Positions 1 through 64,000 of a DNA stretch of 64,000 nucleotides are shown piece by piece. Origin of the DNA: an uncultured Erysipelotrichaceae bacterium (GTDB taxonomy: Bacteria; Bacillota_I; Bacilli_A; RFN20; CAG-826). Each line of letters opens with the position of its first letter. Positions within the stretch are counted from its first letter, which is position 1. The notes beneath the pieces are model-generated. The model saw nothing but the letters and a program-made list of their open reading frames with translations, made no database searches and was not told the origin of the DNA. A program made the translations under genes and the position numbers. Where the stretch lies: positions 1-64,000 of the forward strand of contig CADBUI010000020.1 of the NCBI GenBank assembly GCA_902797855.1, written 5' to 3'.

Positions 1-12
1 ATCAATCAAAAA

Positions 13-119
13 GCAATGATGACGTAGTCATTGCATCAAAATTTTTGATACAAAGAAAAAGAAGATGCATTTTGTTGCATCCTCTTAATCATTTAACAAT
101 GTAAACAAAACTTTACATT
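13..119. other. Upstream non-coding hairpins and octamer repeats
   Basis: The first 204 bases hold no gene. There are two hairpin-forming inverted repeats: a 7-bp stem at 13-19 with 28-34, and GAAGATGCA/TGCATCCTC around 61-85 with one wobble pair. Neither is followed by a clean T-run, so calling them terminators of an upstream gene is uncertain. A perfect inverted repeat, AATGTAAA (98-105) and TTTACATT (112-119) with a 6-nt spacer, lies just upstream of the promoter. A third TTTACATT copy (136-143) overlaps the -35 box. Confidence 0.4.
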
Positions 120-135
120 TAGTGCCTATCAACGT

Positions 136-164
136 TTTACATTGGTAAAGGTAGGAATTATAAT
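136..164 (+). promoter_or_regulatory. Predicted sigma-A promoter of the polysaccharide operon
   Basis: TTTACA (136-141) and TATAAT (159-164) are separated by 17 bases, close to the sigma-70/A consensus. The predicted start near 171 leaves a short AT-rich leader before the first gene at 205. The -35 box lies inside one of three TTTACATT octamers, so a repressor or activator could act here (inference). Confidence 0.55.
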
Positions 165-204
165 ATAGTCCAATAATTAATTTATAAATTATTGTTTATA
201 TATT

Positions 205-813
205 ATGCGAACAAGTCAAAAGATTTATCTACCATTTAAAAGACTTATTGGTATTTTTGGATCCTTTATTGGGATTATTGTTTGTTTTGTTTTATTGTGG
301 TGGTGGGTAATCCCTGTAAATGCGATTGTCACTAGAGGACATCCTTTCTTTGTTCATGAAAGATATGGAAAGAATCAAAAAGTTTTTAAAATGATTAAAT
401 TTAGATCGATGAAATTAGATGCAAATCCAAACCTTGCTCCTTCCGACATGAATAAGGAACAACAAAAATCGATGGATACCAAATTTGGCAAATTCTTAAG
501 AAAAACATCGATTGATGAAACCCCTCAATTATTAAATATATTCATTGGTCAAATGGCTTTTATTGGTCCTAGACCAGGAAGTGCACATAATGAAGAATAT
601 TTGAGAGAGTGTAGATTGAAATACGCTCCGAATGCTTATGATGTTAAACCTGGGATAAGTGGATACGCTCAAATTAAAATGAAAAGAGAACATGATCCTG
701 AGTTTAAAGCGTTATGGGATCATAAATACGTTGAAAGAATAAGCTTTTGGTTTGATACAAAAGTGTTTGTTTATACAATCCTTAAAATTTTCGGAGCAGT
801 GAAGGGAAGGTAA
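205..813 (+). CDS. Undecaprenyl-phosphate sugar-phosphate transferase (PglC/WcaJ-like)
   Basis: This is a monotopic phosphoglycosyl transferase of 202 aa, about the size of the minimal PglC-type catalytic unit. It would move a sugar-phosphate from a UDP-sugar to undecaprenyl phosphate and so start repeat-unit assembly on the inner membrane face. A hydrophobic re-entrant helix spans about residues 13-40. The family motifs follow: KFRSM (65-69), the catalytic Asp-Glu dyad in DETPQLLN (D104, E105), GPRPG (121-125) and KPGISG (148-153). It is the first gene behind the promoter at 136-164, as expected for a capsule operon. The exact sugar cannot be read from the sequence. Confidence 0.9.
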   Translation: MRTSQKIYLPFKRLIGIFGSFIGIIVCFVLLWWWVIPVNAIVTRGHPFFVHERYGKNQKVFKMIKFRSMKLDANPNLAPSDMNKEQQKSMDTKFGKFLRKTSIDETPQLLNIFIGQMAFIGPRPGSAHNEEYLRECRLKYAPNAYDVKPGISGYAQIKMKREHDPEFKALWDHKYVERISFWFDTKVFVYTILKIFGAVKGR

Positions 814-875
814 TTGCTGTTCATTTTCAAAATGAAATTTGAATTTAACTTTTGGAAAAGGAATTGGTTTAAATA

Positions 876-1319
876 ATGAAAGAGACGTTTGAAACAAAAA
901 AATATAAGGTAGGATTTACAGCTGGAGTGTTTGATATGTTTCATATTGGGCATTTAAATGTTTTGAAAAAAGCAAAAGAACAGTGCGATTTTCTTATTGT
1001 CGGTGTTTCTACTGATGAAGTTGTTTTAGAAAATAAACATAAGCGACCAATTATTCCTTTCGATGAACGTATGAAGATTATTGAATCAATTAAATATGTA
1101 GATAAAGTAATTCCACAAGAAAGTTACGATATTGAAGGCAAAATTAAAATCGCTATTGAAAACAATATTGATGTAATGTTTGTTGGTTCTGATTGGAAAG
1201 GAACCGACAAATGGAACAAATTAGAAAGCATTTTAAAAGAGAAAAACATCGATGTAATTTATTTGCCTCACACCGATGGCATTTCATCATCAATACTGAG
1301 AGAAAAGATAAAAAAATAA
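876..1319 (+). CDS. Cytidylyltransferase, TagD/GCT-like
   Basis: A 147-aa nucleotidyltransferase of the glycerol-3-phosphate cytidylyltransferase type. The nucleotide-binding HIGH motif is at residues 23-26, GSDWKGT at 104-110, and the C-terminal TDGISSS stretch (133-139) corresponds to the RTEGISTT motif of the family. It would make a CDP-alcohol (CDP-glycerol or similar) from CTP. It lies immediately before a LicD-type transferase. The likely job is therefore to supply the activated phospho-alcohol that LicD attaches to the glycan (inference). The RBS lies in a GGAAAAGGAA stretch upstream of the ATG. Confidence 0.85.
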   Translation: MKETFETKKYKVGFTAGVFDMFHIGHLNVLKKAKEQCDFLIVGVSTDEVVLENKHKRPIIPFDERMKIIESIKYVDKVIPQESYDIEGKIKIAIENNIDVMFVGSDWKGTDKWNKLESILKEKNIDVIYLPHTDGISSSILREKIKK

Positions 1320-1323
1320 AATT

Positions 1324-2142
1324 ATGAAACAAATGATTCAACTTACAAATGAGCAAAGAATTATTCTTAAAAACACGCAGTTAGAGCTTTTAGATGAATT
1401 TAAAAGTTTTTGTGATAATCATAATTTAAGATTTTACTTATTTGGTGGTACTTTACTTGGCGCAATCCGCCACAATGGTTTTATTCCATGGGATGATGAT
1501 ATTGATGTTTGCATGCCCAGAGAGGACTACAATCTATTTTTGAAACTTTATAAAGAGAATGATAGGTATTTTTTACAAACAGCAAAAACAGACAACCATT
1601 ATTTTTATCATTTTGCTAAATTAATGAAGAAAAATACTATCTATAACGAATATTTCACTCAAAATTTAAAAACTCAAAAAGGAATATTTATTGATATTTT
1701 TCCAATTAATGGATATCCGGACAATAAAATCAGTAAATTTCACTATAATTTTTGGCTTTTTTTATTAAATAAAAAGTCTTACCCACTTAACGTTTACAAA
1801 ATTAGAAAAATAAAAAGAAGTTCTTCATATATTGCCATGACTGTTTTATCCTGGCTTTTATTTTGGTGGGCCCCATATCACTTATGTGCAAGAATGAGAA
1901 ACAACTTTATGAAAAGGCACCAATATAAAAAATCAAATAAAGTTATTGTTGGGACTAATCTAAGAAAAATTTATAGCCGTGATTCCTTTGTTGGAATAAC
2001 TAATCTCTCTTTTGAAGGAAGAACAATGTATGGGATGAATGATGTGACAAAGTACCTTACCAAAATGTACGGTGATTATTTGAAATTGCCACCAGAATCT
2101 GAAAGAGAACCACATCATTATTTAGTTGAGTTTAAAGGGTAA
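1324..2142 (+). CDS. LicD family phospho-alcohol transferase
   Basis: A 272-aa LicD/fukutin-type nucleotidyltransferase-fold protein. The family signature is clear: GGTLLGAIRH at 41-50, then WDDDIDV at 56-62 with the metal-binding aspartates. LicD proteins transfer phosphocholine or related phospho-alcohols from CDP derivatives onto surface polysaccharides. The adjacent cytidylyltransferase, with a 4-base gap, supports a donor-maker plus transferase pair. A hydrophobic stretch near 160-185 may contact the membrane. The substrate is not determined. Confidence 0.9.
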   Translation: MKQMIQLTNEQRIILKNTQLELLDEFKSFCDNHNLRFYLFGGTLLGAIRHNGFIPWDDDIDVCMPREDYNLFLKLYKENDRYFLQTAKTDNHYFYHFAKLMKKNTIYNEYFTQNLKTQKGIFIDIFPINGYPDNKISKFHYNFWLFLLNKKSYPLNVYKIRKIKRSSSYIAMTVLSWLLFWWAPYHLCARMRNNFMKRHQYKKSNKVIVGTNLRKIYSRDSFVGITNLSFEGRTMYGMNDVTKYLTKMYGDYLKLPPESEREPHHYLVEFKG

Positions 2143-2148
2143 CGAATT

Positions 2149-5136
2149 GTGGAACAAAAGAAAAAAAGCATATCGATATCTGTTGTAATTTCCTTAATCA
2201 CACTTGTTGTTTCTTTTTTAACAAGCTTCATTTTTACAAAATTTTTGTTATCGCGCGAGCAAATAGGCGATATTAATTATGGGCTAAAAACAACAGCTGA
2301 TTCATTTGTTTCATTTGTTTCAATTTTTACTGTCGGTATGTCTTCGACTTTTATACGTTTTCACAAAAAATATGCTGATGATGAAAAAAGCGTTTTTTCG
2401 TCTTTCAATCTAATAACGTCCATTATTAGTTTAATAGCTATTATTTTTGGCTTGGTTCTTTTTGTATTAACAATAAATAACAAAATTTTAGATCCATCTG
2501 GAGGAGTGTATACACAGACACAAGTTAATGACTTTGCTGCTATTTTAGTAATATCAATTTCATATGTAGCCTTGTCTGTTGTTTTAGGAAATTCTAAATG
2601 GTTCCTAGAATCTACCAAAAAAATAGTTTTAGTAAGAATTATTAATTTGATTGTTGTCGTTCTTTATCCTGTTTTATCAACTATTTTCGTTTTAATGGGT
2701 GCGAATATGGTTGTTGTGACGCTAATATATTCCGCAGTTTATTTAGCTGGTTTTTTATTTTATTTATTCTTTAGAATCAAAACAGTTAAAACTATAGAAT
2801 TTCTTAAAATAAAAAACTTGAAAAAAACACTAATTAAAGAAATCCTTGTTTTCTCATTTTTTGTTGTTTTGACAAGCAGTATAGAAACTTTTAATCACTC
2901 CATAGACAAACTAGTATTGACTGTATCTTTGCAGGCAGCATCTTTAACAACGATTTATCAATTGAGTATTACACTTAATCAGGTCTTGCTATCACTGGCG
3001 GATATTATTTATGCTCCTTTCTTGCCATATATAGCAGATGATGTTGTTTCTAACAATCAAGAAGGTGTTCAAAAAACATATGATAAAGTAAGTTTATTGT
3101 TACTTCTTTTATCATTTTTAATTTTTACTGGTTTTGCAGCTTGTGGGAGAGAGTTTGTTTACATTTGGGTGGGCGAAGGAAAAGAAATGGTTTATTACTT
3201 TGCAACCATCCTTTTTGCTATTTGGCCATTTTATGGAATGGTTAAATTTACCAACTCTATACAACGACTATCAGCAAAACATTACAAAAGTACAATTTTA
3301 TATGTAATATCTTTTATTCTTCATATTGGTATCACTTTTGCGTTTGTTAAGATAATCGGCATATGGTCTTGCATCATTGGAACTGCTATTGGGAATATTT
3401 TTCTAGGAATATCTTTTATTATTTACAATAAAAAATACTTGCAACTAAAGCAAAAGTCATACTTAATAAATCTTCTAACATTATCAATATGTTCAGCAAT
3501 ATCGGTAGGTTTAACATTTTTGCTGTCTTTTGCAATAAAATCTAATATATCTGATTTGTCTAATGTTTATCTTTTACTAATTGAAGGATTTGCTTCGGTT
3601 TTATTGTTTTCAATTTCAATTGTTGTTGCATATTGGAAAAGGGTTAAAGATGTGTTTCTTAGAACTTTTAGTGACGCATATTCGATTAATCATTATAGTA
3701 ATCTTTCTTATTTGGGTTTGCTTAAAAACAAACTCTTACCATTCAAAAATAAAGTTAATAAATTATTTCCAATTGTTTTAATTTTATATTTTATATTTAA
3801 TTTTGCCTCTTATTATTTAGGCGGACTAAATTTAATTTCTTCTTTCGTTAATTCTTCTGTATTCGCATATTCTTCAAAAATAATATCTTATGCCATCATC
3901 ATTTCTTATGGATTTGTGTTTGCTTTATCAAACGATTGTAAAATTAGATTAAAAAATGTGCTCGCATTTATTTCTGTTTTTATTGTTTCAATATTATCGA
4001 GCATAATTGTCCCGAAGACAGTTTCGTTTGTAAGCGTAAATGAATATAGATGGACAGTACTTACAACGTTCAATTTGGGAATAAAAGACTTATTTATCGG
4101 AAACTTAAATTGGCTAATCGATTTATTAATTATGTTTTTTTATCTGTATATTTTTAGGCAAGCAACGACAAGAAAAAACCTTGTTGTCTTTATGAGATTT
4201 ATAGTTGTCTTTACATTAATAGAATGCCTATATTCATTTATTTTTCAGTATAAAGATTATTTATATTTCTTTTCTAAAGCGAGTGGTGATACTAGTTTTA
4301 ACGGTTATACAACAAATCTATCAGGTACATTTTCAAGCAAAAATGGCTTTGGTTTTTTGCTATTTCAGTCCATCATTGCTAGTTTTTACTTAACTCTTTA
4401 TGACTATAAAATTAAACCAAAGTTATATTGGATTCCATTTGTAATATTTAATATTGTCAATATTTTCTCACTTTGCAAAACATCAGCTTTAGCTTCGTTA
4501 TTTTTTGACTTATTCATATTCGTCTCTTGGCTTAATAAAGAAAGAAAAAATAATTTTAAAGTTTTCATTGCTACGATTGTTTCTGTTTTAGTTGTAGTTG
4601 GTTTGATTGGGTTCTGCTTTACTCCAATTATGAGAAGGATAAGCTTTATTGATAGTGTCATAAAAAAGGTTGATGAAATATTTTTTGTTTCAGGTGATGC
4701 GACAATTAGATCAAGGATTATTTTGTGGGAGTATGCACTGAAATTAGTTAAAGGCCCATATCTCATATTTGGTTACGGAAAGACAGCTTCATCATATTTT
4801 TTAAACGTCTCATCCAATTTTATTACTCATACTTTTCATAACGGTATTTTAGATATTCTATGTAGCTTTGGTATATTCGGAGTTGCGTTATATTTCTATG
4901 GAATAAGACATTCATACAAGGAAGCAACTCTGAACGCAAAAGAAGGAATACACAAAACATTAATTATTGCAATTATAGTAACAACACTTCTTTATGGGTT
5001 AATGGAAAATGTATATTTACTAATAAGTAGTTCATCTACAATGTTAGTTTCTAATGTTATTTTATCTGTTTCTAATGAAGATGGAATTTGTAAAATAGTA
5101 CATGGAGAAAACAATTATGTTGAAATCAGTATTTAA
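2149..5136 (+). CDS. Fused Wzx-type flippase and Wzy-type polymerase
   Basis: A 995-aa polytopic membrane protein, about twice the length of either family. It starts at a GTG six bases after licD. Residues 1 to about 500 look like a MATE-fold polysaccharide flippase (Wzx/RfbX), with a dozen or so helices and conserved loops such as STFIRFHKKY. Residues about 530-995 look like an O-antigen polymerase/ligase (Wzy): further helices, then a loop with TIRSRIILW, GYGKT (about 875) and HTFHNGILDILCSFG, the typical Wzy_C pattern. It would flip lipid-linked repeat units and polymerise them. No frameshift scar or homopolymer is visible at the junction (about 3660), so I read a genuine fusion. Confidence 0.8.
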   Translation: MEQKKKSISISVVISLITLVVSFLTSFIFTKFLLSREQIGDINYGLKTTADSFVSFVSIFTVGMSSTFIRFHKKYADDEKSVFSSFNLITSIISLIAIIFGLVLFVLTINNKILDPSGGVYTQTQVNDFAAILVISISYVALSVVLGNSKWFLESTKKIVLVRIINLIVVVLYPVLSTIFVLMGANMVVVTLIYSAVYLAGFLFYLFFRIKTVKTIEFLKIKNLKKTLIKEILVFSFFVVLTSSIETFNHSIDKLVLTVSLQAASLTTIYQLSITLNQVLLSLADIIYAPFLPYIADDVVSNNQEGVQKTYDKVSLLLLLLSFLIFTGFAACGREFVYIWVGEGKEMVYYFATILFAIWPFYGMVKFTNSIQRLSAKHYKSTILYVISFILHIGITFAFVKIIGIWSCIIGTAIGNIFLGISFIIYNKKYLQLKQKSYLINLLTLSICSAISVGLTFLLSFAIKSNISDLSNVYLLLIEGFASVLLFSISIVVAYWKRVKDVFLRTFSDAYSINHYSNLSYLGLLKNKLLPFKNKVNKLFPIVLILYFIFNFASYYLGGLNLISSFVNSSVFAYSSKIISYAIIISYGFVFALSNDCKIRLKNVLAFISVFIVSILSSIIVPKTVSFVSVNEYRWTVLTTFNLGIKDLFIGNLNWLIDLLIMFFYLYIFRQATTRKNLVVFMRFIVVFTLIECLYSFIFQYKDYLYFFSKASGDTSFNGYTTNLSGTFSSKNGFGFLLFQSIIASFYLTLYDYKIKPKLYWIPFVIFNIVNIFSLCKTSALASLFFDLFIFVSWLNKERKNNFKVFIATIVSVLVVVGLIGFCFTPIMRRISFIDSVIKKVDEIFFVSGDATIRSRIILWEYALKLVKGPYLIFGYGKTASSYFLNVSSNFITHTFHNGILDILCSFGIFGVALYFYGIRHSYKEATLNAKEGIHKTLIIAIIVTTLLYGLMENVYLLISSSSTMLVSNVILSVSNEDGICKIVHGENNYVEISI

Positions 5137-5551
5137 AAGAATTGCATTTTTGCTTTTTGCCACTTTGATATCTGGCTGCTCAATGGAAACCAGTATCAAA
5201 GGTGAATTTTTACTAGATAACAATTTTAAAATGGTTAAAGAATTCGAAAACGAAGAACAATGTTCAGACGAAGATAGATGGTTTTTGTTTGCAAGTACTT
5301 TCACGATGCATCCAGATAAAACATACGAACTAACGCTTCAATACAAAAATGGTGATAAAAAAGAATTTAAAGGAGATTATAAAATTTATGTCGGTAGTGA
5401 AGGCCACTCTGGTGAAGGGTACTTTACTTTAGATAGTAATAAACTTGATATAATTTTTCAGAGATCTTATTTCTTAATATTCGAATTGCCGGTCGAATAT
5501 AATCCATCTGGTAACGAGGCAATTCGTGTGTTGCATTTTCAAAGGTGGTAA
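5117..5551 (+). CDS. Small lipoprotein in polysaccharide operon, function unknown
   Basis: A 144-aa protein with a lipoprotein signal peptide: basic N-terminus, hydrophobic core, then lipobox LISGC. I start it at 5117 because GGAG at 5104-5107 is well placed; an in-frame ATG at 5102 would add five residues. The first codons overlap the end of the flippase-polymerase gene. The mature part is soluble and charged, and I recognise no domain. The operon position suggests a surface role linked to glycan export, but this is inference. Confidence 0.65.
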   Translation: MLKSVFKRIAFLLFATLISGCSMETSIKGEFLLDNNFKMVKEFENEEQCSDEDRWFLFASTFTMHPDKTYELTLQYKNGDKKEFKGDYKIYVGSEGHSGEGYFTLDSNKLDIIFQRSYFLIFELPVEYNPSGNEAIRVLHFQRW

Positions 5552-5553
5552 TT

Positions 5554-5946
5554 ATGCTAACAAGACTAAAAAATATGTCTAAAAATCAAATTACTGTGCT
5601 TTCTATCGACTGTGTTTTAATTACGATTTCGATGGTAATGTATTTTTTATATACGCAATTTGATTTATTGGGATATGGAATTGCTTTTCTTGTAGCGGGT
5701 TTAATTCAAATTATTACGAGAGTATTACTCTTGTATCTTAAAAATTTCAAATTCAATAAGTATTTATGGTTAGGTAAAGATTTCATCTTAATTGTATTGA
5801 TTGCTTTTATTGCATCTCTTATTATTTTGATTACTAATTCTTTTAGTTTGGAGTACAATAACTACATTATTTTTAATATATTATTCATAATATATGTATC
5901 TTTTCAAATATGTTTTGATTTACTAGCAGGTAAGAGTAATGGGTAA
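5554..5946 (+). CDS. Small integral membrane protein, unknown
   Basis: A 130-aa very hydrophobic protein with about four transmembrane helices (near 15-35, 40-62, 75-98 and 105-125). The ATG at 5554 has an AAAGGTGG ribosome site; an upstream GTG at 5545 is less convincing. It sits between a lipoprotein and a glycosyltransferase and overlaps the latter by 8 bases, so it belongs to the operon. The size and layout recall small flippase-like membrane proteins such as GtrA, but I see no diagnostic motif. Confidence 0.6.
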   Translation: MLTRLKNMSKNQITVLSIDCVLITISMVMYFLYTQFDLLGYGIAFLVAGLIQIITRVLLLYLKNFKFNKYLWLGKDFILIVLIAFIASLIILITNSFSLEYNNYIIFNILFIIYVSFQICFDLLAGKSNG

Positions 5947-7183
5947 AAAATATCTTTTTATAACTCAATCGGATTTATCTATGCAAGATTCAAATGGAAG
6001 AACTTTAAGAGATGTTTTTGGCTATGTTGATAATAAAGATATTTATTCTTTTTGCACAAATAGGAAGAACCCAGTTCTTTCTGCAAAACAAACATTTTGC
6101 ATTGATCAAAATCGACTTTTTAAAAAGAAAAGGATTCATAGAGATGCCGATAGTGAAACATTATTAAAATCAAAAACAATCGATGGCAGAAATAAAAAGA
6201 ATCCACTAACTTGCATACTTCGAAATTTGGCGTGGAATATGTCCTTTGTTTTTTGGAAATCAAAATTCAAAAAATGGATAAGACAAATTAACCCTGATGT
6301 TATTGTGTTTAATCCTGGTGACTTTGCCTTTATGCATAAAATAGCGACTTTTGCCTCAAAAATAGCTAATAAGAAATTGGTAATATACAATACAGAAGAT
6401 TATTATTTTAAAACCTGGAATTACTTACACGATGAAAGAGGATTTAAAAAACTATACCCAGCTTTTAGGAAGCAATTAGTCAGAGCCTATAATAAATCAT
6501 TTAATGCTTCCAAAATAATTATGCATAATACCCCTGGTCTTATGAGTGCTTACTCGGCAGTTTTCAAAAGCACAAAGCATGCTGTGGTTTATCATCCATC
6601 TAATTTGATTGCTAAAGAAGCCGATTCAAGCAATATGCCAATAACAAGTGAATTTTATTACTGTGGTGCTTTGGACAAGGGCAGGGATAAAACGTTAATT
6701 TTGTTTGCTAAATTGCTAGAGAGAGTGATTCCGGAAGCTTTAATTGTTGTTAACGGACCAGCTCCTAAGGAATGTCTAAAAGTTTTTAGTAAATGCCAAA
6801 ATATAAAATATGAAGGAATTATCGAATATCAAGAGGTTTCTCGTAACTTGTTGAAAAAAAGACTTTTACTCAGCATTAATTCACTGGATGAATATCAACT
6901 AAAAGATAAAAAACATGCATTTTCAACAAAACTATCTGATTATGTTGCGAGCTTTAACATTATCTTTCATATAAGCTTAGCTAACGATGAATATAATGTT
7001 ATTAGAGACAATAATTTAGGATTTGTTTCATCGTGTGAAACAGAAATAATAAATAACTTGCAAAAATTGTCCAATTGTTTAGAAAAAAATGTAAATCCGT
7101 TTAAAGATAACATGGTGAAATTCTACAAAAGATATTTAAATCCTATCTCTATATATAATTTCGTTCGCAAGGAGGTTGAATAG
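5939..7183 (+). CDS. Glycosyltransferase, GT4-like (GT-B fold)
   Basis: A 414-aa protein with the alternating pattern of a GT-B glycosyltransferase. A Rossmann-like start (KKYLFITQSD) is followed by a middle segment with FYYCGALDKGRDKTLILFAKLL, spread over residues of about 235-260, which corresponds to the start of the C-terminal nucleotide-sugar domain. The EX7E region of GT4 enzymes is weak here. The start overlaps the preceding gene by 8 bases and the next gene follows directly, which implies translational coupling. Donor and acceptor are unknown. Confidence 0.65.
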   Translation: MGKKYLFITQSDLSMQDSNGRTLRDVFGYVDNKDIYSFCTNRKNPVLSAKQTFCIDQNRLFKKKRIHRDADSETLLKSKTIDGRNKKNPLTCILRNLAWNMSFVFWKSKFKKWIRQINPDVIVFNPGDFAFMHKIATFASKIANKKLVIYNTEDYYFKTWNYLHDERGFKKLYPAFRKQLVRAYNKSFNASKIIMHNTPGLMSAYSAVFKSTKHAVVYHPSNLIAKEADSSNMPITSEFYYCGALDKGRDKTLILFAKLLERVIPEALIVVNGPAPKECLKVFSKCQNIKYEGIIEYQEVSRNLLKKRLLLSINSLDEYQLKDKKHAFSTKLSDYVASFNIIFHISLANDEYNVIRDNNLGFVSSCETEIINNLQKLSNCLEKNVNPFKDNMVKFYKRYLNPISIYNFVRKEVE

Positions 7184-9046
7184 ATGACGATCCAATATTT
7201 GCTTACGCTCGTTAAAAAAACACGTGAAGAAATAGTTTCTTTACTAGAAACAATGAATGTTTCTGGACATATTTTAATTGGCAATCAGTTAATGAATGAA
7301 GAATCAGAGTATGATATCAAGACAGACAAATATGTCGCCAAAATCTTTAATATGACAAGTAAAGGGGTCTCCAAAAATAGAAATTTCTTAACTTTGAAAT
7401 CATCTGCAGATTATGTAACTTATCTTGATGATGATATGTACTTTGATGATGGCGCTCAAAGCAAAATAGAAAAAATGTTAGAACAAAATCAATACGATGC
7501 TGTTAGATTCAACGTAATTTCTGATAATACAGATAGACCCATTAAATTGCTGAGCAAACGAGGGTTTGTTGGTTTTAGGCAACTATCTTCATTTGGTGTG
7601 TGGGGAGGGTTCTATAAGAGACAGTTTTTATTGGATAATAACATATTTTTTAGAGAAGACATTGGTCCTGGAACAGAAATTAATCATGGAGAAGATGGGT
7701 TATTTAATAAGATGTTTTTGAGAAAATCAAAAATTTATTCTATACCAGAATTAGCCTTTCACGTTAAACAAAGCGAATCAACATGGCAAGGGAAAAATAG
7801 AAATCTAGAACTAGAAATGTTTTCTCATGGTTATTTATATCAATTGTTATATCCGAATTTCCCTAAATTAATGACGAGATTATTTGTTCTAACACACATG
7901 CATTGTTATCCGAAAGGAACAAAAAAATCTTTTTTAAAAGAGCACATGTATAAAGGGATAAAAGCCGCAAAAGAAAAAGAATACAAAAGAGGGGGGGGCA
8001 TTAGAGTGCTTATTCTTGGACCAGTTGTCAATAAAAAAACATCTGGAGGTGTGGCTGTATTTGACGAAGGCCTATGCTACGGCTTTAAAGAATTGGGTGA
8101 TGAGGCAAACATTCTTTCAATCGACAAATCAAATAACATCAATAATCTTTCAATTGGAATTCACAATCCTAAGCCAAGCAAAATTTTCTTTCACTTTGGT
8201 AAAATTGCAAATGTGATTAAAAGATATGAACCTGATTTGGTTATCTCGTCATTGCAGTATTCCCTTGGAATTAAAAAATATAAAAGAAAATGGAAAAATG
8301 CGAAATATGTTCAAATATTGCACGGAACTCCTTGCCCAATAAATGGCAGATTTAAGGCCTGGTGCGTTAATTATGTAGCCCGCTACTCAAAAAAACATTT
8401 TGACAAATTAGTAACTGTAAGCCATTTATCATGGGCTATTAACAAAAAAATCAATAGGGTTGAGTGTGATGCGGTAATTAATACTGGTTGCACGCTTCTA
8501 CCATCAAGTAAAATCAGTAATGAAAGAAAATATGATTTTTGTTATGTAGGTAGACTTTACAGAGATAAGAATATTGAATTATTGATGGATGCAATAATTA
8601 AGTTGCATGAAACAAAACCAGAAATTAAAGTGTGCATCGTTGGGTACGGGGAGCAAGAACATTTATTTAAAAATGGTGAAAAATATGATTTAGATTTTGT
8701 TGATTTTAAAGGCCGACTAGAACACAATCTAGTAAGTTCCGTTTATCAGAATAGCAAATTCTTTATTTCTTTATGCGAACTTGAAGCTTGTGGGTTGGCT
8801 TTTTCGGAAGCGGCAATTAATGGGTGCAACCCGATTGCATCTTTATCATCCGGCCAAACAGCATATTTTAGGGAGAAAGAGTTCTATCACACGGTTGATA
8901 CTTCAAGTTTGGCCAACCTAACAAAAGAACTTGAACAAATACATTCGAACTTTAAAATTATATCGGAGGCAGAGATTCATAATTTAATGGAATTGTTTAG
9001 TTTTTCAAACATTGCCGATAGATATAAAAAACTTTTTGATAAATGA
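7184..9046 (+). CDS. Bifunctional glycosyltransferase, GT2 fused to GT4 across a G8 tract
   Basis: A 620-aa protein of two glycosyltransferases. Residues 1 to about 260 form a GT2-like domain with a DDD metal/nucleotide motif (YLDDDM, about 85-90). Residues about 274-620 form a GT4 domain with VLILGPV, a glycine-rich SGGVAVFDEG loop, FCYVGRLYRDKNIELL and the ELEACGLAFSEA motif. The join falls in a run of eight G (7991-7998, residues 270-272). With nine G the reading frame would hit TAG right after the tract, and GTG at 8006 would be an in-frame start for the GT4 part behind a G-rich ribosome site. So this may be two coupled genes, a phase-variable pair or a true fusion. Confidence 0.75.
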   Translation: MTIQYLLTLVKKTREEIVSLLETMNVSGHILIGNQLMNEESEYDIKTDKYVAKIFNMTSKGVSKNRNFLTLKSSADYVTYLDDDMYFDDGAQSKIEKMLEQNQYDAVRFNVISDNTDRPIKLLSKRGFVGFRQLSSFGVWGGFYKRQFLLDNNIFFREDIGPGTEINHGEDGLFNKMFLRKSKIYSIPELAFHVKQSESTWQGKNRNLELEMFSHGYLYQLLYPNFPKLMTRLFVLTHMHCYPKGTKKSFLKEHMYKGIKAAKEKEYKRGGGIRVLILGPVVNKKTSGGVAVFDEGLCYGFKELGDEANILSIDKSNNINNLSIGIHNPKPSKIFFHFGKIANVIKRYEPDLVISSLQYSLGIKKYKRKWKNAKYVQILHGTPCPINGRFKAWCVNYVARYSKKHFDKLVTVSHLSWAINKKINRVECDAVINTGCTLLPSSKISNERKYDFCYVGRLYRDKNIELLMDAIIKLHETKPEIKVCIVGYGEQEHLFKNGEKYDLDFVDFKGRLEHNLVSSVYQNSKFFISLCELEACGLAFSEAAINGCNPIASLSSGQTAYFREKEFYHTVDTSSLANLTKELEQIHSNFKIISEAEIHNLMELFSFSNIADRYKKLFDK

Positions 9047-9091
9047 TACTAATAAAAACTATATTAGAAGAATAAAATTGAGTTATTAAAA

Positions 9092-9835
9092 ATGATTGTC
9101 AGTATTATCACGCCCGCCTATAACTGCAGAAACACTATTAAGGAGACTTATAATAGTATTCTTTCTCAAACATTTTCTGATTGGGAATGGATAGTGGTGG
9201 ATGATTGTTCCACTGATGAATCTTTCTCGTTTATAAAAGAACTAACAAAAAATAATTCTAAGGTAACTGTTTTACAAACCCTCAAAAATAGTGGTACCGC
9301 TGTTGCTAGAAATATTGGATTAAAACACGCTAGTGGTAGATATATCACTTTCTTGGATTCTGATGACCTTCTTGATCCTAACTATTTAGAGTGTCAATTA
9401 GAGTTTATGAAAGAACATGGACCTCTTATTTCTGCTGGATATAGAAGAAAAGCTAAACATACATGTACAGATTTCTTTGTACCTGAAGAAGCAGATTATA
9501 AAAAAGCATTAAAAGGGAATCCTCTTTCTTGTTTAACTACTATGTATGATAGAAGTGTTATTGGAGAAGTTTTCTTTCCTGAAGATATTGATAGACCAGA
9601 AGACTATGTTTTTTGGCTTAATATTTTAAGAAAAGGAATTATTGCTCATGGTAATCCAGTTGTTTTAGCAACATACAATATAATGGAGGGCAGTAAATCA
9701 TCTAATAAATTTAAGTTAATTGGATATATGCATAAGGTTTACCATAAAACACAAGGAATCAATTGGTTTAAGAGCTGGTTCTATGTTATTAGATGGGCTT
9801 TTTATGGCAAGAAAAAATATAAAAATGTGAGGTAA
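9092..9835 (+). CDS. GT2 family glycosyltransferase
   Basis: A 247-aa single-domain GT-A enzyme. It has the family start SIITPAYNCRNTI, the nucleotide-binding VVDDCSTDES (about 35-45) and the DXD-type LDSDDLL (about 87-93). It would transfer a sugar from a nucleotide donor to the growing lipid-linked glycan at the cytoplasmic face. The length fits capsule GT2 enzymes. It is the last glycosyltransferase of the operon. The RT-nitrilase gene begins two bases after its stop. Confidence 0.88.
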   Translation: MIVSIITPAYNCRNTIKETYNSILSQTFSDWEWIVVDDCSTDESFSFIKELTKNNSKVTVLQTLKNSGTAVARNIGLKHASGRYITFLDSDDLLDPNYLECQLEFMKEHGPLISAGYRRKAKHTCTDFFVPEEADYKKALKGNPLSCLTTMYDRSVIGEVFFPEDIDRPEDYVFWLNILRKGIIAHGNPVVLATYNIMEGSKSSNKFKLIGYMHKVYHKTQGINWFKSWFYVIRWAFYGKKKYKNVR

Positions 9836-9837
9836 TC

Positions 9838-12762
9838 ATGATGCTGCTCTCAAAGAATATTGTTTTAAATGCTTATAGAAAGTTTAAATCGCTTGCCTTC
9901 TATTCAACCAATCATGGTTATTTATTAGAAAATTTGGCCGAATTCGAAAAGAGTTATGATGAATTCAATAATCGAATTGAGGCATTAACAGAAGCAATTA
10001 ATGATAATAATACTGCCTTTTTCGAACGCTTGATGAATTACGTTTCTGTTGTTCCTATGATTAAAGGAATTAAGGAGACAAAAGATACAAGCACTTTATT
10101 TTCTGATGGGCCATCTAAACCCACGAATGTGTTTGTTGATTCAATAAATTATTTTATTCGCTGTCCAATTGAACTTTTTATAATTGATACTATTTGGACC
10201 TTACTTTGTTTTAGTGCTGTACATGGTAACTCTGATTTTCATCATGTCTATGCCAATACTCCGGCAAAAGATTTGATAATTTATAAAAGTGACGTTTTGT
10301 TAGAGAGAATAAATTTTAAATCTTTATCAATTTTTGAACCTTATTTCAATAAATATAAAGATTGGCAAAACACAATAATTGAAAAAGCTATCGATAGAAA
10401 AAATAATAAGAAAGATTCAAAACTTGTTTCAATTGATATTACTAGCTTCTATTATTCTGCCCATGTTAATTTTAAAGCGCTAGAAGATTATTTGACTTCC
10501 TGCAATAGGGATTTCGTTAATTATCAATATTTAACATCCATCGTTGAACGAATATACAAAGGCTATAAAGAAAAACTTACTCTATACTGCGACAAAAAGA
10601 TTTCAGATCTACCAATTCCGATTGGATTGACAAGTTCAGGATTTGTCGCCAATTTTGTGCTATTAAACATTGACAAAAAAATAAACAATAGCAAATATGT
10701 GATTCAGGCAAATCGTTATGTTGATGATATATTGATTCTAATTGACGGATGTTTAGGAAAAACGTTCGGACAATTAGTTGATTCAATTTTTGAAGATGTT
10801 TTTTGTTGTGATGATTCTACACAAGGTGTTTATAAAATTAAAAACACAGATTTGATAATAAAAAGTGAAAAAACAAGAGTATTTGATATTAATAAAAAGA
10901 ATAGCGATCACACGCTAATGAAGTTAAAAAAAGAAATATTTACCCCGAGCGGGATAAGTTTGTTTCCAAAATACGTTTCTAATTTTGAACAATTGTATGA
11001 CATTTCAGTCGCTGATAACAAATCCTTGAAAATAAGAGAAAATATTACCAAACATACAATAAACTCTAGTAAACTAGCCAGCTCTTTATCTGGCTTTTTG
11101 TTGATGAAAATAGATTCTGAGAATGATTACTCGTTAGAAAGAAAAACCACCAATTCTATATTTAGTCTATTTGATTCCAATTTTATTATCGCAATATATA
11201 ATAGATGGTCAAAACTTTTTTCATATTTTATTTTTGCAAATCAAAAAGGAAAATTTAAATTATCTAAATTATTATCATTCATTAAACAATCCATCAAGAA
11301 AGTTAAATTTGCCAACACTGGTGTCCCTGTTATCACGCAAAAAACTTTGAAAAGTGAATTAGAAAAGCTCTTAACAATTTTTATGGCAGAAAGCCTTGCT
11401 CCGTTTTCTACAAAAAACATAGAAGAAAACATTGGCCAGTCAATAATACAGTTGTCACGTCTAATGAGAGAAGCAAATTTATTTGATCATGGCCTAGTCT
11501 CTTTCCCTTTATCTAACTACCTATTAAATAATGCCGACTCTGATTTAACGTCATTTAATGGAACATTATTTTCGTTATCAGAATTAGATTGCGGGTCGAA
11601 GATGTTGCTATCGCCTCGTTTTATTCATTTAGATGAGTATTTTTATTATAAACAATGTCAAGCAATCTACTCTGGGAACATAAATAATGCAGCATACGAT
11701 AATATGTTGAAAGAGTATGACGAAAATATTTTACCTATATTTTCACTAAAACGTGAGGCGTTTTCAATCACTCCATCAAAAGAAGGCTGTTATTCCCTGT
11801 TTACTATTAAATATGATTCTGGCAAAGAATCTTTCGATGACATTCCTATTGCGCTTGCAAATATAAATTTGATCAAATGCAATTTAACAAGAAAAAAAGG
11901 ATATGATGCATATTTAACTTTTTCAAAAGGAAGCGTAAAACAAAAGTCTGTACTTATTGACTTACTTAATGACTGTTATTTTGAATCTATTTTGTCGGAA
12001 AAGAACCAAAAATCTGAGGAACAAACCTCCGCAAAATTTTTAGTTTTCCCTGAATACTATTTACCTATTGAATGGTTGAATATCTTAATTCGTTTTTCTA
12101 GAAAGGCAGGCATATGCATCGTTTCTGGTTTAAGACCAATTCGGATTGGGAAAAAAGTGTTTAATCTACAGGTTGTTGTAACGCCATTTAAAGATGTTTA
12201 TGGTCACAAGGAATCAATGGTTTTTATCAGGGAGAAAAATAACTATGCTCCACTAGATAAACAAATAATTTATAATTCCAGATGCGTTTGTCAAAATCCA
12301 ATAAAACCTGTTTATTTTCTGTTTGACAACGGAAAAATTAAATATGCTCCATTTATTTGTTATGAGCTAACCGATGTTAATGCAAGGGCTATTTTTAAGA
12401 ACAGAACTGATATAGTTATTGCCTCTGAATTTAATGAGGATATTTATTATTTTTCTAATATAGTCGAAAGCAGCGCCCGGGATTTATGCTCCTATATTGT
12501 TCAAGTGAATTCATCAAATTATGGAGATACCAGGATTGTGGCACCTTATCGGGATAAATACAAGGAAATTGCGACAATTACTGGCGGCGTAAAGGATTCT
12601 ATTCATATTGGCATTGTAAAAATGAAAAGATTTAAAGAATACATGAAAGATTATTACAAGGCCGATTCTGTTCATGATTATCGACCTATTAATCCAACGT
12701 TTACGAGAACAACGGAAAAATTTAAAATTTTCAAGAAGCCATCTGCTGGTATAAAAAAGTGA
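9838..12762 (+). CDS. drt1: Reverse transcriptase-nitrilase fusion (DRT type 1 / UG1-like)
   Basis: A 974-aa protein. The RT domain shows motif A (IDITSFYY, D200), motif B (IPIGLTSSGF) and motif C RYVDD with the catalytic aspartates (YVDD 294-297). The C-terminal part is a carbon-nitrogen hydrolase with the full triad in order: E739 in FPEYY, K800 in REKNNY and C841 in FICYELTD. RT plus nitrilase is the hallmark of the UG1 class, known as defence-associated RT type 1 (established knowledge). The mechanism is not known to me. The start lies two bases after the upstream glycosyltransferase, with GAGG as ribosome site inside that gene. It is therefore probably co-transcribed with capsule genes, which is odd for a defence gene. 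Confidence 0.88.
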   Translation: MMLLSKNIVLNAYRKFKSLAFYSTNHGYLLENLAEFEKSYDEFNNRIEALTEAINDNNTAFFERLMNYVSVVPMIKGIKETKDTSTLFSDGPSKPTNVFVDSINYFIRCPIELFIIDTIWTLLCFSAVHGNSDFHHVYANTPAKDLIIYKSDVLLERINFKSLSIFEPYFNKYKDWQNTIIEKAIDRKNNKKDSKLVSIDITSFYYSAHVNFKALEDYLTSCNRDFVNYQYLTSIVERIYKGYKEKLTLYCDKKISDLPIPIGLTSSGFVANFVLLNIDKKINNSKYVIQANRYVDDILILIDGCLGKTFGQLVDSIFEDVFCCDDSTQGVYKIKNTDLIIKSEKTRVFDINKKNSDHTLMKLKKEIFTPSGISLFPKYVSNFEQLYDISVADNKSLKIRENITKHTINSSKLASSLSGFLLMKIDSENDYSLERKTTNSIFSLFDSNFIIAIYNRWSKLFSYFIFANQKGKFKLSKLLSFIKQSIKKVKFANTGVPVITQKTLKSELEKLLTIFMAESLAPFSTKNIEENIGQSIIQLSRLMREANLFDHGLVSFPLSNYLLNNADSDLTSFNGTLFSLSELDCGSKMLLSPRFIHLDEYFYYKQCQAIYSGNINNAAYDNMLKEYDENILPIFSLKREAFSITPSKEGCYSLFTIKYDSGKESFDDIPIALANINLIKCNLTRKKGYDAYLTFSKGSVKQKSVLIDLLNDCYFESILSEKNQKSEEQTSAKFLVFPEYYLPIEWLNILIRFSRKAGICIVSGLRPIRIGKKVFNLQVVVTPFKDVYGHKESMVFIREKNNYAPLDKQIIYNSRCVCQNPIKPVYFLFDNGKIKYAPFICYELTDVNARAIFKNRTDIVIASEFNEDIYYFSNIVESSARDLCSYIVQVNSSNYGDTRIVAPYRDKYKEIATITGGVKDSIHIGIVKMKRFKEYMKDYYKADSVHDYRPINPTFTRTTEKFKIFKKPSAGIKK

Positions 12763-12865
12763 TTCGATTCTATTTTTCTCATTAACTAAGTTTTTGTATT
12801 GACACAGTCGGTTAAAGACATAGCAAGGGACCGCGGGCAAAAAGTTGGACCATCCGAAATGGTAA

Positions 12866-13003
12866 CACTACGAGTATAACGATGATCAAAAATTTAAGGC
12901 TGTACAGATGTATTTCAGACTTAAGAACTATTTGGCAACCCGAGAAATAATGAGTTATCCTAACTTATTAAACACCCTCAAAGTCAGATACATTGATGTG
13001 TAA
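12866..13003 (+). pseudogene. Relic of an IS3-type transposase OrfA-like N-terminus
   Basis: This open stretch of 45 codons is bounded by stops on both sides. It reads NDDQKFKAVQMYF, then NYLATREIM, then NTLKVRYIDV. This is the layout of a helix-turn-helix transposase N-terminus (charged start, AV-x-x-Y, HTH, then LK-x-W-Y). It has no start codon and no continuation, and no terminal inverted repeats were recognised. The call rests on pattern recall only. Confidence 0.35.
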
Positions 13004-13071
13004 AATCTTAGCTAGTTCACTAGCAGTTTTATATTGAGTTGGCCCAATGCTGATAGATTCATCCTTTCTCT
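12968..13071 (-). pseudogene. Unidentified short coding relic
   Basis: On the minus strand about 33 codons read ESISIGPTQYKTASELA and end FEGV-stop at 12968. This is protein-like in composition but preceded by a stop with no usable in-frame start. I do not recognise the family. It may be the end of another decayed mobile-element gene. Confidence 0.25.
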
Positions 13072-13247
13072 ATTATATTTTTAATAACAATTCTTATTTC
13101 CTCTTTCCTAGCGGTAGGAATTGGACATGATTAATTTACAAAGTTTTGGAATTAAGATTTTAATTTCCAGATTTTTGGACATCACTATTTTATTTAATGA
13201 AAAATCTTTTAATTAGTTAAATTATCATATATTTTCGCAATAAAATA

Positions 13248-14900
13248 TTGGATAATGATATTATGGATATAAAAGGAGCTATCATTAATCTTTCAACCTT
13301 TAGGTCTCTATATAAAATAATAGATAATTTTGATTATTCTAGTGGATTTTTAAAGGGTGTTGATGGTTTTAACCTAAATCCATTAGATAAGTTTAAAGAA
13401 GAGTTTTCAGATGTTGTAAAAGCCATTGAGCAACTCGATGCTCATATATTTAAAAAGCATGAATTGCAAAGCAAACATGAATTTGTTGTTCATTTTGAAA
13501 ATGATGTTGCAGAAATGGATTGTGTTACTTTTCTTAATATAAATAACGCTCCATTTTTTGTTGATATAGAGGTTAAGAACACAGAACATTTTGAGCAACT
13601 CGATGATCAATTCGAAAATAGGGAAACTGATACTTTGCCCCAATTAAATTTGTCTGAGAATTATTTGCTTATTGGTTTTTTAAATGGAAAACACAAAAAA
13701 TCGATTTTAAAGCATGGCTCAAAAAGAATTGTTATTGAAAAAATAAATGATTTAGTAAATGCATTACAGCATTTAAACAATGAGATAATAGACACCAGGC
13801 TTCTGCTAAAAGATGTTGAAGGAATCCTAAAGATTCAGGATGTAAAAAACAAAATAGTTGCAAATGATTTTAAATATTATTCAGCTACTAGGGATGCAAT
13901 TAATTCTATTGTGGATAATATAAAAAACGGCAAGAAAATAATTATTGTTCATGGCAATGCCGGGTGTGGCAAAACTGTTATCGCATTGTCGTTATTTTTC
14001 AAATATCAAGACGTTAAGTTGCTTGTTATCAACAAAAATCTTTACAATGTTCTGTCGCTTTCAAGATATTATCGCAACAACACTTGTTTTTTTGGAACCA
14101 ATTCTTTTATTAATGCTATATCGACAAAAGATGTTGCAATAATTGATGAATGCCAAAGACTGAGTTGCTCTGATATCAAAGAAATATCATCGAGAGCCAA
14201 ATGTGTAGTATTGTTAGGTGATAGTAATCAAGCATTCACTAGAAGTGATGTTTTGCTCGACGAAAACGAATTAAAAAATAGCCTAATTGAGTCGTATGGT
14301 TTTTGCGATAGTGAAATAGTCACTAAAAAAATTAAAAAGACGGCTAGGTACAACTCGAAAGTCAATCAACTACTTGAAATATTGCACAACGGATTGCCAA
14401 TCAATAGTTGCACAAACTCCATCAAAGAAAAGGTGGGTGATGAATTTGCTATTGATATAACCATGTCATCAACCTCTTTTATGGACAAATATAACAGTTT
14501 AAGTTCTTCTTCAAGGATTTATACTCCGTTTTTTCATGATATGCCAACATCAATTAAAGTTGGCGGCACAGTTTTCAATGTTGCAGGGAAAGATGACGGC
14601 TCTTTCTCGGTCTCAAATTACTATTCGAATTTTATTGGCAATACATTTCATGCGATTTCTTTTGATGTAGATAACTCGTTTGTTATTTTAGCAAGAGTTG
14701 GATTATGTAGAAGGAACGAAATGTTTTTCTTCTATGATAGAAATTGTGATCCTAACTCTTTGAGCGAAGAAGAATTGTTGAAATTTAGCAATCAAATAAA
14801 TATTCTTTTTACAAGAGGAAGAAAATCATTGCACATTTTAACTGATGACTTCTATGTTTATTCTTATTTGAATTATAAAATTAAAAGAGGCGTTAAATGA
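13248..14900 (+). CDS. NERD-like nuclease fused to SF1/DUF2075-type helicase
   Basis: A 550-aa protein. The N-terminal domain (about 50-140) has the PD-(D/E)XK pattern of NERD nucleases: EMD with D91, then FVDIEVKN with E108 and K110. The ATPase part has Walker A GNAGCGKT (236-243), Walker B VAIIDECQR (D300, E301), a sensor-like VVLLGDSNQAF (about 325-335) and a late INILFTRGRKSL motif VI-like segment. This matches DUF2075/Schlafen-group SF1 helicases. It probably cleaves and translocates on nucleic acid (inference). The start is TTG at 13248, or ATG at 13263 five codons later; neither has a clear RBS. It overlaps the next gene by 4 bases (ATGA), so the two are translationally coupled. Confidence 0.7.
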   Translation: MDNDIMDIKGAIINLSTFRSLYKIIDNFDYSSGFLKGVDGFNLNPLDKFKEEFSDVVKAIEQLDAHIFKKHELQSKHEFVVHFENDVAEMDCVTFLNINNAPFFVDIEVKNTEHFEQLDDQFENRETDTLPQLNLSENYLLIGFLNGKHKKSILKHGSKRIVIEKINDLVNALQHLNNEIIDTRLLLKDVEGILKIQDVKNKIVANDFKYYSATRDAINSIVDNIKNGKKIIIVHGNAGCGKTVIALSLFFKYQDVKLLVINKNLYNVLSLSRYYRNNTCFFGTNSFINAISTKDVAIIDECQRLSCSDIKEISSRAKCVVLLGDSNQAFTRSDVLLDENELKNSLIESYGFCDSEIVTKKIKKTARYNSKVNQLLEILHNGLPINSCTNSIKEKVGDEFAIDITMSSTSFMDKYNSLSSSSRIYTPFFHDMPTSIKVGGTVFNVAGKDDGSFSVSNYYSNFIGNTFHAISFDVDNSFVILARVGLCRRNEMFFFYDRNCDPNSLSEEELLKFSNQINILFTRGRKSLHILTDDFYVYSYLNYKIKRGVK

Positions 14901-16057
14901 AATCTAAATCAGTAATTGACTTTTTTATGCAAAAGAGAGGATGGTCAGAGGTTAAGGACCTGCTTTTATCTTGGTACTTAACACCATATTTAGCAAAAGT
15001 CTTTAGTGTCGCAAAAAACTTTTATTTTATTGATGGCTTTTCCGGCCCTGGACTTTTTGATGATGGCAAAAAAGGATCGCCGGAAATTGAGAATGACTTA
15101 ATAAAAAAAGCATATGAATCAACGAATAATTCAACTGTTAAGTATTCGTTAATTTGTGTTGAAAAGAACAAAATTCTTTTTGACAGATTAACAAATAATT
15201 TGAAAGAAAATAAAAATGTTAAGTGCATCAATGATGATATTGAGCTTTTGCTACCAAACTTAATACAGAACTTAGAAAAAAACTCTTTTGTCTTTATTTA
15301 TTTAGACCCATTTGGAATTAATGGACTTCCATCGAATTTAATTACTTTATGCAATGCTAGAAAGGATTTGAAAATAGAATTATTAATTAATTTTAATTCT
15401 TCTGGTTGTTACCGAGAGTGTATGAGACTTTTAGGAAATACCGCTTATAACGACTTTTTTGATGAAAACGAATATTTAAGTGACAAAAATAGTAGCCATG
15501 AAAGAATGAATTGTTTGTTAGGGACAAAAAAATGGACGGACGTTGCAGGTGATGCCAAAGCGGAATATCTGTTAAGCCAATACTTCAGCGACAATTTAAG
15601 AAAAGCGTTTAAATACGTTCTTAATATGCCTATAAGAAATATTAAAAATGATATGGTGAAGTATAGGATGATATTTTGCTCAAACAATATAGATGGCGCG
15701 TTATTAATGGCTGATAATATGTTGCGAAGATCAAACAATGCTAAAAATTCTTTGTTTTCGTTGGATATTGAAGGCAATATTGTTGATGTAACAAAAGAAG
15801 TTGAGACAATATTGGATTTTGTTCCAAATACTAATGAAAATCCAATACGTTTAAATCAGTTGATTTTATCTTTTTATGAAAAAAAAGGTGTTGTATGCTC
15901 GCCAAAAGATTTAATTGATTATCTTAAAATGAAAGAAAGAAATAACGAGATTGTTGTAATTAGATATCCAGAGCGATCAGCAAAAGGGAAATTTACTACA
16001 TTTTGGAGCGAAAGCAATAAGAAAACAGTAAAAATTTTAAAAAAAATAGGGATCTAG
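14897..16057 (+). CDS. tcmP: Three-Cys-motif partner protein TcmP
   Basis: A 386-aa protein of the TcmP family, normal length for the family (about 385 aa). The N-terminal half has a Rossmann methyltransferase-like fold: FIDGFSGPG (44-52) as the SAM-loop equivalent, CVEKN at the acidic turn, and YLDPFG (D137, P138) at the motif IV position. The C-terminal part is a winged-helix-like tail. TcmP proteins are named for occurring beside a radical-SAM-like protein with three clustered cysteines, exactly the gene that follows after 7 bases. The biochemical role of the family is not established. It is coupled to the upstream nuclease-helicase by an ATGA overlap. Confidence 0.85.
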   Translation: MKSKSVIDFFMQKRGWSEVKDLLLSWYLTPYLAKVFSVAKNFYFIDGFSGPGLFDDGKKGSPEIENDLIKKAYESTNNSTVKYSLICVEKNKILFDRLTNNLKENKNVKCINDDIELLLPNLIQNLEKNSFVFIYLDPFGINGLPSNLITLCNARKDLKIELLINFNSSGCYRECMRLLGNTAYNDFFDENEYLSDKNSSHERMNCLLGTKKWTDVAGDAKAEYLLSQYFSDNLRKAFKYVLNMPIRNIKNDMVKYRMIFCSNNIDGALLMADNMLRRSNNAKNSLFSLDIEGNIVDVTKEVETILDFVPNTNENPIRLNQLILSFYEKKGVVCSPKDLIDYLKMKERNNEIVVIRYPERSAKGKFTTFWSESNKKTVKILKKIGI

Positions 16058-16064
16058 GGTAATA

Positions 16065-16826
16065 ATGAAAACAATAAGTCGAAAATCGTTACTATATAAA
16101 ACTGGGGTTGAATATGGAGATTATACAATCAACCATGTTTTAGGATGTTCTCACGGATGTATGTATCCTTGTTACGCATTTAATATGGCAAAAAGATTTG
16201 GCAACGTCAAAACTTATCAAGAATGGATTGAACCAAAATTAGTTGCTAATGCATTGGAAATTTTAGATACTGAAATACCTAAATATAAGAACGATATTAA
16301 ATCTGTTCAACTATGTTTTACTACCGATCCTTTTATGGTTCATTATGATGAAGTAAGTGAATTATCAATATCTATTATAAACAAATTAAACAAGCATAAT
16401 ATTAAAGTAATTACATTAACAAAGGGAATTATACCTGACGCAGCGTTATTGACAAAAAAATACAACGAATTTGGTATAACCCTTGTTTCACTTGATGAAA
16501 AATTTAGAGAAAAATATGAGCCAGGATCTTCCAATTATGTCGAACGAATTGAATCTTTGAGAAGAATGCATGATTTAGGCTTTAAAACTTGGGTAAGCAT
16601 TGAACCATATCCGACCCCTAATATTATTAATCAAGATTTGGTAGCCATATTAGACTCAGTATCTTTTGTTGATTATATTGTTTTTGGTAGATGGCACTAC
16701 AACAAAATTGTATCTGAATATAAAGGAGCTAAAGATTTCTTTAATAATTGTGCGGACATTGTTTTGGATTATTGTAGGCAACATAATATCAAGTGTCATA
16801 TTAAAAAGGGAACAAAAACTAATTAA
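16065..16826 (+). CDS. Three-Cys-motif radical SAM-like protein (TcmP partner)
   Basis: A 253-aa protein related to the SPL/DUF5131 branch of radical SAM enzymes. The cluster motif is C28, C32 and C36 (CSHGCMYPCYA), i.e. CX3CX3C rather than the canonical CX3CX2C. A TIM-barrel-like series follows: CFTTDPF, KVITLTKG, VSLDEKF, WVSIEPYP, IVFGRWH. An iron-sulfur cluster and SAM cleavage are plausible, but the reaction is unknown. It ends the operon with nuclease-helicase and TcmP. The last seven codons lie inside direct repeat copy 1, so its 3' end was involved in a duplication or insertion. Confidence 0.8.
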   Translation: MKTISRKSLLYKTGVEYGDYTINHVLGCSHGCMYPCYAFNMAKRFGNVKTYQEWIEPKLVANALEILDTEIPKYKNDIKSVQLCFTTDPFMVHYDEVSELSISIINKLNKHNIKVITLTKGIIPDAALLTKKYNEFGITLVSLDEKFREKYEPGSSNYVERIESLRRMHDLGFKTWVSIEPYPTPNIINQDLVAILDSVSFVDYIVFGRWHYNKIVSEYKGAKDFFNNCADIVLDYCRQHNIKCHIKKGTKTN

Positions 16827-16883
16827 ATGCTAATGTTTGCGGGGGCATCTTTACTAGTTGACTTGGAAGGCGTTTTCCTAAAA
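16803..16883 (+). repeat. Direct repeat copy 1 (about 82 bp)
   Basis: It starts inside the last codons of the radical SAM gene and closely matches 19058-19139. The final 29 bases (16855-16883, TAGTTGACTTGGAAGGCG then TTTTCCTAAAA) are identical in both copies. The upstream part differs by scattered substitutions and two single-base gaps. The copies flank the TAC module. They may be attL/attR-like junctions or a tandem-duplication scar; no integrase is present. Confidence 0.75.
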
Positions 16884-16972
16884 ACTTTATCTTTAATTTG
16901 TTATATTAAATTTAATATAAAACTGAAGTAAACCCCAAACCGGATGCTTCAAATAATAAAAGGACAAAAAGG

Positions 16973-16999
16973 CAGGAATCAACTAAGGTTCCTGTTTTT
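16973..16999 (+). terminator. Intrinsic terminator after the TcmP/radical SAM operon
   Basis: CAGGAA (16973-16978) pairs with TTCCTG (16989-16994), followed directly by five T. Confidence 0.7.
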
Positions 17000-17272
17000 A
17001 GTCTTGTCGAGTTATAGAGATTAATCCATTCTTCTACTAGTTATATCGTGTGCGACAATGTGATCAAGAGAAACACTCACCGAATAATAGATAATAATTA
17101 TAGGCAATGCAAATGCGTGAGCTACATAAGATTGATAATGCGATATTTGTTGCATTATTAGATAAACATATTTGTATATTACTGCACCAGATTCAGACTT
17201 TTTGAATTTCTTTTTAAAGAAATGGAGTTTATATTAATAATTTAAAAATATTCCCTAGAAGTTATATTTATC

Positions 17273-17300
17273 TTGCATCAGCCTAATATCTTTATATAAT
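17273..17300 (+). promoter_or_regulatory. Promoter of the toxin-antitoxin-chaperone operon
   Basis: TTGCAT (17273-17278) and TATAAT (17295-17300) are 16 bases apart. The ATG of the toxin at 17307 falls where transcription should begin, so the message may be leaderless. No Shine-Dalgarno sequence is visible. Confidence 0.55.
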
Positions 17301-17306
17301 ATATTT

Positions 17307-17675
17307 ATGAAAAAAGATTATCTTTATGTAAATTCAGATGATGAATTATCAACTTATTATAGTGAGCAGGTTGATTGTTTAAATATAAAAGGCAACGCAA
17401 AAAGGTATGAACGCATTGAAAATATCATAGATGATTCCGACAATTATTCTGAATTGGTGAGGAAGCTTAAAATAAAGTCGTTAGACACAAAGACCGGATT
17501 GAAGGAAATTATATTAGACAGAATACGAGTAATTCATTTTGTTTATCTAGATAATACATTGGTACTATTAGGGACATTTATAAAAAGCACAAAAAAGACG
17601 CCTCCTTCAGAAATTGAAAAGAACAATAAAAGAATTAACTTATACAAGGAGAGAAAAAATGGAAAAACATGTTGA
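17307..17675 (+). CDS. higB: RelE/HigB-like toxin (TAC module)
   Basis: A 122-aa protein with the beta-strand-rich core of the HigB/Gp49 RelE superfamily: GLKEIILDRIRVIHFVYLDN, then LVLLGTFIKSTKKTP, the usual strand-strand-KKTP end of HigB toxins. Such toxins are ribosome-associated mRNA endonucleases. The toxin comes before the antitoxin, as in higBA loci, and overlaps it by 17 bases. The long N-terminal extension (about 50 aa before the core) is unusual. The promoter sits almost at the start codon. Confidence 0.75.
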   Translation: MKKDYLYVNSDDELSTYYSEQVDCLNIKGNAKRYERIENIIDDSDNYSELVRKLKIKSLDTKTGLKEIILDRIRVIHFVYLDNTLVLLGTFIKSTKKTPPSEIEKNNKRINLYKERKNGKTC

Positions 17676-18054
17676 TGAAACACTAAGACAGAAAAATGTG
17701 GTGTTGCAAAGATTGGATGGAGATGCAAAAAAAGAGTATTATCTTGCGGTTTTTACAAGTCATTTAATTTCTTCTTTGAAGAAAACTAGAAAAAAACTTG
17801 GAATTAATCAAGACGAAATAGCAAAAAAGACCGGATTGAAACAATCTTATATATCCAAAATTGAAAATTTAGAAAAAAACCCAACCATCGAAACAATCGC
17901 AAAATATTGTTATGCTCTAAATTTTTCTTTGGAAGTTGTCGAAGTATTTGAGCAAGATTTAACTTTAGAGGCGACGAATATACCCGCTTTTGATTTTTGT
18001 AGAATTGAAGAATTTAATCAATTTAACAACAGCTCATTAAGGATGGCGATTTAA
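17659..18054 (+). CDS. higA: HTH (XRE) antitoxin, HigA-like
   Basis: A 131-aa protein. The start at 17659 is set by AAGGAGAG just upstream. Residues about 35-90 are an XRE helix-turn-helix (KLGINQDEIAKKTG, then LKQSYISKIEN and PTIETIAKYCYAL). The extra C-terminal tail (about 95-131), rich in hydrophobic residues, could be the chaperone-addiction segment seen in TAC antitoxins (inference). It would bind and neutralise the upstream toxin and repress the operon. The SecB-like gene starts 2 bases after its stop. Confidence 0.85.
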   Translation: MEKHVDETLRQKNVVLQRLDGDAKKEYYLAVFTSHLISSLKKTRKKLGINQDEIAKKTGLKQSYISKIENLEKNPTIETIAKYCYALNFSLEVVEVFEQDLTLEATNIPAFDFCRIEEFNQFNNSSLRMAI

Positions 18055-18056
18055 TT

Positions 18057-18461
18057 ATGGAAAAAAAACCAGTGAATGTTCAATTAAAAAATTATTCTTT
18101 AAAAAATGTGATTTTTGATTTACAGGAGTGTAAAGAAAATACGGAATACAGGATTTCTTTTTTTGATTCAGTTGAATCTTGCGTTCTTAGTGATCGTTCC
18201 TTCTCTATCACCTATACACGATCAGTTTCCAAAGACAGCCCTTTCAAGTTGGAAGTTAGTTATGGTGTAACTGTTGAAGCAGATATTAATGACCTATTAA
18301 GAAATAATGAATCAATTAGTGAGTACGCTGATAGAAAAAAGCATGATATTGTTAAAAGGCTGAGATTTCCGTCTAGAGCATCAATTATTATTTCCGAAAT
18401 TACTAGGGATTCTGGAAGTATTTTGGTGACTTCCCCGGGGATTATTGCGACAGATAAATAA
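18057..18461 (+). CDS. SecB-like chaperone of a TAC system
   Basis: A 134-aa protein with the SecB-type layout of long antiparallel strands followed by a helix: LEVSYGVTVEAD, then RLRFPSRASIIISEITRDSG, close to the FPYARxxIxxLTxxSG end of SecB. A SecB homologue directly behind higBA is the signature of toxin-antitoxin-chaperone systems, where the chaperone protects an aggregation-prone antitoxin. Bacillota usually lack SecB for export, which supports the TAC role. Assignment is from context plus a weak motif. Confidence 0.7.
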   Translation: MEKKPVNVQLKNYSLKNVIFDLQECKENTEYRISFFDSVESCVLSDRSFSITYTRSVSKDSPFKLEVSYGVTVEADINDLLRNNESISEYADRKKHDIVKRLRFPSRASIIISEITRDSGSILVTSPGIIATDK

Positions 18462-18478
18462 GAAAGTGGGCGATAGAT

Positions 18479-18622
18479 ATGCCAGTAAGAAAAACTAGAA
18501 GTGACTGTAGAGTTGGCTCTTTTGAAAAGAGTAGAGGGTTGCCTCCAGGAACAATCAGAAACCAAGGTGGACGCGACACTAGAAGCGATAAAAAAATTGG
18601 TACAATTCGCAAAGGCAAATAA
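18479..18622 (+). CDS. 47-residue basic protein downstream of TAC
   Basis: This 47-codon frame begins ATG at 18479 behind a purine-rich AAAGTGGG stretch. It reads MPVRKTRSDCRVG, then GLPPGTIRNQGGRD and KKIGTIRKGK. It is Arg/Lys/Gly rich with no hydrophobic core, and looks like a small nucleic-acid-binding or disordered protein. It is followed by an intrinsic terminator at 18731, so it is the last gene of the TAC operon. I do not recognise the family. Confidence 0.5.
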   Translation: MPVRKTRSDCRVGSFEKSRGLPPGTIRNQGGRDTRSDKKIGTIRKGK

Positions 18623-18730
18623 CGGTTGTCAGCTCTATAATATTTAATGGGATTCATGGGGGATTTTAATAAAATCTCAGTTAGTAAATCTCTAACATCT
18701 AATAGGGAACAACAAACTAAAAATTAAAGG

Positions 18731-18764
18731 CTAAGGACATCAAAATCCTTGGTCTTTTTGGTTT
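18731..18764 (+). terminator. Intrinsic terminator of the TAC operon
   Basis: CTAAGGA (18731-18737) pairs with TCCTTGG (18746-18752) with one wobble, then TCTTTTTGGTTTT. Confidence 0.7.
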
Positions 18765-18963
18765 TATTTCTATTGGTATATAAGGCTATCAGCCTCACGT
18801 TGTGATAGCGTTAAATATAAAAAACAGTCTCTTTCATCTACTTTATGTAATTTATGTAAATCTGAGTTTTAATAAATAAAGAGTTTATATAATAACGACT
18901 TCATAGTATTCTTTTGAGTAAGTTTTTTTGTTTGATATAAAAGCATACTTATTGCACTACTAG

Positions 18964-19049
18964 AGGTGCGAAATCAAGAGATGTATATTTAAAAAAAGCA
19001 ATCGATGATTATTTGCTTTTGATTTGCGCGCTTTGAGAAATTGTTTCTC
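18964..19049. other. Possible structured RNA or cruciform region
   Basis: The outer pairing AAATCAA (18971-18977) with TTGATTT (19019-19025) extends through GTGC/GCGC after a bulge. Inside it AAAAGCAA (18994-19001) pairs with TTGCTTTT (19013-19020). A separate hairpin GAGAAA-TTG-TTTCTC follows at 19035-19049. The two inner stems compete for two bases. No known RNA family is recognised. Confidence 0.35.
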
Positions 19050-19057
19050 GTTTAATC

Positions 19058-19139
19058 AAAAATGGAACAAAAACAAATAAAATACTAATGTTTGTGGTGG
19101 CCATCTATGATAGTTGACTTGGAAGGCGTTTTCCTAAAA
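19058..19139 (+). repeat. Direct repeat copy 2 (about 82 bp)
   Basis: This is the partner of 16803-16883. It preserves the reading of the radical SAM gene's last residues (NGTKTN) but without the rest of the gene, so it looks like a duplicated gene 3' end plus downstream sequence. The last 29 bases (19111-19139) are identical to copy 1. Confidence 0.75.
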
Positions 19140-19174
19140 GTTTCGTTTTGTTGTTGCGGTTTTTAATATTTCTA

Positions 19175-19201
19175 TTGAAATGATATTATTTTGTGTATAA
19201 T
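19175..19201 (+). promoter_or_regulatory. Promoter of the ATPase-Toprim-Thoeris operon
   Basis: TTGAAA (19175-19180) and TATAAT (19196-19201) have a 15-base spacer, shorter than ideal, but a TGTG element precedes the -10. A small GAGA-loop-TCTC hairpin and a GAGG ribosome site lie between it and the ATG at 19235. Confidence 0.45.
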
Positions 19202-19234
19202 ATACATGAGAAAAAATCTCACAGAGGTAAAAAA

Positions 19235-20515
19235 ATGTTGAAAGAAATTACTATTTTCAATTTTAAATCTTTTAATAAAGAACAGACTTTTACGATGGAA
19301 GCGGCGCCTAAAACAGAAATCAGCGAGTTTTATGATGACCACGTATTAAAATTTAAAAATAATCATTTATTAAAAGTCTCTTCCTTTTATGGTCCGAACG
19401 GAGGCGGAAAGACCAGCCTTTTACAAGCTATTTCATTGCTTAAACAAGTTGCTATTTCCGGATATAGGAGAAGTTTTAGGCAAAGCAATATTGCTCCTTA
19501 TGGTCCATCAATTTTTAGTAACTCAAAAACAATATCTATCACTGCATTTTTTGTTAATGCTAAATATGAGTTTGGTTATTCTGTTTCTTTTCAGTTTGCT
19601 ACAAAGGAAATTTCTGATGGAGATTTTGAAAGAAAAGTTTCAATTACAGTCATAGAAAAAGAAGAATTTTCATGTAAGAATTTGGCAACTGGAGTTGAGG
19701 ATACTTTGTATTCAAGAAAAGGCAATATACTTACTAGCAACATTTTAAATGAACTAGATATTTTTAAGACAAAAGGTTTGATTTCTCCAACAATTTCAGT
19801 CCTTTCTTATATTGCAAATAATTTTTATGGACTTCCCAATGCACGTAAAATCAAGAGCAATCTTGACGATAGAGTACTAGGTTTAATTGATGAATTTAAT
19901 TCAATACTTTTTTTACCAGGCATGGGTGATATCGATACTAGCTATTATCCTTATAGATTTGAATATAGACGATATAAAAGCCCTATTTTAAATCATAAAG
20001 AAACCTTAATAAATCTTATGAGAAATGCGGATTTAGAAATTGATGATATAGAGTACATTGAGGAGGACGAAAAAATTGAAATTAATTTTGTTATAAATGG
20101 CAAACGGCTCCCTTTAGAAATCAATTCAAAAGGGACAAAAAAATATTTTGCCTACATTACAAGAATTTTAGAAGCCAAAGGGAACATTATTATAGCTGAT
20201 GACTTTGATGCTAATCTCCATCCAAAAATCACGCGCGCAATTATTGAATTCTTTAATTCCAAAAACAATAAAACAAACCAATTTATTTTTAATTCACACG
20301 ATATTATCAATATGGATAATAAACTATTTAGAAGAGATGAGATATGGTTTGCTTACCGCAACGATGAAAAAACAACGATTATCACGCCGCTTTCTAACAT
20401 TGTTGATTTTCAAGGAAAACAAATACGCAAAGATGCTGTTTATGGAAAACAATATTTAGAAGGTAAATATGGTGGCGACCCATTTGTTGAAAAAGGGTTA
20501 AAATGGGGTAACTAG
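19235..20515 (+). CDS. AAA15/21 ATPase, AbiLi/RloA-like defence protein
   Basis: A 426-aa ABC/SMC-type ATPase of the OLD-like defence group. The start is ATG 19235 after GAGG. KEITIFNFKSF is the usual entry strand, Walker A is GPNGGGKTS (53-61), and a late IIIADDFDANLHP is the Walker B/D-loop equivalent, with FIFNSHDI as the H-loop. The RloB/AbiLii-like Toprim gene follows one base after the stop. An ATPase and Toprim pair of this type is known as AbiL or RloAB and acts in abortive infection (established for relatives). It probably senses phage and activates the partner nuclease. Confidence 0.8.
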   Translation: MLKEITIFNFKSFNKEQTFTMEAAPKTEISEFYDDHVLKFKNNHLLKVSSFYGPNGGGKTSLLQAISLLKQVAISGYRRSFRQSNIAPYGPSIFSNSKTISITAFFVNAKYEFGYSVSFQFATKEISDGDFERKVSITVIEKEEFSCKNLATGVEDTLYSRKGNILTSNILNELDIFKTKGLISPTISVLSYIANNFYGLPNARKIKSNLDDRVLGLIDEFNSILFLPGMGDIDTSYYPYRFEYRRYKSPILNHKETLINLMRNADLEIDDIEYIEEDEKIEINFVINGKRLPLEINSKGTKKYFAYITRILEAKGNIIIADDFDANLHPKITRAIIEFFNSKNNKTNQFIFNSHDIINMDNKLFRRDEIWFAYRNDEKTTIITPLSNIVDFQGKQIRKDAVYGKQYLEGKYGGDPFVEKGLKWGN

Positions 20516-20516
20516 C

Positions 20517-21194
20517 ATGAAACCGAAAGGTAGATCTAACCTTCCAGAATTTTTAAAACCATTGGGGAGGAATTTGATATATGCTGAGGGCACAGTTACA
20601 GAAATCAATTACGTCATTGAACTCAGAAATCTTATTGCTGATAAATTAGGAGTCAAAGCAAATCAAGTTGAATTGATACCTGTAATAATGAATGAATCAA
20701 AGCATACTTTGGAACTAGTAAATTTTGCGAGAGACGATGTTAAAAAGCGACTTGCTAAAGGCGAAACAGTTGACAACGTTTGGATATTTTATGATAAGGA
20801 TGAGTTCGTTGATTTTGATGTTGCTTCTCCGAAGATAAAATCATTAAATAAAAATCACCCAAATATAAAATGGTATGATTGCTGGTCTGTCGAATGTTTT
20901 GAGGTGTGGCTCTATCATTATTTCGAAAATTTAGTAGTTCCATTACCGAGAAGACAATACATTGAAAAAATAAATAAATTTTTAAAAGATCACAATTCTG
21001 CTGAAAAATATACTAAAACATGTGACCACATCCATAAGTTGCTTACAGACAATGGTGGTGACATTAAGCGCGCAATTAAATTTATGTCTCAAAAGAGCAA
21101 TCTATCATTGTTGCCTAGACCAAATCCATCAAGTGGGGTTTGGATGTTTGCACAATTTGTCATATCTTATATAGAAAAAACAGTAATAAGGTAA
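20517..21194 (+). CDS. RloB/AbiLii-like Toprim-type nuclease
   Basis: A 225-aa RloB family protein. A Toprim-like layout is visible: acidic strand YAEGTVTEINYV (about 21-32), with E24 as the candidate metal-binding glutamate, and the YDKDEF motif (about 91-96) giving two further acidic residues. The sequence WSVECFEVWLYHYF matches the helical segment typical of RloB. It would cleave nucleic acid when activated by the upstream ATPase (inference from AbiL and PARIS-type systems). Spacing to the ATPase is one base. A 25-base gap separates it from the TIR gene. Confidence 0.78.
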   Translation: MKPKGRSNLPEFLKPLGRNLIYAEGTVTEINYVIELRNLIADKLGVKANQVELIPVIMNESKHTLELVNFARDDVKKRLAKGETVDNVWIFYDKDEFVDFDVASPKIKSLNKNHPNIKWYDCWSVECFEVWLYHYFENLVVPLPRRQYIEKINKFLKDHNSAEKYTKTCDHIHKLLTDNGGDIKRAIKFMSQKSNLSLLPRPNPSSGVWMFAQFVISYIEKTVIR

Positions 21195-21219
21195 TTATTG
21201 AAGACTGCGAGATTTTAAT

Positions 21220-21723
21220 ATGTTTTATAAAACAAGAACTTATATTGCAGGAGCTTGGGAAGAGGATAACGACGCTATAAAACAACTATATAAATGGAAA
21301 GATAGCGATTATTGGTCTTTTGATTTTGTTGATGCACACGAACTTAAACAATCTCGAGACACCAGCAATTCCTGCTCAATTAAAAAATCTTTGTGTGATA
21401 GAATGCAACATTCAAAAATCTTTGTGTTGATTGTGGGAAGAAAAACTTGCACAGTAAAATCAGGCTCATGCCAGTTTTGTTCCCATTATTATAATGGAAG
21501 GTGTTATAAAGGAAACAATGTTTCATTCGATAGCTACATTGATTATGAATGCCGAAAAGCTGTCAGAGATAATATGAAAATCATTGTCCTATACAATTCT
21601 TGTTATGTTTTTAAGGATTGGTGTCCTTCGATTTTGCGCGATAAAGGAATTCATGTTGCTATAAAAGATTCTTATGGATGGAATTATCAAAAAGTAAAAA
21701 ATGCCTTCGATGCCTACGAATAA
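21220..21723 (+). CDS. thsB: TIR-like domain protein, ThsB-type (Thoeris)
   Basis: A 167-aa single-domain protein of the MTH538 TIR-like (DUF1863) family used as ThsB in Thoeris. It opens with KTRTYIAGAWEED and DAIKQLYKWK, then has IFVLIVGRKT and a helix YIDYECRKAV carrying the likely catalytic glutamate of TIR NADases. A cysteine-rich insert (CQFCSHYYNGRCY, about 87-99) is common in this branch. It would sense infection and make an NAD-derived signal for the following macro-domain effector (inference). The next gene starts 5 bases after the stop. Confidence 0.75.
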   Translation: MFYKTRTYIAGAWEEDNDAIKQLYKWKDSDYWSFDFVDAHELKQSRDTSNSCSIKKSLCDRMQHSKIFVLIVGRKTCTVKSGSCQFCSHYYNGRCYKGNNVSFDSYIDYECRKAVRDNMKIIVLYNSCYVFKDWCPSILRDKGIHVAIKDSYGWNYQKVKNAFDAYE

Positions 21724-21728
21724 AAAAT

Positions 21729-22613
21729 ATGAAAATAATGTCTAAGTTTAAAATGAATATAGGACCCATTATAAAGTTAGGTCTTAAAATTAGTGGTGCA
21801 TTTTTTACCATATTTACTTTTATATTGTCATTTTTAAGTTTTGATGATTTAGGAATAAAAGATGTTTGGGTTAAGGTTATGCCACTTTTAATTATCCCTT
21901 TATTATCATTTTTATCTTCTGCAATACTTATAATATTTGTTTTTAAGAGAAATAGAATATGGAAAAAAGGCAAGAATACTGTTACTGCTTGTTATGGCGA
22001 TCTATTGAAATATGCCTTTGATAATAGATTCACGGAAAGCAGGATAATTGTTATTCCTGTAAACGATACATTTGATACAATAGTTGAAGAACCTGGAGAA
22101 AACATCAAAAATCCATTGATTAGCCCTAAAACTTTACATGGTATGTGGGTAAGAAAATATTGCTCTTATTTTAAAATAGACCCTTCTTTATTAAACGAAA
22201 GAATCCAAAATAGTCTGAAAAAACATGATTTTGTTGGTACTAACATTAAAAGAGATAGAGGGAATAGTATCAGATATTCTTTGGGTGATGTTGCTATATT
22301 AGATGGACCAAACCAATCAATTTTTTATTTACTTGCAATATCATCTTTTGATGAGAAGAATAATGCGCGTATTGGAAAAAAAGAATTGAGAAATTGCATT
22401 GAAGATTTATTAGAATTTTATGATCAGACGGGTCAATGCATCCCAATTTATATACCTTTAATGGGCACCGGTTCTTCAAGAGCCGGATTATCGCACGAAA
22501 CCTCTCTTAAAATTATTAAATCCTGTGTATTAACATCCGAAGAAAAAATAAATGGTTCTGTTAATATTGTGGTGTATAATGGAGATAAAAATAAAGTGTC
22601 AATTTTTAAATGA
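21729..22613 (+). CDS. thsA: Two-TM macro-domain effector, type II ThsA-like
   Basis: A 294-aa protein. Two transmembrane helices near 18-40 and 50-74 are followed by a cytosolic macro-like domain: RIIVIPVNDTFDTIVE near the start, VAILDG, and the glycine-rich ligand loop YIPLMGTGSSRAGLS (about 240-254). A TM plus macro protein beside a TIR protein is the architecture described for type II Thoeris. There the macro domain binds a TIR-made ADP-ribose derivative and the membrane part disrupts the cell (established for relatives). The start is ATG 21729, or ATG 21738 three codons later. Confidence 0.72.
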   Translation: MKIMSKFKMNIGPIIKLGLKISGAFFTIFTFILSFLSFDDLGIKDVWVKVMPLLIIPLLSFLSSAILIIFVFKRNRIWKKGKNTVTACYGDLLKYAFDNRFTESRIIVIPVNDTFDTIVEEPGENIKNPLISPKTLHGMWVRKYCSYFKIDPSLLNERIQNSLKKHDFVGTNIKRDRGNSIRYSLGDVAILDGPNQSIFYLLAISSFDEKNNARIGKKELRNCIEDLLEFYDQTGQCIPIYIPLMGTGSSRAGLSHETSLKIIKSCVLTSEEKINGSVNIVVYNGDKNKVSIFK

Positions 22614-22623
22614 GGTATTTATT

Positions 22624-23259
22624 ATGTCACATAGCTGTTTTATAAGTTTTAAAAAAGAAGATGAGCATTATAAGGACAAGATAATTGAAAAATTGGGTAA
22701 AGAAAGAATAGTTGGTAAGTCTTTAGATACTTGGATAGATTCTGACAATATTGATTATGTAATGCAAGTTATTAGAGAAAAATATATGAAAGGTACAACC
22801 GTTACTTTATTCTTGATTGGGTGCCATTCTTCTGAAAATGAGGGGTTGGATGAAAACGGATATAATAAACAAAGTTATATCATACGTGAGCTTCAGGCTA
22901 CTTTATACGATAGAGAAGGAAATCCTAGAGATGGCTTACTAGGTATCGTTTTACCAGGAATGGAAAATATTATTTATAATGGAAATGGAGTTTGCCCTAG
23001 ATGTGGAAAAAATGTTGAAACGGTATCTATTAATGATTCAACTGTTATAAGAGAGTTTTCTGCAAATTATTGGTTAATCAAAAACAAATGTGGGCATTAT
23101 GATGAAACCGGAAGATTTGCGGTTTTATGCAAATATTCAGATTTTATTAACGATCCTGACCGCTATATAGATGCTGCTTTTAATAAAACTAAAGAGGAAA
23201 TATCCAATTCGGTCCATTTTAGAGATATTGATCATCGTGGCAAGCTTGGATCAAATTAG
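22624..23259 (+). CDS. Second TIR domain protein with Cys-rich C-terminal region
   Basis: A 211-aa protein; the start at 22624 is set by GAGG eight bases upstream. The TIR domain is visible as HSCFISFKKEDEHYKD, DTWIDSDNID, VTLFLIGCHSSEN and the helix SYIIRELQATLYDR with the candidate catalytic glutamate. Residues about 123-175 contain CPRCGKN and a later CGHYDETG, consistent with a zinc-binding element. It closes the operon with the first TIR and the macro effector. Multiple ThsB proteins serving one effector are known in Thoeris loci, each tuned to different phages. Confidence 0.78.
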   Translation: MSHSCFISFKKEDEHYKDKIIEKLGKERIVGKSLDTWIDSDNIDYVMQVIREKYMKGTTVTLFLIGCHSSENEGLDENGYNKQSYIIRELQATLYDREGNPRDGLLGIVLPGMENIIYNGNGVCPRCGKNVETVSINDSTVIREFSANYWLIKNKCGHYDETGRFAVLCKYSDFINDPDRYIDAAFNKTKEEISNSVHFRDIDHRGKLGSN

Positions 23260-23373
23260 AAATGTGATAAATATCAACTTATACAGAAAGCCAAGAAATA
23301 TTTTGGTTGTTTTCACTATTATTGGTTCGTTATCGACTACTGGAATCATATTATTAGAACAAAACCGTTGATC

Positions 23374-23394
23374 TAGTGCTAAGCACTATTTTTC
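23374..23394 (+). terminator. Intrinsic terminator of the Thoeris operon
   Basis: TAGTGC-TAA-GCACTA followed by TTTTTC: a 6-bp stem with a 3-base loop, about 115 bases after the second TIR gene. Confidence 0.65.
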
Positions 23395-23461
23395 ATAGAG
23401 TGACATTATTAGTTACTATTTTTATACTTACATTGAAAATAGATATTCATAAGGAGGAGCT

Positions 23462-23908
23462 ATGAAACTCTCTAAGTCAACTATTTTATTATCGCTTAGC
23501 TGTATTACGCCACTTATCTCAGGTTGTTTTTCTAGTTATCCAAGACCTATTACTCCAGGAGAATATCAATATTCAGAGAATGAACATCCGACGAGAGTAA
23601 TGATTATCCAGCCAATCACAGAAAGTGAATTCAATCTAGCGAACGGTCTTAATGTTGTTGAAGATATAAGCAAGGATAAAACAAATAATTATTATTCTTT
23701 AAATTATTACCTTATTGAAAACGACACCAAGATGTCATTTAATTTCATAAATTTAAAGGATAACCCAAGAATGGCCTTTAAACCAGGCCATGGGTTTTCA
23801 TATCAAGATGAAAACGGACTATTAATCCGTTTATTTGATGATAGTAATGAAATACGCATCGATCACGGAAACTATGAACAATATATTTTAAGAAAAATCA
23901 ATAATTAA
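23462..23908 (+). CDS. Predicted lipoprotein, unknown
   Basis: A 148-aa protein with a strong AAGGAGGAGC ribosome site, a signal peptide and lipobox LISGCF. The mature part is hydrophilic and probably beta-rich (RVMIIQPITESEFN, NYYSLNYYLI). No domain is recognised. It stands alone between the defence island and the UDP-FucNAc genes, with terminators on both sides. It resembles the lipoprotein at 5117 only in the signal region. Confidence 0.65.
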   Translation: MKLSKSTILLSLSCITPLISGCFSSYPRPITPGEYQYSENEHPTRVMIIQPITESEFNLANGLNVVEDISKDKTNNYYSLNYYLIENDTKMSFNFINLKDNPRMAFKPGHGFSYQDENGLLIRLFDDSNEIRIDHGNYEQYILRKINN

Positions 23909-23943
23909 ACACCTTTTGCAATCACTTAAAAAATAATATATAG

Positions 23944-23968
23944 AAAAGTGCAATTCTTGCATTTTTTC
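23944..23968 (+). terminator. Intrinsic terminator after the lipoprotein gene
   Basis: GTGCAA-TTC-TTGCAT with flanking A and T runs; the stem can extend as A-T pairs and is followed by six T. It may work in both directions. Confidence 0.6.
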
Positions 23969-24017
23969 TTTTATTAACTATATCTTTATATATAATATAG
24001 ATAAGTGAGGTGTAGTT

Positions 24018-25211
24018 ATGACACTAAAAGAAATACGCAAAAACAGCAAATTGACTCAAAAAGAAGCAAGCAAAGTCGTGGGCATGCCACTACGTACATA
24101 TGTTTCTTATGAAACAAATGAAAAATCTTCTGATCAAATTAAATTAGAAGGAATTAAAGATAGACTTATGGAATATATGGCAAAAGATACATCTATCTTA
24201 AAAGATAAAGTTCTTCTTATTACTGGAGGAACTGGTTCATTTGGTCACGCAGTCGTGGACCGTTTCTTAAATACAGATATTAAAGAAATAAGAATATTAT
24301 CTCGTGATGAAAAGAAACAAGATGATATGCGAAAAGCATATAATAATTCCAAACTTAAATTCTATATTGGAGATGTTCGTAATCTTGATTCTATCATCGA
24401 TGCCTTTAAAGGCGTGGACTATGTCTTCTCTGCAGCAGCATTAAAACAAGTTCCATCTTGTGAATTCTATCCAATGGAAGCTGTACGCACTAATGTAATA
24501 GGAAGTGATAACGTTATTACCGCCTGTGTTCGTAACCACGTTAAAAAAGCTATCTTCCTTTCTACAGATAAAGCTGCCTATCCAATTAATGCGATGGGTA
24601 TATCTAAAGCTTTAATGGAAAAGAACGTTATCGCAAGAAGTAGACAACTACTTCCGGGCGATACAGTTCTTTGCCTAACTAGATATGGAAATGTTATGGC
24701 TAGTAGGGGAAGTGTTATCCCTCTATTCTTAAATCAAATTAAAGAAGGTAAACCAATTACTATCACTAATCCTGATATGACAAGATTCATGATGACTCTT
24801 GATGACGCTGTTGATTTAGTGCTCTACGCCTTTGAACATGGTGAACAAGGTGACTTATTTGTTCAAAAAGCACCAGCTGCCACTATCGATACACTTGCGA
24901 AAGCAATCATTGAACTCACTCATAGTAAAACAGGTGTTACCTATATAGGTACTCGTCATGGTGAAAAGCTATATGAAACACTTGTAACTCAAGAAGAAAT
25001 GATTAAATCCATTGATATGGGTAATTTCTATTGTGTTAAAGCAGATAATAGAGATCTTAACTATGATAAATATTTCTCTAAAGGTAATAAGAAACTCAAT
25101 CTAGGAGAATCATATACTTCTCATAACACTCATAGACTTGATATAGAAGGCATGAAATCATTATTAAAGAAACTAGAATTATTTGGAGGCCCAGTAAAAC
25201 AACATGAATAA
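24018..25211 (+). CDS. capE: HTH-fused UDP-GlcNAc 4,6-dehydratase/epimerase (CapE/FnlA-like)
   Basis: A 397-aa protein. Residues 1 to about 55 are an XRE-type helix-turn-helix (KLTQKEASKVVGMPLRTYVS). The rest is a complete SDR of the CapE/FnlA/WbjB type: VLLITGGTGSFGHAVV as the NAD(P) loop (about 65-80), FSAAALKQVPSCEF, and the catalytic tail around STDKAAYPINAMGISKALME. It makes the first intermediate on the route from UDP-GlcNAc to UDP-L-FucNAc. The HTH is in frame with the ribosome site GAGGTG at about 24006. It may be autoregulatory (inference). The stop overlaps the next start by 8 bases. Confidence 0.88.
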   Translation: MTLKEIRKNSKLTQKEASKVVGMPLRTYVSYETNEKSSDQIKLEGIKDRLMEYMAKDTSILKDKVLLITGGTGSFGHAVVDRFLNTDIKEIRILSRDEKKQDDMRKAYNNSKLKFYIGDVRNLDSIIDAFKGVDYVFSAAALKQVPSCEFYPMEAVRTNVIGSDNVITACVRNHVKKAIFLSTDKAAYPINAMGISKALMEKNVIARSRQLLPGDTVLCLTRYGNVMASRGSVIPLFLNQIKEGKPITITNPDMTRFMMTLDDAVDLVLYAFEHGEQGDLFVQKAPAATIDTLAKAIIELTHSKTGVTYIGTRHGEKLYETLVTQEEMIKSIDMGNFYCVKADNRDLNYDKYFSKGNKKLNLGESYTSHNTHRLDIEGMKSLLKKLELFGGPVKQHE

Positions 25212-26328
25212 GAAAATTAAAGTAGTGACCATTATTGGCACCCGTCCAGAAATAATTCGTCTATCTGAAGTAATTAAAGCTCTTGATAAAGATAAAGATA
25301 TTGAACATATCTTAGTGCATACTGGACAAAACTATGATTATGAGCTTAATCAAGTCTTCTTTGAAGAGCTAGAATTACGCGCTCCAGATTATTATCTAAA
25401 TTGTGCGGGAACACATTTAGGTGAAACAATTGGTAACGCGATAGCTAAATCATATGAATTACTAAAACAGCTTAATCCAGATGCAGTGCTTATCTTAGGA
25501 GACACTAATAGTGCGCTCTGTGCTATCTCTGCTAAAAGACTTAAACTTCCTATCTTCCATATGGAAGCAGGTAATAGATGCGGAGACTGGAATGTCCCAG
25601 AAACAATTAACCGTAAAATAGTGGACCATATCTCAGATATCAATCTTCCATACACTAATCATGCATATGCTAATTTGTTAAAGGAAGGTATTGAAGAAGA
25701 ATTCACCTTTGTAACTGGTTCTCCAATGCTTGAAGTTCTTAATGCTAATAACGCTAAGATTGAAAACTCTAAAGTACTTGAAGAGTTAGGATTAGAAAAG
25801 AACAAATATATTGTTGTCTCCTCTCATAGAGAAGAAAACATTGATATTGAAAAGAACTTCAATAAACTTATGCCGGCGATAAATGCTATCGCAGAAAAAT
25901 ATCAAGTTCCTGTTATTTTCTCTACTCACCCAAGAACAAGAAAAAGAATAGAAACGAATGGCTTTAAGATGCATCCACTTATCAGAAACTTAAAACCACT
26001 CGGTTTCCTTGAATATGTAAAGCTTCAAGAAAACGCGATGTTTGTTCTTTCTGATAGTGGAACTCTCACTGAAGAAAGTGCCATGAGACATTTCCCAGCA
26101 GTTTTAATAAGAACATCAACAGAAAGACCAGAAGGAGTGGAAGCTGGTTCTATTGTTGTCTCTGGAATTGAAACAAAACAAATAATGGATGCGATTGATA
26201 AAGAACTAAAAGAATATAAGAATGCATCCACTCCAGAAAACTATGATGTCACTGATGTCTCTACTAGAGTAGTGAATCATATCAAAACTAAAATTGACTT
26301 AGTGAACACTAAGATTTGGAAGAAATAA
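25204..26328 (+). CDS. capG: UDP-N-acetylglucosamine 2-epimerase-type enzyme (CapG/FnlC)
   Basis: A 374-aa non-hydrolysing UDP-sugar 2-epimerase of the WecB/CapG type, at full family length. The N-terminal VVTIIGTRPEIIRLSEV, the VHTGQNYD loop, LILGDTNSALCAI, HMEAGNR and the late LSDSGTLTEESAM with ERPEGVEAGS are all classic. Between CapE and CapF its role is the last step to UDP-L-FucNAc. It overlaps capE by 8 bases, and its TAA stop overlaps the next start (TAATG). Confidence 0.9.
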   Translation: MNKKIKVVTIIGTRPEIIRLSEVIKALDKDKDIEHILVHTGQNYDYELNQVFFEELELRAPDYYLNCAGTHLGETIGNAIAKSYELLKQLNPDAVLILGDTNSALCAISAKRLKLPIFHMEAGNRCGDWNVPETINRKIVDHISDINLPYTNHAYANLLKEGIEEEFTFVTGSPMLEVLNANNAKIENSKVLEELGLEKNKYIVVSSHREENIDIEKNFNKLMPAINAIAEKYQVPVIFSTHPRTRKRIETNGFKMHPLIRNLKPLGFLEYVKLQENAMFVLSDSGTLTEESAMRHFPAVLIRTSTERPEGVEAGSIVVSGIETKQIMDAIDKELKEYKNASTPENYDVTDVSTRVVNHIKTKIDLVNTKIWKK

Positions 26329-27431
26329 TGAAAGTACTTGTAACTGGATCAAACGGATTTATTGGTAAACATATATGTCTAGCACTTTCTAGAGAATCTT
26401 TTGAAGTTCTTCCTTTTGATATAACTAATACTGATGAAGAGCTAAAAGAATATATATCTAAATGTGATTTCATCATTCATCTAGCGGGAGTGAATAGACC
26501 ACTCACGAATGATGAATTCTATAATGGGAACACTAATTTTACGAAGAAATTATGTGACTGTATTCTTTCAGTTAATAAGAATATACCTATCATTATGTCT
26601 AGTTCTATTCAAGCTAGTTTAGATAATGATTATGGTAAATCTAAAAAACTAGCGGAAGATTATCTACTTTCTAAACTAGATAATGTATATATCTACCGAT
26701 TAAGCAATGTCTTTGGTAAGTGGTGTAGACCTAACTATAACTCCGCATGTGCGACTTTTTGTTATAATATCGCGCATAACTTAGACATAAGTGTTAGAGA
26801 TCCTAACTATATTGTTCACTTTAATTATATTGATGATATTGTAAGTGAATTTATAAGTGTCGTGAAAGGATATTCTCCTAAACATAAAGAAGATAATATC
26901 TATAAGATAATGCCTACATATGATTGTTCACTTGGTAAACTAAGTGAACTTCTATATTACTTTAAAGGTGAAGTAGAAAGTGATAGACACCTTCCACTTA
27001 TCCATTCAGAATTTGAATTAAAGTTATTTAAGACATTTCTTTCTTATCTCACTAGTGAAGAATATAAATATAACTATGCAGTAGATTCTAGAGGAAGCTT
27101 TGAAGAACTCTATAAAGATAATAGATACGGTCAAATAAGTGAAAATATCACAAATGTGGGGATCACTAAAGGTGGACACTATCACACCTATAAAAAAGAG
27201 ATATTTTATACAGTGATAGGGGAATCATATATTAAGCAAAGAAATATAACCACTAATGAAGTGATAGAAGACTATGTAAGTGGGAATAATCCTAAATTAG
27301 TTAATATAATTCCTAATTACACTCATCTAATAAGAAATATAGGAAACGTACGCTCGCACACGCTTATGTGGATTAGTGAGATATATAATGATAAAACTCA
27401 CGATACCTATAAAGAAGAAGTAGATAAGTAA
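26328..27431 (+). CDS. capF: Reductase/3-epimerase CapF/FnlB with cupin domain
   Basis: A 367-aa bifunctional CapF-type protein. It starts at 26328 in a TAATG overlap with capG. The N-terminal SDR has MKVLVTGSNGFIGKHI as the cofactor loop and DYGKSKKLAEDYL as the active-site YxxxK. The C-terminal domain (about 250-367) is a cupin with GGHYHTYKKEIFYTVIGE, supplying the epimerisation histidines. Together with CapE and CapG it makes UDP-L-FucNAc for the surface glycan. It completes the polysaccharide locus that is interrupted by the defence island. Confidence 0.88.
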   Translation: MKVLVTGSNGFIGKHICLALSRESFEVLPFDITNTDEELKEYISKCDFIIHLAGVNRPLTNDEFYNGNTNFTKKLCDCILSVNKNIPIIMSSSIQASLDNDYGKSKKLAEDYLLSKLDNVYIYRLSNVFGKWCRPNYNSACATFCYNIAHNLDISVRDPNYIVHFNYIDDIVSEFISVVKGYSPKHKEDNIYKIMPTYDCSLGKLSELLYYFKGEVESDRHLPLIHSEFELKLFKTFLSYLTSEEYKYNYAVDSRGSFEELYKDNRYGQISENITNVGITKGGHYHTYKKEIFYTVIGESYIKQRNITTNEVIEDYVSGNNPKLVNIIPNYTHLIRNIGNVRSHTLMWISEIYNDKTHDTYKEEVDK

Positions 27432-27436
27432 TGACT

Positions 27437-27460
27437 AGTCACCAAAAAAAAGTGACTTTT
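27437..27460 (+). terminator. Intrinsic terminator of the UDP-FucNAc operon
   Basis: AGTCAC (27437-27442) pairs with GTGACT (27452-27457) across an A-rich loop, then TTT and CATTTT. Confidence 0.65.
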
Positions 27461-27495
27461 CATTTTGGCCGATAATAAATAGCGTGTAGGACAAT

Positions 27496-27538
27496 TTGGC
27501 CGATTTCTCTTTACATGAACGGCCAATCATTGTTTTTA
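27496..27538 (+). terminator. Second hairpin, possible back-up terminator
   Basis: TTGGCCG (27496-27502) pairs with CGGCCAA (27520-27526), a 7-bp GC-rich stem with a 17-base loop, followed about 6 bases later by TTTTT. TTTGGCCGA also occurs about 30 bases upstream. Confidence 0.45.
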
Positions 27539-27573
27539 TTATTCTGATTTAATCGATATATTTTCGAAATATA

Positions 27574-27603
27574 TTGTCATTTATTGAACTTTAGTTTTAT
27601 AAT
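27574..27603 (+). promoter_or_regulatory. Promoter of the SipW-type secreted protein gene
   Basis: TTGTCA (27574-27579) and TATAAT (27598-27603) have an 18-base spacer. The predicted start near 27610 gives a leader of about 125 bases before the ATG at 27736. Confidence 0.5.
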
Positions 27604-27609
27604 TTAGTT

Positions 27610-27735
27610 GTCACTAGGATATGACTTCGAAAGTCCCAATTCGGTCTCATATTCTTAGGCAATTTCCTATCATCCGCTCAATAAGATAGACGTTGAGTGA
27701 TTTTCTACGTTTATCATGAAAGGAAAAAAATTAAA
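27610..27735 (+). promoter_or_regulatory. Structured 5' leader of unknown class
   Basis: The leader can fold into a long imperfect stem (CTAGGATATGAC near 27615 with GTCTCATATTCTTAG near 27645), enclosing a small GAC-TTCG-AAAGTC hairpin. A second stem forms from CGCTCAA with TTGAGTG near 27677-27702. No GEMM-type core is present, unlike the two other SipW-type operons in the window. It could be an unidentified riboswitch, a protein-binding leader or an mRNA-stability element. Confidence 0.35.
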
Positions 27736-28527
27736 ATGAAAAAATCTAAAATTATCGTCCCTGCCGTTGCTTTATTAGCATTAGGTATGGCCGCAAGCGT
27801 TACAGGTACTGTTGCTTGGTTTACAACAAACAGAAGTGTTAGTGCTGCTACACTTTCAGTCGCTATCGCAGGTTCACAAGACTTACGTATTTCCGATTCT
27901 TTAGCACCAAGTTATTCATGGACAAATGAATTAACATGGTCAAAAGCCGATGTTAATATGGTTCCATCAACTCCAGTTGCAGGAACACTTGCTGCTACAA
28001 CTGCTTTATTTGCTGATGCAAACAATGCTGCTTGCTCAGCAGATCCTACTTTCATTAGACCAAACGCTTCTAACGTTGTTAGTGCTGATAATGGTACAGC
28101 TGCAACTGCTGCCATTGTTGGTGATAACAGTGCAAAATATGAACTCGCTGGCGAACGTGGTTATCTCGTCGAAGACTATGCTCTAAAATATGAAGGTTCT
28201 AAAAAGGTTGGAGATGAAGTAGTAACTCAAGAAACCGTTCATGGCAAGATTAATATTACTGCTGGAGCTGGCAAGAACATCGATTTAGCCTTACGCGTTG
28301 GTATTTATAATGTTACAACTAGCAAGATCACCGTTTACAATGTTGGTGATTCCGTTGGTACATCCTATGTGGTTCGTCCAAGTGATCTAACTCTTGAATC
28401 TGGCGTCGCACAAGATCTTAAGATGTTTGTTTGGTACGAAGGTACTGATGCACGTTGTAAAAACGCTAATGCTATTACCAATACATTAAACATTACAGTT
28501 GCTTGGTCATTAGACACAATTGCATAA
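27736..28527 (+). CDS. SipW-type secreted protein, TasA/camelysin-like
   Basis: A 263-aa protein. The start at 27736 follows an AAAGGAAA ribosome site. The N-terminus is the SipW-dependent type: KK-rich start, hydrophobic core (about 8-28), then GTVAWFTTNRSVSAATL, the motif seen after the cleavage site in TasA and camelysin relatives. The mature part is Ala/Thr rich with few charges, as expected for an abundant surface or fibre subunit. It is monocistronic, with its own promoter, leader and a strong terminator, suggesting high independent expression. No anchor is visible. Confidence 0.65.
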   Translation: MKKSKIIVPAVALLALGMAASVTGTVAWFTTNRSVSAATLSVAIAGSQDLRISDSLAPSYSWTNELTWSKADVNMVPSTPVAGTLAATTALFADANNAACSADPTFIRPNASNVVSADNGTAATAAIVGDNSAKYELAGERGYLVEDYALKYEGSKKVGDEVVTQETVHGKINITAGAGKNIDLALRVGIYNVTTSKITVYNVGDSVGTSYVVRPSDLTLESGVAQDLKMFVWYEGTDARCKNANAITNTLNITVAWSLDTIA

Positions 28528-28550
28528 TTTGTTTACAAAATAGCTTTATG

Positions 28551-28578
28551 AGCCACTTGCGCAAGCAGGTGGCTTTTT
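28551..28578 (+). terminator. Strong intrinsic terminator
   Basis: AGCCACTTGC-GCAA-GCAGGTGGCT-like stem of about 10 bp with a tetraloop, followed by TTTTTT. Confidence 0.85.
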
Positions 28579-28659
28579 TATTGGTTAAATAGGTAATTTT
28601 CATTAAATCTTTTGTAATAGTAAAAAAAGTATTATTATATAAATTAGGAAATTACGATT

Positions 28660-29037
28660 ATGAGTAAAACTAAAAAATTATTACTAATATGCGGTTTGAG
28701 TCTTGATGTTCTAATTACCGTATTTCTCTTTGTAGTTGCTATTATTATGCTTGCAACTATGCCAAAAACTGATGCCGGGATGTCTGTCGCAATTGAGACT
28801 AACGGACCATTTATTGGTTATTTACAAACTCATAGCACATTATATTTATGGACATGTGTTATACCGTTATTTGTATTGTTAGCTGGTAATATTGCTCTTC
28901 TTATTATTTACGTTAAGAAAGCCGGAAAGGCAAAAGCACAATTATCTGATCTAAGCGAAGATCAAAAAGCTGCTCTTCGTGCAGAAATCCTTAAAGACAT
29001 GGATTCTAGTGAAGAAAAGCCAGAAGAAAAGAAATAA
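28660..29037 (+). CDS. Small two-TM membrane protein, unknown
   Basis: A 125-aa protein with two transmembrane helices (about 7-33 and 63-86) joined by an extracytoplasmic loop of about 30 residues. A charged cytoplasmic tail (about 90-125) is rich in Lys and Glu, with a predicted helix LSEDQKAALRAEILKDM. It is monocistronic and ends at its own terminator. Its position between a secreted subunit and the riboswitch operon hints at a link with surface assembly, but no family is recognised. Confidence 0.65.
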   Translation: MSKTKKLLLICGLSLDVLITVFLFVVAIIMLATMPKTDAGMSVAIETNGPFIGYLQTHSTLYLWTCVIPLFVLLAGNIALLIIYVKKAGKAKAQLSDLSEDQKAALRAEILKDMDSSEEKPEEKK

Positions 29038-29052
29038 ATATTAATAATGAAT

Positions 29053-29078
29053 ATCGCGTCGTAAGGCGCGATTTTTCT
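29053..29078 (+). terminator. Intrinsic terminator
   Basis: ATCGCGTC-GTAA-GGCGCGAT (8-bp stem with one wobble, tetraloop), then TTTTC. Confidence 0.8.
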
Positions 29079-29168
29079 TTATTTACATAGGATTTATCAA
29101 GGTCATTGTCTTAGACAAAACTAAAAAATGTTTGAAATGCTATATAAATGAGTGATAATATTAAATTG

Positions 29169-29250
29169 TAAAAAGCAAACCCACAGTAATGTGGTGACGC
29201 AAAACTATAGGGTCTTAAATAATCTTTATTAAGATAGCCAGGTGCCTTAA
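29169..29250 (+). promoter_or_regulatory. Cyclic-di-GMP-I (GEMM) riboswitch 1
   Basis: The GEMM-I core is plain: GCAAACC, then the CCACAGTAATGTGG stem, the invariant GACGCAAA, then ACTATAGGGTCTT with its partner AAGATAGCC and a terminal GGTGCC. The 3' part of the aptamer (AGCCAGGTGCC, 29236-29246) is also the 5' arm of the terminator at 29236-29302. Aptamer folding and termination should therefore be mutually exclusive. The sequence does not settle whether c-di-GMP turns expression on or off. It precedes the operon 29361-41358. Confidence 0.92.
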
Positions 29251-29302
29251 GGGTTAAAACAAACCCCTGTTGAATGGATGATAGGCAACTGGCTTTTGTT
29301 TT
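29236..29302 (+). terminator. Expression-platform terminator of riboswitch 1
   Basis: AGCCAGGTGCC (29236-29246) pairs with GGCAACTGGCT (29284-29294) with one mismatch, then TTTGTTTTAT. Confidence 0.8.
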
Positions 29303-29360
29303 ATAACCTGTTGGGACAATAATAATTTATAATACACAAAACACTGGAAACATTTTTCTT

Positions 29361-30143
29361 ATGGTCGACTTAAGCTATATACGCAAAAGAAAGGCCAAAA
29401 GGATAGTAGCCATTGTTGGTGGTATTGCTGGCGCGTGCGTGGTCGCAATCGCAGCGGTCGCACTCTTAGGTCAAAGGGCCGCGCCACTTACTGTAAAACT
29501 ATCTAATAGTGGAGCAAGTCTAGCTCTCTACAAATCTGATTATGATAACGAACGCAAATCTTTCCTCTTAGCGAAAGATGCTAAACCATATTCAGAATTT
29601 ACAGAACCAGCACTCTCCCTCCATGAATCAGAATTAGACATTGATGATTCAAAATCTCTTGAAACAAGTGATAACTCATCATTCCAATTCTTCCAATATA
29701 CGTTCTACATTACCAATACCGGAGACAAAGCGGCTGACTATCATTTAAGCCTTAATATTTCGTATCCAAACACAAGCAGCTTTGATTTAGCTGATGTTTT
29801 GCGTGTTCGTTTCTACGATAATGATGGAAATGATAAAACCTCACATAACTATCGTACTTTTGCTAAACATAGTTCTACATTCAACACTGAAACAGGAAAA
29901 TATGATCCTGAAAGAATTGCTGGAAGCGGAACTGAATATGCAGAAGTTTTCGAATCTTCAAGTGTAGCTTTATCAAAAGAAGTCACCAATTTCGTACCAG
30001 GAGCAGTTACACGCTACTCGTTTGTTTTATGGCTTGAAGGCGAAGACCCAGATAGCAAAGGTGAAGCTCCAGTGGACTCAAGTATTGCTTTAGGAGTAAA
30101 TATTAGCGCACATGAAGCAGAAGCGACACCTGTCCAAGAATAG
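29361..30143 (+). CDS. Membrane-anchored surface protein, TasA-like fold suspected
   Basis: A 260-aa protein with a very basic N-terminus (RKRKAKR), one hydrophobic helix (about 15-38) and a beta-rich extracytoplasmic part. Strands such as FFQYTFYITNTGDKAADYHL resemble the vk-NTG-d-a-y pattern of TasA/camelysin proteins. Unlike its neighbours it lacks the AWF motif, so it may stay anchored rather than be cleaved. It is the first gene after riboswitch 1. The next gene starts inside its last ten codons. Confidence 0.6.
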   Translation: MVDLSYIRKRKAKRIVAIVGGIAGACVVAIAAVALLGQRAAPLTVKLSNSGASLALYKSDYDNERKSFLLAKDAKPYSEFTEPALSLHESELDIDDSKSLETSDNSSFQFFQYTFYITNTGDKAADYHLSLNISYPNTSSFDLADVLRVRFYDNDGNDKTSHNYRTFAKHSSTFNTETGKYDPERIAGSGTEYAEVFESSSVALSKEVTNFVPGAVTRYSFVLWLEGEDPDSKGEAPVDSSIALGVNISAHEAEATPVQE

Positions 30144-31161
30144 CATCGCTGCATTAGTGACGGCATCAATCTTTACATTTGCTCTCGCAGGAACCACTTG
30201 CGGGACTTTTGCTTGGTTTATGTACGCGTCACGTGCAAGTGCTACTTTTAATGGTGTCACAATCGGTGCGGGTGAATTAGAGTTCGGTATTCTTTCGGAT
30301 ACACTTTTACCAAGCTATGATGAAAATCAATTGGTTGAAGATACATCGATTGATGGGAAAATTATTTACTGGTTCAAGAATCACGAGGCTGCATCAGATG
30401 CAATTAATTACATTATCGGCCTTAATGGATCAGCAACTAACAAAATGATTCCTGTCACTTCTGGAAAATATTCGCCTGGAGATAGTTTTAATTTGTACAA
30501 TTCTCCAAATATGACTTCTAGCAGTATTGCACAAAAGTATACTTATGTAAGTCTTCCTCTAGTCTTCCGTTACGAAGATGATATCGAAATTGGTAAATAT
30601 TTACCGGACATTGATATCTATTTAACTAAGGCTAGTGTTAAGTCGGTTGAAGATGGTTCAGAAATTCATAGATCCATCAGAATTCATACTGATAGCAAAG
30701 CTGGTTTAAATCATCTTATTAATCCATCCCAAAACGAAGATGGCTCCACGAAAGTTGGAGGCATCCTAGATTTAAATTCGGATGGTTTTTATGATGAATA
30801 TGAACTTGCTGGAAAAACATATGAATATATTTATGGTGAAGTAGAAAACGAAGTCCACAAGGATAGCCCTGAAGCTACTGATTCAGTTGTGCCTGAAAAC
30901 GAAAGAACAACCTTCCACGCTCAACATAGAGCAGGAACTTACGCAGTTAATGAAGAAGAAACAATTGCGAAAGTTGCAGAATATGAAGGGTTCTACGGAT
31001 TTAGGAACAAACGAAAATCGGTCACACGCACAAACGCTAATACAAACAATTACGCTTATTTAGATATGACCATTTATTGTGAAGGGTGGGACTTACGAGT
31101 TATCGATGCTGAAAAAGGAAATCCTTTCTCACTCGATCTCGAATTCAAGGTTGTAATTTAA
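30112..31161 (+). CDS. SipW-type secreted protein with EF-hand-like loop
   Basis: A 349-aa protein. The N-terminus has KNSIAALVTASIFTFALAG and then TCGTFAWFMYASRASATF, the SipW-dependent pattern. Residues 220-231 read DLNSDGFYDEYE, a good match to a calcium-binding DxDxDGxxDxxE loop, preceded by KVGGIL. A C-terminal segment (DMTIYCEGWDLRVIDAE) is shared with the next gene product. It overlaps the previous gene by 32 bases. It is likely a minor fibre or cell-surface component exported by the signal peptidase of this operon. Confidence 0.65.
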   Translation: MKQKRHLSKNSIAALVTASIFTFALAGTTCGTFAWFMYASRASATFNGVTIGAGELEFGILSDTLLPSYDENQLVEDTSIDGKIIYWFKNHEAASDAINYIIGLNGSATNKMIPVTSGKYSPGDSFNLYNSPNMTSSSIAQKYTYVSLPLVFRYEDDIEIGKYLPDIDIYLTKASVKSVEDGSEIHRSIRIHTDSKAGLNHLINPSQNEDGSTKVGGILDLNSDGFYDEYELAGKTYEYIYGEVENEVHKDSPEATDSVVPENERTTFHAQHRAGTYAVNEEETIAKVAEYEGFYGFRNKRKSVTRTNANTNNYAYLDMTIYCEGWDLRVIDAEKGNPFSLDLEFKVVI

Positions 31162-31162
31162 T

Positions 31163-32212
31163 ATGAACAAGAAAAGACTAGCTGCAGCAGGAATAGTAGC
31201 ACTTGGACTAATGTTAACATCGTCCATAGTTTTTACTGTTGCTTGGTATAACGGTGCGTCTAATCTATCTGTTAATAGTTTCAACGTTCGTCTTGCGGAT
31301 AAAGAACTTGAGATTTCCACGGATGATATTGAATTTAAAGAAATTCTAACTGAAGACGATTTAGAAAAAGTTGAAAGATATAAACCTGTAAGTTCCGCCT
31401 TTTCAAGTGAGTGGATTAATTCTAAAGAGCTAAAACCACAATTCGTGGAAGGATATTCTGATCCTATGAGTAACATCGTTACTAGTAGAGGTGATGTCAA
31501 TATCGCTGAAAACGGATTCTTCTCTCAAACACTTTATCTAAAGTGTAATTCAATCGCGAAGGTTTCATTTGATAAGGAAAACACTTACGTGAAGCCTGAT
31601 GTTGAAAAGAATGAAGAAGTCGCTACTAAGATAGCGCATAAATATCCAAATCTAACCCACGAACAAATTGTGGAAAATCTTAACAATATTGTTAATTCAT
31701 TAAGAATTTCACTTCTTGTCTTAAATGACACTGATAGTGAATCCTTAGATGATTACACCTACAAGATTATTGATCCTACAAAACAAGGAACAACTAAATT
31801 AGGTGGTGTTCTCGATACTGACTTAGATGGATATTATGACAGTTTCGATAATAAAGAAGTTATCTATGGCGAAGTATATAACGCTACAGATTCAACTCTT
31901 GTTTATGATGAAGAGATAACTAGTGATGAGTCAGCTTCCACTAGTAATTCTCAATTTGATGCATCTCATCAAAAAGGAGTTAGACCTTTAAATCTTGATG
32001 CTTCTAAAAATGGTGGTGTTGAGATCGCTACCGAAGAGTCACTATCGCTTGATGAACTCGATGATTTCTCATTTGATTTACAAGCTGATGTATCTAAAAA
32101 GATAGTGTTATCTTTATACATTGAAGGTTGGGACCTTGATAGTGTCAATTACACTATGTATTCTCGCTTCTTGACTAATATTACATTCAAGTTAGCGGAT
32201 GGGGGAAAGTGA
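31163..32212 (+). CDS. SipW-type secreted protein, paralogue of the preceding
   Basis: A 349-aa protein, the same length as its upstream neighbour and sharing its order of elements. It has a signal with SIVFTVAWYNGASNLSV, a KLGGVL segment followed by DTDLDGYYDSFD (218-229) as an EF-hand-like loop, IYGEVYN, and a late SLYIEGWDLDSVNYTMYS. This points to an old tandem duplication. It starts one base after the previous stop. Function is inferred only from the operon. Confidence 0.65.
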   Translation: MNKKRLAAAGIVALGLMLTSSIVFTVAWYNGASNLSVNSFNVRLADKELEISTDDIEFKEILTEDDLEKVERYKPVSSAFSSEWINSKELKPQFVEGYSDPMSNIVTSRGDVNIAENGFFSQTLYLKCNSIAKVSFDKENTYVKPDVEKNEEVATKIAHKYPNLTHEQIVENLNNIVNSLRISLLVLNDTDSESLDDYTYKIIDPTKQGTTKLGGVLDTDLDGYYDSFDNKEVIYGEVYNATDSTLVYDEEITSDESASTSNSQFDASHQKGVRPLNLDASKNGGVEIATEESLSLDELDDFSFDLQADVSKKIVLSLYIEGWDLDSVNYTMYSRFLTNITFKLADGGK

Positions 32213-32224
32213 GGCAACTAAAAT

Positions 32225-33754
32225 ATGTCTGAATATTTCGCATATTTGGGTAAGATGATCGTCCAAGTACTTACAGATATTGGAATGTTTTTCTATGATG
32301 CGATTGTCTACCCTTGGACAAAGCTTCCAAGTAACTTCGCTCAATACGGAGAATATTTTGGAGCATACCATAATGACTTTGGAGCAGGTGGATGGATAAT
32401 GTTTGTTATCTTCGCCATTCTTCTTAGTGGAGTGGTAGGCGCTATTGGATATGGTTTATTCTTAGTGCTCCGTAAATATATTCGTTTTGTGAAGAAAGAA
32501 CTTGAGAAGGATGAACTAAAGCGTCAAGTTGAAAGACTCAACTATGAACTTTATCAAATCATGCAAGAAAGGGATCGTATCTTAGATATGAAGGTTAAAG
32601 CCTTAGGTATTGATGGTAAAAAACCACCTGAAGGTGAACTTTCTGAAGAAGAGCAAACAGTTGAAGAAATTCAATCTCGTTTCCCAAAACTTACTCATGT
32701 TGATAACGAATACTTTGGTAAGAACACTGATATACCAGATGTTGAGGGTTTAACACTTAAAGACTTATGTGAAAACTTCCGTAACTTTGCAGCCTCACAA
32801 CTCGGTCTATATTACACAATTAACACTATCCGACAATTATTCGCCGGTATGGGTGCAGGTAAGCTAGTTATTCTTGAAGGTATTTCTGGTACTGGTAAAA
32901 CTTCCATGCCATATGCTTTAGGTAAGTTCTTCGCTCATGATGCTGAAATCTGTTCAGTTCAACCTAACTGGAAAGATAGAAGTGAACTTTTAGGCTACTA
33001 TAACGAATTTACTAAGAAGTTCAATGAATCCGAGTTCTTACGTGCGTTATATACATGTAATTATAGAAAAGATACAAACCTCATCGTCCTTGATGAAATG
33101 AACTTAGCCCGTGTTGAATATTATTTCGCTGAATTCCTTTCTGTTCTTGAAATGCCTAACCCAAATGAATGGAATATCGAAATGATTGGTAGTTATGATA
33201 AAAACGATCCAAAACTATTCAAAAACGGTAAACTTAAAATCCCTCAAAATGTCATCTTCTTTGGTACCGCCAATAACGATGACTCTACCTTTACAATTTC
33301 CGATAAGGTCTATGACCGTGCTATTTGTTTATTCTTTGACAATAAAGGTATTGCCTTTGATGCACCATATCAAGCACCAATGGTAATTCCATTCGCACAA
33401 ATTCAAAGACTTTATGATGAAGCTGACTCTAAATATCCTGTCAGCGAAGATTCACTTGTGAAATTCGCTGAACTTGATGACTTTGTTATCAAAAAATTCA
33501 GACTCGCCTTTGGTAACCGTATTTTAAAACAACTTAAGAAATTCGTTCCTTGCTATGTCGCTTGTGGTGGAACTGAACTTGATGCCTTCGACTTCATCTT
33601 CACTAATAAGATTCTTAAGAAGTTTGAATCTCTTAACATTGGCTTCCTTAAAAACGAACTTAAAGAACTTAACCAAATGCTCGATAAGCTTTTTGGTGCG
33701 GATCAGTTCCCAATGGCTCATAAGTTCGTCAATAACCTCATTAGGATGAGTTAA
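32225..33754 (+). CDS. Membrane-anchored McrB-like AAA+ ATPase
   Basis: A 509-aa protein. An N-terminal region with one clear transmembrane helix (about 56-82, after an amphipathic start) and a coiled-coil stretch (about 85-120) leads to an AAA+ domain of the McrB/AAA_5 type. Walker A is GISGTGKTSM (219-228), Walker B LIVLDEMNLARVEYY (D290, E291) and sensor 1 NVIFFGTANNDD. The MNLAR/AEYYFAEFL pattern is characteristic of McrB. Classical McrB is a cytosolic GTPase of a restriction system with an N-terminal DNA-binding domain; here that domain is replaced by a membrane anchor. The DUF2357-like partner follows 2 bases later. Confidence 0.75.
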   Translation: MSEYFAYLGKMIVQVLTDIGMFFYDAIVYPWTKLPSNFAQYGEYFGAYHNDFGAGGWIMFVIFAILLSGVVGAIGYGLFLVLRKYIRFVKKELEKDELKRQVERLNYELYQIMQERDRILDMKVKALGIDGKKPPEGELSEEEQTVEEIQSRFPKLTHVDNEYFGKNTDIPDVEGLTLKDLCENFRNFAASQLGLYYTINTIRQLFAGMGAGKLVILEGISGTGKTSMPYALGKFFAHDAEICSVQPNWKDRSELLGYYNEFTKKFNESEFLRALYTCNYRKDTNLIVLDEMNLARVEYYFAEFLSVLEMPNPNEWNIEMIGSYDKNDPKLFKNGKLKIPQNVIFFGTANNDDSTFTISDKVYDRAICLFFDNKGIAFDAPYQAPMVIPFAQIQRLYDEADSKYPVSEDSLVKFAELDDFVIKKFRLAFGNRILKQLKKFVPCYVACGGTELDAFDFIFTNKILKKFESLNIGFLKNELKELNQMLDKLFGADQFPMAHKFVNNLIRMS

Positions 33755-33756
33755 TA

Positions 33757-35214
33757 ATGGATAAAGTAAATAAAAAACTTTCATATTCTAAACTCGAACG
33801 TAGGTACGCTAGTAGGTCTAAATCTCTTTACCAAACAAAAGAAGGTAGAGAACTTTTAGACATTATTTCAAGTGGAAAGAATAGATATCTCCGCCTTGAT
33901 AGATTCGAATCAAGCGCGATGGATATGACTTGGATTAAACAGATTGAAGAATGTATTCCTCCTTTAGGAGAAATCGTTAATAATCCTAAGAAAACAATCC
34001 AAACCCTTGAAGAAGTAGTCCAAATCGAAAAAGTTAAAAAGATTGGTAGCCAATCTGTTCAACATTTAGCGAGTCACACTCAGTTTATTAAAACAATTGA
34101 TGAAAATGGTGATGTTACACCTTCTAAGATGCTTAATATCTATCATGATGACTACTACGCTATTTATGAAAATAGATTTATCGCTACTTTAATTAGACAC
34201 CTTCTTGTGTTCGTTGAGAAACGATATCAATTCGTTAAAACTAACGCCACCCTTAGTGACGTTGGAGTGCTCTACGCTAAAAACCACACAACTATTGAAG
34301 GCGCGGATGTTGAAATTGAAACAAAAGTAAAATATTCTCATCCAGCAGAAGCTGTCGCAATCGATAAACTTCGTGGCTACCTTAAACGTATCGAAGATAT
34401 TCGTAAATATTTAAAATTCTACGCGAATACTGAATTTATGAAGATTCTTCGTAGAGAAAGAGATGTTCGTAATCCAATTCTTCAAACTAACATCATTCGT
34501 AAGAATCCTAAATACCATAAATGTTATCTACTTTGGCTATATATAAATAGATATAGAGAAACAGGTATAGAAGTTAAAGTTGAAGAAAACTATTCCAAAC
34601 TATCTCAAGAAGAAATTGAACTCATCAATCAAAATATGTGTTCAACATTCCTTCTTTTAAAAGGAAAGAAGATATCAAAAGATAAGAGTAAGAAAGTTAA
34701 ATCATATAAGCCAGTTATTCTAAAAACAGTGGATGATGATATTTATAAACCAATGGACTATAACGCTCCTATTGAATATATCAGAGTCGATGATAAATAC
34801 CGTGAATACACTGAGTCACTCTATAATTTAAATCCTCATCCTTCTAAAGCACGTCGTCAATATGATGATGATAAATATAAAGAAAATAAACTTAGAAGAG
34901 AAAAAACTGCTCAAGTTGATTCTTTGCTTAAAAGAAAGCAAGCGGAAGTAGAAAAATACGAAGCTAATGAAAAAGAAGCATTAGAAAGAGAAACTTACCG
35001 CGATAAATATGTTGATTCTAAAGCTGAAGAAGAAATTAGACTTGAGGCTATTGAAAAGGTTAATAAAGCTCGCAAAGCTTTAGTGAAGCAAGCTAAAAAA
35101 GATAAACCAAAAGATAAGAAAGTCTCAAAAGCTAAAAAAGTAGCAAAGAAACCTCTTAAAAAAGATAAGAAAGTTTCTAAAAAGAAAACCCCAACAAAAA
35201 AGAAAGCGAAATAA
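33757..35214 (+). CDS. DUF2357-like McrB partner without visible nuclease
   Basis: A 485-aa protein. The central part (about 100-300) has HDDYYAIYENRFIATLIRHL and FVEKRYQFV, then a helical stretch with LRGYLKRIEDIRKYLKF and NPKYHKCYLLW. This resembles DUF2357 proteins that replace McrC beside McrB ATPases. Such proteins normally end in a PD-(D/E)XK nuclease; here the C-terminus (about 345-485) is a highly charged helical segment ending in a Lys-rich tail with KKTPTKKKAK. It may bind membrane phosphates, nucleic acid or glycans (inference). The assignment rests on neighbour and motif, not on a search. Confidence 0.55.
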   Translation: MDKVNKKLSYSKLERRYASRSKSLYQTKEGRELLDIISSGKNRYLRLDRFESSAMDMTWIKQIEECIPPLGEIVNNPKKTIQTLEEVVQIEKVKKIGSQSVQHLASHTQFIKTIDENGDVTPSKMLNIYHDDYYAIYENRFIATLIRHLLVFVEKRYQFVKTNATLSDVGVLYAKNHTTIEGADVEIETKVKYSHPAEAVAIDKLRGYLKRIEDIRKYLKFYANTEFMKILRRERDVRNPILQTNIIRKNPKYHKCYLLWLYINRYRETGIEVKVEENYSKLSQEEIELINQNMCSTFLLLKGKKISKDKSKKVKSYKPVILKTVDDDIYKPMDYNAPIEYIRVDDKYREYTESLYNLNPHPSKARRQYDDDKYKENKLRREKTAQVDSLLKRKQAEVEKYEANEKEALERETYRDKYVDSKAEEEIRLEAIEKVNKARKALVKQAKKDKPKDKKVSKAKKVAKKPLKKDKKVSKKKTPTKKKAK

Positions 35215-35230
35215 TTAACTAGATTTAACA

Positions 35231-36016
35231 ATGGAAAAAGAAGAAATCACTAAAAGTGAAGAAAAAAGTAAGAAACCAAAAGGCAAAGTTCGAAAGATAA
35301 TCGAATGGTCTGTCACTGGTTTATTTATCGCTTTAGTTGGTGTTCTTATTGGAATTAAGATTTACCAAAAGAATACACATACTTCTTTATTTGGTACTCA
35401 GTATCCAATTGTCTTAACTGACTCAATGGAAACTGATTATATGGTGGATGATGTCTTAATTGTTAAAGAGGTTAATCCAAGTGAAATCGCTATCGGGGAC
35501 GATATCACCTTCCTATGGGATTTATCAGGAAAAGGTGACGTCTATCCAATGACCCACCGTATCATTGAAGCGACATATTATCCTGATGCAAGTTTAAACA
35601 AAGGATATAACTACACCTTTGTCGCTCATGGAATTAATAAAAATTCTTCTCAGTGTAGAGGAGACTGTACTTATCAAACCCAAGAATTCCATGAAGATGT
35701 CTTAATTGGTAAGGTAACAGGAAAAAGTCCATTCCTACGTGTAATGTATAAAATTCTTACATCTGTCTGGACACTTATTATCTTAATTCTTATTCCTTGC
35801 TTATATATCATGATCACCGCGGTCATCGATATGTTTAAAAAGCTTGAAGAACAAGAGCGACTTCAAGAAATTGAAGCTATTGAAAAAGGTGAATATAAAC
35901 CTAATAAGTCTAATAGTGGAGAAGATCCACTTAAAGATCTATCTGAAAAGGATAAAGAAAGACTTAAAAAGGAACTCCTTGAAGAGATGCTAAATAAAAA
36001 GAAAGAGAAAAAGTAA
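35231..36016 (+). CDS. sipW: Signal peptidase I, SipW/ER type
   Basis: A 261-aa S26B signal peptidase. It has an N-terminal helix (about 29-48), then VLTDSMETDYMVDDV with catalytic Ser65. The general base is His109 in MTHRII, as in the archaeal/ER-type Ser-His enzymes, instead of the bacterial Lys. A second helix (about 178-202) is followed by a charged cytoplasmic tail. It should process the SipW-type signal sequences encoded at 27736, 30112, 31163, 41651 and 45565. The stop overlaps the next gene start by one base. Confidence 0.88.
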   Translation: MEKEEITKSEEKSKKPKGKVRKIIEWSVTGLFIALVGVLIGIKIYQKNTHTSLFGTQYPIVLTDSMETDYMVDDVLIVKEVNPSEIAIGDDITFLWDLSGKGDVYPMTHRIIEATYYPDASLNKGYNYTFVAHGINKNSSQCRGDCTYQTQEFHEDVLIGKVTGKSPFLRVMYKILTSVWTLIILILIPCLYIMITAVIDMFKKLEEQERLQEIEAIEKGEYKPNKSNSGEDPLKDLSEKDKERLKKELLEEMLNKKKEKK

Positions 36017-37551
36017 TGTCAAAAAGAAGTTTTAACAGAAAACGACTAATCATATTCCTTTTATCCGTCACCTTTTTTGCGGCAGTTTTAGCGACTGCTT
36101 CTATCTTTTTTGCAACTGGTATATCAAATAAATATCCGTTCCTCGTCTATATTTATGTCTTCCTTTTACCTCTTAGTGGTGGTTTAACTTTGTCTACATT
36201 ACAAATCTATTTAAGAAGAAATCAAATGCTAGAGACACTTAGAAGTGAAAACTCATATCAACTAGGATTGGATAATTACTTTTATAACTACACGATGTTC
36301 TCTGAAAGAGTGAAATCTCTCCGTAGATATCATAAGAATGAGAAAGGATATATTATTGCTTTCACATCTACGAATATTATTGGAGTAACACAGTTATCGC
36401 AGTCCACTCGTGAACTTAATGGATATATTTCTGACTACATTAGAAATGAACTTAGCGAATCTAAAACAATCAATAAGAATTCATATGCTTATTGCTATTA
36501 CCGCAATGTCTTTATCATATATTCCTTTATGAACTTAGAAGATACACACGCTCTTATAGAGCTGGTTCGTAAAGGCATATATTCTATTGTGGACACTCAT
36601 GAACTTAGAGTATTTGTCCAACCTCATTTTGGTGTTGCCGAAGTTTCTAATACCATCAGTCTTATCGTCGGCGTAGATAACGCGATGTATGCGCGTAATA
36701 TGGATGAAAGAAACTTTGAAGAGCTCACCTTCTATAAAGATGATTCAAGAATTGAAGCTACTACAGATGATATTGTTGAACTTTCTGAAGCTCTTCATAA
36801 TGGAGAATTTGTGGTCTATTATCAACCTAAATTTAATTTAAAGAAAAAGAAATTCGTTGGTGGTGAAGCTCTTGTTAGATGGAATTCAAAGAAATATGGA
36901 CTTCTATCACCTATTAAGTTCCTTAAGAAGATGGAGCAAGGTGGACTAATTCACGAACTTGATACATATGTTTTAAAACAAGTTATCAAAGATCTTGAAG
37001 GAGTGAAAAGAAATGGTAGAGAACTTCTTCCCGTTTCCGTTAATTTCTCTTTATATGAATTCTATTCCACAGCGTTCTTAAAAGAACTTACTGAAATTAT
37101 TGATCGAAGCGCAATAGCACCTGAGTTAATCGAAATTGAAATTACTGAAACCACAACCCAGGCGAATACGTTTATGGCAACTTCTATACTAAATAGACTT
37201 CGCTCAAAAGGATATCGCATTCTTATGGATGACTTTGGTAGTGGATTTTCAAATATCGCTCAACTAAATTCACTTCCATTTGATGCGATTAAGATTGATA
37301 AGTCGCTTATCGATGGAGTGAATAGTGATTCTAAAACTAAAGATATCGTTAAATTCTTAATTGCTTTATGTAAGACAAATGATCTAGAAGTTATCGCTGA
37401 AGGTGTGGATAGCAAAGAAAAGATAACTATCCTTGAAAAGATGAACTGCGATGTTATCCAAGGATATTATTACGCTGAACCTATGCCACTAAATGAATAT
37501 TTAGATTTCTTAAATAATAATCAATTCGAAAAAAGAGGAGGAGAACAATAA
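36016..37551 (+). CDS. EAL-domain c-di-GMP phosphodiesterase with degenerate GGDEF
   Basis: A 511-aa protein. Two transmembrane helices (about 10-32 and 39-60) precede a degenerate GGDEF-like region (about 90-240) with no GGDEF motif. The EAL domain then keeps the catalytic set: EALVRW (E284), VNFSLYEF, EIEITET, LMDDFGSG (D405, D406), IKIDKS and VIAEGVDS, with QGYYYAEPM at the end. It should hydrolyse c-di-GMP at the membrane. It lies inside the operon controlled by c-di-GMP riboswitch 1, which gives a feedback loop (inference). Confidence 0.88.
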   Translation: MSKRSFNRKRLIIFLLSVTFFAAVLATASIFFATGISNKYPFLVYIYVFLLPLSGGLTLSTLQIYLRRNQMLETLRSENSYQLGLDNYFYNYTMFSERVKSLRRYHKNEKGYIIAFTSTNIIGVTQLSQSTRELNGYISDYIRNELSESKTINKNSYAYCYYRNVFIIYSFMNLEDTHALIELVRKGIYSIVDTHELRVFVQPHFGVAEVSNTISLIVGVDNAMYARNMDERNFEELTFYKDDSRIEATTDDIVELSEALHNGEFVVYYQPKFNLKKKKFVGGEALVRWNSKKYGLLSPIKFLKKMEQGGLIHELDTYVLKQVIKDLEGVKRNGRELLPVSVNFSLYEFYSTAFLKELTEIIDRSAIAPELIEIEITETTTQANTFMATSILNRLRSKGYRILMDDFGSGFSNIAQLNSLPFDAIKIDKSLIDGVNSDSKTKDIVKFLIALCKTNDLEVIAEGVDSKEKITILEKMNCDVIQGYYYAEPMPLNEYLDFLNNNQFEKRGGEQ

Positions 37552-38295
37552 ATGATTTTAATTGTTGGTTCAAATCACGATGATGTTCTTTATTATGAAA
37601 ATCTACTTAAGAACGTCAAAGAAGAAACGATATTAAATAGATATCATGTTTTAATCGGAAAGATCGCTTCTCAAGATGTCATGGTTCTTCAAGATGTCTA
37701 TACTTCTTTTGTTTCCTCTTTGATTGCTACTTATTTAATTGATAATTATTTAGTGTCACTTATCATTAACGTCGGTAGATGCGAAGCCATATCTCCAGAT
37801 TTAAATATTGGTGATATTGCTTTAAGTGAATCGGTTGTCTTTGGTGACGTTGATCAAATCGCTGCGGTAAAAGGCACAACACTTGGTCAGATTCCAAATT
37901 ATCCTCGTGCTTTACCAATATCACCAAATATTCTTCAAAATATGTATGCTTCTTTAGAGAAGGTTGTAGATTATAAGTTTTATAATGCGACATTTATCTC
38001 TTCTAGCTTCTTTAGACAAAATAAAGAATCAGTTGGGGAAATACTTAAAGATGAATATATTCTTTCACTTAATAAATCAATCGTGCTTGATGGAGAAACT
38101 GCTGGACTAGCTTTAGCGTCTTATCTCACAAATGTTCCATTTATTTCCGTTAAAGTCGTTGAAGCTAAAGCTGGACTATATACTTCACTTGAAGATTATT
38201 TATCAGTCTTAAATGAATATGCTTCGATTGGTAAAGCTATTTCAACATTTATCGGTGAAATATCTCGTACAGATGTTGTTCACATTAAGGAGTAG
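37552..38295 (+). CDS. Divergent MTA/SAH-nucleosidase-like (PNP fold) protein
   Basis: A 247-aa protein with the phosphorylase/nucleosidase fold. It has the start ILIVGSNHDD, INVGRCEAISPDLNIGDIAL as the family GxA...iGDvvi segment, GQIPNYPRALP, and a late VLDGETAGLALASYL where MTAN enzymes have VDMEGAA. The usual catalytic Asp segment (RxISD) reads SVKVVEAKAG, so the key Asp appears absent. It starts directly at the stop of the EAL gene. It may be an inactive ligand-binding relative or a nucleosidase with a new substrate. Placement between two c-di-GMP proteins is unexplained. Confidence 0.6.
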   Translation: MILIVGSNHDDVLYYENLLKNVKEETILNRYHVLIGKIASQDVMVLQDVYTSFVSSLIATYLIDNYLVSLIINVGRCEAISPDLNIGDIALSESVVFGDVDQIAAVKGTTLGQIPNYPRALPISPNILQNMYASLEKVVDYKFYNATFISSSFFRQNKESVGEILKDEYILSLNKSIVLDGETAGLALASYLTNVPFISVKVVEAKAGLYTSLEDYLSVLNEYASIGKAISTFIGEISRTDVVHIKE

Positions 38296-38298
38296 ATT

Positions 38299-41200
38299 AT
38301 GGCAAAAAATAAAAACAATAAAATTATCTCCTTAAAGGAATATTCAAAACGAATCGCTATCTTGCTTGGTAGCATTGTTGCTCTTATTTTACTTTTATCA
38401 ATTGCAATAGTAGTGCTTGTAGGTTTGTTCCCAGATTTACTTGTTGTCCACATTATTCTTTCTGCTATTTTAGCAGTCTCTGCAATTGTTTTTGTCACGC
38501 TTGCGATTCTATTTATCAATAAACTTTATTTCTTATTTTATAAGCAAGGTATTGAAGTCTTTAAAAGAAATATTGAATCACTTTCAAACTTCGATAAGAA
38601 CTTTGAATATTATAAAGAAGATAACTTCGAAGAACTTAAAGACTTAAATTCAACATTTAAAGAAATCGCTAAAAACGTTGATGGTAGAACAATTATCTCT
38701 CAAGGTCTCATGCATAAAGACATTGAACTTGATTATGTAGATAAAAATCATATCTTTGTTAAAGAAGAATCACTTTTAAGTAATCTAAATAATTTAATTA
38801 TCTCTAGTGAATCATATAAGAATGCTTTAATAGATATTTCTTATGATTTAGGAGATGGAGTGATTTCATCTAAAGATGAAAATAATATCCTTAAGACTCT
38901 TAAGATGACTTTAGGATATGAAAATATCCTTATTGCATCTAAAGATAATCACCAAGGATATATTCTTTATATTCCAGCCTTTGATTCACTTAATCAACTT
39001 AAAGAAGAGCTTGAATATTTAATTAAGAATATCTCCTTACTTAATAGGACTCCTCAATCTAAAGAGCTCGTCCTTGCGAATGTTTCAGTCGTAGTCTATC
39101 CATATTCATCAATTGATAATATGCGTAAGGATTTAGAAAAAGCTAAGAAAGAAAAGAAGATTCTTAATTTCTATCTTCCAGAAAGACCATTTGAACCTAA
39201 TAATAAACTTCTTTTCTCTTCAATGAATATTAATAACACTACTAAACTTATTGAAGACGTATCATCAATTGATCCAGATCCAAAACAATTTGAAAAGAAT
39301 ATGAAAAAGATTGAGACCTCTATCTCAAACATTTCAAATTATTATGGATTCTCTTCAGCAGGATATATTGACTATGACGAAGAAAATGAAATCTATATAT
39401 CTAGATATGCCTATTCAAGTGAAGAGGCGATTATCTTTAAAGAGAATTCAAAAGTTAATTCTAAATTCATCGATATCTTAATGAAGATTCAAGATAATGA
39501 CCATTCTTACTATTTTTCAAATAGAAGACACATCAATATTGAAGTCGCTAAATATATTGATGAATATCGTATAAAGTCAGGATTATTCTATATCCTAACT
39601 AGAGACGATAAACCGATAGGGGTAATCTATTTTGTTAATAGGCAAAGAGATCTTAATTTCGATGCTTATATGAAAGAATCGCTTATTACGTCCTGTCACG
39701 TTCTTTCAGGCATCTTAAAAGAAATAGGTGCCCGTAAGAGTGTAGATATATCTAACCGTAGGCTAAAAGAAGTTTTAAAGATAAGTGGAATTAAACTATA
39801 TTCCGTTAATAAGGAGTCTTATGAGCTTATTATGGCCTCTGAATCTTTGAAACGCTCTATTGGTAAGCTTGATGCATCTTTACCGTGCTATAAGGCGATT
39901 TATGGCTTAGAAAAGCCATGTAAGAATTGTCCGCTTAAGAGTGGCAAGCATTCTATTATGAATATTTCTAATAAGAAATATGAATCATATCCTATTTTAC
40001 AAAATAAGAATGATCCAACCGCTCATATAGTGCTTAAAGAAACATCTAAAGAAGAAGGTGACTCATTAATTAATGACGAAACCTTATTAGCGTCATTCTC
40101 CTCACTTTCTAAAGCAATAGAAAATAAACTAATCGCTAAACAAAGTGGAGATATTCTCCTATTTAGAATTAAGAACGCTTCTGAGATTGCTAACAAGTTT
40201 GGTAATAATGGTCTAACTGAATTAATTAAATCACTTGTGAGTGAAGTACTTTCTAAATACGTAATGATTAATGATATTTATGAATATGATTATTCTACCC
40301 TTGCTATCGTGCTTAATGGATCAAGTAGAGACTATATCACTTCACTTTGTGAAGATATATATTCATTAACTAATTCTTTAACAAAAGAAGACACTAAGTT
40401 ATCACTTCTATATTACGATAAATCTTATAGTGATAATGACAATCTTAAAGATTTATTTAAATCTTTAGATGACTCACTTCTTAACTATAAAGATGAATCG
40501 GATAATGAGATTATATTCATTGATAGTGGTTATAAACGAAGTGCGTCTAAGGATGGATATCTACTTGAACAACTCCTTAAATCATTTAATGAAAAATCGT
40601 ACGATATGCACTTCCAGCCAATGTTATCTAATAACACTCGTCTTATTTATGGCGCGGAATTATTATTACGTGTTAACGACAATGAAATCGGTAAACCAAT
40701 CAATATTGGTGAGGCTATTAGAATCGCTGAAGAAACCGGTAATGGTAAAGTTGTCTGCGAAGGCTTATTGACATATTTAGATGACTTACTTACTAAGTAT
40801 GGCTATACATTCTTTATGTCGGCTGGACTAGCTAGATTATCGCTTAATGTAGATTATGACTTCATTAGTAGTGATGGCTTTATTGATAGATTAAGTGAAC
40901 TAGTCAAAAAACATCAGCTTCCAAAGACCTTTATTGGCTTTGAAATCTTTGAAAAAGACGTTAAAAAACACTTAAGTGAATATAAGGAATTATCGAAGAA
41001 AATCGCTGATGCAGGCGCGGTATTAATCTCTGACTACTTTACTGGTGAAGCCTTCTCAGTTAAAGAGGCAAGTGAAGCCGGATTTAAAGAGATTAAAATC
41101 CCTTATAATCTCGTTTCTAAAATCACTGAAAACAGTGTCTATGAGAAGCTAATTTCCTTCTGGGATGAAGCAAGTAAAAACCAAATGAAGATCACCTTCG

Positions 41201-41358
41201 TTGGAGTGGAAAATAGACGCGTAAGTGAGGCCATTAACTACGAAGGACACGACTGTAATGTCCAAGGAAATTACTTCTTCAAAGCTATGAAAGAAGAGGA
41301 ATTATTCGAGGCTGTTAGACTTAGAAATATGAAGGATAAAGATAACCTTGATAACTAA
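38299..41358 (+). CDS. Large degenerate PAS/GAF-GGDEF-EAL membrane protein
   Basis: A 1019-aa protein. Two helices (about 14-42 and 47-75) are followed by a long sensory region. A GAF-like part (about 340-480) precedes a PAS-like part (about 485-590) with CYKAIYGLEKPCKNCPL, a four-Cys arrangement known from redox or metal-binding PAS domains. A GGDEF-like domain without the motif follows (about 600-750). The EAL domain has AELLLRV in place of EALLR and ISDYFTG in place of DDFG, so catalysis is doubtful. It is probably a c-di-GMP receptor or regulator rather than an enzyme. It ends the operon. Confidence 0.78.
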   Translation: MAKNKNNKIISLKEYSKRIAILLGSIVALILLLSIAIVVLVGLFPDLLVVHIILSAILAVSAIVFVTLAILFINKLYFLFYKQGIEVFKRNIESLSNFDKNFEYYKEDNFEELKDLNSTFKEIAKNVDGRTIISQGLMHKDIELDYVDKNHIFVKEESLLSNLNNLIISSESYKNALIDISYDLGDGVISSKDENNILKTLKMTLGYENILIASKDNHQGYILYIPAFDSLNQLKEELEYLIKNISLLNRTPQSKELVLANVSVVVYPYSSIDNMRKDLEKAKKEKKILNFYLPERPFEPNNKLLFSSMNINNTTKLIEDVSSIDPDPKQFEKNMKKIETSISNISNYYGFSSAGYIDYDEENEIYISRYAYSSEEAIIFKENSKVNSKFIDILMKIQDNDHSYYFSNRRHINIEVAKYIDEYRIKSGLFYILTRDDKPIGVIYFVNRQRDLNFDAYMKESLITSCHVLSGILKEIGARKSVDISNRRLKEVLKISGIKLYSVNKESYELIMASESLKRSIGKLDASLPCYKAIYGLEKPCKNCPLKSGKHSIMNISNKKYESYPILQNKNDPTAHIVLKETSKEEGDSLINDETLLASFSSLSKAIENKLIAKQSGDILLFRIKNASEIANKFGNNGLTELIKSLVSEVLSKYVMINDIYEYDYSTLAIVLNGSSRDYITSLCEDIYSLTNSLTKEDTKLSLLYYDKSYSDNDNLKDLFKSLDDSLLNYKDESDNEIIFIDSGYKRSASKDGYLLEQLLKSFNEKSYDMHFQPMLSNNTRLIYGAELLLRVNDNEIGKPINIGEAIRIAEETGNGKVVCEGLLTYLDDLLTKYGYTFFMSAGLARLSLNVDYDFISSDGFIDRLSELVKKHQLPKTFIGFEIFEKDVKKHLSEYKELSKKIADAGAVLISDYFTGEAFSVKEASEAGFKEIKIPYNLVSKITENSVYEKLISFWDEASKNQMKITFVGVENRRVSEAINYEGHDCNVQGNYFFKAMKEEELFEAVRLRNMKDKDNLDN

Positions 41359-41371
41359 AATTTCTAACTTA

Positions 41372-41412
41372 AAAAGGTGGGTAAAAATCACATAATCCAC
41401 CTTTTATTTTTG
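41372..41412 (+). terminator. Intrinsic terminator of the riboswitch-1 operon
   Basis: AAAAGGTGG (41372-41380) pairs with CCACCTTTT (41397-41405), then ATTTTT. Confidence 0.8.
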
Positions 41413-41529
41413 CTAAAAATCTTTAGTTTCTATAAATAACTTTGTTATTTATAAAATCACTTTCTATCACGCGTAGGCACATAATTGTTGAAAAATGCTT
41501 GTTCAATATATAAAATATATTTGAACTTG

Positions 41530-41597
41530 ATAAGAGCAAACCCACAGCGATGTGGCGACGCAAAACTATAGGGTCTTAAAAAAGATAGCCAGCTGCC
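41530..41597 (+). promoter_or_regulatory. Cyclic-di-GMP-I (GEMM) riboswitch 2
   Basis: It is nearly identical in its core to riboswitch 1: GAGCAAACCCACAG, GATGTGGCGACGCAAA, ACTATAGGGTCTT and AAGATAGCC. CCAGCTGCC at its 3' end doubles as the 5' arm of the terminator at 41589-41629. It precedes the two giant surface protein genes. Confidence 0.93.
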
Positions 41598-41629
41598 AAA
41601 GGTTAACAAATAGGCAGCTGGTTTTAATT
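41589..41629 (+). terminator. Expression-platform terminator of riboswitch 2
   Basis: CCAGCTGCC (41589-41597) and GGCAGCTGG (41613-41621) form a perfect 9-bp stem, then TTTTAATTT. Confidence 0.85.
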
Positions 41630-41650
41630 TCTAGCTAGAAAGGTAGCAAG

Positions 41651-44600
41651 ATGAATTATCTTCAAAAAAAGATTCTTATCATCACAGCAGCGATTGGTAA
41701 CGTCGCTATATCTTTGTCCGCTGCTGCAATTGCTACATATGCATGGTTTCAACAAAATACAAAAGTCGCCGCTGAAAGTCTAACTGTTGCATGTGAAGAA
41801 CCATCTGACAAACTTGAATACAAAATATATAAATACAATGACAATATCAAAGCTGGTGTTGGCTATACAAACCCATCCGAATTTACTCTTCCTGATTACG
41901 ATAGTTACATTACCGAAAAGAATGTTTACGCAAATGTAATTATTCGTGCAGAAGTTACAGTTCCTGCTTTGTCAACCAGCAATTATAGTTTTTCAATTGA
42001 TATTACGAGATTATCTTCTTCATTTTTGAATGGTGGAAAAATAGGAAAAGTCACTTCCAATGTTATTCAGTTAAAATCAACAGTTTACGCTTTTAAAGAA
42101 GTTGGCAATAATTCATATACACTTAATACTAGTTCTCATAACTCTATTGATGAATCAAGCGATGCTTCTATTTATTCAACTGCAAGCGCATATTTCGCAA
42201 GCAGAAATACTCCAACAACATTTGTGCCAATTCGTTATGCAGATGATGGTAGTGCAATTGTTAATAGAGGTGATGAAGAGGCTAAAAGAACAATTTCTTT
42301 AGTCCCTGATTTACCAGATGGATTTGAAATTAGTAAGGTTGTGATGTACTTAGAATGTTCTTACCATGATACATTGGTTAATGAATACATAAGAACAAAT
42401 CAAAGTGAAGGTGCAACTAAGTATTCACTAAATGGTGACATTTCGAAAATAACATTTTCCAAAAAACAAAAAGTTTCACAAACTTCACTTGCTACTGGAA
42501 AGTATATTAAAGTCGAATCATTGGCTGCTTTATCAAACGGCCAATATTTGCATTCTTATGAAACAAATTCATCAACTGGCGAAGGCAAGATTTTAAAAGG
42601 CAGTTTGGCTACTTCTAATAAGGCTGCAGCCACTGCTTCAGGAATATATGTTGATAATAACGCTCAGGATGTATCAATCAATACAAATCCTGGCAACGAA
42701 CCAAAGTCCATCGATTCTACTGACACAATTGATGAAAACTCATTTGATTTTGTTAAAACTAACAATACTTTCAAATCTAAAAACGGTCAGTACATTGGCA
42801 ACAACACCGCTAGTAATGGTATAGCCACCAATTCAACTTTGACATCCGGATATTATCACACTATTGGTTTTGCAAACAATCATGCAAATGTCAATGCTTA
42901 TGGTAATAGCGGTTCTTATAACATGAGAATGAGATATTATTCTAGTTCGAATAAGTTTTATTACTACAATGGAACTGGCGAACAAACAGATTTATTTAGA
43001 TATACTGAAAACGTTGCGGAAATGCCGGTTTTAAGTAGTATTGCAGTTACAACACCAGCTTCTAAAACAGCATTTTTCATTGGTGAAAAATTTAGTGTTC
43101 CTGGTTTAGTTGTTACAGCAACATACACCAACGGTTCAACCGCAAATGTTACTGGATCTTGTACTTTTACTTCAAGCACCAATCCTACAACATTAGTTCC
43201 TGATGGAAAAACTGGTTCAACTACATTTACCGCAACCGAAGTAGACAAAGAAGTTTATATAAACTATAGCGAAGGTGGCGTCACAATCGCCGATGCAAAT
43301 AGACCTCATTATACCATCTCAGTTAGTAAAGATGATTTGAGTTCTATCTCTGTTACTTCACTACCTACTAACATTTATTACTATGTTGGCGACACTTTCT
43401 CTTCTAATGGTTTAAAAGTAAAAGCGGTATTTGCTTCTGGCAGAGAAGTTCCTGATATTACACCAACATCAATTTCAACACCTGATATGTCTTCGAGTGG
43501 GACAAAAAGTGTTACAGTGAGTTATGAACTTGATGGTGTAAATAAAACTACATCTTTCAACATTTATGTTCGCGCTCGCGCCTTATCTATAAATCCAACT
43601 ACAAAAACATTGGCTGAAGGTTCCACTTTCGATATTACCGTTACACATAACCAAGATGTATCAATAGCAGAATCAACTGCTGATACAGGAGATGTTTCTC
43701 TCTCGACGACATCAATTTCTTATTCTAAATCCGATAAAACTACAACCACAACAACGGTTAAAGTCACTGCAGTTACACATGGAACAGTGACATTAACATT
43801 TTCATCTAATGGTGTATCAAATGTTACTTGTAGTATTACCATCACACAATCTCCTGCAGATAGCTTTGTAATTGGCGCTGGAGAAATTGTTAGTGGTTCT
43901 ACATATGCTTCTCATGAAAACACAGTATCAAAAGACTATAATGGATCTGGTGCAGAAGAAAGAGATTGGTTAGTAACTTTTGGTGGTAACAACAGTTCAA
44001 TTGGAACTAATGCGAATCACTATAGCAGTTGCAACTTATCCTCATACCCACAATATGCCGTTAGTCCTATTACTACAACTGATGCAGCAACAGCATTTGC
44101 TTCTACTTCAAAACTTAATAAAATCAGGAATATTTCATTCACACATACTGGAGGCAAGAGCAGTACCAGTACAATTGTTTATGCTTTATATTCATCTGAT
44201 GGAACAACATATAGTTTGCTTAGCTTAGCTAGTGGTTCTTTCTCACAAGGAGGAACAATGTCTTCGGCTTCAACTGATTATACATTTGTATTTAATCAAG
44301 CATATACTGGCTATTTTGCTCTTGTATTCAAAAGCACATTAGGTTCTTCTGGCGATTGGAGAATTGATGGTTTGTCAGTAACTTATAATAAAAAGATTTT
44401 AGATCACATTACTTTGACTGGCGATTGCACTTATAAAACTTATAACAATGGTGCATCATTAAATACTGCTGGTTTGGTTGTCACCGCTACTTATAGTGAT
44501 GGTAGTACTGAAGACGTTACAGCAAGTGCTACTTTGACACCAGCCACAAATCCGTTAACCACAGGTACAACATCTGTGGTTGTTAATGCTTCTTATACAC

Positions 44601-45553
44601 TTAATGGAGTTACTAGGAACGCTTCAAAAACAATTACTGGCTTAGTTGTAAATTCTGTAAAAGTTTCTTCGATTACCTTGAGTGCAACAACTGCCACAAT
44701 TTCTGTTGGTTCTACAACTACGCTTACAGTAACAGCTATCGCACCTGCGAATGCCGATAATAAGACTTATACTTGGTCTGTTTATAGTGGTGCATCCTAT
44801 GCGACTGTAAATAGTTCTGGAGTTGTAACTGGTACAGCTGCAGGTACAGCAAAAATCCGCGCAACTGCCAATGATGGTGGTGGAGCATATGGAGAATGTA
44901 CAGTTACTGTTACTGCCTCTGTTGTGTATTATTCAGTCACTTATAAAGCCAATGGCGGAACTGGAAATGATTATGTTGTTTCAAATATTCAATCTGGTTC
45001 TACACATAACTTAGTTGCTGTTGGAACGGCTGGTTTTACTGCTCCAAGTGGCAAACAATTCAAGTGCTGGAGTATTAATAGTACTGAAAGAAATGTTGGA
45101 TATGGCGTGACTGTTACAAGTAACATTACTGTGAACGCTGTTTGGGAAAATAAACCATCTACAACATCAACATATACATTCACTAGTAAGTCATGGGCTG
45201 ATAGTACAAACTCTTGGACTAGTGGAAAAAATGGTAACCAATTAACTGCTGGTCAAGGTATTCAAGTCACAACAGGATTTTCCGGTGCTAATGCAACTAC
45301 CAAGTCTTCGTTTACATCTGTTACAAAAGTTGTGGTCACATACTCAACAAATTCATCAAAAGGTGCCGGTAGTATCTCTATCAAGATTGGTAGTAATTCT
45401 GTTAGTAGTCAAGATGTTACAAAGACTGGCGGAACATCTGATAGAACATTAACATTCGATTTTAGCCCAGCTCAAACTGGTGTTGTTAAAATTACGGTTA
45501 CTTGTACAACTAATAGTATTTACGTAAAATCAGTGGCTATTACACATGCATAG
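41651..45553 (+). CDS. Giant surface protein with Ig-like and InlB-type repeats
   Basis: A 1300-aa protein. It has a SipW-type signal (IATYAWFQQNTKVAAESL) and a Thr/Ser-rich ectodomain. Several Ig-like repeats follow: about 460-545 (PGLVVTATYTNGSTANVT), about 565-645 (NGLKVKAVFASGREV), about 918-1010 (AGLVVTATYSDGSTEDVT) and a Big_2-type repeat at about 1018-1095. An InlB B-repeat-like unit lies at about 1097-1175 (YSVTYKANGGTGNDY ... CWSINS). No LPXTG or C-terminal helix is seen, so attachment is unclear. It is probably an adhesin or matrix component under riboswitch 2. The ribosome site is AAAGGTAG. Confidence 0.78.
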   Translation: MNYLQKKILIITAAIGNVAISLSAAAIATYAWFQQNTKVAAESLTVACEEPSDKLEYKIYKYNDNIKAGVGYTNPSEFTLPDYDSYITEKNVYANVIIRAEVTVPALSTSNYSFSIDITRLSSSFLNGGKIGKVTSNVIQLKSTVYAFKEVGNNSYTLNTSSHNSIDESSDASIYSTASAYFASRNTPTTFVPIRYADDGSAIVNRGDEEAKRTISLVPDLPDGFEISKVVMYLECSYHDTLVNEYIRTNQSEGATKYSLNGDISKITFSKKQKVSQTSLATGKYIKVESLAALSNGQYLHSYETNSSTGEGKILKGSLATSNKAAATASGIYVDNNAQDVSINTNPGNEPKSIDSTDTIDENSFDFVKTNNTFKSKNGQYIGNNTASNGIATNSTLTSGYYHTIGFANNHANVNAYGNSGSYNMRMRYYSSSNKFYYYNGTGEQTDLFRYTENVAEMPVLSSIAVTTPASKTAFFIGEKFSVPGLVVTATYTNGSTANVTGSCTFTSSTNPTTLVPDGKTGSTTFTATEVDKEVYINYSEGGVTIADANRPHYTISVSKDDLSSISVTSLPTNIYYYVGDTFSSNGLKVKAVFASGREVPDITPTSISTPDMSSSGTKSVTVSYELDGVNKTTSFNIYVRARALSINPTTKTLAEGSTFDITVTHNQDVSIAESTADTGDVSLSTTSISYSKSDKTTTTTTVKVTAVTHGTVTLTFSSNGVSNVTCSITITQSPADSFVIGAGEIVSGSTYASHENTVSKDYNGSGAEERDWLVTFGGNNSSIGTNANHYSSCNLSSYPQYAVSPITTTDAATAFASTSKLNKIRNISFTHTGGKSSTSTIVYALYSSDGTTYSLLSLASGSFSQGGTMSSASTDYTFVFNQAYTGYFALVFKSTLGSSGDWRIDGLSVTYNKKILDHITLTGDCTYKTYNNGASLNTAGLVVTATYSDGSTEDVTASATLTPATNPLTTGTTSVVVNASYTLNGVTRNASKTITGLVVNSVKVSSITLSATTATISVGSTTTLTVTAIAPANADNKTYTWSVYSGASYATVNSSGVVTGTAAGTAKIRATANDGGGAYGECTVTVTASVVYYSVTYKANGGTGNDYVVSNIQSGSTHNLVAVGTAGFTAPSGKQFKCWSINSTERNVGYGVTVTSNITVNAVWENKPSTTSTYTFTSKSWADSTNSWTSGKNGNQLTAGQGIQVTTGFSGANATTKSSFTSVTKVVVTYSTNSSKGAGSISIKIGSNSVSSQDVTKTGGTSDRTLTFDFSPAQTGVVKITVTCTTNSIYVKSVAITHA

Positions 45554-45564
45554 AAAGGAAGAAA

Positions 45565-48500
45565 ATGTTTAAGTTTTTAAAGAAAAGTTTCGTTCCTAAA
45601 ATACTTATAAGCACAACATTGCTTCTTTTTGCTGGTGTAATCGTCTCTACTGTTTCATGGTTTTCAACAATTATGGAAATCGACCCACCTTTAAATACAC
45701 CAACAAGTGGTATTTTAACATCGTATTTTGATAGTGGATCAGGCGCACAAAATGACCCATATGTTATTACACGTCCAATTCACTTCTATCATATGTCATA
45801 TTTGCAAAATAGAAACTATTTTGGCAATAATGAGGTCTATTTCCAATTTGGAAAGAAAAATTTAAATAACTCAGGAAATACTGATTTCTTATTTTATGAT
45901 TATGATTCAGATGGAAAAATCATTTCTAACTCATATGTCCATACTCTTAATATGGATTATTACAATGGCCAGAACGGAAATCAGGCTTTGATGCCTATTG
46001 GTAACTCACAATATCCATTTAAATCACATGTTAACGGCTGCAATAACACCATCTCCAATATTCATATTGATGGTAATGGGCTCAGCGATATTGGAATATT
46101 TGGTTATGTATCTGCTTCTGCAACAATTAATAATGTGTATTTTGATAACGTTAGTATTGATACTCATCTGCCAATAAGTAGTGATACATATCATTCGCAC
46201 ACTGATAATAGGTATAATGTTGGGTATCTCGCTGGCCATATCTGCGATGAAATTTCGTTCCATCGCGCATTTGTAAATAATTGCGAGATAACAAATTCTT
46301 CAATTCCAGGTGTTGCCGGGAAAAGCCTGTATGGTTTATTTGGTACATGTGATACTTCTTCAACACCTTTAACAAATACTGAAGTTGATGAGTATCAAAT
46401 TAATCCAGGTACAGTCCATAGTTACATGAATTCAAATTATTCAAACTTTTCCGCTAAAGCAGCGGCTGCCAGAAATACGGAATATGCTGGTCAATTATCT
46501 TCAACCGCGTTTTCATCTGCTTTTTCAAAGAATGGTTCGAATTACGATTTGCAAGGAACCTCAAGCGGTGCATCTTATAATTACTCATTATCCACAATTG
46601 GTCATCAAGGAATGGATACCTCTTTTGATTTGAGCTATGGAAATAGTCATCAAGATGTTTTGGCAACTACTACAGTTATCGCTGATGGAGTTGATATTGC
46701 TGATGTGAGTGACCCTGGTACATACATGTATTTCAATTCCACGACTAACAAATGGCAATATTATGTCATCACATCTGGCGATCAGACTGTCACTAAGACA
46801 TTTAATGTTTTCAATCTTTCGTATTCGTTTAGTGGTCAAACATATTATGTATACTATGATGCTTCAACATCGTCCTTAAAATCCAATACTACCGTCCCTA
46901 CAATATCAAACAAAAATTATTGGTTCTGTTTTAAAACGTCATTAACAACTTCTGATTTGGGTGTTGATAGTTTTGCTTCAGTTGGTTCTAGTGGAAGATA
47001 TTATATTTATGTCCCTGATGCTGATAAGTATATCTATATTACGGATAGTAATGTATTTAATGTTGGTTCTGCTACTGATGTAAGTTCTTTGGAAGGCACT
47101 GGCAATACTGGATCGTTCTCGATCGATTCAGTCGATTCTGCTATTACTTGGATTGGCAGATATAATAGTGCAAATGCTACATTTGCGTTCCAAGGCGGGG
47201 AATCAACGGTTAGTATTGTTAGACCAGTTGCTGGAAATGAAGCGACAACTTTTGCTTTTAATGGCACATCAAATAGAACTGAAACTTCAACTACTGCTAG
47301 TGAAGAATTCCAACTAATTACTGATGTTTCGCAAATTACAAACAATATGAAGGTTGGAATCGGATATCCAGCACTTAGTGGATCTGTTACAAATGATTAT
47401 TACCTTATGTCTACCACCCAGCAAACAAACAATAGAGGTGCAGTGGTAACGACATTAAAAAGCGGAACAACACTTAATAGTGTTTCTGGCGCTGTAAAAC
47501 TAACAATTTCTATAAGTGATGATGGTGAAGGTGGACTACTATATTCTTTATATGATCCAAATTATAATGATGGTGAAGGCGGTTATCTTTACGCAGCTTC
47601 TAGCTCCAAAAACTATTTAAGAACAAAAACATCGGAATCATATTGGACAATTAGCATTAATGAGGAAAGTCCTTATAACGCTGTTTTAACGTCGCAAGAA
47701 GATTATACTCATGATTTGATGCGTTTTAATTATAATAACGGAAGTCCATTATTTGCGTGTTATGAAAATGGACAACAACCAATTTGTTTGTACAAATACT
47801 ATCAAACAAGCGGAACATTAATTACTGCTGAATGTGGCGAATTATCTGTAACAACATCAAGTGGTGGTGAACCAACAAAAACAGCCTATGTTGCATATTA
47901 TGATAATGATCATTCAGATTTACACGATTACCAAGAATTAGAATTTGAGAGAAGTCGAATTACATGGGACTTTGCAAATTCCGTAATAACAGTTGCACCA
48001 TTAAGTGAATCGTATTGGGAAAAAATAACCAATGTTGTTGATGCTACAGGCGGTGATTATTTAATCGTTTGTGAAAGCGCAAGTGTTGCGTTTAATGGTG
48101 GGCTCGATACATTGGATGTTGCAGATAATAATATAAGTGTCTCAATCAACGCTAATAGAATTCCTTATGACTCTACAACTGAGTCTGCTAAGTTTACATA
48201 TAATCCTACAAATTCAACATTAAAATCAGCTAGTGGATATTATATTGGTAGAACTACTAATAGTAATGGATTGAATACTAGCACATCTAATCAGTATACA
48301 AATACTATTTCGTTTGATGGCAGTGATGCAGTAATTACTGGATCTGCTGGCCCAGTTTTAAGATATAACAATGCTGTAAATAATAATCGTTTTAGATATT
48401 ATGGTTCTGGACAACAGCCAATACAACTCTATAAATTGGTTTCTGTGTCAAACGATCCAGAGTATATTGCTGATGCCATTTCAGAGTTAGATAATAAATA

Positions 48501-49431
48501 TAATTACAATAGAATTGATGTTGTCGGCAATGCGTCTTTTACTGCTTCTAGTATTTCTTTAACTAGCAACCTCGCTAATACTAAAGCAGTTAGCAAATGG
48601 CACGCTGATAATTCTAACGATGGTATAAATGCAAAATTTTATCAAACCAAATATGTTGGTAATTCAATCGTCTTCTTTATTCCTAATCAAGGCTCATCTG
48701 ATTTTGGAACATTACATTTCTCCTGCACTTCAGCAAGCGCTCCTGTGTTTGTAAAAGGAGCCGATTCTAATAAGGTTGGATGGGAATCGTCGATTGGATT
48801 TAGTGATGAAAGAATTCAGTGCGCAAACGATTCAGCTTCAGCGAACACCTATGATTATACTTTAAGCCTTAATAAGAATAACATTCTTAATTTATCGTAT
48901 GCAGCGCTTAATAGTTCTGGAAATATTATTTCTTGTTATGACACAAACGGGGCAAAAGTGTTACCATCATCAAATGTTTCCTTTAATAGTATTTCGACAT
49001 TTGTATTAGCAATTTCTACACCAAGTGCAAATTTGAATGCAACAACAATTAATCTCAAAATTAATCACATTGAAGGTGATATTGCTACACTTTCTTATGT
49101 TGGATATAGAAGTGCAACATATTCATCAGGCACAACAACAATAGATAATGAAGAAGTTAATGTTGTCAATGACACAACAAGCATCATTAAAAATCATGAC
49201 GTATTTTACCGATATGATTCCACAAACGCCAACAATAGAATTTATGAAAAAATGGAAGTTTCATATGATGCTAATACCAAGAAGTTTAGATATCAAATTA
49301 CATTTAAAGCCACTATTTCAATAACGCTTTATCTATTTAATTTTGATGCTGAAAGAACTGAAGTTTACATTAATAATGTTAGATATAAAGAGTCATATCA
49401 CGCCGTTGTAATACCTAGCACTGCGTGGTAG
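45565..49431 (+). CDS. Giant surface protein, partner of the preceding adhesin
   Basis: A 1288-aa protein starting 11 bases after the previous stop. The N-terminus has a hydrophobic signal (about 12-32) ending VSTVSWFSTIMEID, a SipW-like variant. Early repeats such as NTISNIHIDGNGLSDIGIFG suggest a GLUG or beta-helix segment. Further on, LRYNNAVNNNRFRYYGSGQQPIQLYK-type stretches, split here as GSGQQPIQLYK near 950 and NGQQPICLYKY near 740, recur within the protein; a related patch occurs in the upstream protein. No sortase motif or terminal anchor is visible. Likely an adhesin or structural partner. Confidence 0.7.
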   Translation: MFKFLKKSFVPKILISTTLLLFAGVIVSTVSWFSTIMEIDPPLNTPTSGILTSYFDSGSGAQNDPYVITRPIHFYHMSYLQNRNYFGNNEVYFQFGKKNLNNSGNTDFLFYDYDSDGKIISNSYVHTLNMDYYNGQNGNQALMPIGNSQYPFKSHVNGCNNTISNIHIDGNGLSDIGIFGYVSASATINNVYFDNVSIDTHLPISSDTYHSHTDNRYNVGYLAGHICDEISFHRAFVNNCEITNSSIPGVAGKSLYGLFGTCDTSSTPLTNTEVDEYQINPGTVHSYMNSNYSNFSAKAAAARNTEYAGQLSSTAFSSAFSKNGSNYDLQGTSSGASYNYSLSTIGHQGMDTSFDLSYGNSHQDVLATTTVIADGVDIADVSDPGTYMYFNSTTNKWQYYVITSGDQTVTKTFNVFNLSYSFSGQTYYVYYDASTSSLKSNTTVPTISNKNYWFCFKTSLTTSDLGVDSFASVGSSGRYYIYVPDADKYIYITDSNVFNVGSATDVSSLEGTGNTGSFSIDSVDSAITWIGRYNSANATFAFQGGESTVSIVRPVAGNEATTFAFNGTSNRTETSTTASEEFQLITDVSQITNNMKVGIGYPALSGSVTNDYYLMSTTQQTNNRGAVVTTLKSGTTLNSVSGAVKLTISISDDGEGGLLYSLYDPNYNDGEGGYLYAASSSKNYLRTKTSESYWTISINEESPYNAVLTSQEDYTHDLMRFNYNNGSPLFACYENGQQPICLYKYYQTSGTLITAECGELSVTTSSGGEPTKTAYVAYYDNDHSDLHDYQELEFERSRITWDFANSVITVAPLSESYWEKITNVVDATGGDYLIVCESASVAFNGGLDTLDVADNNISVSINANRIPYDSTTESAKFTYNPTNSTLKSASGYYIGRTTNSNGLNTSTSNQYTNTISFDGSDAVITGSAGPVLRYNNAVNNNRFRYYGSGQQPIQLYKLVSVSNDPEYIADAISELDNKYNYNRIDVVGNASFTASSISLTSNLANTKAVSKWHADNSNDGINAKFYQTKYVGNSIVFFIPNQGSSDFGTLHFSCTSASAPVFVKGADSNKVGWESSIGFSDERIQCANDSASANTYDYTLSLNKNNILNLSYAALNSSGNIISCYDTNGAKVLPSSNVSFNSISTFVLAISTPSANLNATTINLKINHIEGDIATLSYVGYRSATYSSGTTTIDNEEVNVVNDTTSIIKNHDVFYRYDSTNANNRIYEKMEVSYDANTKKFRYQITFKATISITLYLFNFDAERTEVYINNVRYKESYHAVVIPSTAW

Positions 49432-49551
49432 TATCTTTTCGATAAAAAATTATTTTTTAATAAATATCACTTAATTTGATGAGTGTTTTATTTCTTTAAT
49501 AATTTCTTTTGTATTTATATGTGCTAGAATTACTAGCGTAACTAACAAGAT

Positions 49552-51072
49552 ATGGTAGATAAAGGAAACATTAACGATAACAAAGATACTCTTAAAGATA
49601 TATCGACTTTAAAAGAGGATGAACCTGTTGAAAAAAAGAAACATCCAGCTTTAAAGTTTCTTCTTTATTTTTCTATCATTTTGATCGCTACAGGAATAGC
49701 TTTATTCCTTTCACTTTATCAAGACTTTGATGGTGTTATTGCTGCTCTTCGTAGAAGTGATTATCGCTACCTCCTACTTTCTGTAGGTTTAGTAGCGATT
49801 TCATACTTCTTAGAAGGCTTCATTATTTTTATGTTCGCGCGCTTATACACAAGAAGATACCATTGGCATAGAGGTATGGCTACTTCAATGGTAGGTGCAT
49901 TCTATAGTGCAATTACTCCAGGCGCTAGTGGTGGACAAGCAATGCAAATCTACACCATGAAAAAACAAGGTGTGGAAGTATCAAGTGCTGCCTCCATCAT
50001 GATCATGTCTTTTATCATTTATCAATCAGCCTTAATTATTATTGGCATTGTTGGTATTGTCTTTAAATGGGACCTAGTTATGTCAATTGGTAATTTCTCA
50101 ATTGATGCTGGAGCATTTAAACTCTCAGTGCCTGCTATTCCATTTACATTAATTGGTTTTGCTCTTAATGTCTTAGTTATCGTTGGACTTATCGCAATGA
50201 GTTATTCCCATAAGTTCCATAACTTCATTATGCATTATGGAATTAACTTATTCGCTAAACTTAGAATTATCCGTAATCCTGAAGAAAAAAGAGAATCTCT
50301 TCGCATTCAAGTTGAAAACTTCAAAATTGAGTTAAGACGTTTACTTTCTAACTTCGCAGTTACAATTGTTGTTTTCATCTGTTTTTCTTTAGTCCTTATC
50401 ATTAGATTCTCAATCCCTTATTTTGCAGGTATTGCTCTAGATGGATATGGATATCTCACTAATCTAGATGGTTCATTAGTTATTGGTGTAGATGGACCAC
50501 TTATGTCTACAGGTAGTATTTCTATCCAATCATTCTGGGATGCTGTCTTTTTATCAAGCTATCATCAAATGGTAGCAGGACTTGTACCAATTCCAGGCGC
50601 TGCTGGTGTTAGTGAATATTTCTTTAACACTATCTTTAGTAACTACTTTGTTTCTCAACAAGTTACTACTGCTGCTCAGATTATCTGGAGATTTACAACC
50701 TTCCACCTCGTCTTATTTGTTTCAGGTATTGTTGCAGCTAGCTATCACGTTACACCTGATAAAACTGCTGAACACGCGAATAAGAAAGCTTACGTTACTA
50801 TTCAGCTTGAAACATATGAAACTCGTAAGATCAGTGCAGATACAATGTTTGAAACTGCTTCCTTAAATAGAAAAGAAATCCAAGAAAGACTTCGTAACTG
50901 GAATAAAAACGGAAAGAAACATAAACGTAATGATGATTATGATGAAGCTAGTTATAAACCAGTAACGAAAGCAAAACCACAAAATAAGAAACCTAAAAAT
51001 GTAACTAAAAAAGTAACTAGGAAGAACACTAATCCAGAAGATGATTGGGATGATTTCTCCACAGGAGTGTAA
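49552..51072 (+). CDS. LPG-synthase-type membrane flippase domain protein (UPF0104)
   Basis: A 506-aa polytopic protein with about eight helices between residues 35 and 400, matching the lysylphosphatidylglycerol synthase TM (AglD/UPF0104) family. Characteristic segments are SVGLVAISYFLEGF, AFYSAITPGASGGQAMQ and LVPIPGAAGVSEYFF. The catalytic aminoacyltransferase domain of MprF is absent; the C-terminus is a charged tail. A role in lipid or glycolipid translocation is plausible. It pairs with the following glycosyltransferase (2-base gap), which probably makes a glycolipid. Confidence 0.8.
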   Translation: MVDKGNINDNKDTLKDISTLKEDEPVEKKKHPALKFLLYFSIILIATGIALFLSLYQDFDGVIAALRRSDYRYLLLSVGLVAISYFLEGFIIFMFARLYTRRYHWHRGMATSMVGAFYSAITPGASGGQAMQIYTMKKQGVEVSSAASIMIMSFIIYQSALIIIGIVGIVFKWDLVMSIGNFSIDAGAFKLSVPAIPFTLIGFALNVLVIVGLIAMSYSHKFHNFIMHYGINLFAKLRIIRNPEEKRESLRIQVENFKIELRRLLSNFAVTIVVFICFSLVLIIRFSIPYFAGIALDGYGYLTNLDGSLVIGVDGPLMSTGSISIQSFWDAVFLSSYHQMVAGLVPIPGAAGVSEYFFNTIFSNYFVSQQVTTAAQIIWRFTTFHLVLFVSGIVAASYHVTPDKTAEHANKKAYVTIQLETYETRKISADTMFETASLNRKEIQERLRNWNKNGKKHKRNDDYDEASYKPVTKAKPQNKKPKNVTKKVTRKNTNPEDDWDDFSTGV

Positions 51073-51074
51073 CA

Positions 51075-52250
51075 ATGAAGATAGCATTATTCACTGATAC
51101 ATATTTCCCAGAAATCAATGGTGTGGCCACCTCATGTAAATCATTAAGAGACATCTTGGTGAAACATGGCCATGAAGTTTTAGTTATTACCACTAATCCA
51201 TTTTCTAATAAGCTTATTGTTGAAAAAGATATTATTCGTATTTCTGGCGTAACGCTAAAAAGAATGTATAATTACCGCCTTGCGAGCATCTTTAATCGTA
51301 AAGCTATGAAAGCTATTAGACGTTTTGACCCTGATTTATGCCATATTCAAACTGAAGCAAGTATTGGAATATTTGGTAGAATTGCAGCGAGAAACCTTCA
51401 AATTCCAGTCGTATATACTTATCACACAATGTATGAAGACTATACATATTATGTCACAAAAGGACATTTTGATAGATTCGCTAAAGGACTAATGAGAACT
51501 TTCTTTAGAGGAGTTATTAATAACTCTGATGAATTTATCACTCCATCAAGTAAGACTAAAGACTACATGAGACAAATTGGAGTGGATGTCTTTGCAAACG
51601 TTATTCCTACTGGCGTGGACTTTGAAAAATTCTATCCTAGTAATATTAAAAAAGGTATTAAAGAAGAACTTAGAGAAAAGTTTGGGATTAATTCTGAAAC
51701 ATTTACTTTATTATCATTAGGGAGAATCGCTAAAGAAAAGAGCATTGATTTTTCAATTAAGTGCTTCGCTACATTCTTAAAAGATTATCCAAGTATTAAT
51801 GCCAAGATGGTAATAGTAGGTAAAGGTCCAGGAGAAGATGAACTTAAAGCTCTTGTTAAAGAACTTGATATTGCTGATAAGGTAGTCTTCACCGGTCCAT
51901 GTTCACCTGATGAAGTTCAAAACTATTATCAACTTGGTGATGCCTTTGTTAGTGCCTCTTTAAGTGAAACTCAAGGATTAACATATATGGAAGCAATGGC
52001 GGCACATCTATACGTTATGGCGCGTTATGACCATAACCTCCTTGATGTTATTCAAGATGGAGTAAGTGGATATTTCTTTGAAAATGAAAATGAATTCTCA
52101 AAGAAACTCTATCAAGTTTATGAATTATTCATTAATAAAGATGATGAGATGCTAAATAACGCCATTAAAGGTATCGATCAATATTCTATTGAAACATTCT
52201 ATAACAAAATAATTAAAGCCTATAAACATGTCCTCAAATCCCGCTGGTAA
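51075..52250 (+). CDS. GT4 glycosyltransferase, diacylglycerol glucosyltransferase-like
   Basis: A 391-aa GT-B enzyme. The start MKIALFTDTYFPEINGVATS is typical of diacylglycerol 3-glucosyltransferases of Bacillota. The nucleotide-sugar domain has LLSLGRIAKEKSIDFSI and the EX7E-type segment SLSETQGLTYMEAMAA. It likely makes monoglycosyl-diacylglycerol as a membrane lipid or lipoteichoic acid anchor. The last 23 bases overlap the recX start, and it belongs to an operon running from 49552 to 53958. Confidence 0.85.
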   Translation: MKIALFTDTYFPEINGVATSCKSLRDILVKHGHEVLVITTNPFSNKLIVEKDIIRISGVTLKRMYNYRLASIFNRKAMKAIRRFDPDLCHIQTEASIGIFGRIAARNLQIPVVYTYHTMYEDYTYYVTKGHFDRFAKGLMRTFFRGVINNSDEFITPSSKTKDYMRQIGVDVFANVIPTGVDFEKFYPSNIKKGIKEELREKFGINSETFTLLSLGRIAKEKSIDFSIKCFATFLKDYPSINAKMVIVGKGPGEDELKALVKELDIADKVVFTGPCSPDEVQNYYQLGDAFVSASLSETQGLTYMEAMAAHLYVMARYDHNLLDVIQDGVSGYFFENENEFSKKLYQVYELFINKDDEMLNNAIKGIDQYSIETFYNKIIKAYKHVLKSRW

Positions 52251-53013
52251 AATAGTTCAATCCGTTAATGTAGGTAAATCTAAAGTAGTCCTACGCTTTT
52301 ATGATGGAAGTAAAATGGATATAAGTGGGAACACCTATAGTGAATTTAAACTTTATCCTAATAAAGAAATAAGTGATAAAGAACTTAAAAAAATCAAAGA
52401 AAGAAATGAACTTGATAAATTTTATCAATACGCTTTTACAAGCGCTTCTAAAAGTGAACAAAGTGAAAAACAAATTAGAGATAAACTAACTAAAAAAGGC
52501 GCGAAGAAAAAGCAAATTGATTTCATTATTAATGAACTAAATAAATATTCTTTAATTTCCGAAGAAAGCGTTATTAATAATTATTTAGATTACGCCTCCT
52601 ATAAGCTTTATGGAGAAAATAGAATTAAAGAAGATTTAATTAATAAAGGAATATCTCTTGAGAAAGTTAATTCATTAGAATTTAGATATTCTGATGAAAT
52701 TAAGAAGGCTAATGAGTTATTAATTAAACTTGAAAAGAAATATTCTAAGCAAGCTTATAGCACTAAAAAGAAACATATTTATGATGCTCTAATTAGATAT
52801 GGTTATTCTTTTGATATTGCTAGTAAGATAGTAGAGGAAGTTAAACCAAATAGTCCTAAAGAAGAATTAGAAATACTTAAAAAAGAATATAAGAAAGTAA
52901 AAGAAAGATATTCTCGTAAATATAAATCTAAAGAGTTAGAAACAAAAGTGATAAACTATTTACTGGGAAAAGGATATCGCTATAACGATATTCTTAAACT
53001 TAAAGGAGAATAA
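52228..53013 (+). CDS. recX: RecX-like regulatory protein
   Basis: A 261-aa RecX family protein with an N-terminal extension of beta strands (VVLRFYDGSKMDI), followed by tandem three-helix RecX repeats: YAFTSASKSEQSEKQIRDKL, NYLDYASYKLYGENRIKEDL and a third in the C-terminal part. It modulates RecA filaments. The length is typical of Bacillus-type RecX. Its start overlaps the glycosyltransferase by 23 bases. RecA itself is not in the window. Confidence 0.85.
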   Translation: MSSNPAGKIVQSVNVGKSKVVLRFYDGSKMDISGNTYSEFKLYPNKEISDKELKKIKERNELDKFYQYAFTSASKSEQSEKQIRDKLTKKGAKKKQIDFIINELNKYSLISEESVINNYLDYASYKLYGENRIKEDLINKGISLEKVNSLEFRYSDEIKKANELLIKLEKKYSKQAYSTKKKHIYDALIRYGYSFDIASKIVEEVKPNSPKEELEILKKEYKKVKERYSRKYKSKELETKVINYLLGKGYRYNDILKLKGE

Positions 53014-53016
53014 TTT

Positions 53017-53958
53017 ATGAAATGGGTAAAAGACTTTAGTGATGGTGACCGTATCATTGGTCAACTCCTCATCAGTGGAGTGGTTAAAGGTGTTACTGAT
53101 AAAGGACTATCTTATCTAAATGTAACTTTACAAGATAAATCAGGTTCTATTGAAGCTAAAAAATGGGATGCGACAGATGAAGATCTCGCACTTTTTACAG
53201 TTGGCAAAGTTATCAATGTAGATGGAATGGTCAACCAATATAAAAACGCTCTTCAATTTAAGATTAACGCTGCAAGTGAAGCTGACCCAGCTTTAATTGA
53301 TTATTCTAATTTCCAAAAAGTATCTCCAATTCCTTTAGATGAACTTAAAGCTAAACTTGATCATTATTTAAATTCATTTAAAGATCCAGATGTTAAATTA
53401 ATCGCTAACAAAGTTATTGGTCATTTCTATGATAAATATATAACCTATCCAGCAGCGGTTAGAGTCCACCATGAATTCGGCAGTGGAATTCTTCATCATT
53501 CTCTTGCGATGGCAGATCTTGCTGAAGCAGTCGCTAAACTATATCCTCAAGTCGATAGAGATATTCTTATTTGTGGTTGTTTAATTCATGATATCGGTAA
53601 AACAGTTGAATATGAAAAACCACTAACGCCTTCAGTCACAGTTGAAGGTAAACTCGCTGGACATATTTCAATTATGTACGCTGAATTTAAGAAGATTGTT
53701 GATCCACTTAATATTAAAAGTGAAGTCCCATTACTTCTTGAACACATGATTCTTTCTCATCACGGCACTCATGAATTTGGTTCCCCAGTTCTTCCAAGCA
53801 CAAGAGAAGCGATGCTTCTATCAATGATTGACCTACTTGATTCACGTATGATGGTGCTTAATAAAGCCTTAGGGGAAACTAAACCAGGCGAATTTAGTCA
53901 AAAAATCTGGGCAATGGATAATATTTGCTTCTATAAACCTAAAGATAGAAATAAATAG
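53017..53958 (+). CDS. yhaM: 3'-5' exoribonuclease YhaM
   Basis: A 313-aa protein, the expected size for YhaM. An N-terminal OB-fold (about 1-95; LNVTLQDKSGSIEAKKWDA) is followed by an HD hydrolase domain with HHEFGSGILHHSL, CLIHDIGKTVEYE and LILSHHGTHEFG-type metal ligands; in this copy the last reads HMILSHHGTHEFG. It degrades RNA and single-stranded DNA from the 3' end. It is the last gene of the operon and is followed by an intrinsic terminator. Confidence 0.9.
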   Translation: MKWVKDFSDGDRIIGQLLISGVVKGVTDKGLSYLNVTLQDKSGSIEAKKWDATDEDLALFTVGKVINVDGMVNQYKNALQFKINAASEADPALIDYSNFQKVSPIPLDELKAKLDHYLNSFKDPDVKLIANKVIGHFYDKYITYPAAVRVHHEFGSGILHHSLAMADLAEAVAKLYPQVDRDILICGCLIHDIGKTVEYEKPLTPSVTVEGKLAGHISIMYAEFKKIVDPLNIKSEVPLLLEHMILSHHGTHEFGSPVLPSTREAMLLSMIDLLDSRMMVLNKALGETKPGEFSQKIWAMDNICFYKPKDRNK

Positions 53959-54023
53959 TCATATTATTCCTATTAAATACGCGTATATAGGCGCGTAAAG
54001 GAATTTTATGGGAAAATATAAAG

Positions 54024-54046
54024 CGGCGAGTTAAATCGCCGTTTTT
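54024..54046 (+). terminator. Intrinsic terminator after yhaM
   Basis: CGGCGA (54024-54029) and TCGCCG (54036-54041) with a 6-base loop, then TTTTT. Confidence 0.8.
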
Positions 54047-54124
54047 GTTTTGTTTTCGATATAGGTATGAAAAACTCTTGTTTTCTCCACGAAATCCAAT
54101 ATAATTGTATTTAGAGGAGCAAAT

Positions 54125-54712
54125 ATGATAATATCCACAGAGGCATTAAAGTTAAAATATTCTAATTATTCCAATCCTCTTGATAAAATCAAGCGTGAAT
54201 CGCAAAAAGGAAATATTATTAGATTAACTAGAGGAATATACGCGACTGATAGAAATATTAGTCCATATTTACTTGCGTCAGTTATATTATCGCCATCATA
54301 TTTAAGCTTCGAATGGGCGCTTTCATATTATGGACTTATTCCTGAAAGAGTTTACTCGATTACGTCTGCTTCATTAATGGTTAGGAAAAATAAAACATTT
54401 GTTAACGAGTTTGGTAGATTTGAATATAGCGATATTCCAGTGAATGCCTTCTCAGAAGGACTAACACTTTTAAGCGAAGGTGAATATAGTTGCAGGATTG
54501 CTACTAAAGAGAAAGCTATTTGTGACTCGTTAAGTAAGTGGCCTGTCGTTCATAGTGTGAAACAGTTAAGAGTATTACTTTTTGACGACAAAAGAATTTA
54601 TGAAGATGAATTTTTGACTTGTGACTTTAAACTATTAACACGATTAGCAAAACTTTATAAAAAGACTAATCTTAAATTACTAATAAAATTCATCAATAAA
54701 ATTAATCAATAA
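54125..54712 (+). CDS. Orphan AbiEi-type antitoxin-like protein
   Basis: A 195-aa protein with the AbiEi layout: a winged-helix start (KIKRESQKGNIIRLTRGIYAT), then SYLSFEWALSYYGLIPERV and a middle strand region ending IATKEKAICDSL, the AbiEi_4 pattern. AbiEi proteins repress and neutralise AbiEii nucleotidyltransferase toxins encoded downstream. Here no toxin follows: the gene ends at a bidirectional terminator and the next gene, HIT, is on the other strand. It may be a solitary regulator or the remains of a TA pair. It has a GAGGAGC ribosome site. Confidence 0.72.
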   Translation: MIISTEALKLKYSNYSNPLDKIKRESQKGNIIRLTRGIYATDRNISPYLLASVILSPSYLSFEWALSYYGLIPERVYSITSASLMVRKNKTFVNEFGRFEYSDIPVNAFSEGLTLLSEGEYSCRIATKEKAICDSLSKWPVVHSVKQLRVLLFDDKRIYEDEFLTCDFKLLTRLAKLYKKTNLKLLIKFINKINQ

Positions 54713-54763
54713 AAAACCTCTCATTATAGCGAGCATTCTCCGCATTGAGAGGTTTTATTTTTG
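54713..54763. terminator. Bidirectional intrinsic terminator
   Basis: AAAACCTCTCA pairs with TGAGAGGTTTT across about 22 bases, with A/T runs on both sides. It serves both convergent genes. Confidence 0.8.
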
Positions 54764-54764
54764 C

Positions 54765-55184
54765 TTATAATGCTTTTTTCACAAGTTCAGCAATGGCAGG
54801 AAGATTTAAATCTTTAGCGTCATTTTCTTTCATTGTGATTTGGAATCCTTCTTTTTCTAGATATCTAGGAATAACGTGAACGTGGAAGTGATAAATGCTT
54901 TGGCCAGCTTCCTTATTCACATTAGTGAGGATATTTACTCCCTTTGCTCCTAAGACTGCAATATCAGCTTGTCCAATTCTTTGAGCGACATCCATAACCT
55001 TATGCATTGTTTCTTTATCAACGCTTAAGAAGTTATCGAAGTGTTTCTTAGGAATAACTAGAGCGTGTCCTTTAGTGGTTTGAGATATATCTAAGAAGGC
55101 TAAGACATCATCGTCTTCATAGATTTTGCTTGAAGGGATAATTCCTTCAACAATTTTACAAAATAAGCAATCTTCTTTTTTCAT
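54765..55184 (-). CDS. HIT family nucleotide hydrolase (Hint-like)
   Basis: A 139-aa HIT-domain protein of normal length. It has DCLFCKIVEGIIPSSKIYED at the start, HALVIPKKHFDNF in the middle and the catalytic histidine triad HFHVHVIPR near residue 104. It hydrolyses AMP-lysine or nucleoside phosphoramidate-type substrates. The ribosome site AAGGAG lies a few bases upstream. A hairpin at 55206-55230 separates it from the upstream lipoprotein gene. Confidence 0.92.
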   Translation of the reverse strand: MKKEDCLFCKIVEGIIPSSKIYEDDDVLAFLDISQTTKGHALVIPKKHFDNFLSVDKETMHKVMDVAQRIGQADIAVLGAKGVNILTNVNKEAGQSIYHFHVHVIPRYLEKEGFQITMKENDAKDLNLPAIAELVKKAL

Positions 55185-55205
55185 ATATGTTTATCTCCTT
55201 AAATT

Positions 55206-55230
55206 AAAGGAGGGCATGGACCCTCCTAAA
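55206..55230 (-). terminator. Intrinsic terminator between lipoprotein and HIT genes
   Basis: On the minus strand AGGAGGG-TCCATG-CCCTCCT is followed by TTTAATTT. The 7-bp GC-rich stem lies just after the lipoprotein stop. Confidence 0.6.
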
Positions 55231-55236
55231 ATTTAC

Positions 55237-57009
55237 TTATTCGAATAATTCTGGGAATTTTTCCTTAAAGTAGTCATAGATAGATGTATCGTGGAATGCG
55301 ATTGAGTATTCCTTGATATAGCTAGCGTATGCACTATTAGTGTAGGAATCTTTATTTCCAAGAACTTTTGCAATTTCGAATGCAACTTTTTCAGTGAAGA
55401 GTGGTTCATTCTTATGTGATTCCATCTTAGCGTATCCACTGTCTAAATTGAGCTTAGAAGTAGATGGAGCTTCTTCAACACTTACAATGTAATAGTCGCT
55501 ACCATTAACAATGATCATGTTTGTTGCAAAGCTTGATTTTTCAAACTTGTCTGGGATTAGGTAATATTTACCGTTGATCTTACGGACATATTGTTTGGTT
55601 TGATCAAAGCTATTGATGAAGTCTTCGCTTGGAAGGCCAGTTTCATTAGTGATAGATTCATCATCAACGTTATTAGAAACGTTAATATTGAATAATCTAT
55701 TACGAATTGAATCAGCTGGTAAATCAGTTAATCCACCGTTTTTTACATACCAACCATCATTGGTGTAGTCTTTAGCGGAAAGTGTAGCGAGTTCTTTAGC
55801 AAAGCCAACACTTTTTGGATAGGCATTATTACCTGTGAAGAGATTTAAGGCTGCACTAACTTTACCGTTTGTACCTTCTTCACCATCTGGTGTGCGGTCA
55901 CCATCAACTGTGATATCTTTAACAAGATCCCACTTATCAAGAAGTGTACCAAGTTCAGTATTCACATAATATGTGTAAGATGCACCGCTTGGTAAGGTAG
56001 TGGTTTTTGTTTCACCTAAACCAGCATTGATGAGGATGATAATTTCTTGAGCATCAAGATCTTTAATAGATCCATCAGCGTTAAGTCCTTGGAATCCTCT
56101 CCAAGCATTTGCTAAGTCATCAAGAGTGACATCACTTGCAGTGTAGACATATGAGTTAACATATGACTTCATGATTGTGAATGGTAAGTCTTGTTTGTCT
56201 TTGTTGTCGCTTGGTGCACTAATCTTAATAGTGTTAACCTTACGGGCATAGCTTCTACCTAGGGTAGAGTAGTAGTTATTATAAAGATATTCTTCAACGA
56301 GTTTATCTCTAAATAAGGTTGGGAGAATTTTACGGGTGATGTAATCATCGTAATCATTTCCATCTAACTTAATTAAAGCTTTGACGTTATCTTCTTTAGA
56401 AAGTTCTGGAATTACATAACCAGATTTCCAATCTGTTCTTTCAAGGTTAACTTTGTAAAGTTCACCAAAGTGAGCATAGGCAAATTTCATTTCTAAGAAT
56501 TTACCATCTTTTGTGTATGTGCTAGAACTTACTTCGCTATATAAGGAATTGTAGATTCTTTCCCAAATAGCGTCGTAAAGATTTAATAATCTTTGTCTAG
56601 CAATTACTTCAACTGTGGAACCAGTGGAAGTTGCAAGTGAAACATCGCTTTCACGTTTAAACATCTTTTCATGTTTAGCGATGAAGGCATCTGCAGCAGC
56701 AGCATCAATAGTGGTGATGTCTTTATCTTTACAGATAGAGTTGATTTCGCTCCATTCACCATATTGGTCTTTAGCGATGATGTCGATGAATTCGTTTAAG
56801 ACGGTATCATTTTTGCTACCGACAACTGAATCATAGAGTAAACCCATCATATTGTTGTAGACATCAAGTTTACTATCATCTTCGTTTTTGAGGATTGGTT
56901 CTTCGTAGTTTGCTGGAAGAGCGACAACATCATCACAACCAGCGAGCATACCAACTGCGCTTAAAGCGAGGATAGCTGTTAAGAATTTCTTACTTTTCAT
57001 TTGGAACAT
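55237..57009 (-). CDS. Large lipoprotein, foldase-like partner of PrsA
   Basis: A 590-aa lipoprotein. I start at 57009 because GGAGG lies 8 bases upstream on the minus strand; this start is inside the end of the upstream gene. A signal peptide with LSAVGMLAGC precedes a long, largely helical soluble region with no PPIase signature that I can see. Its size, composition and coupling to the parvulin lipoprotein upstream suggest it is a related chaperone that has lost the catalytic domain, or a partner. No enzyme motif was recognised. Confidence 0.65.
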   Translation of the reverse strand: MFQMKSKKFLTAILALSAVGMLAGCDDVVALPANYEEPILKNEDDSKLDVYNNMMGLLYDSVVGSKNDTVLNEFIDIIAKDQYGEWSEINSICKDKDITTIDAAAADAFIAKHEKMFKRESDVSLATSTGSTVEVIARQRLLNLYDAIWERIYNSLYSEVSSSTYTKDGKFLEMKFAYAHFGELYKVNLERTDWKSGYVIPELSKEDNVKALIKLDGNDYDDYITRKILPTLFRDKLVEEYLYNNYYSTLGRSYARKVNTIKISAPSDNKDKQDLPFTIMKSYVNSYVYTASDVTLDDLANAWRGFQGLNADGSIKDLDAQEIIILINAGLGETKTTTLPSGASYTYYVNTELGTLLDKWDLVKDITVDGDRTPDGEEGTNGKVSAALNLFTGNNAYPKSVGFAKELATLSAKDYTNDGWYVKNGGLTDLPADSIRNRLFNINVSNNVDDESITNETGLPSEDFINSFDQTKQYVRKINGKYYLIPDKFEKSSFATNMIIVNGSDYYIVSVEEAPSTSKLNLDSGYAKMESHKNEPLFTEKVAFEIAKVLGNKDSYTNSAYASYIKEYSIAFHDTSIYDYFKEKFPELFE

Positions 57010-58924
57010 AGCAAGCACCTCCTTCAGTATCCCATAGTGCAGAAGCACCAGCGGTCTTTTCTGCTTTTGTCTTTGTAAATCCGATAGCGCAGACTTCAGA
57101 GATTAGTTTACGTCTTTCGGCTTTTTGTTGATTGAGTGAATTGATGTAGCCTTCCCAGGTATCTTCCCAAGAGACACTAGCATCAAAATCAGATTTTGTT
57201 TTATTAACTTTAATCCAATTATCAATTGCAGCACCTAAATCAAATTCAGTTTCTCCAATTTTAAATGTATTAAATTTAATCTTTTGTTTGCTGACATATT
57301 GTTGGTAGATAAGTTTATTGATGTTTGTATCAAATCCTTTGATCTTTCCTTCAACTTCTTCAGCACGTAATTTAAGTTCCTTAGTTGGTTGGTTAAGGAA
57401 GTTTACATATGTTGTTTGATCGGAAATATAACCAGATTGACCTTTATATTTAACGCTGTAGTAGTCATTGATGTTTGCTTGACCAGTCTTAGTTTGTTCA
57501 AGGGCACTTCTTTCAATAACGATAAAGTGAATACCTTGATAGTCACTGCTACCAGCACGGACAACTAAGATTGGATCACCACTCGTGGTGCATAAGACTT
57601 CTTTTCCTCCAATTGTCTTAAAGCCTTTATATTCGGTAGTGTCATATTTAGCACTATCACCGATAGTGGCTTCATTACTAATTGCAGATTTCCAAGTATC
57701 AGCTGTAGCGACATTAGAAAGGATCTTATTTGGAGTAATAAATGAGACAAAGTGTCTATTTAAATACTTATTAAAGATTACGTTTCTTGGATAATAGGCA
57801 GTGTCTCCACCGTTAACACTAGCAGTATCACTACTAGCTGTGGTGTCAGCCCATGTATTTAAAGCTTCAAATGCTCCGAGTGGAATTGTGGAGATAAGTC
57901 CAGCATCATCACCCTTCATATCTTGTGGGTGATCAGCATCTCTAACATAGGTAACTGCATCATTATAATTTGATTTGATGTCATAGCCTAAGCTAGAAAT
58001 ATCTTCATATTCTCTATCAGCTCCGATTGAGATTTCACTCTTTTCAGCAAGTGCCTTATTCGTAGAATATAAGTTTTCGTAGGCATAGATACCAAGTTTG
58101 AATTCATTAACAAAGCTTGTATCTTTGTCCATGATACCTAAATCACCGAACTTTTCACTTGAACCATCGGAATAATCTTTTGCTTGTTGAGCAATTTCAC
58201 CGAAGGAGAGTTCTCCACGAGCAAGTTTGAAGGCAACACTATAAAGGTTACGAGCATCATCAGCGTTAATGGTGTCGTTCCAATAGCTTGTACCTGAACT
58301 TGTTCCTCCAAGTTTAACGAGGACATGACGAATGTGGTATGGAACTTTCTTTTCGATATATCCTTCATAGTTATCAGATGCTTTCTTAGCGTCTCTCATG
58401 AATTCAACACCGGTTTTTGTATTAAATAGTCCACCAGCTTCTTCGTAGAATTGTCTCTCGAATTCTTTTAATTCTCTTGTGTAGATGAAGTGTTCGAGTA
58501 AATCTGCTTCATCTTTGGCACTATTACTATCAAGTAATTTTTGCCATTCTTCATCGTAACTCGTTTTATTGGAATCAGCGTTCTTTTGAGCTGTATTCTT
58601 GACACCATCAACATCGTTTTTGGCGTCTTTTTCGATATCGCTATATTTAGCGATTCCTTTTGCTTCGGATTTAAAATAGTTACGAACGATCAATTTGTAG
58701 ACACTATCAAACATAGTTGAAATGCTGCTACTTTGATCAAAATAACTACCAAATAAATCTTCTGCTGTGTAGTTTAGTTTATTTCCAGACGAGTCAGTAT
58801 AGGTTAGGATGTTACCTTCTTTTGAGTATGTTGGTTCAGCAATTGGTGAGCCTGAACAAGCTGTTAAGGCTGCCAAGGAAACTAATCCAGATACTAAGAA
58901 GAGGCTAATTTTATTTTTCTTCAT
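56990..58924 (-). CDS. PrsA-like lipoprotein with parvulin (PpiC) domain
   Basis: A 644-aa lipoprotein, about twice the usual PrsA length. The signal ends SLAALTACSGS (lipobox AALTAC). Around 200-280 a parvulin rotamase pattern appears: YHIRHVLVKLGG, LARGELSFGEIAQQAKDYSDGS and KFGDLGIMD. It should assist folding of secreted proteins at the outer membrane face, relevant to the many exported surface proteins nearby (inference). The ribosome site is AAGGAGGAAA. It overlaps the start of the next minus-strand gene by 20 bases. Confidence 0.8.
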   Translation of the reverse strand: MKKNKISLFLVSGLVSLAALTACSGSPIAEPTYSKEGNILTYTDSSGNKLNYTAEDLFGSYFDQSSSISTMFDSVYKLIVRNYFKSEAKGIAKYSDIEKDAKNDVDGVKNTAQKNADSNKTSYDEEWQKLLDSNSAKDEADLLEHFIYTRELKEFERQFYEEAGGLFNTKTGVEFMRDAKKASDNYEGYIEKKVPYHIRHVLVKLGGTSSGTSYWNDTINADDARNLYSVAFKLARGELSFGEIAQQAKDYSDGSSEKFGDLGIMDKDTSFVNEFKLGIYAYENLYSTNKALAEKSEISIGADREYEDISSLGYDIKSNYNDAVTYVRDADHPQDMKGDDAGLISTIPLGAFEALNTWADTTASSDTASVNGGDTAYYPRNVIFNKYLNRHFVSFITPNKILSNVATADTWKSAISNEATIGDSAKYDTTEYKGFKTIGGKEVLCTTSGDPILVVRAGSSDYQGIHFIVIERSALEQTKTGQANINDYYSVKYKGQSGYISDQTTYVNFLNQPTKELKLRAEEVEGKIKGFDTNINKLIYQQYVSKQKIKFNTFKIGETEFDLGAAIDNWIKVNKTKSDFDASVSWEDTWEGYINSLNQQKAERRKLISEVCAIGFTKTKAEKTAGASALWDTEGGACYVPNEK

Positions 58925-59107
58925 AGAAACCTATTTCCTCCTTTTCAAACATAGCGATAATAATTTTATTACTTATCTTGTATTAATACAACAAAGAAAT
59001 TAACGAACTACTAATAGATGTAATCTATTGTTTATTTTCAAAATCTCTTAGTTTAAGAAAAAGCCAAAGATTAATCTTTGTAAGAAAATGTTTTTTTATC
59101 ATTTCGT

Positions 59108-59136
59108 TTGATAGATAAAGAGTATGTGAGTAGAAT
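59108..59136 (+). promoter_or_regulatory. Promoter of the suf operon
   Basis: TTGATA (59108-59113) and TAGAAT (59131-59136) are 17 bases apart. AGGAGG at 59148-59153 is the ribosome site for sufC at 59160. The preceding stretch back to 58925 is the divergent control region shared with the minus-strand lipoprotein genes. Confidence 0.55.
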
Positions 59137-59159
59137 AATAGAGTTTTAGGAGGAAGTTT

Positions 59160-59984
59160 ATGTCTGTTCTTGAAATTAAAAACCTTCATGTAAGTGTCGC
59201 TGATAAGGAGATTTTGAAAGGATTAAACCTCACAATTTCTTCTAATGAAACTATCGCTCTACTTGGTCCAAATGGTAATGGTAAATCTACCTTACTTCAG
59301 ACCATTATGGGTAACCCAAATTACAAAATTACAAAAGGACAAATTTTACTTGATAACAAAGACATTACTTCTTTAGAAGTAGATGAACGTTCTAAACTTG
59401 GAATTTTCCTTGGAATGCAATATCCAAGCGAAGTCCCAGGAGTGAATAACGCAGACTTCCTCAAAGCTAGTTTAAACGCTCATCGAGAAAAGCCAGTTTC
59501 TTTATTTGAATTCTATAAATTACTTAATAATGCATATGATAGAGTTTCGATTCCTTTTGAAATGTCAAATCGTAATCTAAATGAAGGATTTTCTGGAGGA
59601 GAGAAAAAGAAAAATGAAATCCTTCAAATGCTCATCTTAAATCCAACATTTGTAATGCTTGATGAAATCGATTCAGGACTTGATGTCGACGCTATTCAAA
59701 TTGTTGCGAGTGTAATTAAAGAAAAACAAGATGGAAATAAAGGATTTTTAATCGTTTCTCACTACGCAAGACTATACGATTTAATTAACGTTGATAAAGC
59801 TGTCGTTTTAGTTAATGGAAAAGTCGCAACTACGGGTGGTCGTGAACTAATCAAAAAGATTGATTCAGAAGGTTATGAATGGATCAAAAAAGAACTTGGA
59901 ATTGAAATTGAAAAAGAGACCACTATGAATCAAGTTTCCATAGGAAGTTGCGCTACAAAAGAGGCTTTAAAGGGACAAAAATGA
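59160..59984 (+). CDS. sufC: SufC, Fe-S assembly ATPase
   Basis: A 274-aa ABC-type ATPase. Walker A is GPNGNGKST (36-44). The signature region has EGFSGGEKKKNEIL, the variant typical of SufC, and Walker B is FVMLDEIDSGLDVDA. It powers the SufBCD scaffold. It has a short C-terminal extension (about 250-274, MNQVSIGSCATKEAL) beyond the usual end. It overlaps sufD by 4 bases (ATGA). Confidence 0.95.
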   Translation: MSVLEIKNLHVSVADKEILKGLNLTISSNETIALLGPNGNGKSTLLQTIMGNPNYKITKGQILLDNKDITSLEVDERSKLGIFLGMQYPSEVPGVNNADFLKASLNAHREKPVSLFEFYKLLNNAYDRVSIPFEMSNRNLNEGFSGGEKKKNEILQMLILNPTFVMLDEIDSGLDVDAIQIVASVIKEKQDGNKGFLIVSHYARLYDLINVDKAVVLVNGKVATTGGRELIKKIDSEGYEWIKKELGIEIEKETTMNQVSIGSCATKEALKGQK

Positions 59985-60685
59985 GTGAACAAATTATCTC
60001 TTTAAATAATGAAAATAAAGAAATTGAACTAGTGGATTGTTCATCTTTAAAAGTGGACATCAAAAATGGTTCAAATCTTCTTTTAAAAATAGTCAATTTT
60101 AACGTAGATGAAAATATCAAAATTAATGGTGAAATTGGTAAGGATTCATCCATTAAAGTTATCTATGCGGATTTCACTCAAGATAACGTTAATGCAAGTG
60201 TGCGTTTCTTATTAACTAATGAAGGCGCTAAAGCAGAATGGATGCTCGCTACTTTATCTGAAAAAAATCAAAACAAAGTTTTTGATGTTTCCTTCATTCA
60301 TGAAGTTGGTCACACAGTTGCATCGATGAATAACTATGGTGTTGCTAAAGATAGTAGCAAAATTGTTTTTAGTGGTGTTAACCATATTAAAGAGCACGCT
60401 AAAGAATCTAAGACAAGTCAAAATGCGAAGATTATTGTCTTTGACAAAGCTTCTCAAGGAGTGGCTTCACCAATTTTAAAAATTGATGAAAATGATGTCA
60501 GCGCCTCCCATGGAGCGGTCGTTGGTCAGCTAAACAATGAACATATGTTTTATTTAATGAGTAGAGGATTATCTAAAAATGATGCAAAAGAACTCATTAT
60601 TAGAGGATATCTTCAACCTATTTCTAAATATTTCTCATCTTCTATTCAACAGAAGATTGAATCATCAATTAAGGAGGCATTATAA
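59981..60685 (+). CDS. sufD: SufD, short form
   Basis: A 234-aa SufB/D family protein, much shorter than the usual 420-440 aa: the N-terminal helical part is missing and the beta-helix core is compact. The C-terminal signature is intact (VSASHGAVVGQLNNEHMFYL, then MSRGLSKNDAKELIIRGYL). It pairs with SufB on the SufC dimer. The start is ATG 59981, overlapping the sufC stop. The reduced length looks real, as no frameshift is visible. Confidence 0.85.
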   Translation: MSEQIISLNNENKEIELVDCSSLKVDIKNGSNLLLKIVNFNVDENIKINGEIGKDSSIKVIYADFTQDNVNASVRFLLTNEGAKAEWMLATLSEKNQNKVFDVSFIHEVGHTVASMNNYGVAKDSSKIVFSGVNHIKEHAKESKTSQNAKIIVFDKASQGVASPILKIDENDVSASHGAVVGQLNNEHMFYLMSRGLSKNDAKELIIRGYLQPISKYFSSSIQQKIESSIKEAL

Positions 60686-61918
60686 ATGTTTGATCCTTAC
60701 AAAGTAAGAAATGACTTCCCAATGATTAAAAATGATATAAAGATGCAGGGTAAACCTCTTGTTTTCTTTGATAATGCTTCCACAACATTTAAACCTAATT
60801 CAGTCATTCGAGCTATCTTAGATTATTATTCATATCTCACATCTAATTCTCATCGTGGAGATTATGATCTTGCCTATCAAGTTGATAACCGCATTAATCA
60901 AGCTAGAATCGTTGTTTCTAAATTTATTAACGCAAATGTTGATGAGGTTGTTTTCACAAGTGGAGACACTATGTCACTTAATCTTATTGCTTATGGATAT
61001 GCGATGAAGTTTCTAAAGAAAGATGATGAAATCGTCCTTAGTGAAGCTGAACATGCATCTAATATGCTTCCTTGGTTTAAGGTTGCAGAAAAACTAGGTG
61101 TTAAGATTAAATATGTTGAACTAAATCATGAAGGTAGAATCACACCTGAAAATCTTAAAAAAGTAATAACAAGTAAGACAAAAATAGTTGCACTTGCTCA
61201 AATTGGTAACGTCCTTGGATATCTTTTAGATATGAAGGAAGTTAGTAGACTCGCTCATGAAGTGGGTGCGTTAGTGGTTTGTGATGGAGCACAAAGCGTC
61301 CCTCACATCAAAACTGATGTTAAAGATTTAGATGTTGATTTCTTAACCTTTAGTGGTCATAAAATGCTTGGTCCTACTGGAATAGGAGTGCTTTACGCTA
61401 AAAAAGAATTACTTGATAAGATGGATACTTTCCTCACTGGTGGAGGAATGAATTCTAAATTTAATATTAGAGGTGAAGTTAAACCTCTCCCTGCTCCTGC
61501 TAAATTTGAAGCTGGAACACTAAATATTGAAGGTATTATTGGACTTCGTGCAGCAGTGGACTATCTAACTAAAATCGGTATGGACAATATCGATAAATAT
61601 GAAAAAGAGTTAAGAGCCTACGCGATTAGTAAACTTAAAAAAGTTCCTAATATCATTATTTATAATGAAAATGCTGAATCTGGAATCATTACCTTTAATA
61701 TTAAAGGAGTGTTCGCTCAAGATGAGGGAACATTACTAAATTCCAAAGGATTCGCTCTTAGAAGTGGACAACACTGTGCAAAAGCACTTGTTAATTATCT
61801 TGAAACGCCTGCGACTGTGCGTTGTTCACTATATTTTTATAATACGAAAGAAGAAGTTGATGCACTATATGAAGCATTAATAACTGGAGGTGACTTTTTA
61901 GATGCCTATTTCGCTTAG
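60686..61918 (+). CDS. sufS: SufS cysteine desulfurase
   Basis: A 410-aa PLP enzyme of the class V group II desulfurases. The PLP lysine lies in FSGHKMLGPTGIG; the sulfur-accepting cysteine is in RSGQHCAKAL, with the short loop typical of SufS. It releases sulfur from cysteine and hands it to SufU. It starts directly at the sufD stop and overlaps sufU by 17 bases. Confidence 0.95.
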   Translation: MFDPYKVRNDFPMIKNDIKMQGKPLVFFDNASTTFKPNSVIRAILDYYSYLTSNSHRGDYDLAYQVDNRINQARIVVSKFINANVDEVVFTSGDTMSLNLIAYGYAMKFLKKDDEIVLSEAEHASNMLPWFKVAEKLGVKIKYVELNHEGRITPENLKKVITSKTKIVALAQIGNVLGYLLDMKEVSRLAHEVGALVVCDGAQSVPHIKTDVKDLDVDFLTFSGHKMLGPTGIGVLYAKKELLDKMDTFLTGGGMNSKFNIRGEVKPLPAPAKFEAGTLNIEGIIGLRAAVDYLTKIGMDNIDKYEKELRAYAISKLKKVPNIIIYNENAESGIITFNIKGVFAQDEGTLLNSKGFALRSGQHCAKALVNYLETPATVRCSLYFYNTKEEVDALYEALITGGDFLDAYFA

Positions 61919-62363
61919 CCCACAAATGATGAGACAAATCATCATGGATCACTATGATAATCCTACTTATAAAAGAGAACCTAAAAATGATAAATATCAT
62001 TCTGTCCATATGGATAGCACAAACTGTGTGGATGATATTTTAGTCTATGTTTTAGAAGAAAATGGTAAAGTTATCGATGCTTGCTTTACTGGAGTCGCCT
62101 GCACTATATCAACTGCATCAACAGATATTATGTGTGGACTTATGATAAATAAAAGCATTGATGAGGCTAAATATATCCTCACCCAATATTTAAATATGAT
62201 TCATGAAAAAGAATACGATGATAGTGTTCTTGATGAGGCAATCGTGTTTATGAACACATCTAAACAAGCTGCCAGAATCAAATGTGCAACCATAGGTTGG
62301 GATGCACTTGACGAAATAATTCATGAATGTGAAAATGACGGACATAACCATGGACAAAAATAA
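61902..62363 (+). CDS. sufU: SufU sulfur-transfer protein
   Basis: A 153-aa IscU-like protein of the SufU type. The zinc and sulfur ligands are all present: Cys in STNCVDDIL with the nearby Asp, Cys in TGVACTIS, and Cys in [13 protein letters not shown]. The insert between the second and third cysteine is typical of SufU. It activates SufS and accepts its persulfide. Its start overlaps sufS, and its end overlaps sufB. Confidence 0.93.
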
Positions 62364-63750
62364 TCTAAAAAAAGAACAAGAATATAAATATGGTTTTAAA
62401 GACAAAGATGTCTCTATTTTAAATACGGGCGTTGGTCTATCTGAAGAAGTAGTGAGAGAAATCTCTAAACTTAAAAATGAACCTGATTGGATGCTTGAAT
62501 TTAGACTTAAAGCTTATAAAGCGTTCCTTGAACTTCCTATGCCAAGTTTTGGTCCAGATTTATCTAGTCTAGATTTTGATAGCTATACCTACTTTATTCG
62601 TTCATCTAAAAAGGTTGAAAAGAGTTGGGATGAAGTTCCTGAAACTATTAAAAATACATTCCAAAAACTAGGTATTCCTGAAGCTGAACAAAAATATCTT
62701 TCTGGTGTCACAACTCAATATGAATCGGAAGCCGTTTATCACAATATGCTTAAAGAAGTTGAAGATAAAGGAGTTATTTTCCTTTCAACTGACCAAGCAG
62801 TTCAAATGTGTCCTGATATTTTAAGAAAATATTTCAACACAGTTGTACCTTATAAAGATAATAAGTTCGCTGCACTTAATGGAGCAGTTTGGTCAGGAGG
62901 ATCATTTATCTATGTTCCTAAAGGAGTAAAACTAGATAAACCTCTTCAATCCTACTTTAGAATTAATAACGAAAAGAGTGGTCAATTTGAAAGAACTCTC
63001 ATCATCGTAGATGAAGGCGCGGATGTTCATTATGTTGAAGGATGCACCGCTCCAATATATTCAAAAGATTCACTTCACGCTGCAGTAGTGGAAATTGTTG
63101 TCCTTAAAGACGCTAAATGTCGATATTCAACAGTGCAAAACTGGTCGAATAATATTATTAACTTAGTTACTAAGCGTGCTTTAGTAAAAGAAAATGGTCA
63201 AATGGATTGGATTGATGGAAATATTGGTAGTCAAACCAATATGAAATATCCAGCCTGTATTCTTGCTGGAGAAGGTGCGAGAGGAAATTGTATTTCTATC
63301 GCTGTTGCTGGTAAGGGCCAATACCAAGATGCAGGTGCAAGAATGATTCATTTAGCAAGTAACACTTCTAGCACAATTATTTCTAAATCAATCGTTAAAA
63401 ATGGTGGAGTAGCGAACTATCGTGGTTCAGTTAAACATATGAAGAATGCGCTTAACTGCAAATCTCACGTTGAATGTGACACTTTAATTCTTGATGATAT
63501 TTCAAAAAGTGACACCATTCCTACTAACTTAGTGCAAAACAATACTTCGTATATTGAACATGAAGCTACTGTATCAAAGATAAATGAAGATCAACTCTTT
63601 TATTTGATGAGTAGAGGTATATCTCGTAAAGACGCAACCCAAATGATTATTATGGGATTTATTGAACCATTCTCCAAAGAACTTCCAATGGAATATGCGG
63701 TTGAACTAAATCAACTCATCAAAATGGATATGGATGGAAGTGTCGGATAA
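62350..63750 (+). CDS. sufB: SufB, Fe-S scaffold
   Basis: A 466-aa scaffold protein of full family length. The start at 62350 places [13 protein letters not shown] at residue 12, as in other SufB proteins; ATGs at 62323 and 62335 are alternatives, and none has a strong ribosome site. The beta-helix core includes [20 protein letters not shown] and [13 protein letters not shown], and the end has [19 protein letters not shown]. It forms the assembly complex with SufC and SufD. Confidence 0.93.
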
Positions 63751-63754
63751 AAAT

Positions 63755-64000
63755 ATGAAAGACTATGATGTCATCGTTATAGGTGGAGGTCACGCTGGTG
63801 TAGAAGCATCAGCTGCTAGTGCTCATATGGGACTAGCAACTTTACTTATTACCTTAAATAAGAAGATGATATCAAATATGCCTTGCAATCCTTCTATTGG
63901 AGGAAGCGCAAAAGGCGTAGTGGTTAGAGAAATAGACGCTTTAGGTGGAATGATGGGCATAGCTGCAGATCATGATTATCTACAGATGAAAATGCTTAAC
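63755..64000 (+). CDS. mnmG: MnmG (GidA), N-terminal part, runs off the window
   Basis: The first 82 codons of the FAD-dependent tRNA uridine-34 modification enzyme. The dinucleotide-binding [18 protein letters not shown] stands at the N-terminus, followed by [13 protein letters not shown] and [11 protein letters not shown], diagnostic of MnmG. It starts 4 bases after sufB stops. The rest lies outside the window. Confidence 0.95.

Follow-up and report, generated by a model that had tools for sequence, protein, structure and literature searches.

Nine co-directional genes are packed between positions 29361 and 41358 of the window, that is, of the whole 64,000-nucleotide stretch of DNA analyzed here, with overlaps of up to 32 bases or gaps of no more than 16 bases at the junctions (Table 1). 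The original prediction had placed this tightly packed operon at the same coordinates and with the same genes, but had counted eight of them where its own list contains nine. Its domain assignments for the AAA+ protein, the DUF2357 protein, the SipW-type peptidase, the EAL protein, the nucleosidase-like protein and the degenerate EAL protein agree with the profile matches; for the last of these, called there a degenerate GGDEF-EAL protein (DEG in Table 1), the degeneracy of the EAL part is evident, while the GGDEF part is too degenerate to be called by Pfam. The final terminator, also expected, can be recognized by eye as a hairpin followed by a T-run.

Table 1. Genes and regulatory elements of the locus; positions are those of the window.
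Feature	Position	Strand	Basis and remarks
SipW-type secreted protein, TVAWF after the signal helix	27697..28527	+	Outside the riboswitch operon, often adjoins the operon in relatives
Small conserved membrane protein	28660..29037	+	In relatives (26), immediately precedes the riboswitch unit
c-di-GMP-I (GEMM) riboswitch, aptamer 1	29164..29249	+	RF01051, 65.4 bits; alignment
Terminator hairpin of aptamer 1	29236..29303	+	Fold; scan of relatives
Gene A, membrane-anchored surface protein, start of the conserved cassette	29361..30143	+	Gene list, relatives
Gene B, SipW-type secreted protein (TFAWF)	30112..31161	+	Gene list, relatives
Gene C, SipW-type secreted protein (TVAWY)	31163..32212	+	55 aligned homologues, structure model
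AAA, McrB-family AAA+ protein with N-terminal membrane helix	32225..33754	+	Profiles, motifs
MRC, DUF2357 protein with K-rich tail, partner of AAA	33757..35214	+	PF09823
SPASE, SipW/archaeal-type signal peptidase I	35231..36016	+	Profiles, Ser65/His109 dyad
EAL, membrane c-di-GMP phosphodiesterase (putative)	36016..37551	+	Profile, catalytic residues
NUC, nucleosidase-like protein (PNP_UDP_1)	37552..38295	+	PF01048, E = 8.5e-12
DEG, membrane protein with pseudo-EAL	38299..41358	+	Profile, replaced residues
Hairpin and T-run after DEG, terminator-like	41371..41412	+	Sequence read by eye
c-di-GMP-I riboswitch, aptamer 2	41525..41600	+	RF01051, 55.2 bits
Terminator hairpin that overlaps aptamer 2 at its 3' strand	41587..41632	+	Fold
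BIG1, 1300-aa SipW-type secreted protein with Big_2/Big_3 Ig-like domains	41651..45553	+	Gene list, domain search
BIG2, 1288-aa secreted protein	45565..49431	+	N-terminal region recurs in relatives

The search with the RF01051 covariance model (gathering score 35 bits) recovered the GEMM riboswitch predicted upstream of the operon and a second riboswitch, missed previously, that heads the genes for the giant secreted proteins BIG1 and BIG2. According to the folding of both leaders, the 3' strands of the aptamers, AGCCAGGTGCC and AGCCAGCTGCC, base-pair with a strand farther downstream, which gives a hairpin with a T-run behind it. The aptamer and the terminator are thus mutually exclusive, and the ligand is predicted to turn transcription on in both cases. 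This downstream pairing of the 3' strand recurs in almost all of 31 aptamers, those of relatives and of the window taken together, and about half of them show a clear U-rich tail by a crude test.

The source genome (1.1 Mb, 95% complete) contains no c-di-GMP-I riboswitches other than these two. It encodes one GGDEF protein, a diguanylate cyclase with the GGDEF motif intact; EAL domains are found in this operon and in one sub-threshold EAL-like protein elsewhere, and no PilZ domain was found in the whole genome. Since the only two GEMM riboswitches sit here, all detectable c-di-GMP outputs of this small-genome gut member of the Bacilli are aimed at one surface locus.

The secretion part of the operon is centered on SPASE, which matches TIGR02228 (2.5e-10) and the SipW model NF046067 (2e-8), in both cases under the curated cut-off. 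Residues Ser65 and His109 are invariant in 30 out of 30 sequences, and the Ser/His pair combined with the SipW/archaeal similarity places the protein among SipW-type signal peptidases I (S26B). Candidate substrates are encoded nearby: the signal helix ends with [T/Y]-x-AW[F/Y] or a similar motif in the products of the genes starting at 27697, 30112, 31163, and 41651, and across 55 aligned C-type homologues position 27 is always Ala and position 28 almost always Trp. Such signal ends fit SipW substrates, in which the P2' position is aromatic (PMC10269814). Giant proteins that share the N-terminal region of BIG2 are encoded at 21 related loci. When the N-terminus of BIG1 was used in an iterative search, 340 frames matched; this result was set aside because the search may drift through the signal peptide.

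The original prediction spoke of surface fibers, and a TasA-like fold was therefore sought in protein C. Its structure model is confident (pLDDT 88.9) and has no match in PDB at E ≤ 0.001, TasA included, hence such a fold, and with it the fiber nature of the protein, is unconfirmed. Neither the TasA/CalY fold, sought in C, nor a TasA/camelysin family profile, sought in B and C of the window and in the relatives of C, was found. Pfam yielded no match above the cut-off for B or C; surface-protein families of Pfam and NCBIfam yielded none for A or C and none that is relevant among the relatives of C; and profile searches of PDB with A and with C found nothing.

The AAA protein begins with a membrane helix and a long charged helix (residues 1–130), conserved among the relatives, and its NTPase motifs are Walker A GISGTGKT, Walker B LDEMN, and a shortened NxD motif, ANNDDS. 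A profile built from 15 relatives matches only McrB in PDB (E. coli McrB, E = 6.8e-7), and hhalign aligns AAA with McrB at a probability of 96.5% (E = 9e-10). Where the motif was captured, the relatives read TAN-x-D-[D/E]-S with a single exception; in 12 relatives the pattern did not capture it. In the McrBC census published in eLife in 2024 (PMC11090510), NxD followed by D or E is the hallmark of the NxD branch, and AAA thus has the McrB-like AAA+ (GTPase) domain, with NxD usually followed by D or E, that characterizes the CoCoPALM systems of that census. Homology to FtsB/DivIC was searched for in the N-terminus of AAA, and none was detected.

The partner protein, MRC, matches DUF2357 (PF09823, E = 2.1e-7, above the curated cut-off) after trimming of the K-rich tail, as do 30 of its 45 relatives. 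No nuclease family matches MRC or any of these 45 relatives, and MRC hence differs from McrC of the type IV restriction systems McrBC, which carries a PD-(D/E)xK nuclease. A direct comparison of the MRC profile with the E. coli McrC sequence produced no match, and thus the homology of MRC and McrC rests on the Pfam DUF2357 assignment. The AlphaFold model of MRC (pLDDT 85) has no credible match in a fold search of PDB; it features a long C-terminal helix (positions 364–407), and K/E-rich tails are seen among the relatives, whose length ranges from about 370 to 2331 aa, with many Ig-like or other repeats in some of the long ones. Judging from PF09823, the modeled helix, and the tails, MRC probably contains a coiled coil fused to the DUF2357 homologue, as in CoCoPALM.

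The three distal genes differ in how well their functional residues are retained. The EAL protein matches the EAL domain with E = 5e-67, and the catalytic residues (EAL, N, E, DDFG, K, E, Q) are invariant in this protein and its relatives (33 out of 33 sequences), so that, by the residue criterion, it is likely an active phosphodiesterase. DEG, both in the window and throughout the relatives, has other residues in place of the first Asp in DDFG and of Glu in AEGV, and the gene is nevertheless kept as that of a roughly 1000-aa membrane protein despite the lost catalytic residues. In NUC, the residue best aligned with the catalytic Glu of MTA/SAH nucleosidases varies among the relatives. The combination of an active EAL enzyme with a conserved pseudo-enzyme suggests that the former may provide feedback and the latter may act as a c-di-GMP receptor.

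A close homologue of AAA is present in 104 of about 220 genomes of the family. The order A–B/C–AAA–MRC–SPASE–EAL–NUC is retained in about 30 loci of the family, most of them also with DEG, and a related order, [EAL]–A–C(n)–SPASE–AAA–MRC–SPASE–secreted–giant, is seen at larger distances, in metagenome-assembled genomes labelled Acholeplasmatales, Izemoplasmatales, Tenericutes, and Bacillales, and also in Clostridia, including the cultured rumen strains Ruminococcus albus KH2T6 (locus L152) and R. flavefaciens YRD2003 (L193). The core set (A, C, the SipW-like peptidase, the AAA+ protein, and the DUF2357 protein) persists in Bacilli and Clostridia out to about 43–45% identity of the AAA+ protein. 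Among 133 loci with AAA and A- or C-type genes, some of which are included twice and many cut by contig ends, 129 have a SipW-like peptidase, 129 have the DUF2357 partner, and 87 have an EAL gene nearby; a signal peptidase encoded alongside is thus a nearly constant feature here, and is likewise a feature of CoCoPALM. In the tree of AAA proteins, genera are partly clustered with some exchange, which is consistent with inheritance that is neither strictly vertical nor freely mobile.

Conserved gene order was one of the tests by which the operon was originally proposed to stand or fall, and the order is kept in relatives far beyond chance. The same data bear on the possibility that the neighborhood is coincidental and consists of several independent adjoining transcripts. 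Internal promoters are conceivable, promoter-like sites being no more common than in shuffled sequences; however, the genes overlap or almost touch each other, their order is kept, and the position of the riboswitch is retained across distant Bacilli. This reading hence appears to be already largely refuted by synteny, and we consider it very improbable.

The link to c-di-GMP is seen at the level of both loci and genomes. A riboswitch lies 0.5–7 kb upstream of AAA on the same strand at 50 loci, and 12 riboswitches lie 6–12.5 kb downstream. In five distant Bacilli loci (L083, L098, L142, L158, L190), the riboswitch directly precedes gene A, and in three of these (L098, L142, L190) further riboswitches, tandem in two cases, precede downstream secreted-protein genes. 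In the two Ruminococcus loci, which were both searched, no GEMM riboswitch was found, and a small EAL protein is encoded upstream of A. Among 220 genomes of the family, AAA and the riboswitch occur together in 89, AAA alone in 15, the riboswitch alone in 18, and neither in 98 (p = 5e-27, the searches for AAA and for the riboswitch having covered slightly different sets of 224 and 220 genomes, respectively); AAA and GGDEF occur together in 99, alone in 5 and 22, respectively, and neither in 94 (p = 9e-34); all three are present in 89 genomes and absent from 89. Since the genomes are related, these p-values overstate independence.

The setting of the AAA/MRC pair is relevant to whether it serves the surface apparatus or is an anti-phage defense module that guards or uses it, e.g., by sensing phage adsorption at the membrane. 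To our knowledge, McrB-family NTPases have so far been found to act in restriction only. In the defense model, the pair would work in a type IV restriction-like manner, as the CoCoNuT relatives are thought to do; the family has been filed with type IV restriction systems (PMC11090510), PADLOC assigns AAA to the defense candidate PDC-M26A (E = 3.9e-39) and one DUF2357 relative to PDC-M26B, and a real defense island (DRT UG5-nitrilase, PDC-M30/M41, AbiL, Thoeris) lies at 9.8–23.3 kb of the window. This island was considered as defining the cassette and dropped, since the flanks in relatives, by inspection, are mostly ordinary housekeeping genes. Moreover, the DUF2357 protein has no nuclease domain and the operon no nuclease-like gene, AAA remains accompanied by one set of surface, peptidase, and c-di-GMP genes even in distant relatives, unlike the usual exchange of defense genes, and its presence tracks the c-di-GMP machinery. 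A defense role of the pair is hence unlikely.

Taking all this into account, the locus is probably a c-di-GMP-switched locus for export or assembly of surface proteins, built around a membrane-anchored pair of a McrB-like AAA+ protein and a DUF2357 protein of the CoCoPALM type, as indicated by the gene content, riboswitches, conservation, motifs, and genome-level co-occurrence, all of which are read from sequence. The single diguanylate cyclase would raise c-di-GMP, upon which both riboswitches would permit transcription read-through, the first one into the operon for the anchored protein A, the SipW-type proteins B and C, the AAA+/DUF2357 pair, the dedicated peptidase, and the c-di-GMP proteins, and the second one into the genes for the two giant secreted proteins. 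The SipW-like peptidase would mature the AWF-type precursors. The AAA+ ring would be tethered to the membrane by its N-terminal helix, with the DUF2357 protein as its stimulator, and may work as an NTPase on the cytoplasmic face, driving or gating the export or assembly of the surface proteins; the active EAL enzyme would provide negative feedback, and DEG, the pseudo-EAL protein, would be a c-di-GMP receptor tuning the machine by a LapD-like logic. We infer the ON direction, the feedback, the receptor role and, above all, the energizing of assembly by the AAA+ pair.

The last step is the most tentative. That a restriction-type McrB-family AAA+ motor has become a membrane NTPase energizing or gating c-di-GMP-switched surface assembly in Bacilli and Clostridia is possible, although we would not put it at even chances. 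The pair might instead belong to the same pathway as a membrane scaffold, a quality-control factor or a signaling switch, unfolding unprocessed precursors or relaying the signal of the pseudo-EAL protein, with the building itself left to Sec and extracellular donor-strand exchange. TasA-type filaments of Bacillus assemble without a cytoplasmic ATPase (PMC9674648, PMC10151520), and no AAA protein or ATPase features in the B. cereus filament paper, which makes gating, scaffolding or quality control a serious rival, the defense reading being the weaker one; the very variable tails of the DUF2357 proteins, from K-rich to Ig-like and other repeats, also look like docking or scaffolding elements. 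The NTPase motifs are, however, strictly conserved among AAA relatives, so turnover matters, and a scaffold alone would not need them; overall, we regard a scaffold or switch as somewhat improbable.

If the McrB-family motor indeed acts in assembly, it would represent a new class of Gram-positive surface-assembly systems powered from the cytoplasm, and the data suggest re-use of a defense-type motor to help build the cell surface. The conserved set occurs in many uncultured gut bacteria and in cultured rumen Ruminococcus, apparently switched by c-di-GMP in many of them. The association of AAA with the peptidase, secreted subunits, and c-di-GMP over large distances makes the function of CoCoPALM directly testable, including in the cultured hosts R. 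albus KH2T6 and R. flavefaciens YRD2003.

Several known systems share parts of this organization. The AAA+ domain is homologous to McrB of E. coli McrBC (EcoKMcrBC), but here the motif is NxD rather than NxxD, a membrane anchor replaces the DNA-binding domain, the partner has no detected nuclease domain, and the context is that of surface proteins. As in the Bacillus operon tapA-sipW-tasA and the B. cereus operon sipW-tasA/calY/capP, a dedicated SipW-type peptidase adjoins secreted proteins with an aromatic residue just past the signal helix, and an anchored accessory protein is plausible (gene A); the TasA fold, though, is unconfirmed for protein C. We know of no McrB/DUF2357 pair and no c-di-GMP riboswitch in these matrix operons. 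The LapD/LapA system of Pseudomonas also combines a degenerate GGDEF/EAL membrane protein near large surface proteins with an active phosphodiesterase in the same pathway (PMC3032545), but the operon studied here lacks genes for the LapG protease and type I secretion, and DEG resembles LapD only as EAL-type proteins do in general. In cbpA of B. thuringiensis (PMC7423583) and the c-di-GMP regulon of C. difficile (PMC6200980), surface-protein genes are likewise immediately preceded by a c-di-GMP riboswitch; in those cases the switch acts on the adhesin alone, whereas here the peptidase, the NTPase pair, and the c-di-GMP proteins form one unit.

The closest counterpart is CoCoPALM, named in the McrBC census for its association with signal peptidases, treated in a few sentences and left for later (PMC11090510). 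The literature search for the full gene set returned this CoCoNuT/CoCoPALM paper as the sole match, and no follow-up work on CoCoPALM was found in the literature searched. The operon appears to fit CoCoPALM in the McrB-like AAA+ protein, whose NxD motif is shortened and which has a membrane helix at the N-terminus and a long helix, and in the neighboring DUF2357 (McrC N-terminal) partner with a coiled tail and signal peptidase. CoCoPALM is described with an FtsB-like transmembrane and coiled-coil region fused to the AAA+ domain (PMC11090510); FtsB homology was not found for the N-terminus of AAA. Thus, the original view of a conserved, c-di-GMP-controlled operon joining SipW-type secretion, McrB/DUF2357 proteins, and c-di-GMP proteins is supported, while the claim that no such system had been described is not, since the AAA+/DUF2357/signal-peptidase core matches CoCoPALM. 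The census makes no mention of c-di-GMP (PMC11090510), and new here relative to it are the c-di-GMP control, the putatively active phosphodiesterase along with the conserved pseudo-EAL protein, the candidate substrate genes, and the spread of the system.

A second c-di-GMP-I riboswitch and its terminator head two giant secreted proteins in the window, the first with Big_2/Big_3 domains; this unit was absent from the original prediction. At three distant Bacilli loci (L142, L190, and L098), c-di-GMP-I riboswitches stand in tandem, before either gene A, encoding the membrane-anchored surface protein, or downstream secreted-protein genes. The sole EAL-like match in the window's genome besides those of the cassette lies in a protein of 596 aa, where the matching region scores below threshold (28.8 bits). 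Upstream of the cassette, PADLOC identifies a defence island.

Coordinates of the features
Feature	Location	Source
Defence island	window 9838-23259	PADLOC
DRT UG5-nitrilase reverse transcriptase	within window 9838-23259	PADLOC
PDC-M30/M41-type pair	within window 9838-23259	PADLOC
AbiL-like pair	within window 9838-23259	PADLOC
Thoeris: ThsB, ThsA macro, second ThsB	within window 9838-23259	PADLOC
Second riboswitch unit	window 41525-49431	
Tandem c-di-GMP-I riboswitches	L142:5113-5335	
Tandem c-di-GMP-I riboswitches	L190:14086-14275	
Tandem c-di-GMP-I riboswitches	L098:6517-6707	
EAL-like protein (L197)	G000:C15:2847-3500	
Ig-repeat DUF2357 partner	L042:3270-10265	
Ig-repeat DUF2357 partner	L043:10209-16931	
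DUF2357 partner with other tandem repeat	L064:9150-14360	

At L042 and L043, many Ig-like (Big_2-like) repeats lengthen the DUF2357 partner of the McrB-like AAA+ protein (AAA) to more than 2200 aa, yet these two proteins lack a signal peptide; the tandem repeat of the L064 partner differs from theirs.

The two families also occur in other gene contexts. AAA–DUF2357–AAA triplets flanked by giant repeat proteins, with no signal peptidase, are seen at L070, L073, L109, L111, and L113. At L076, L085, L095, L097, L102, and L104, AAA and the DUF2357 partner, with no peptidase nearby, are found with a 2100-2600 aa protein and a membrane protein of ~450 aa. At L071, L072, L074, and L114, a multi-pass AAA (~605 aa) and a Cys-rich partner are accompanied by an ABC transporter and a SipW-like peptidase, together with secreted proteins of AWF-like or AAF-like type.
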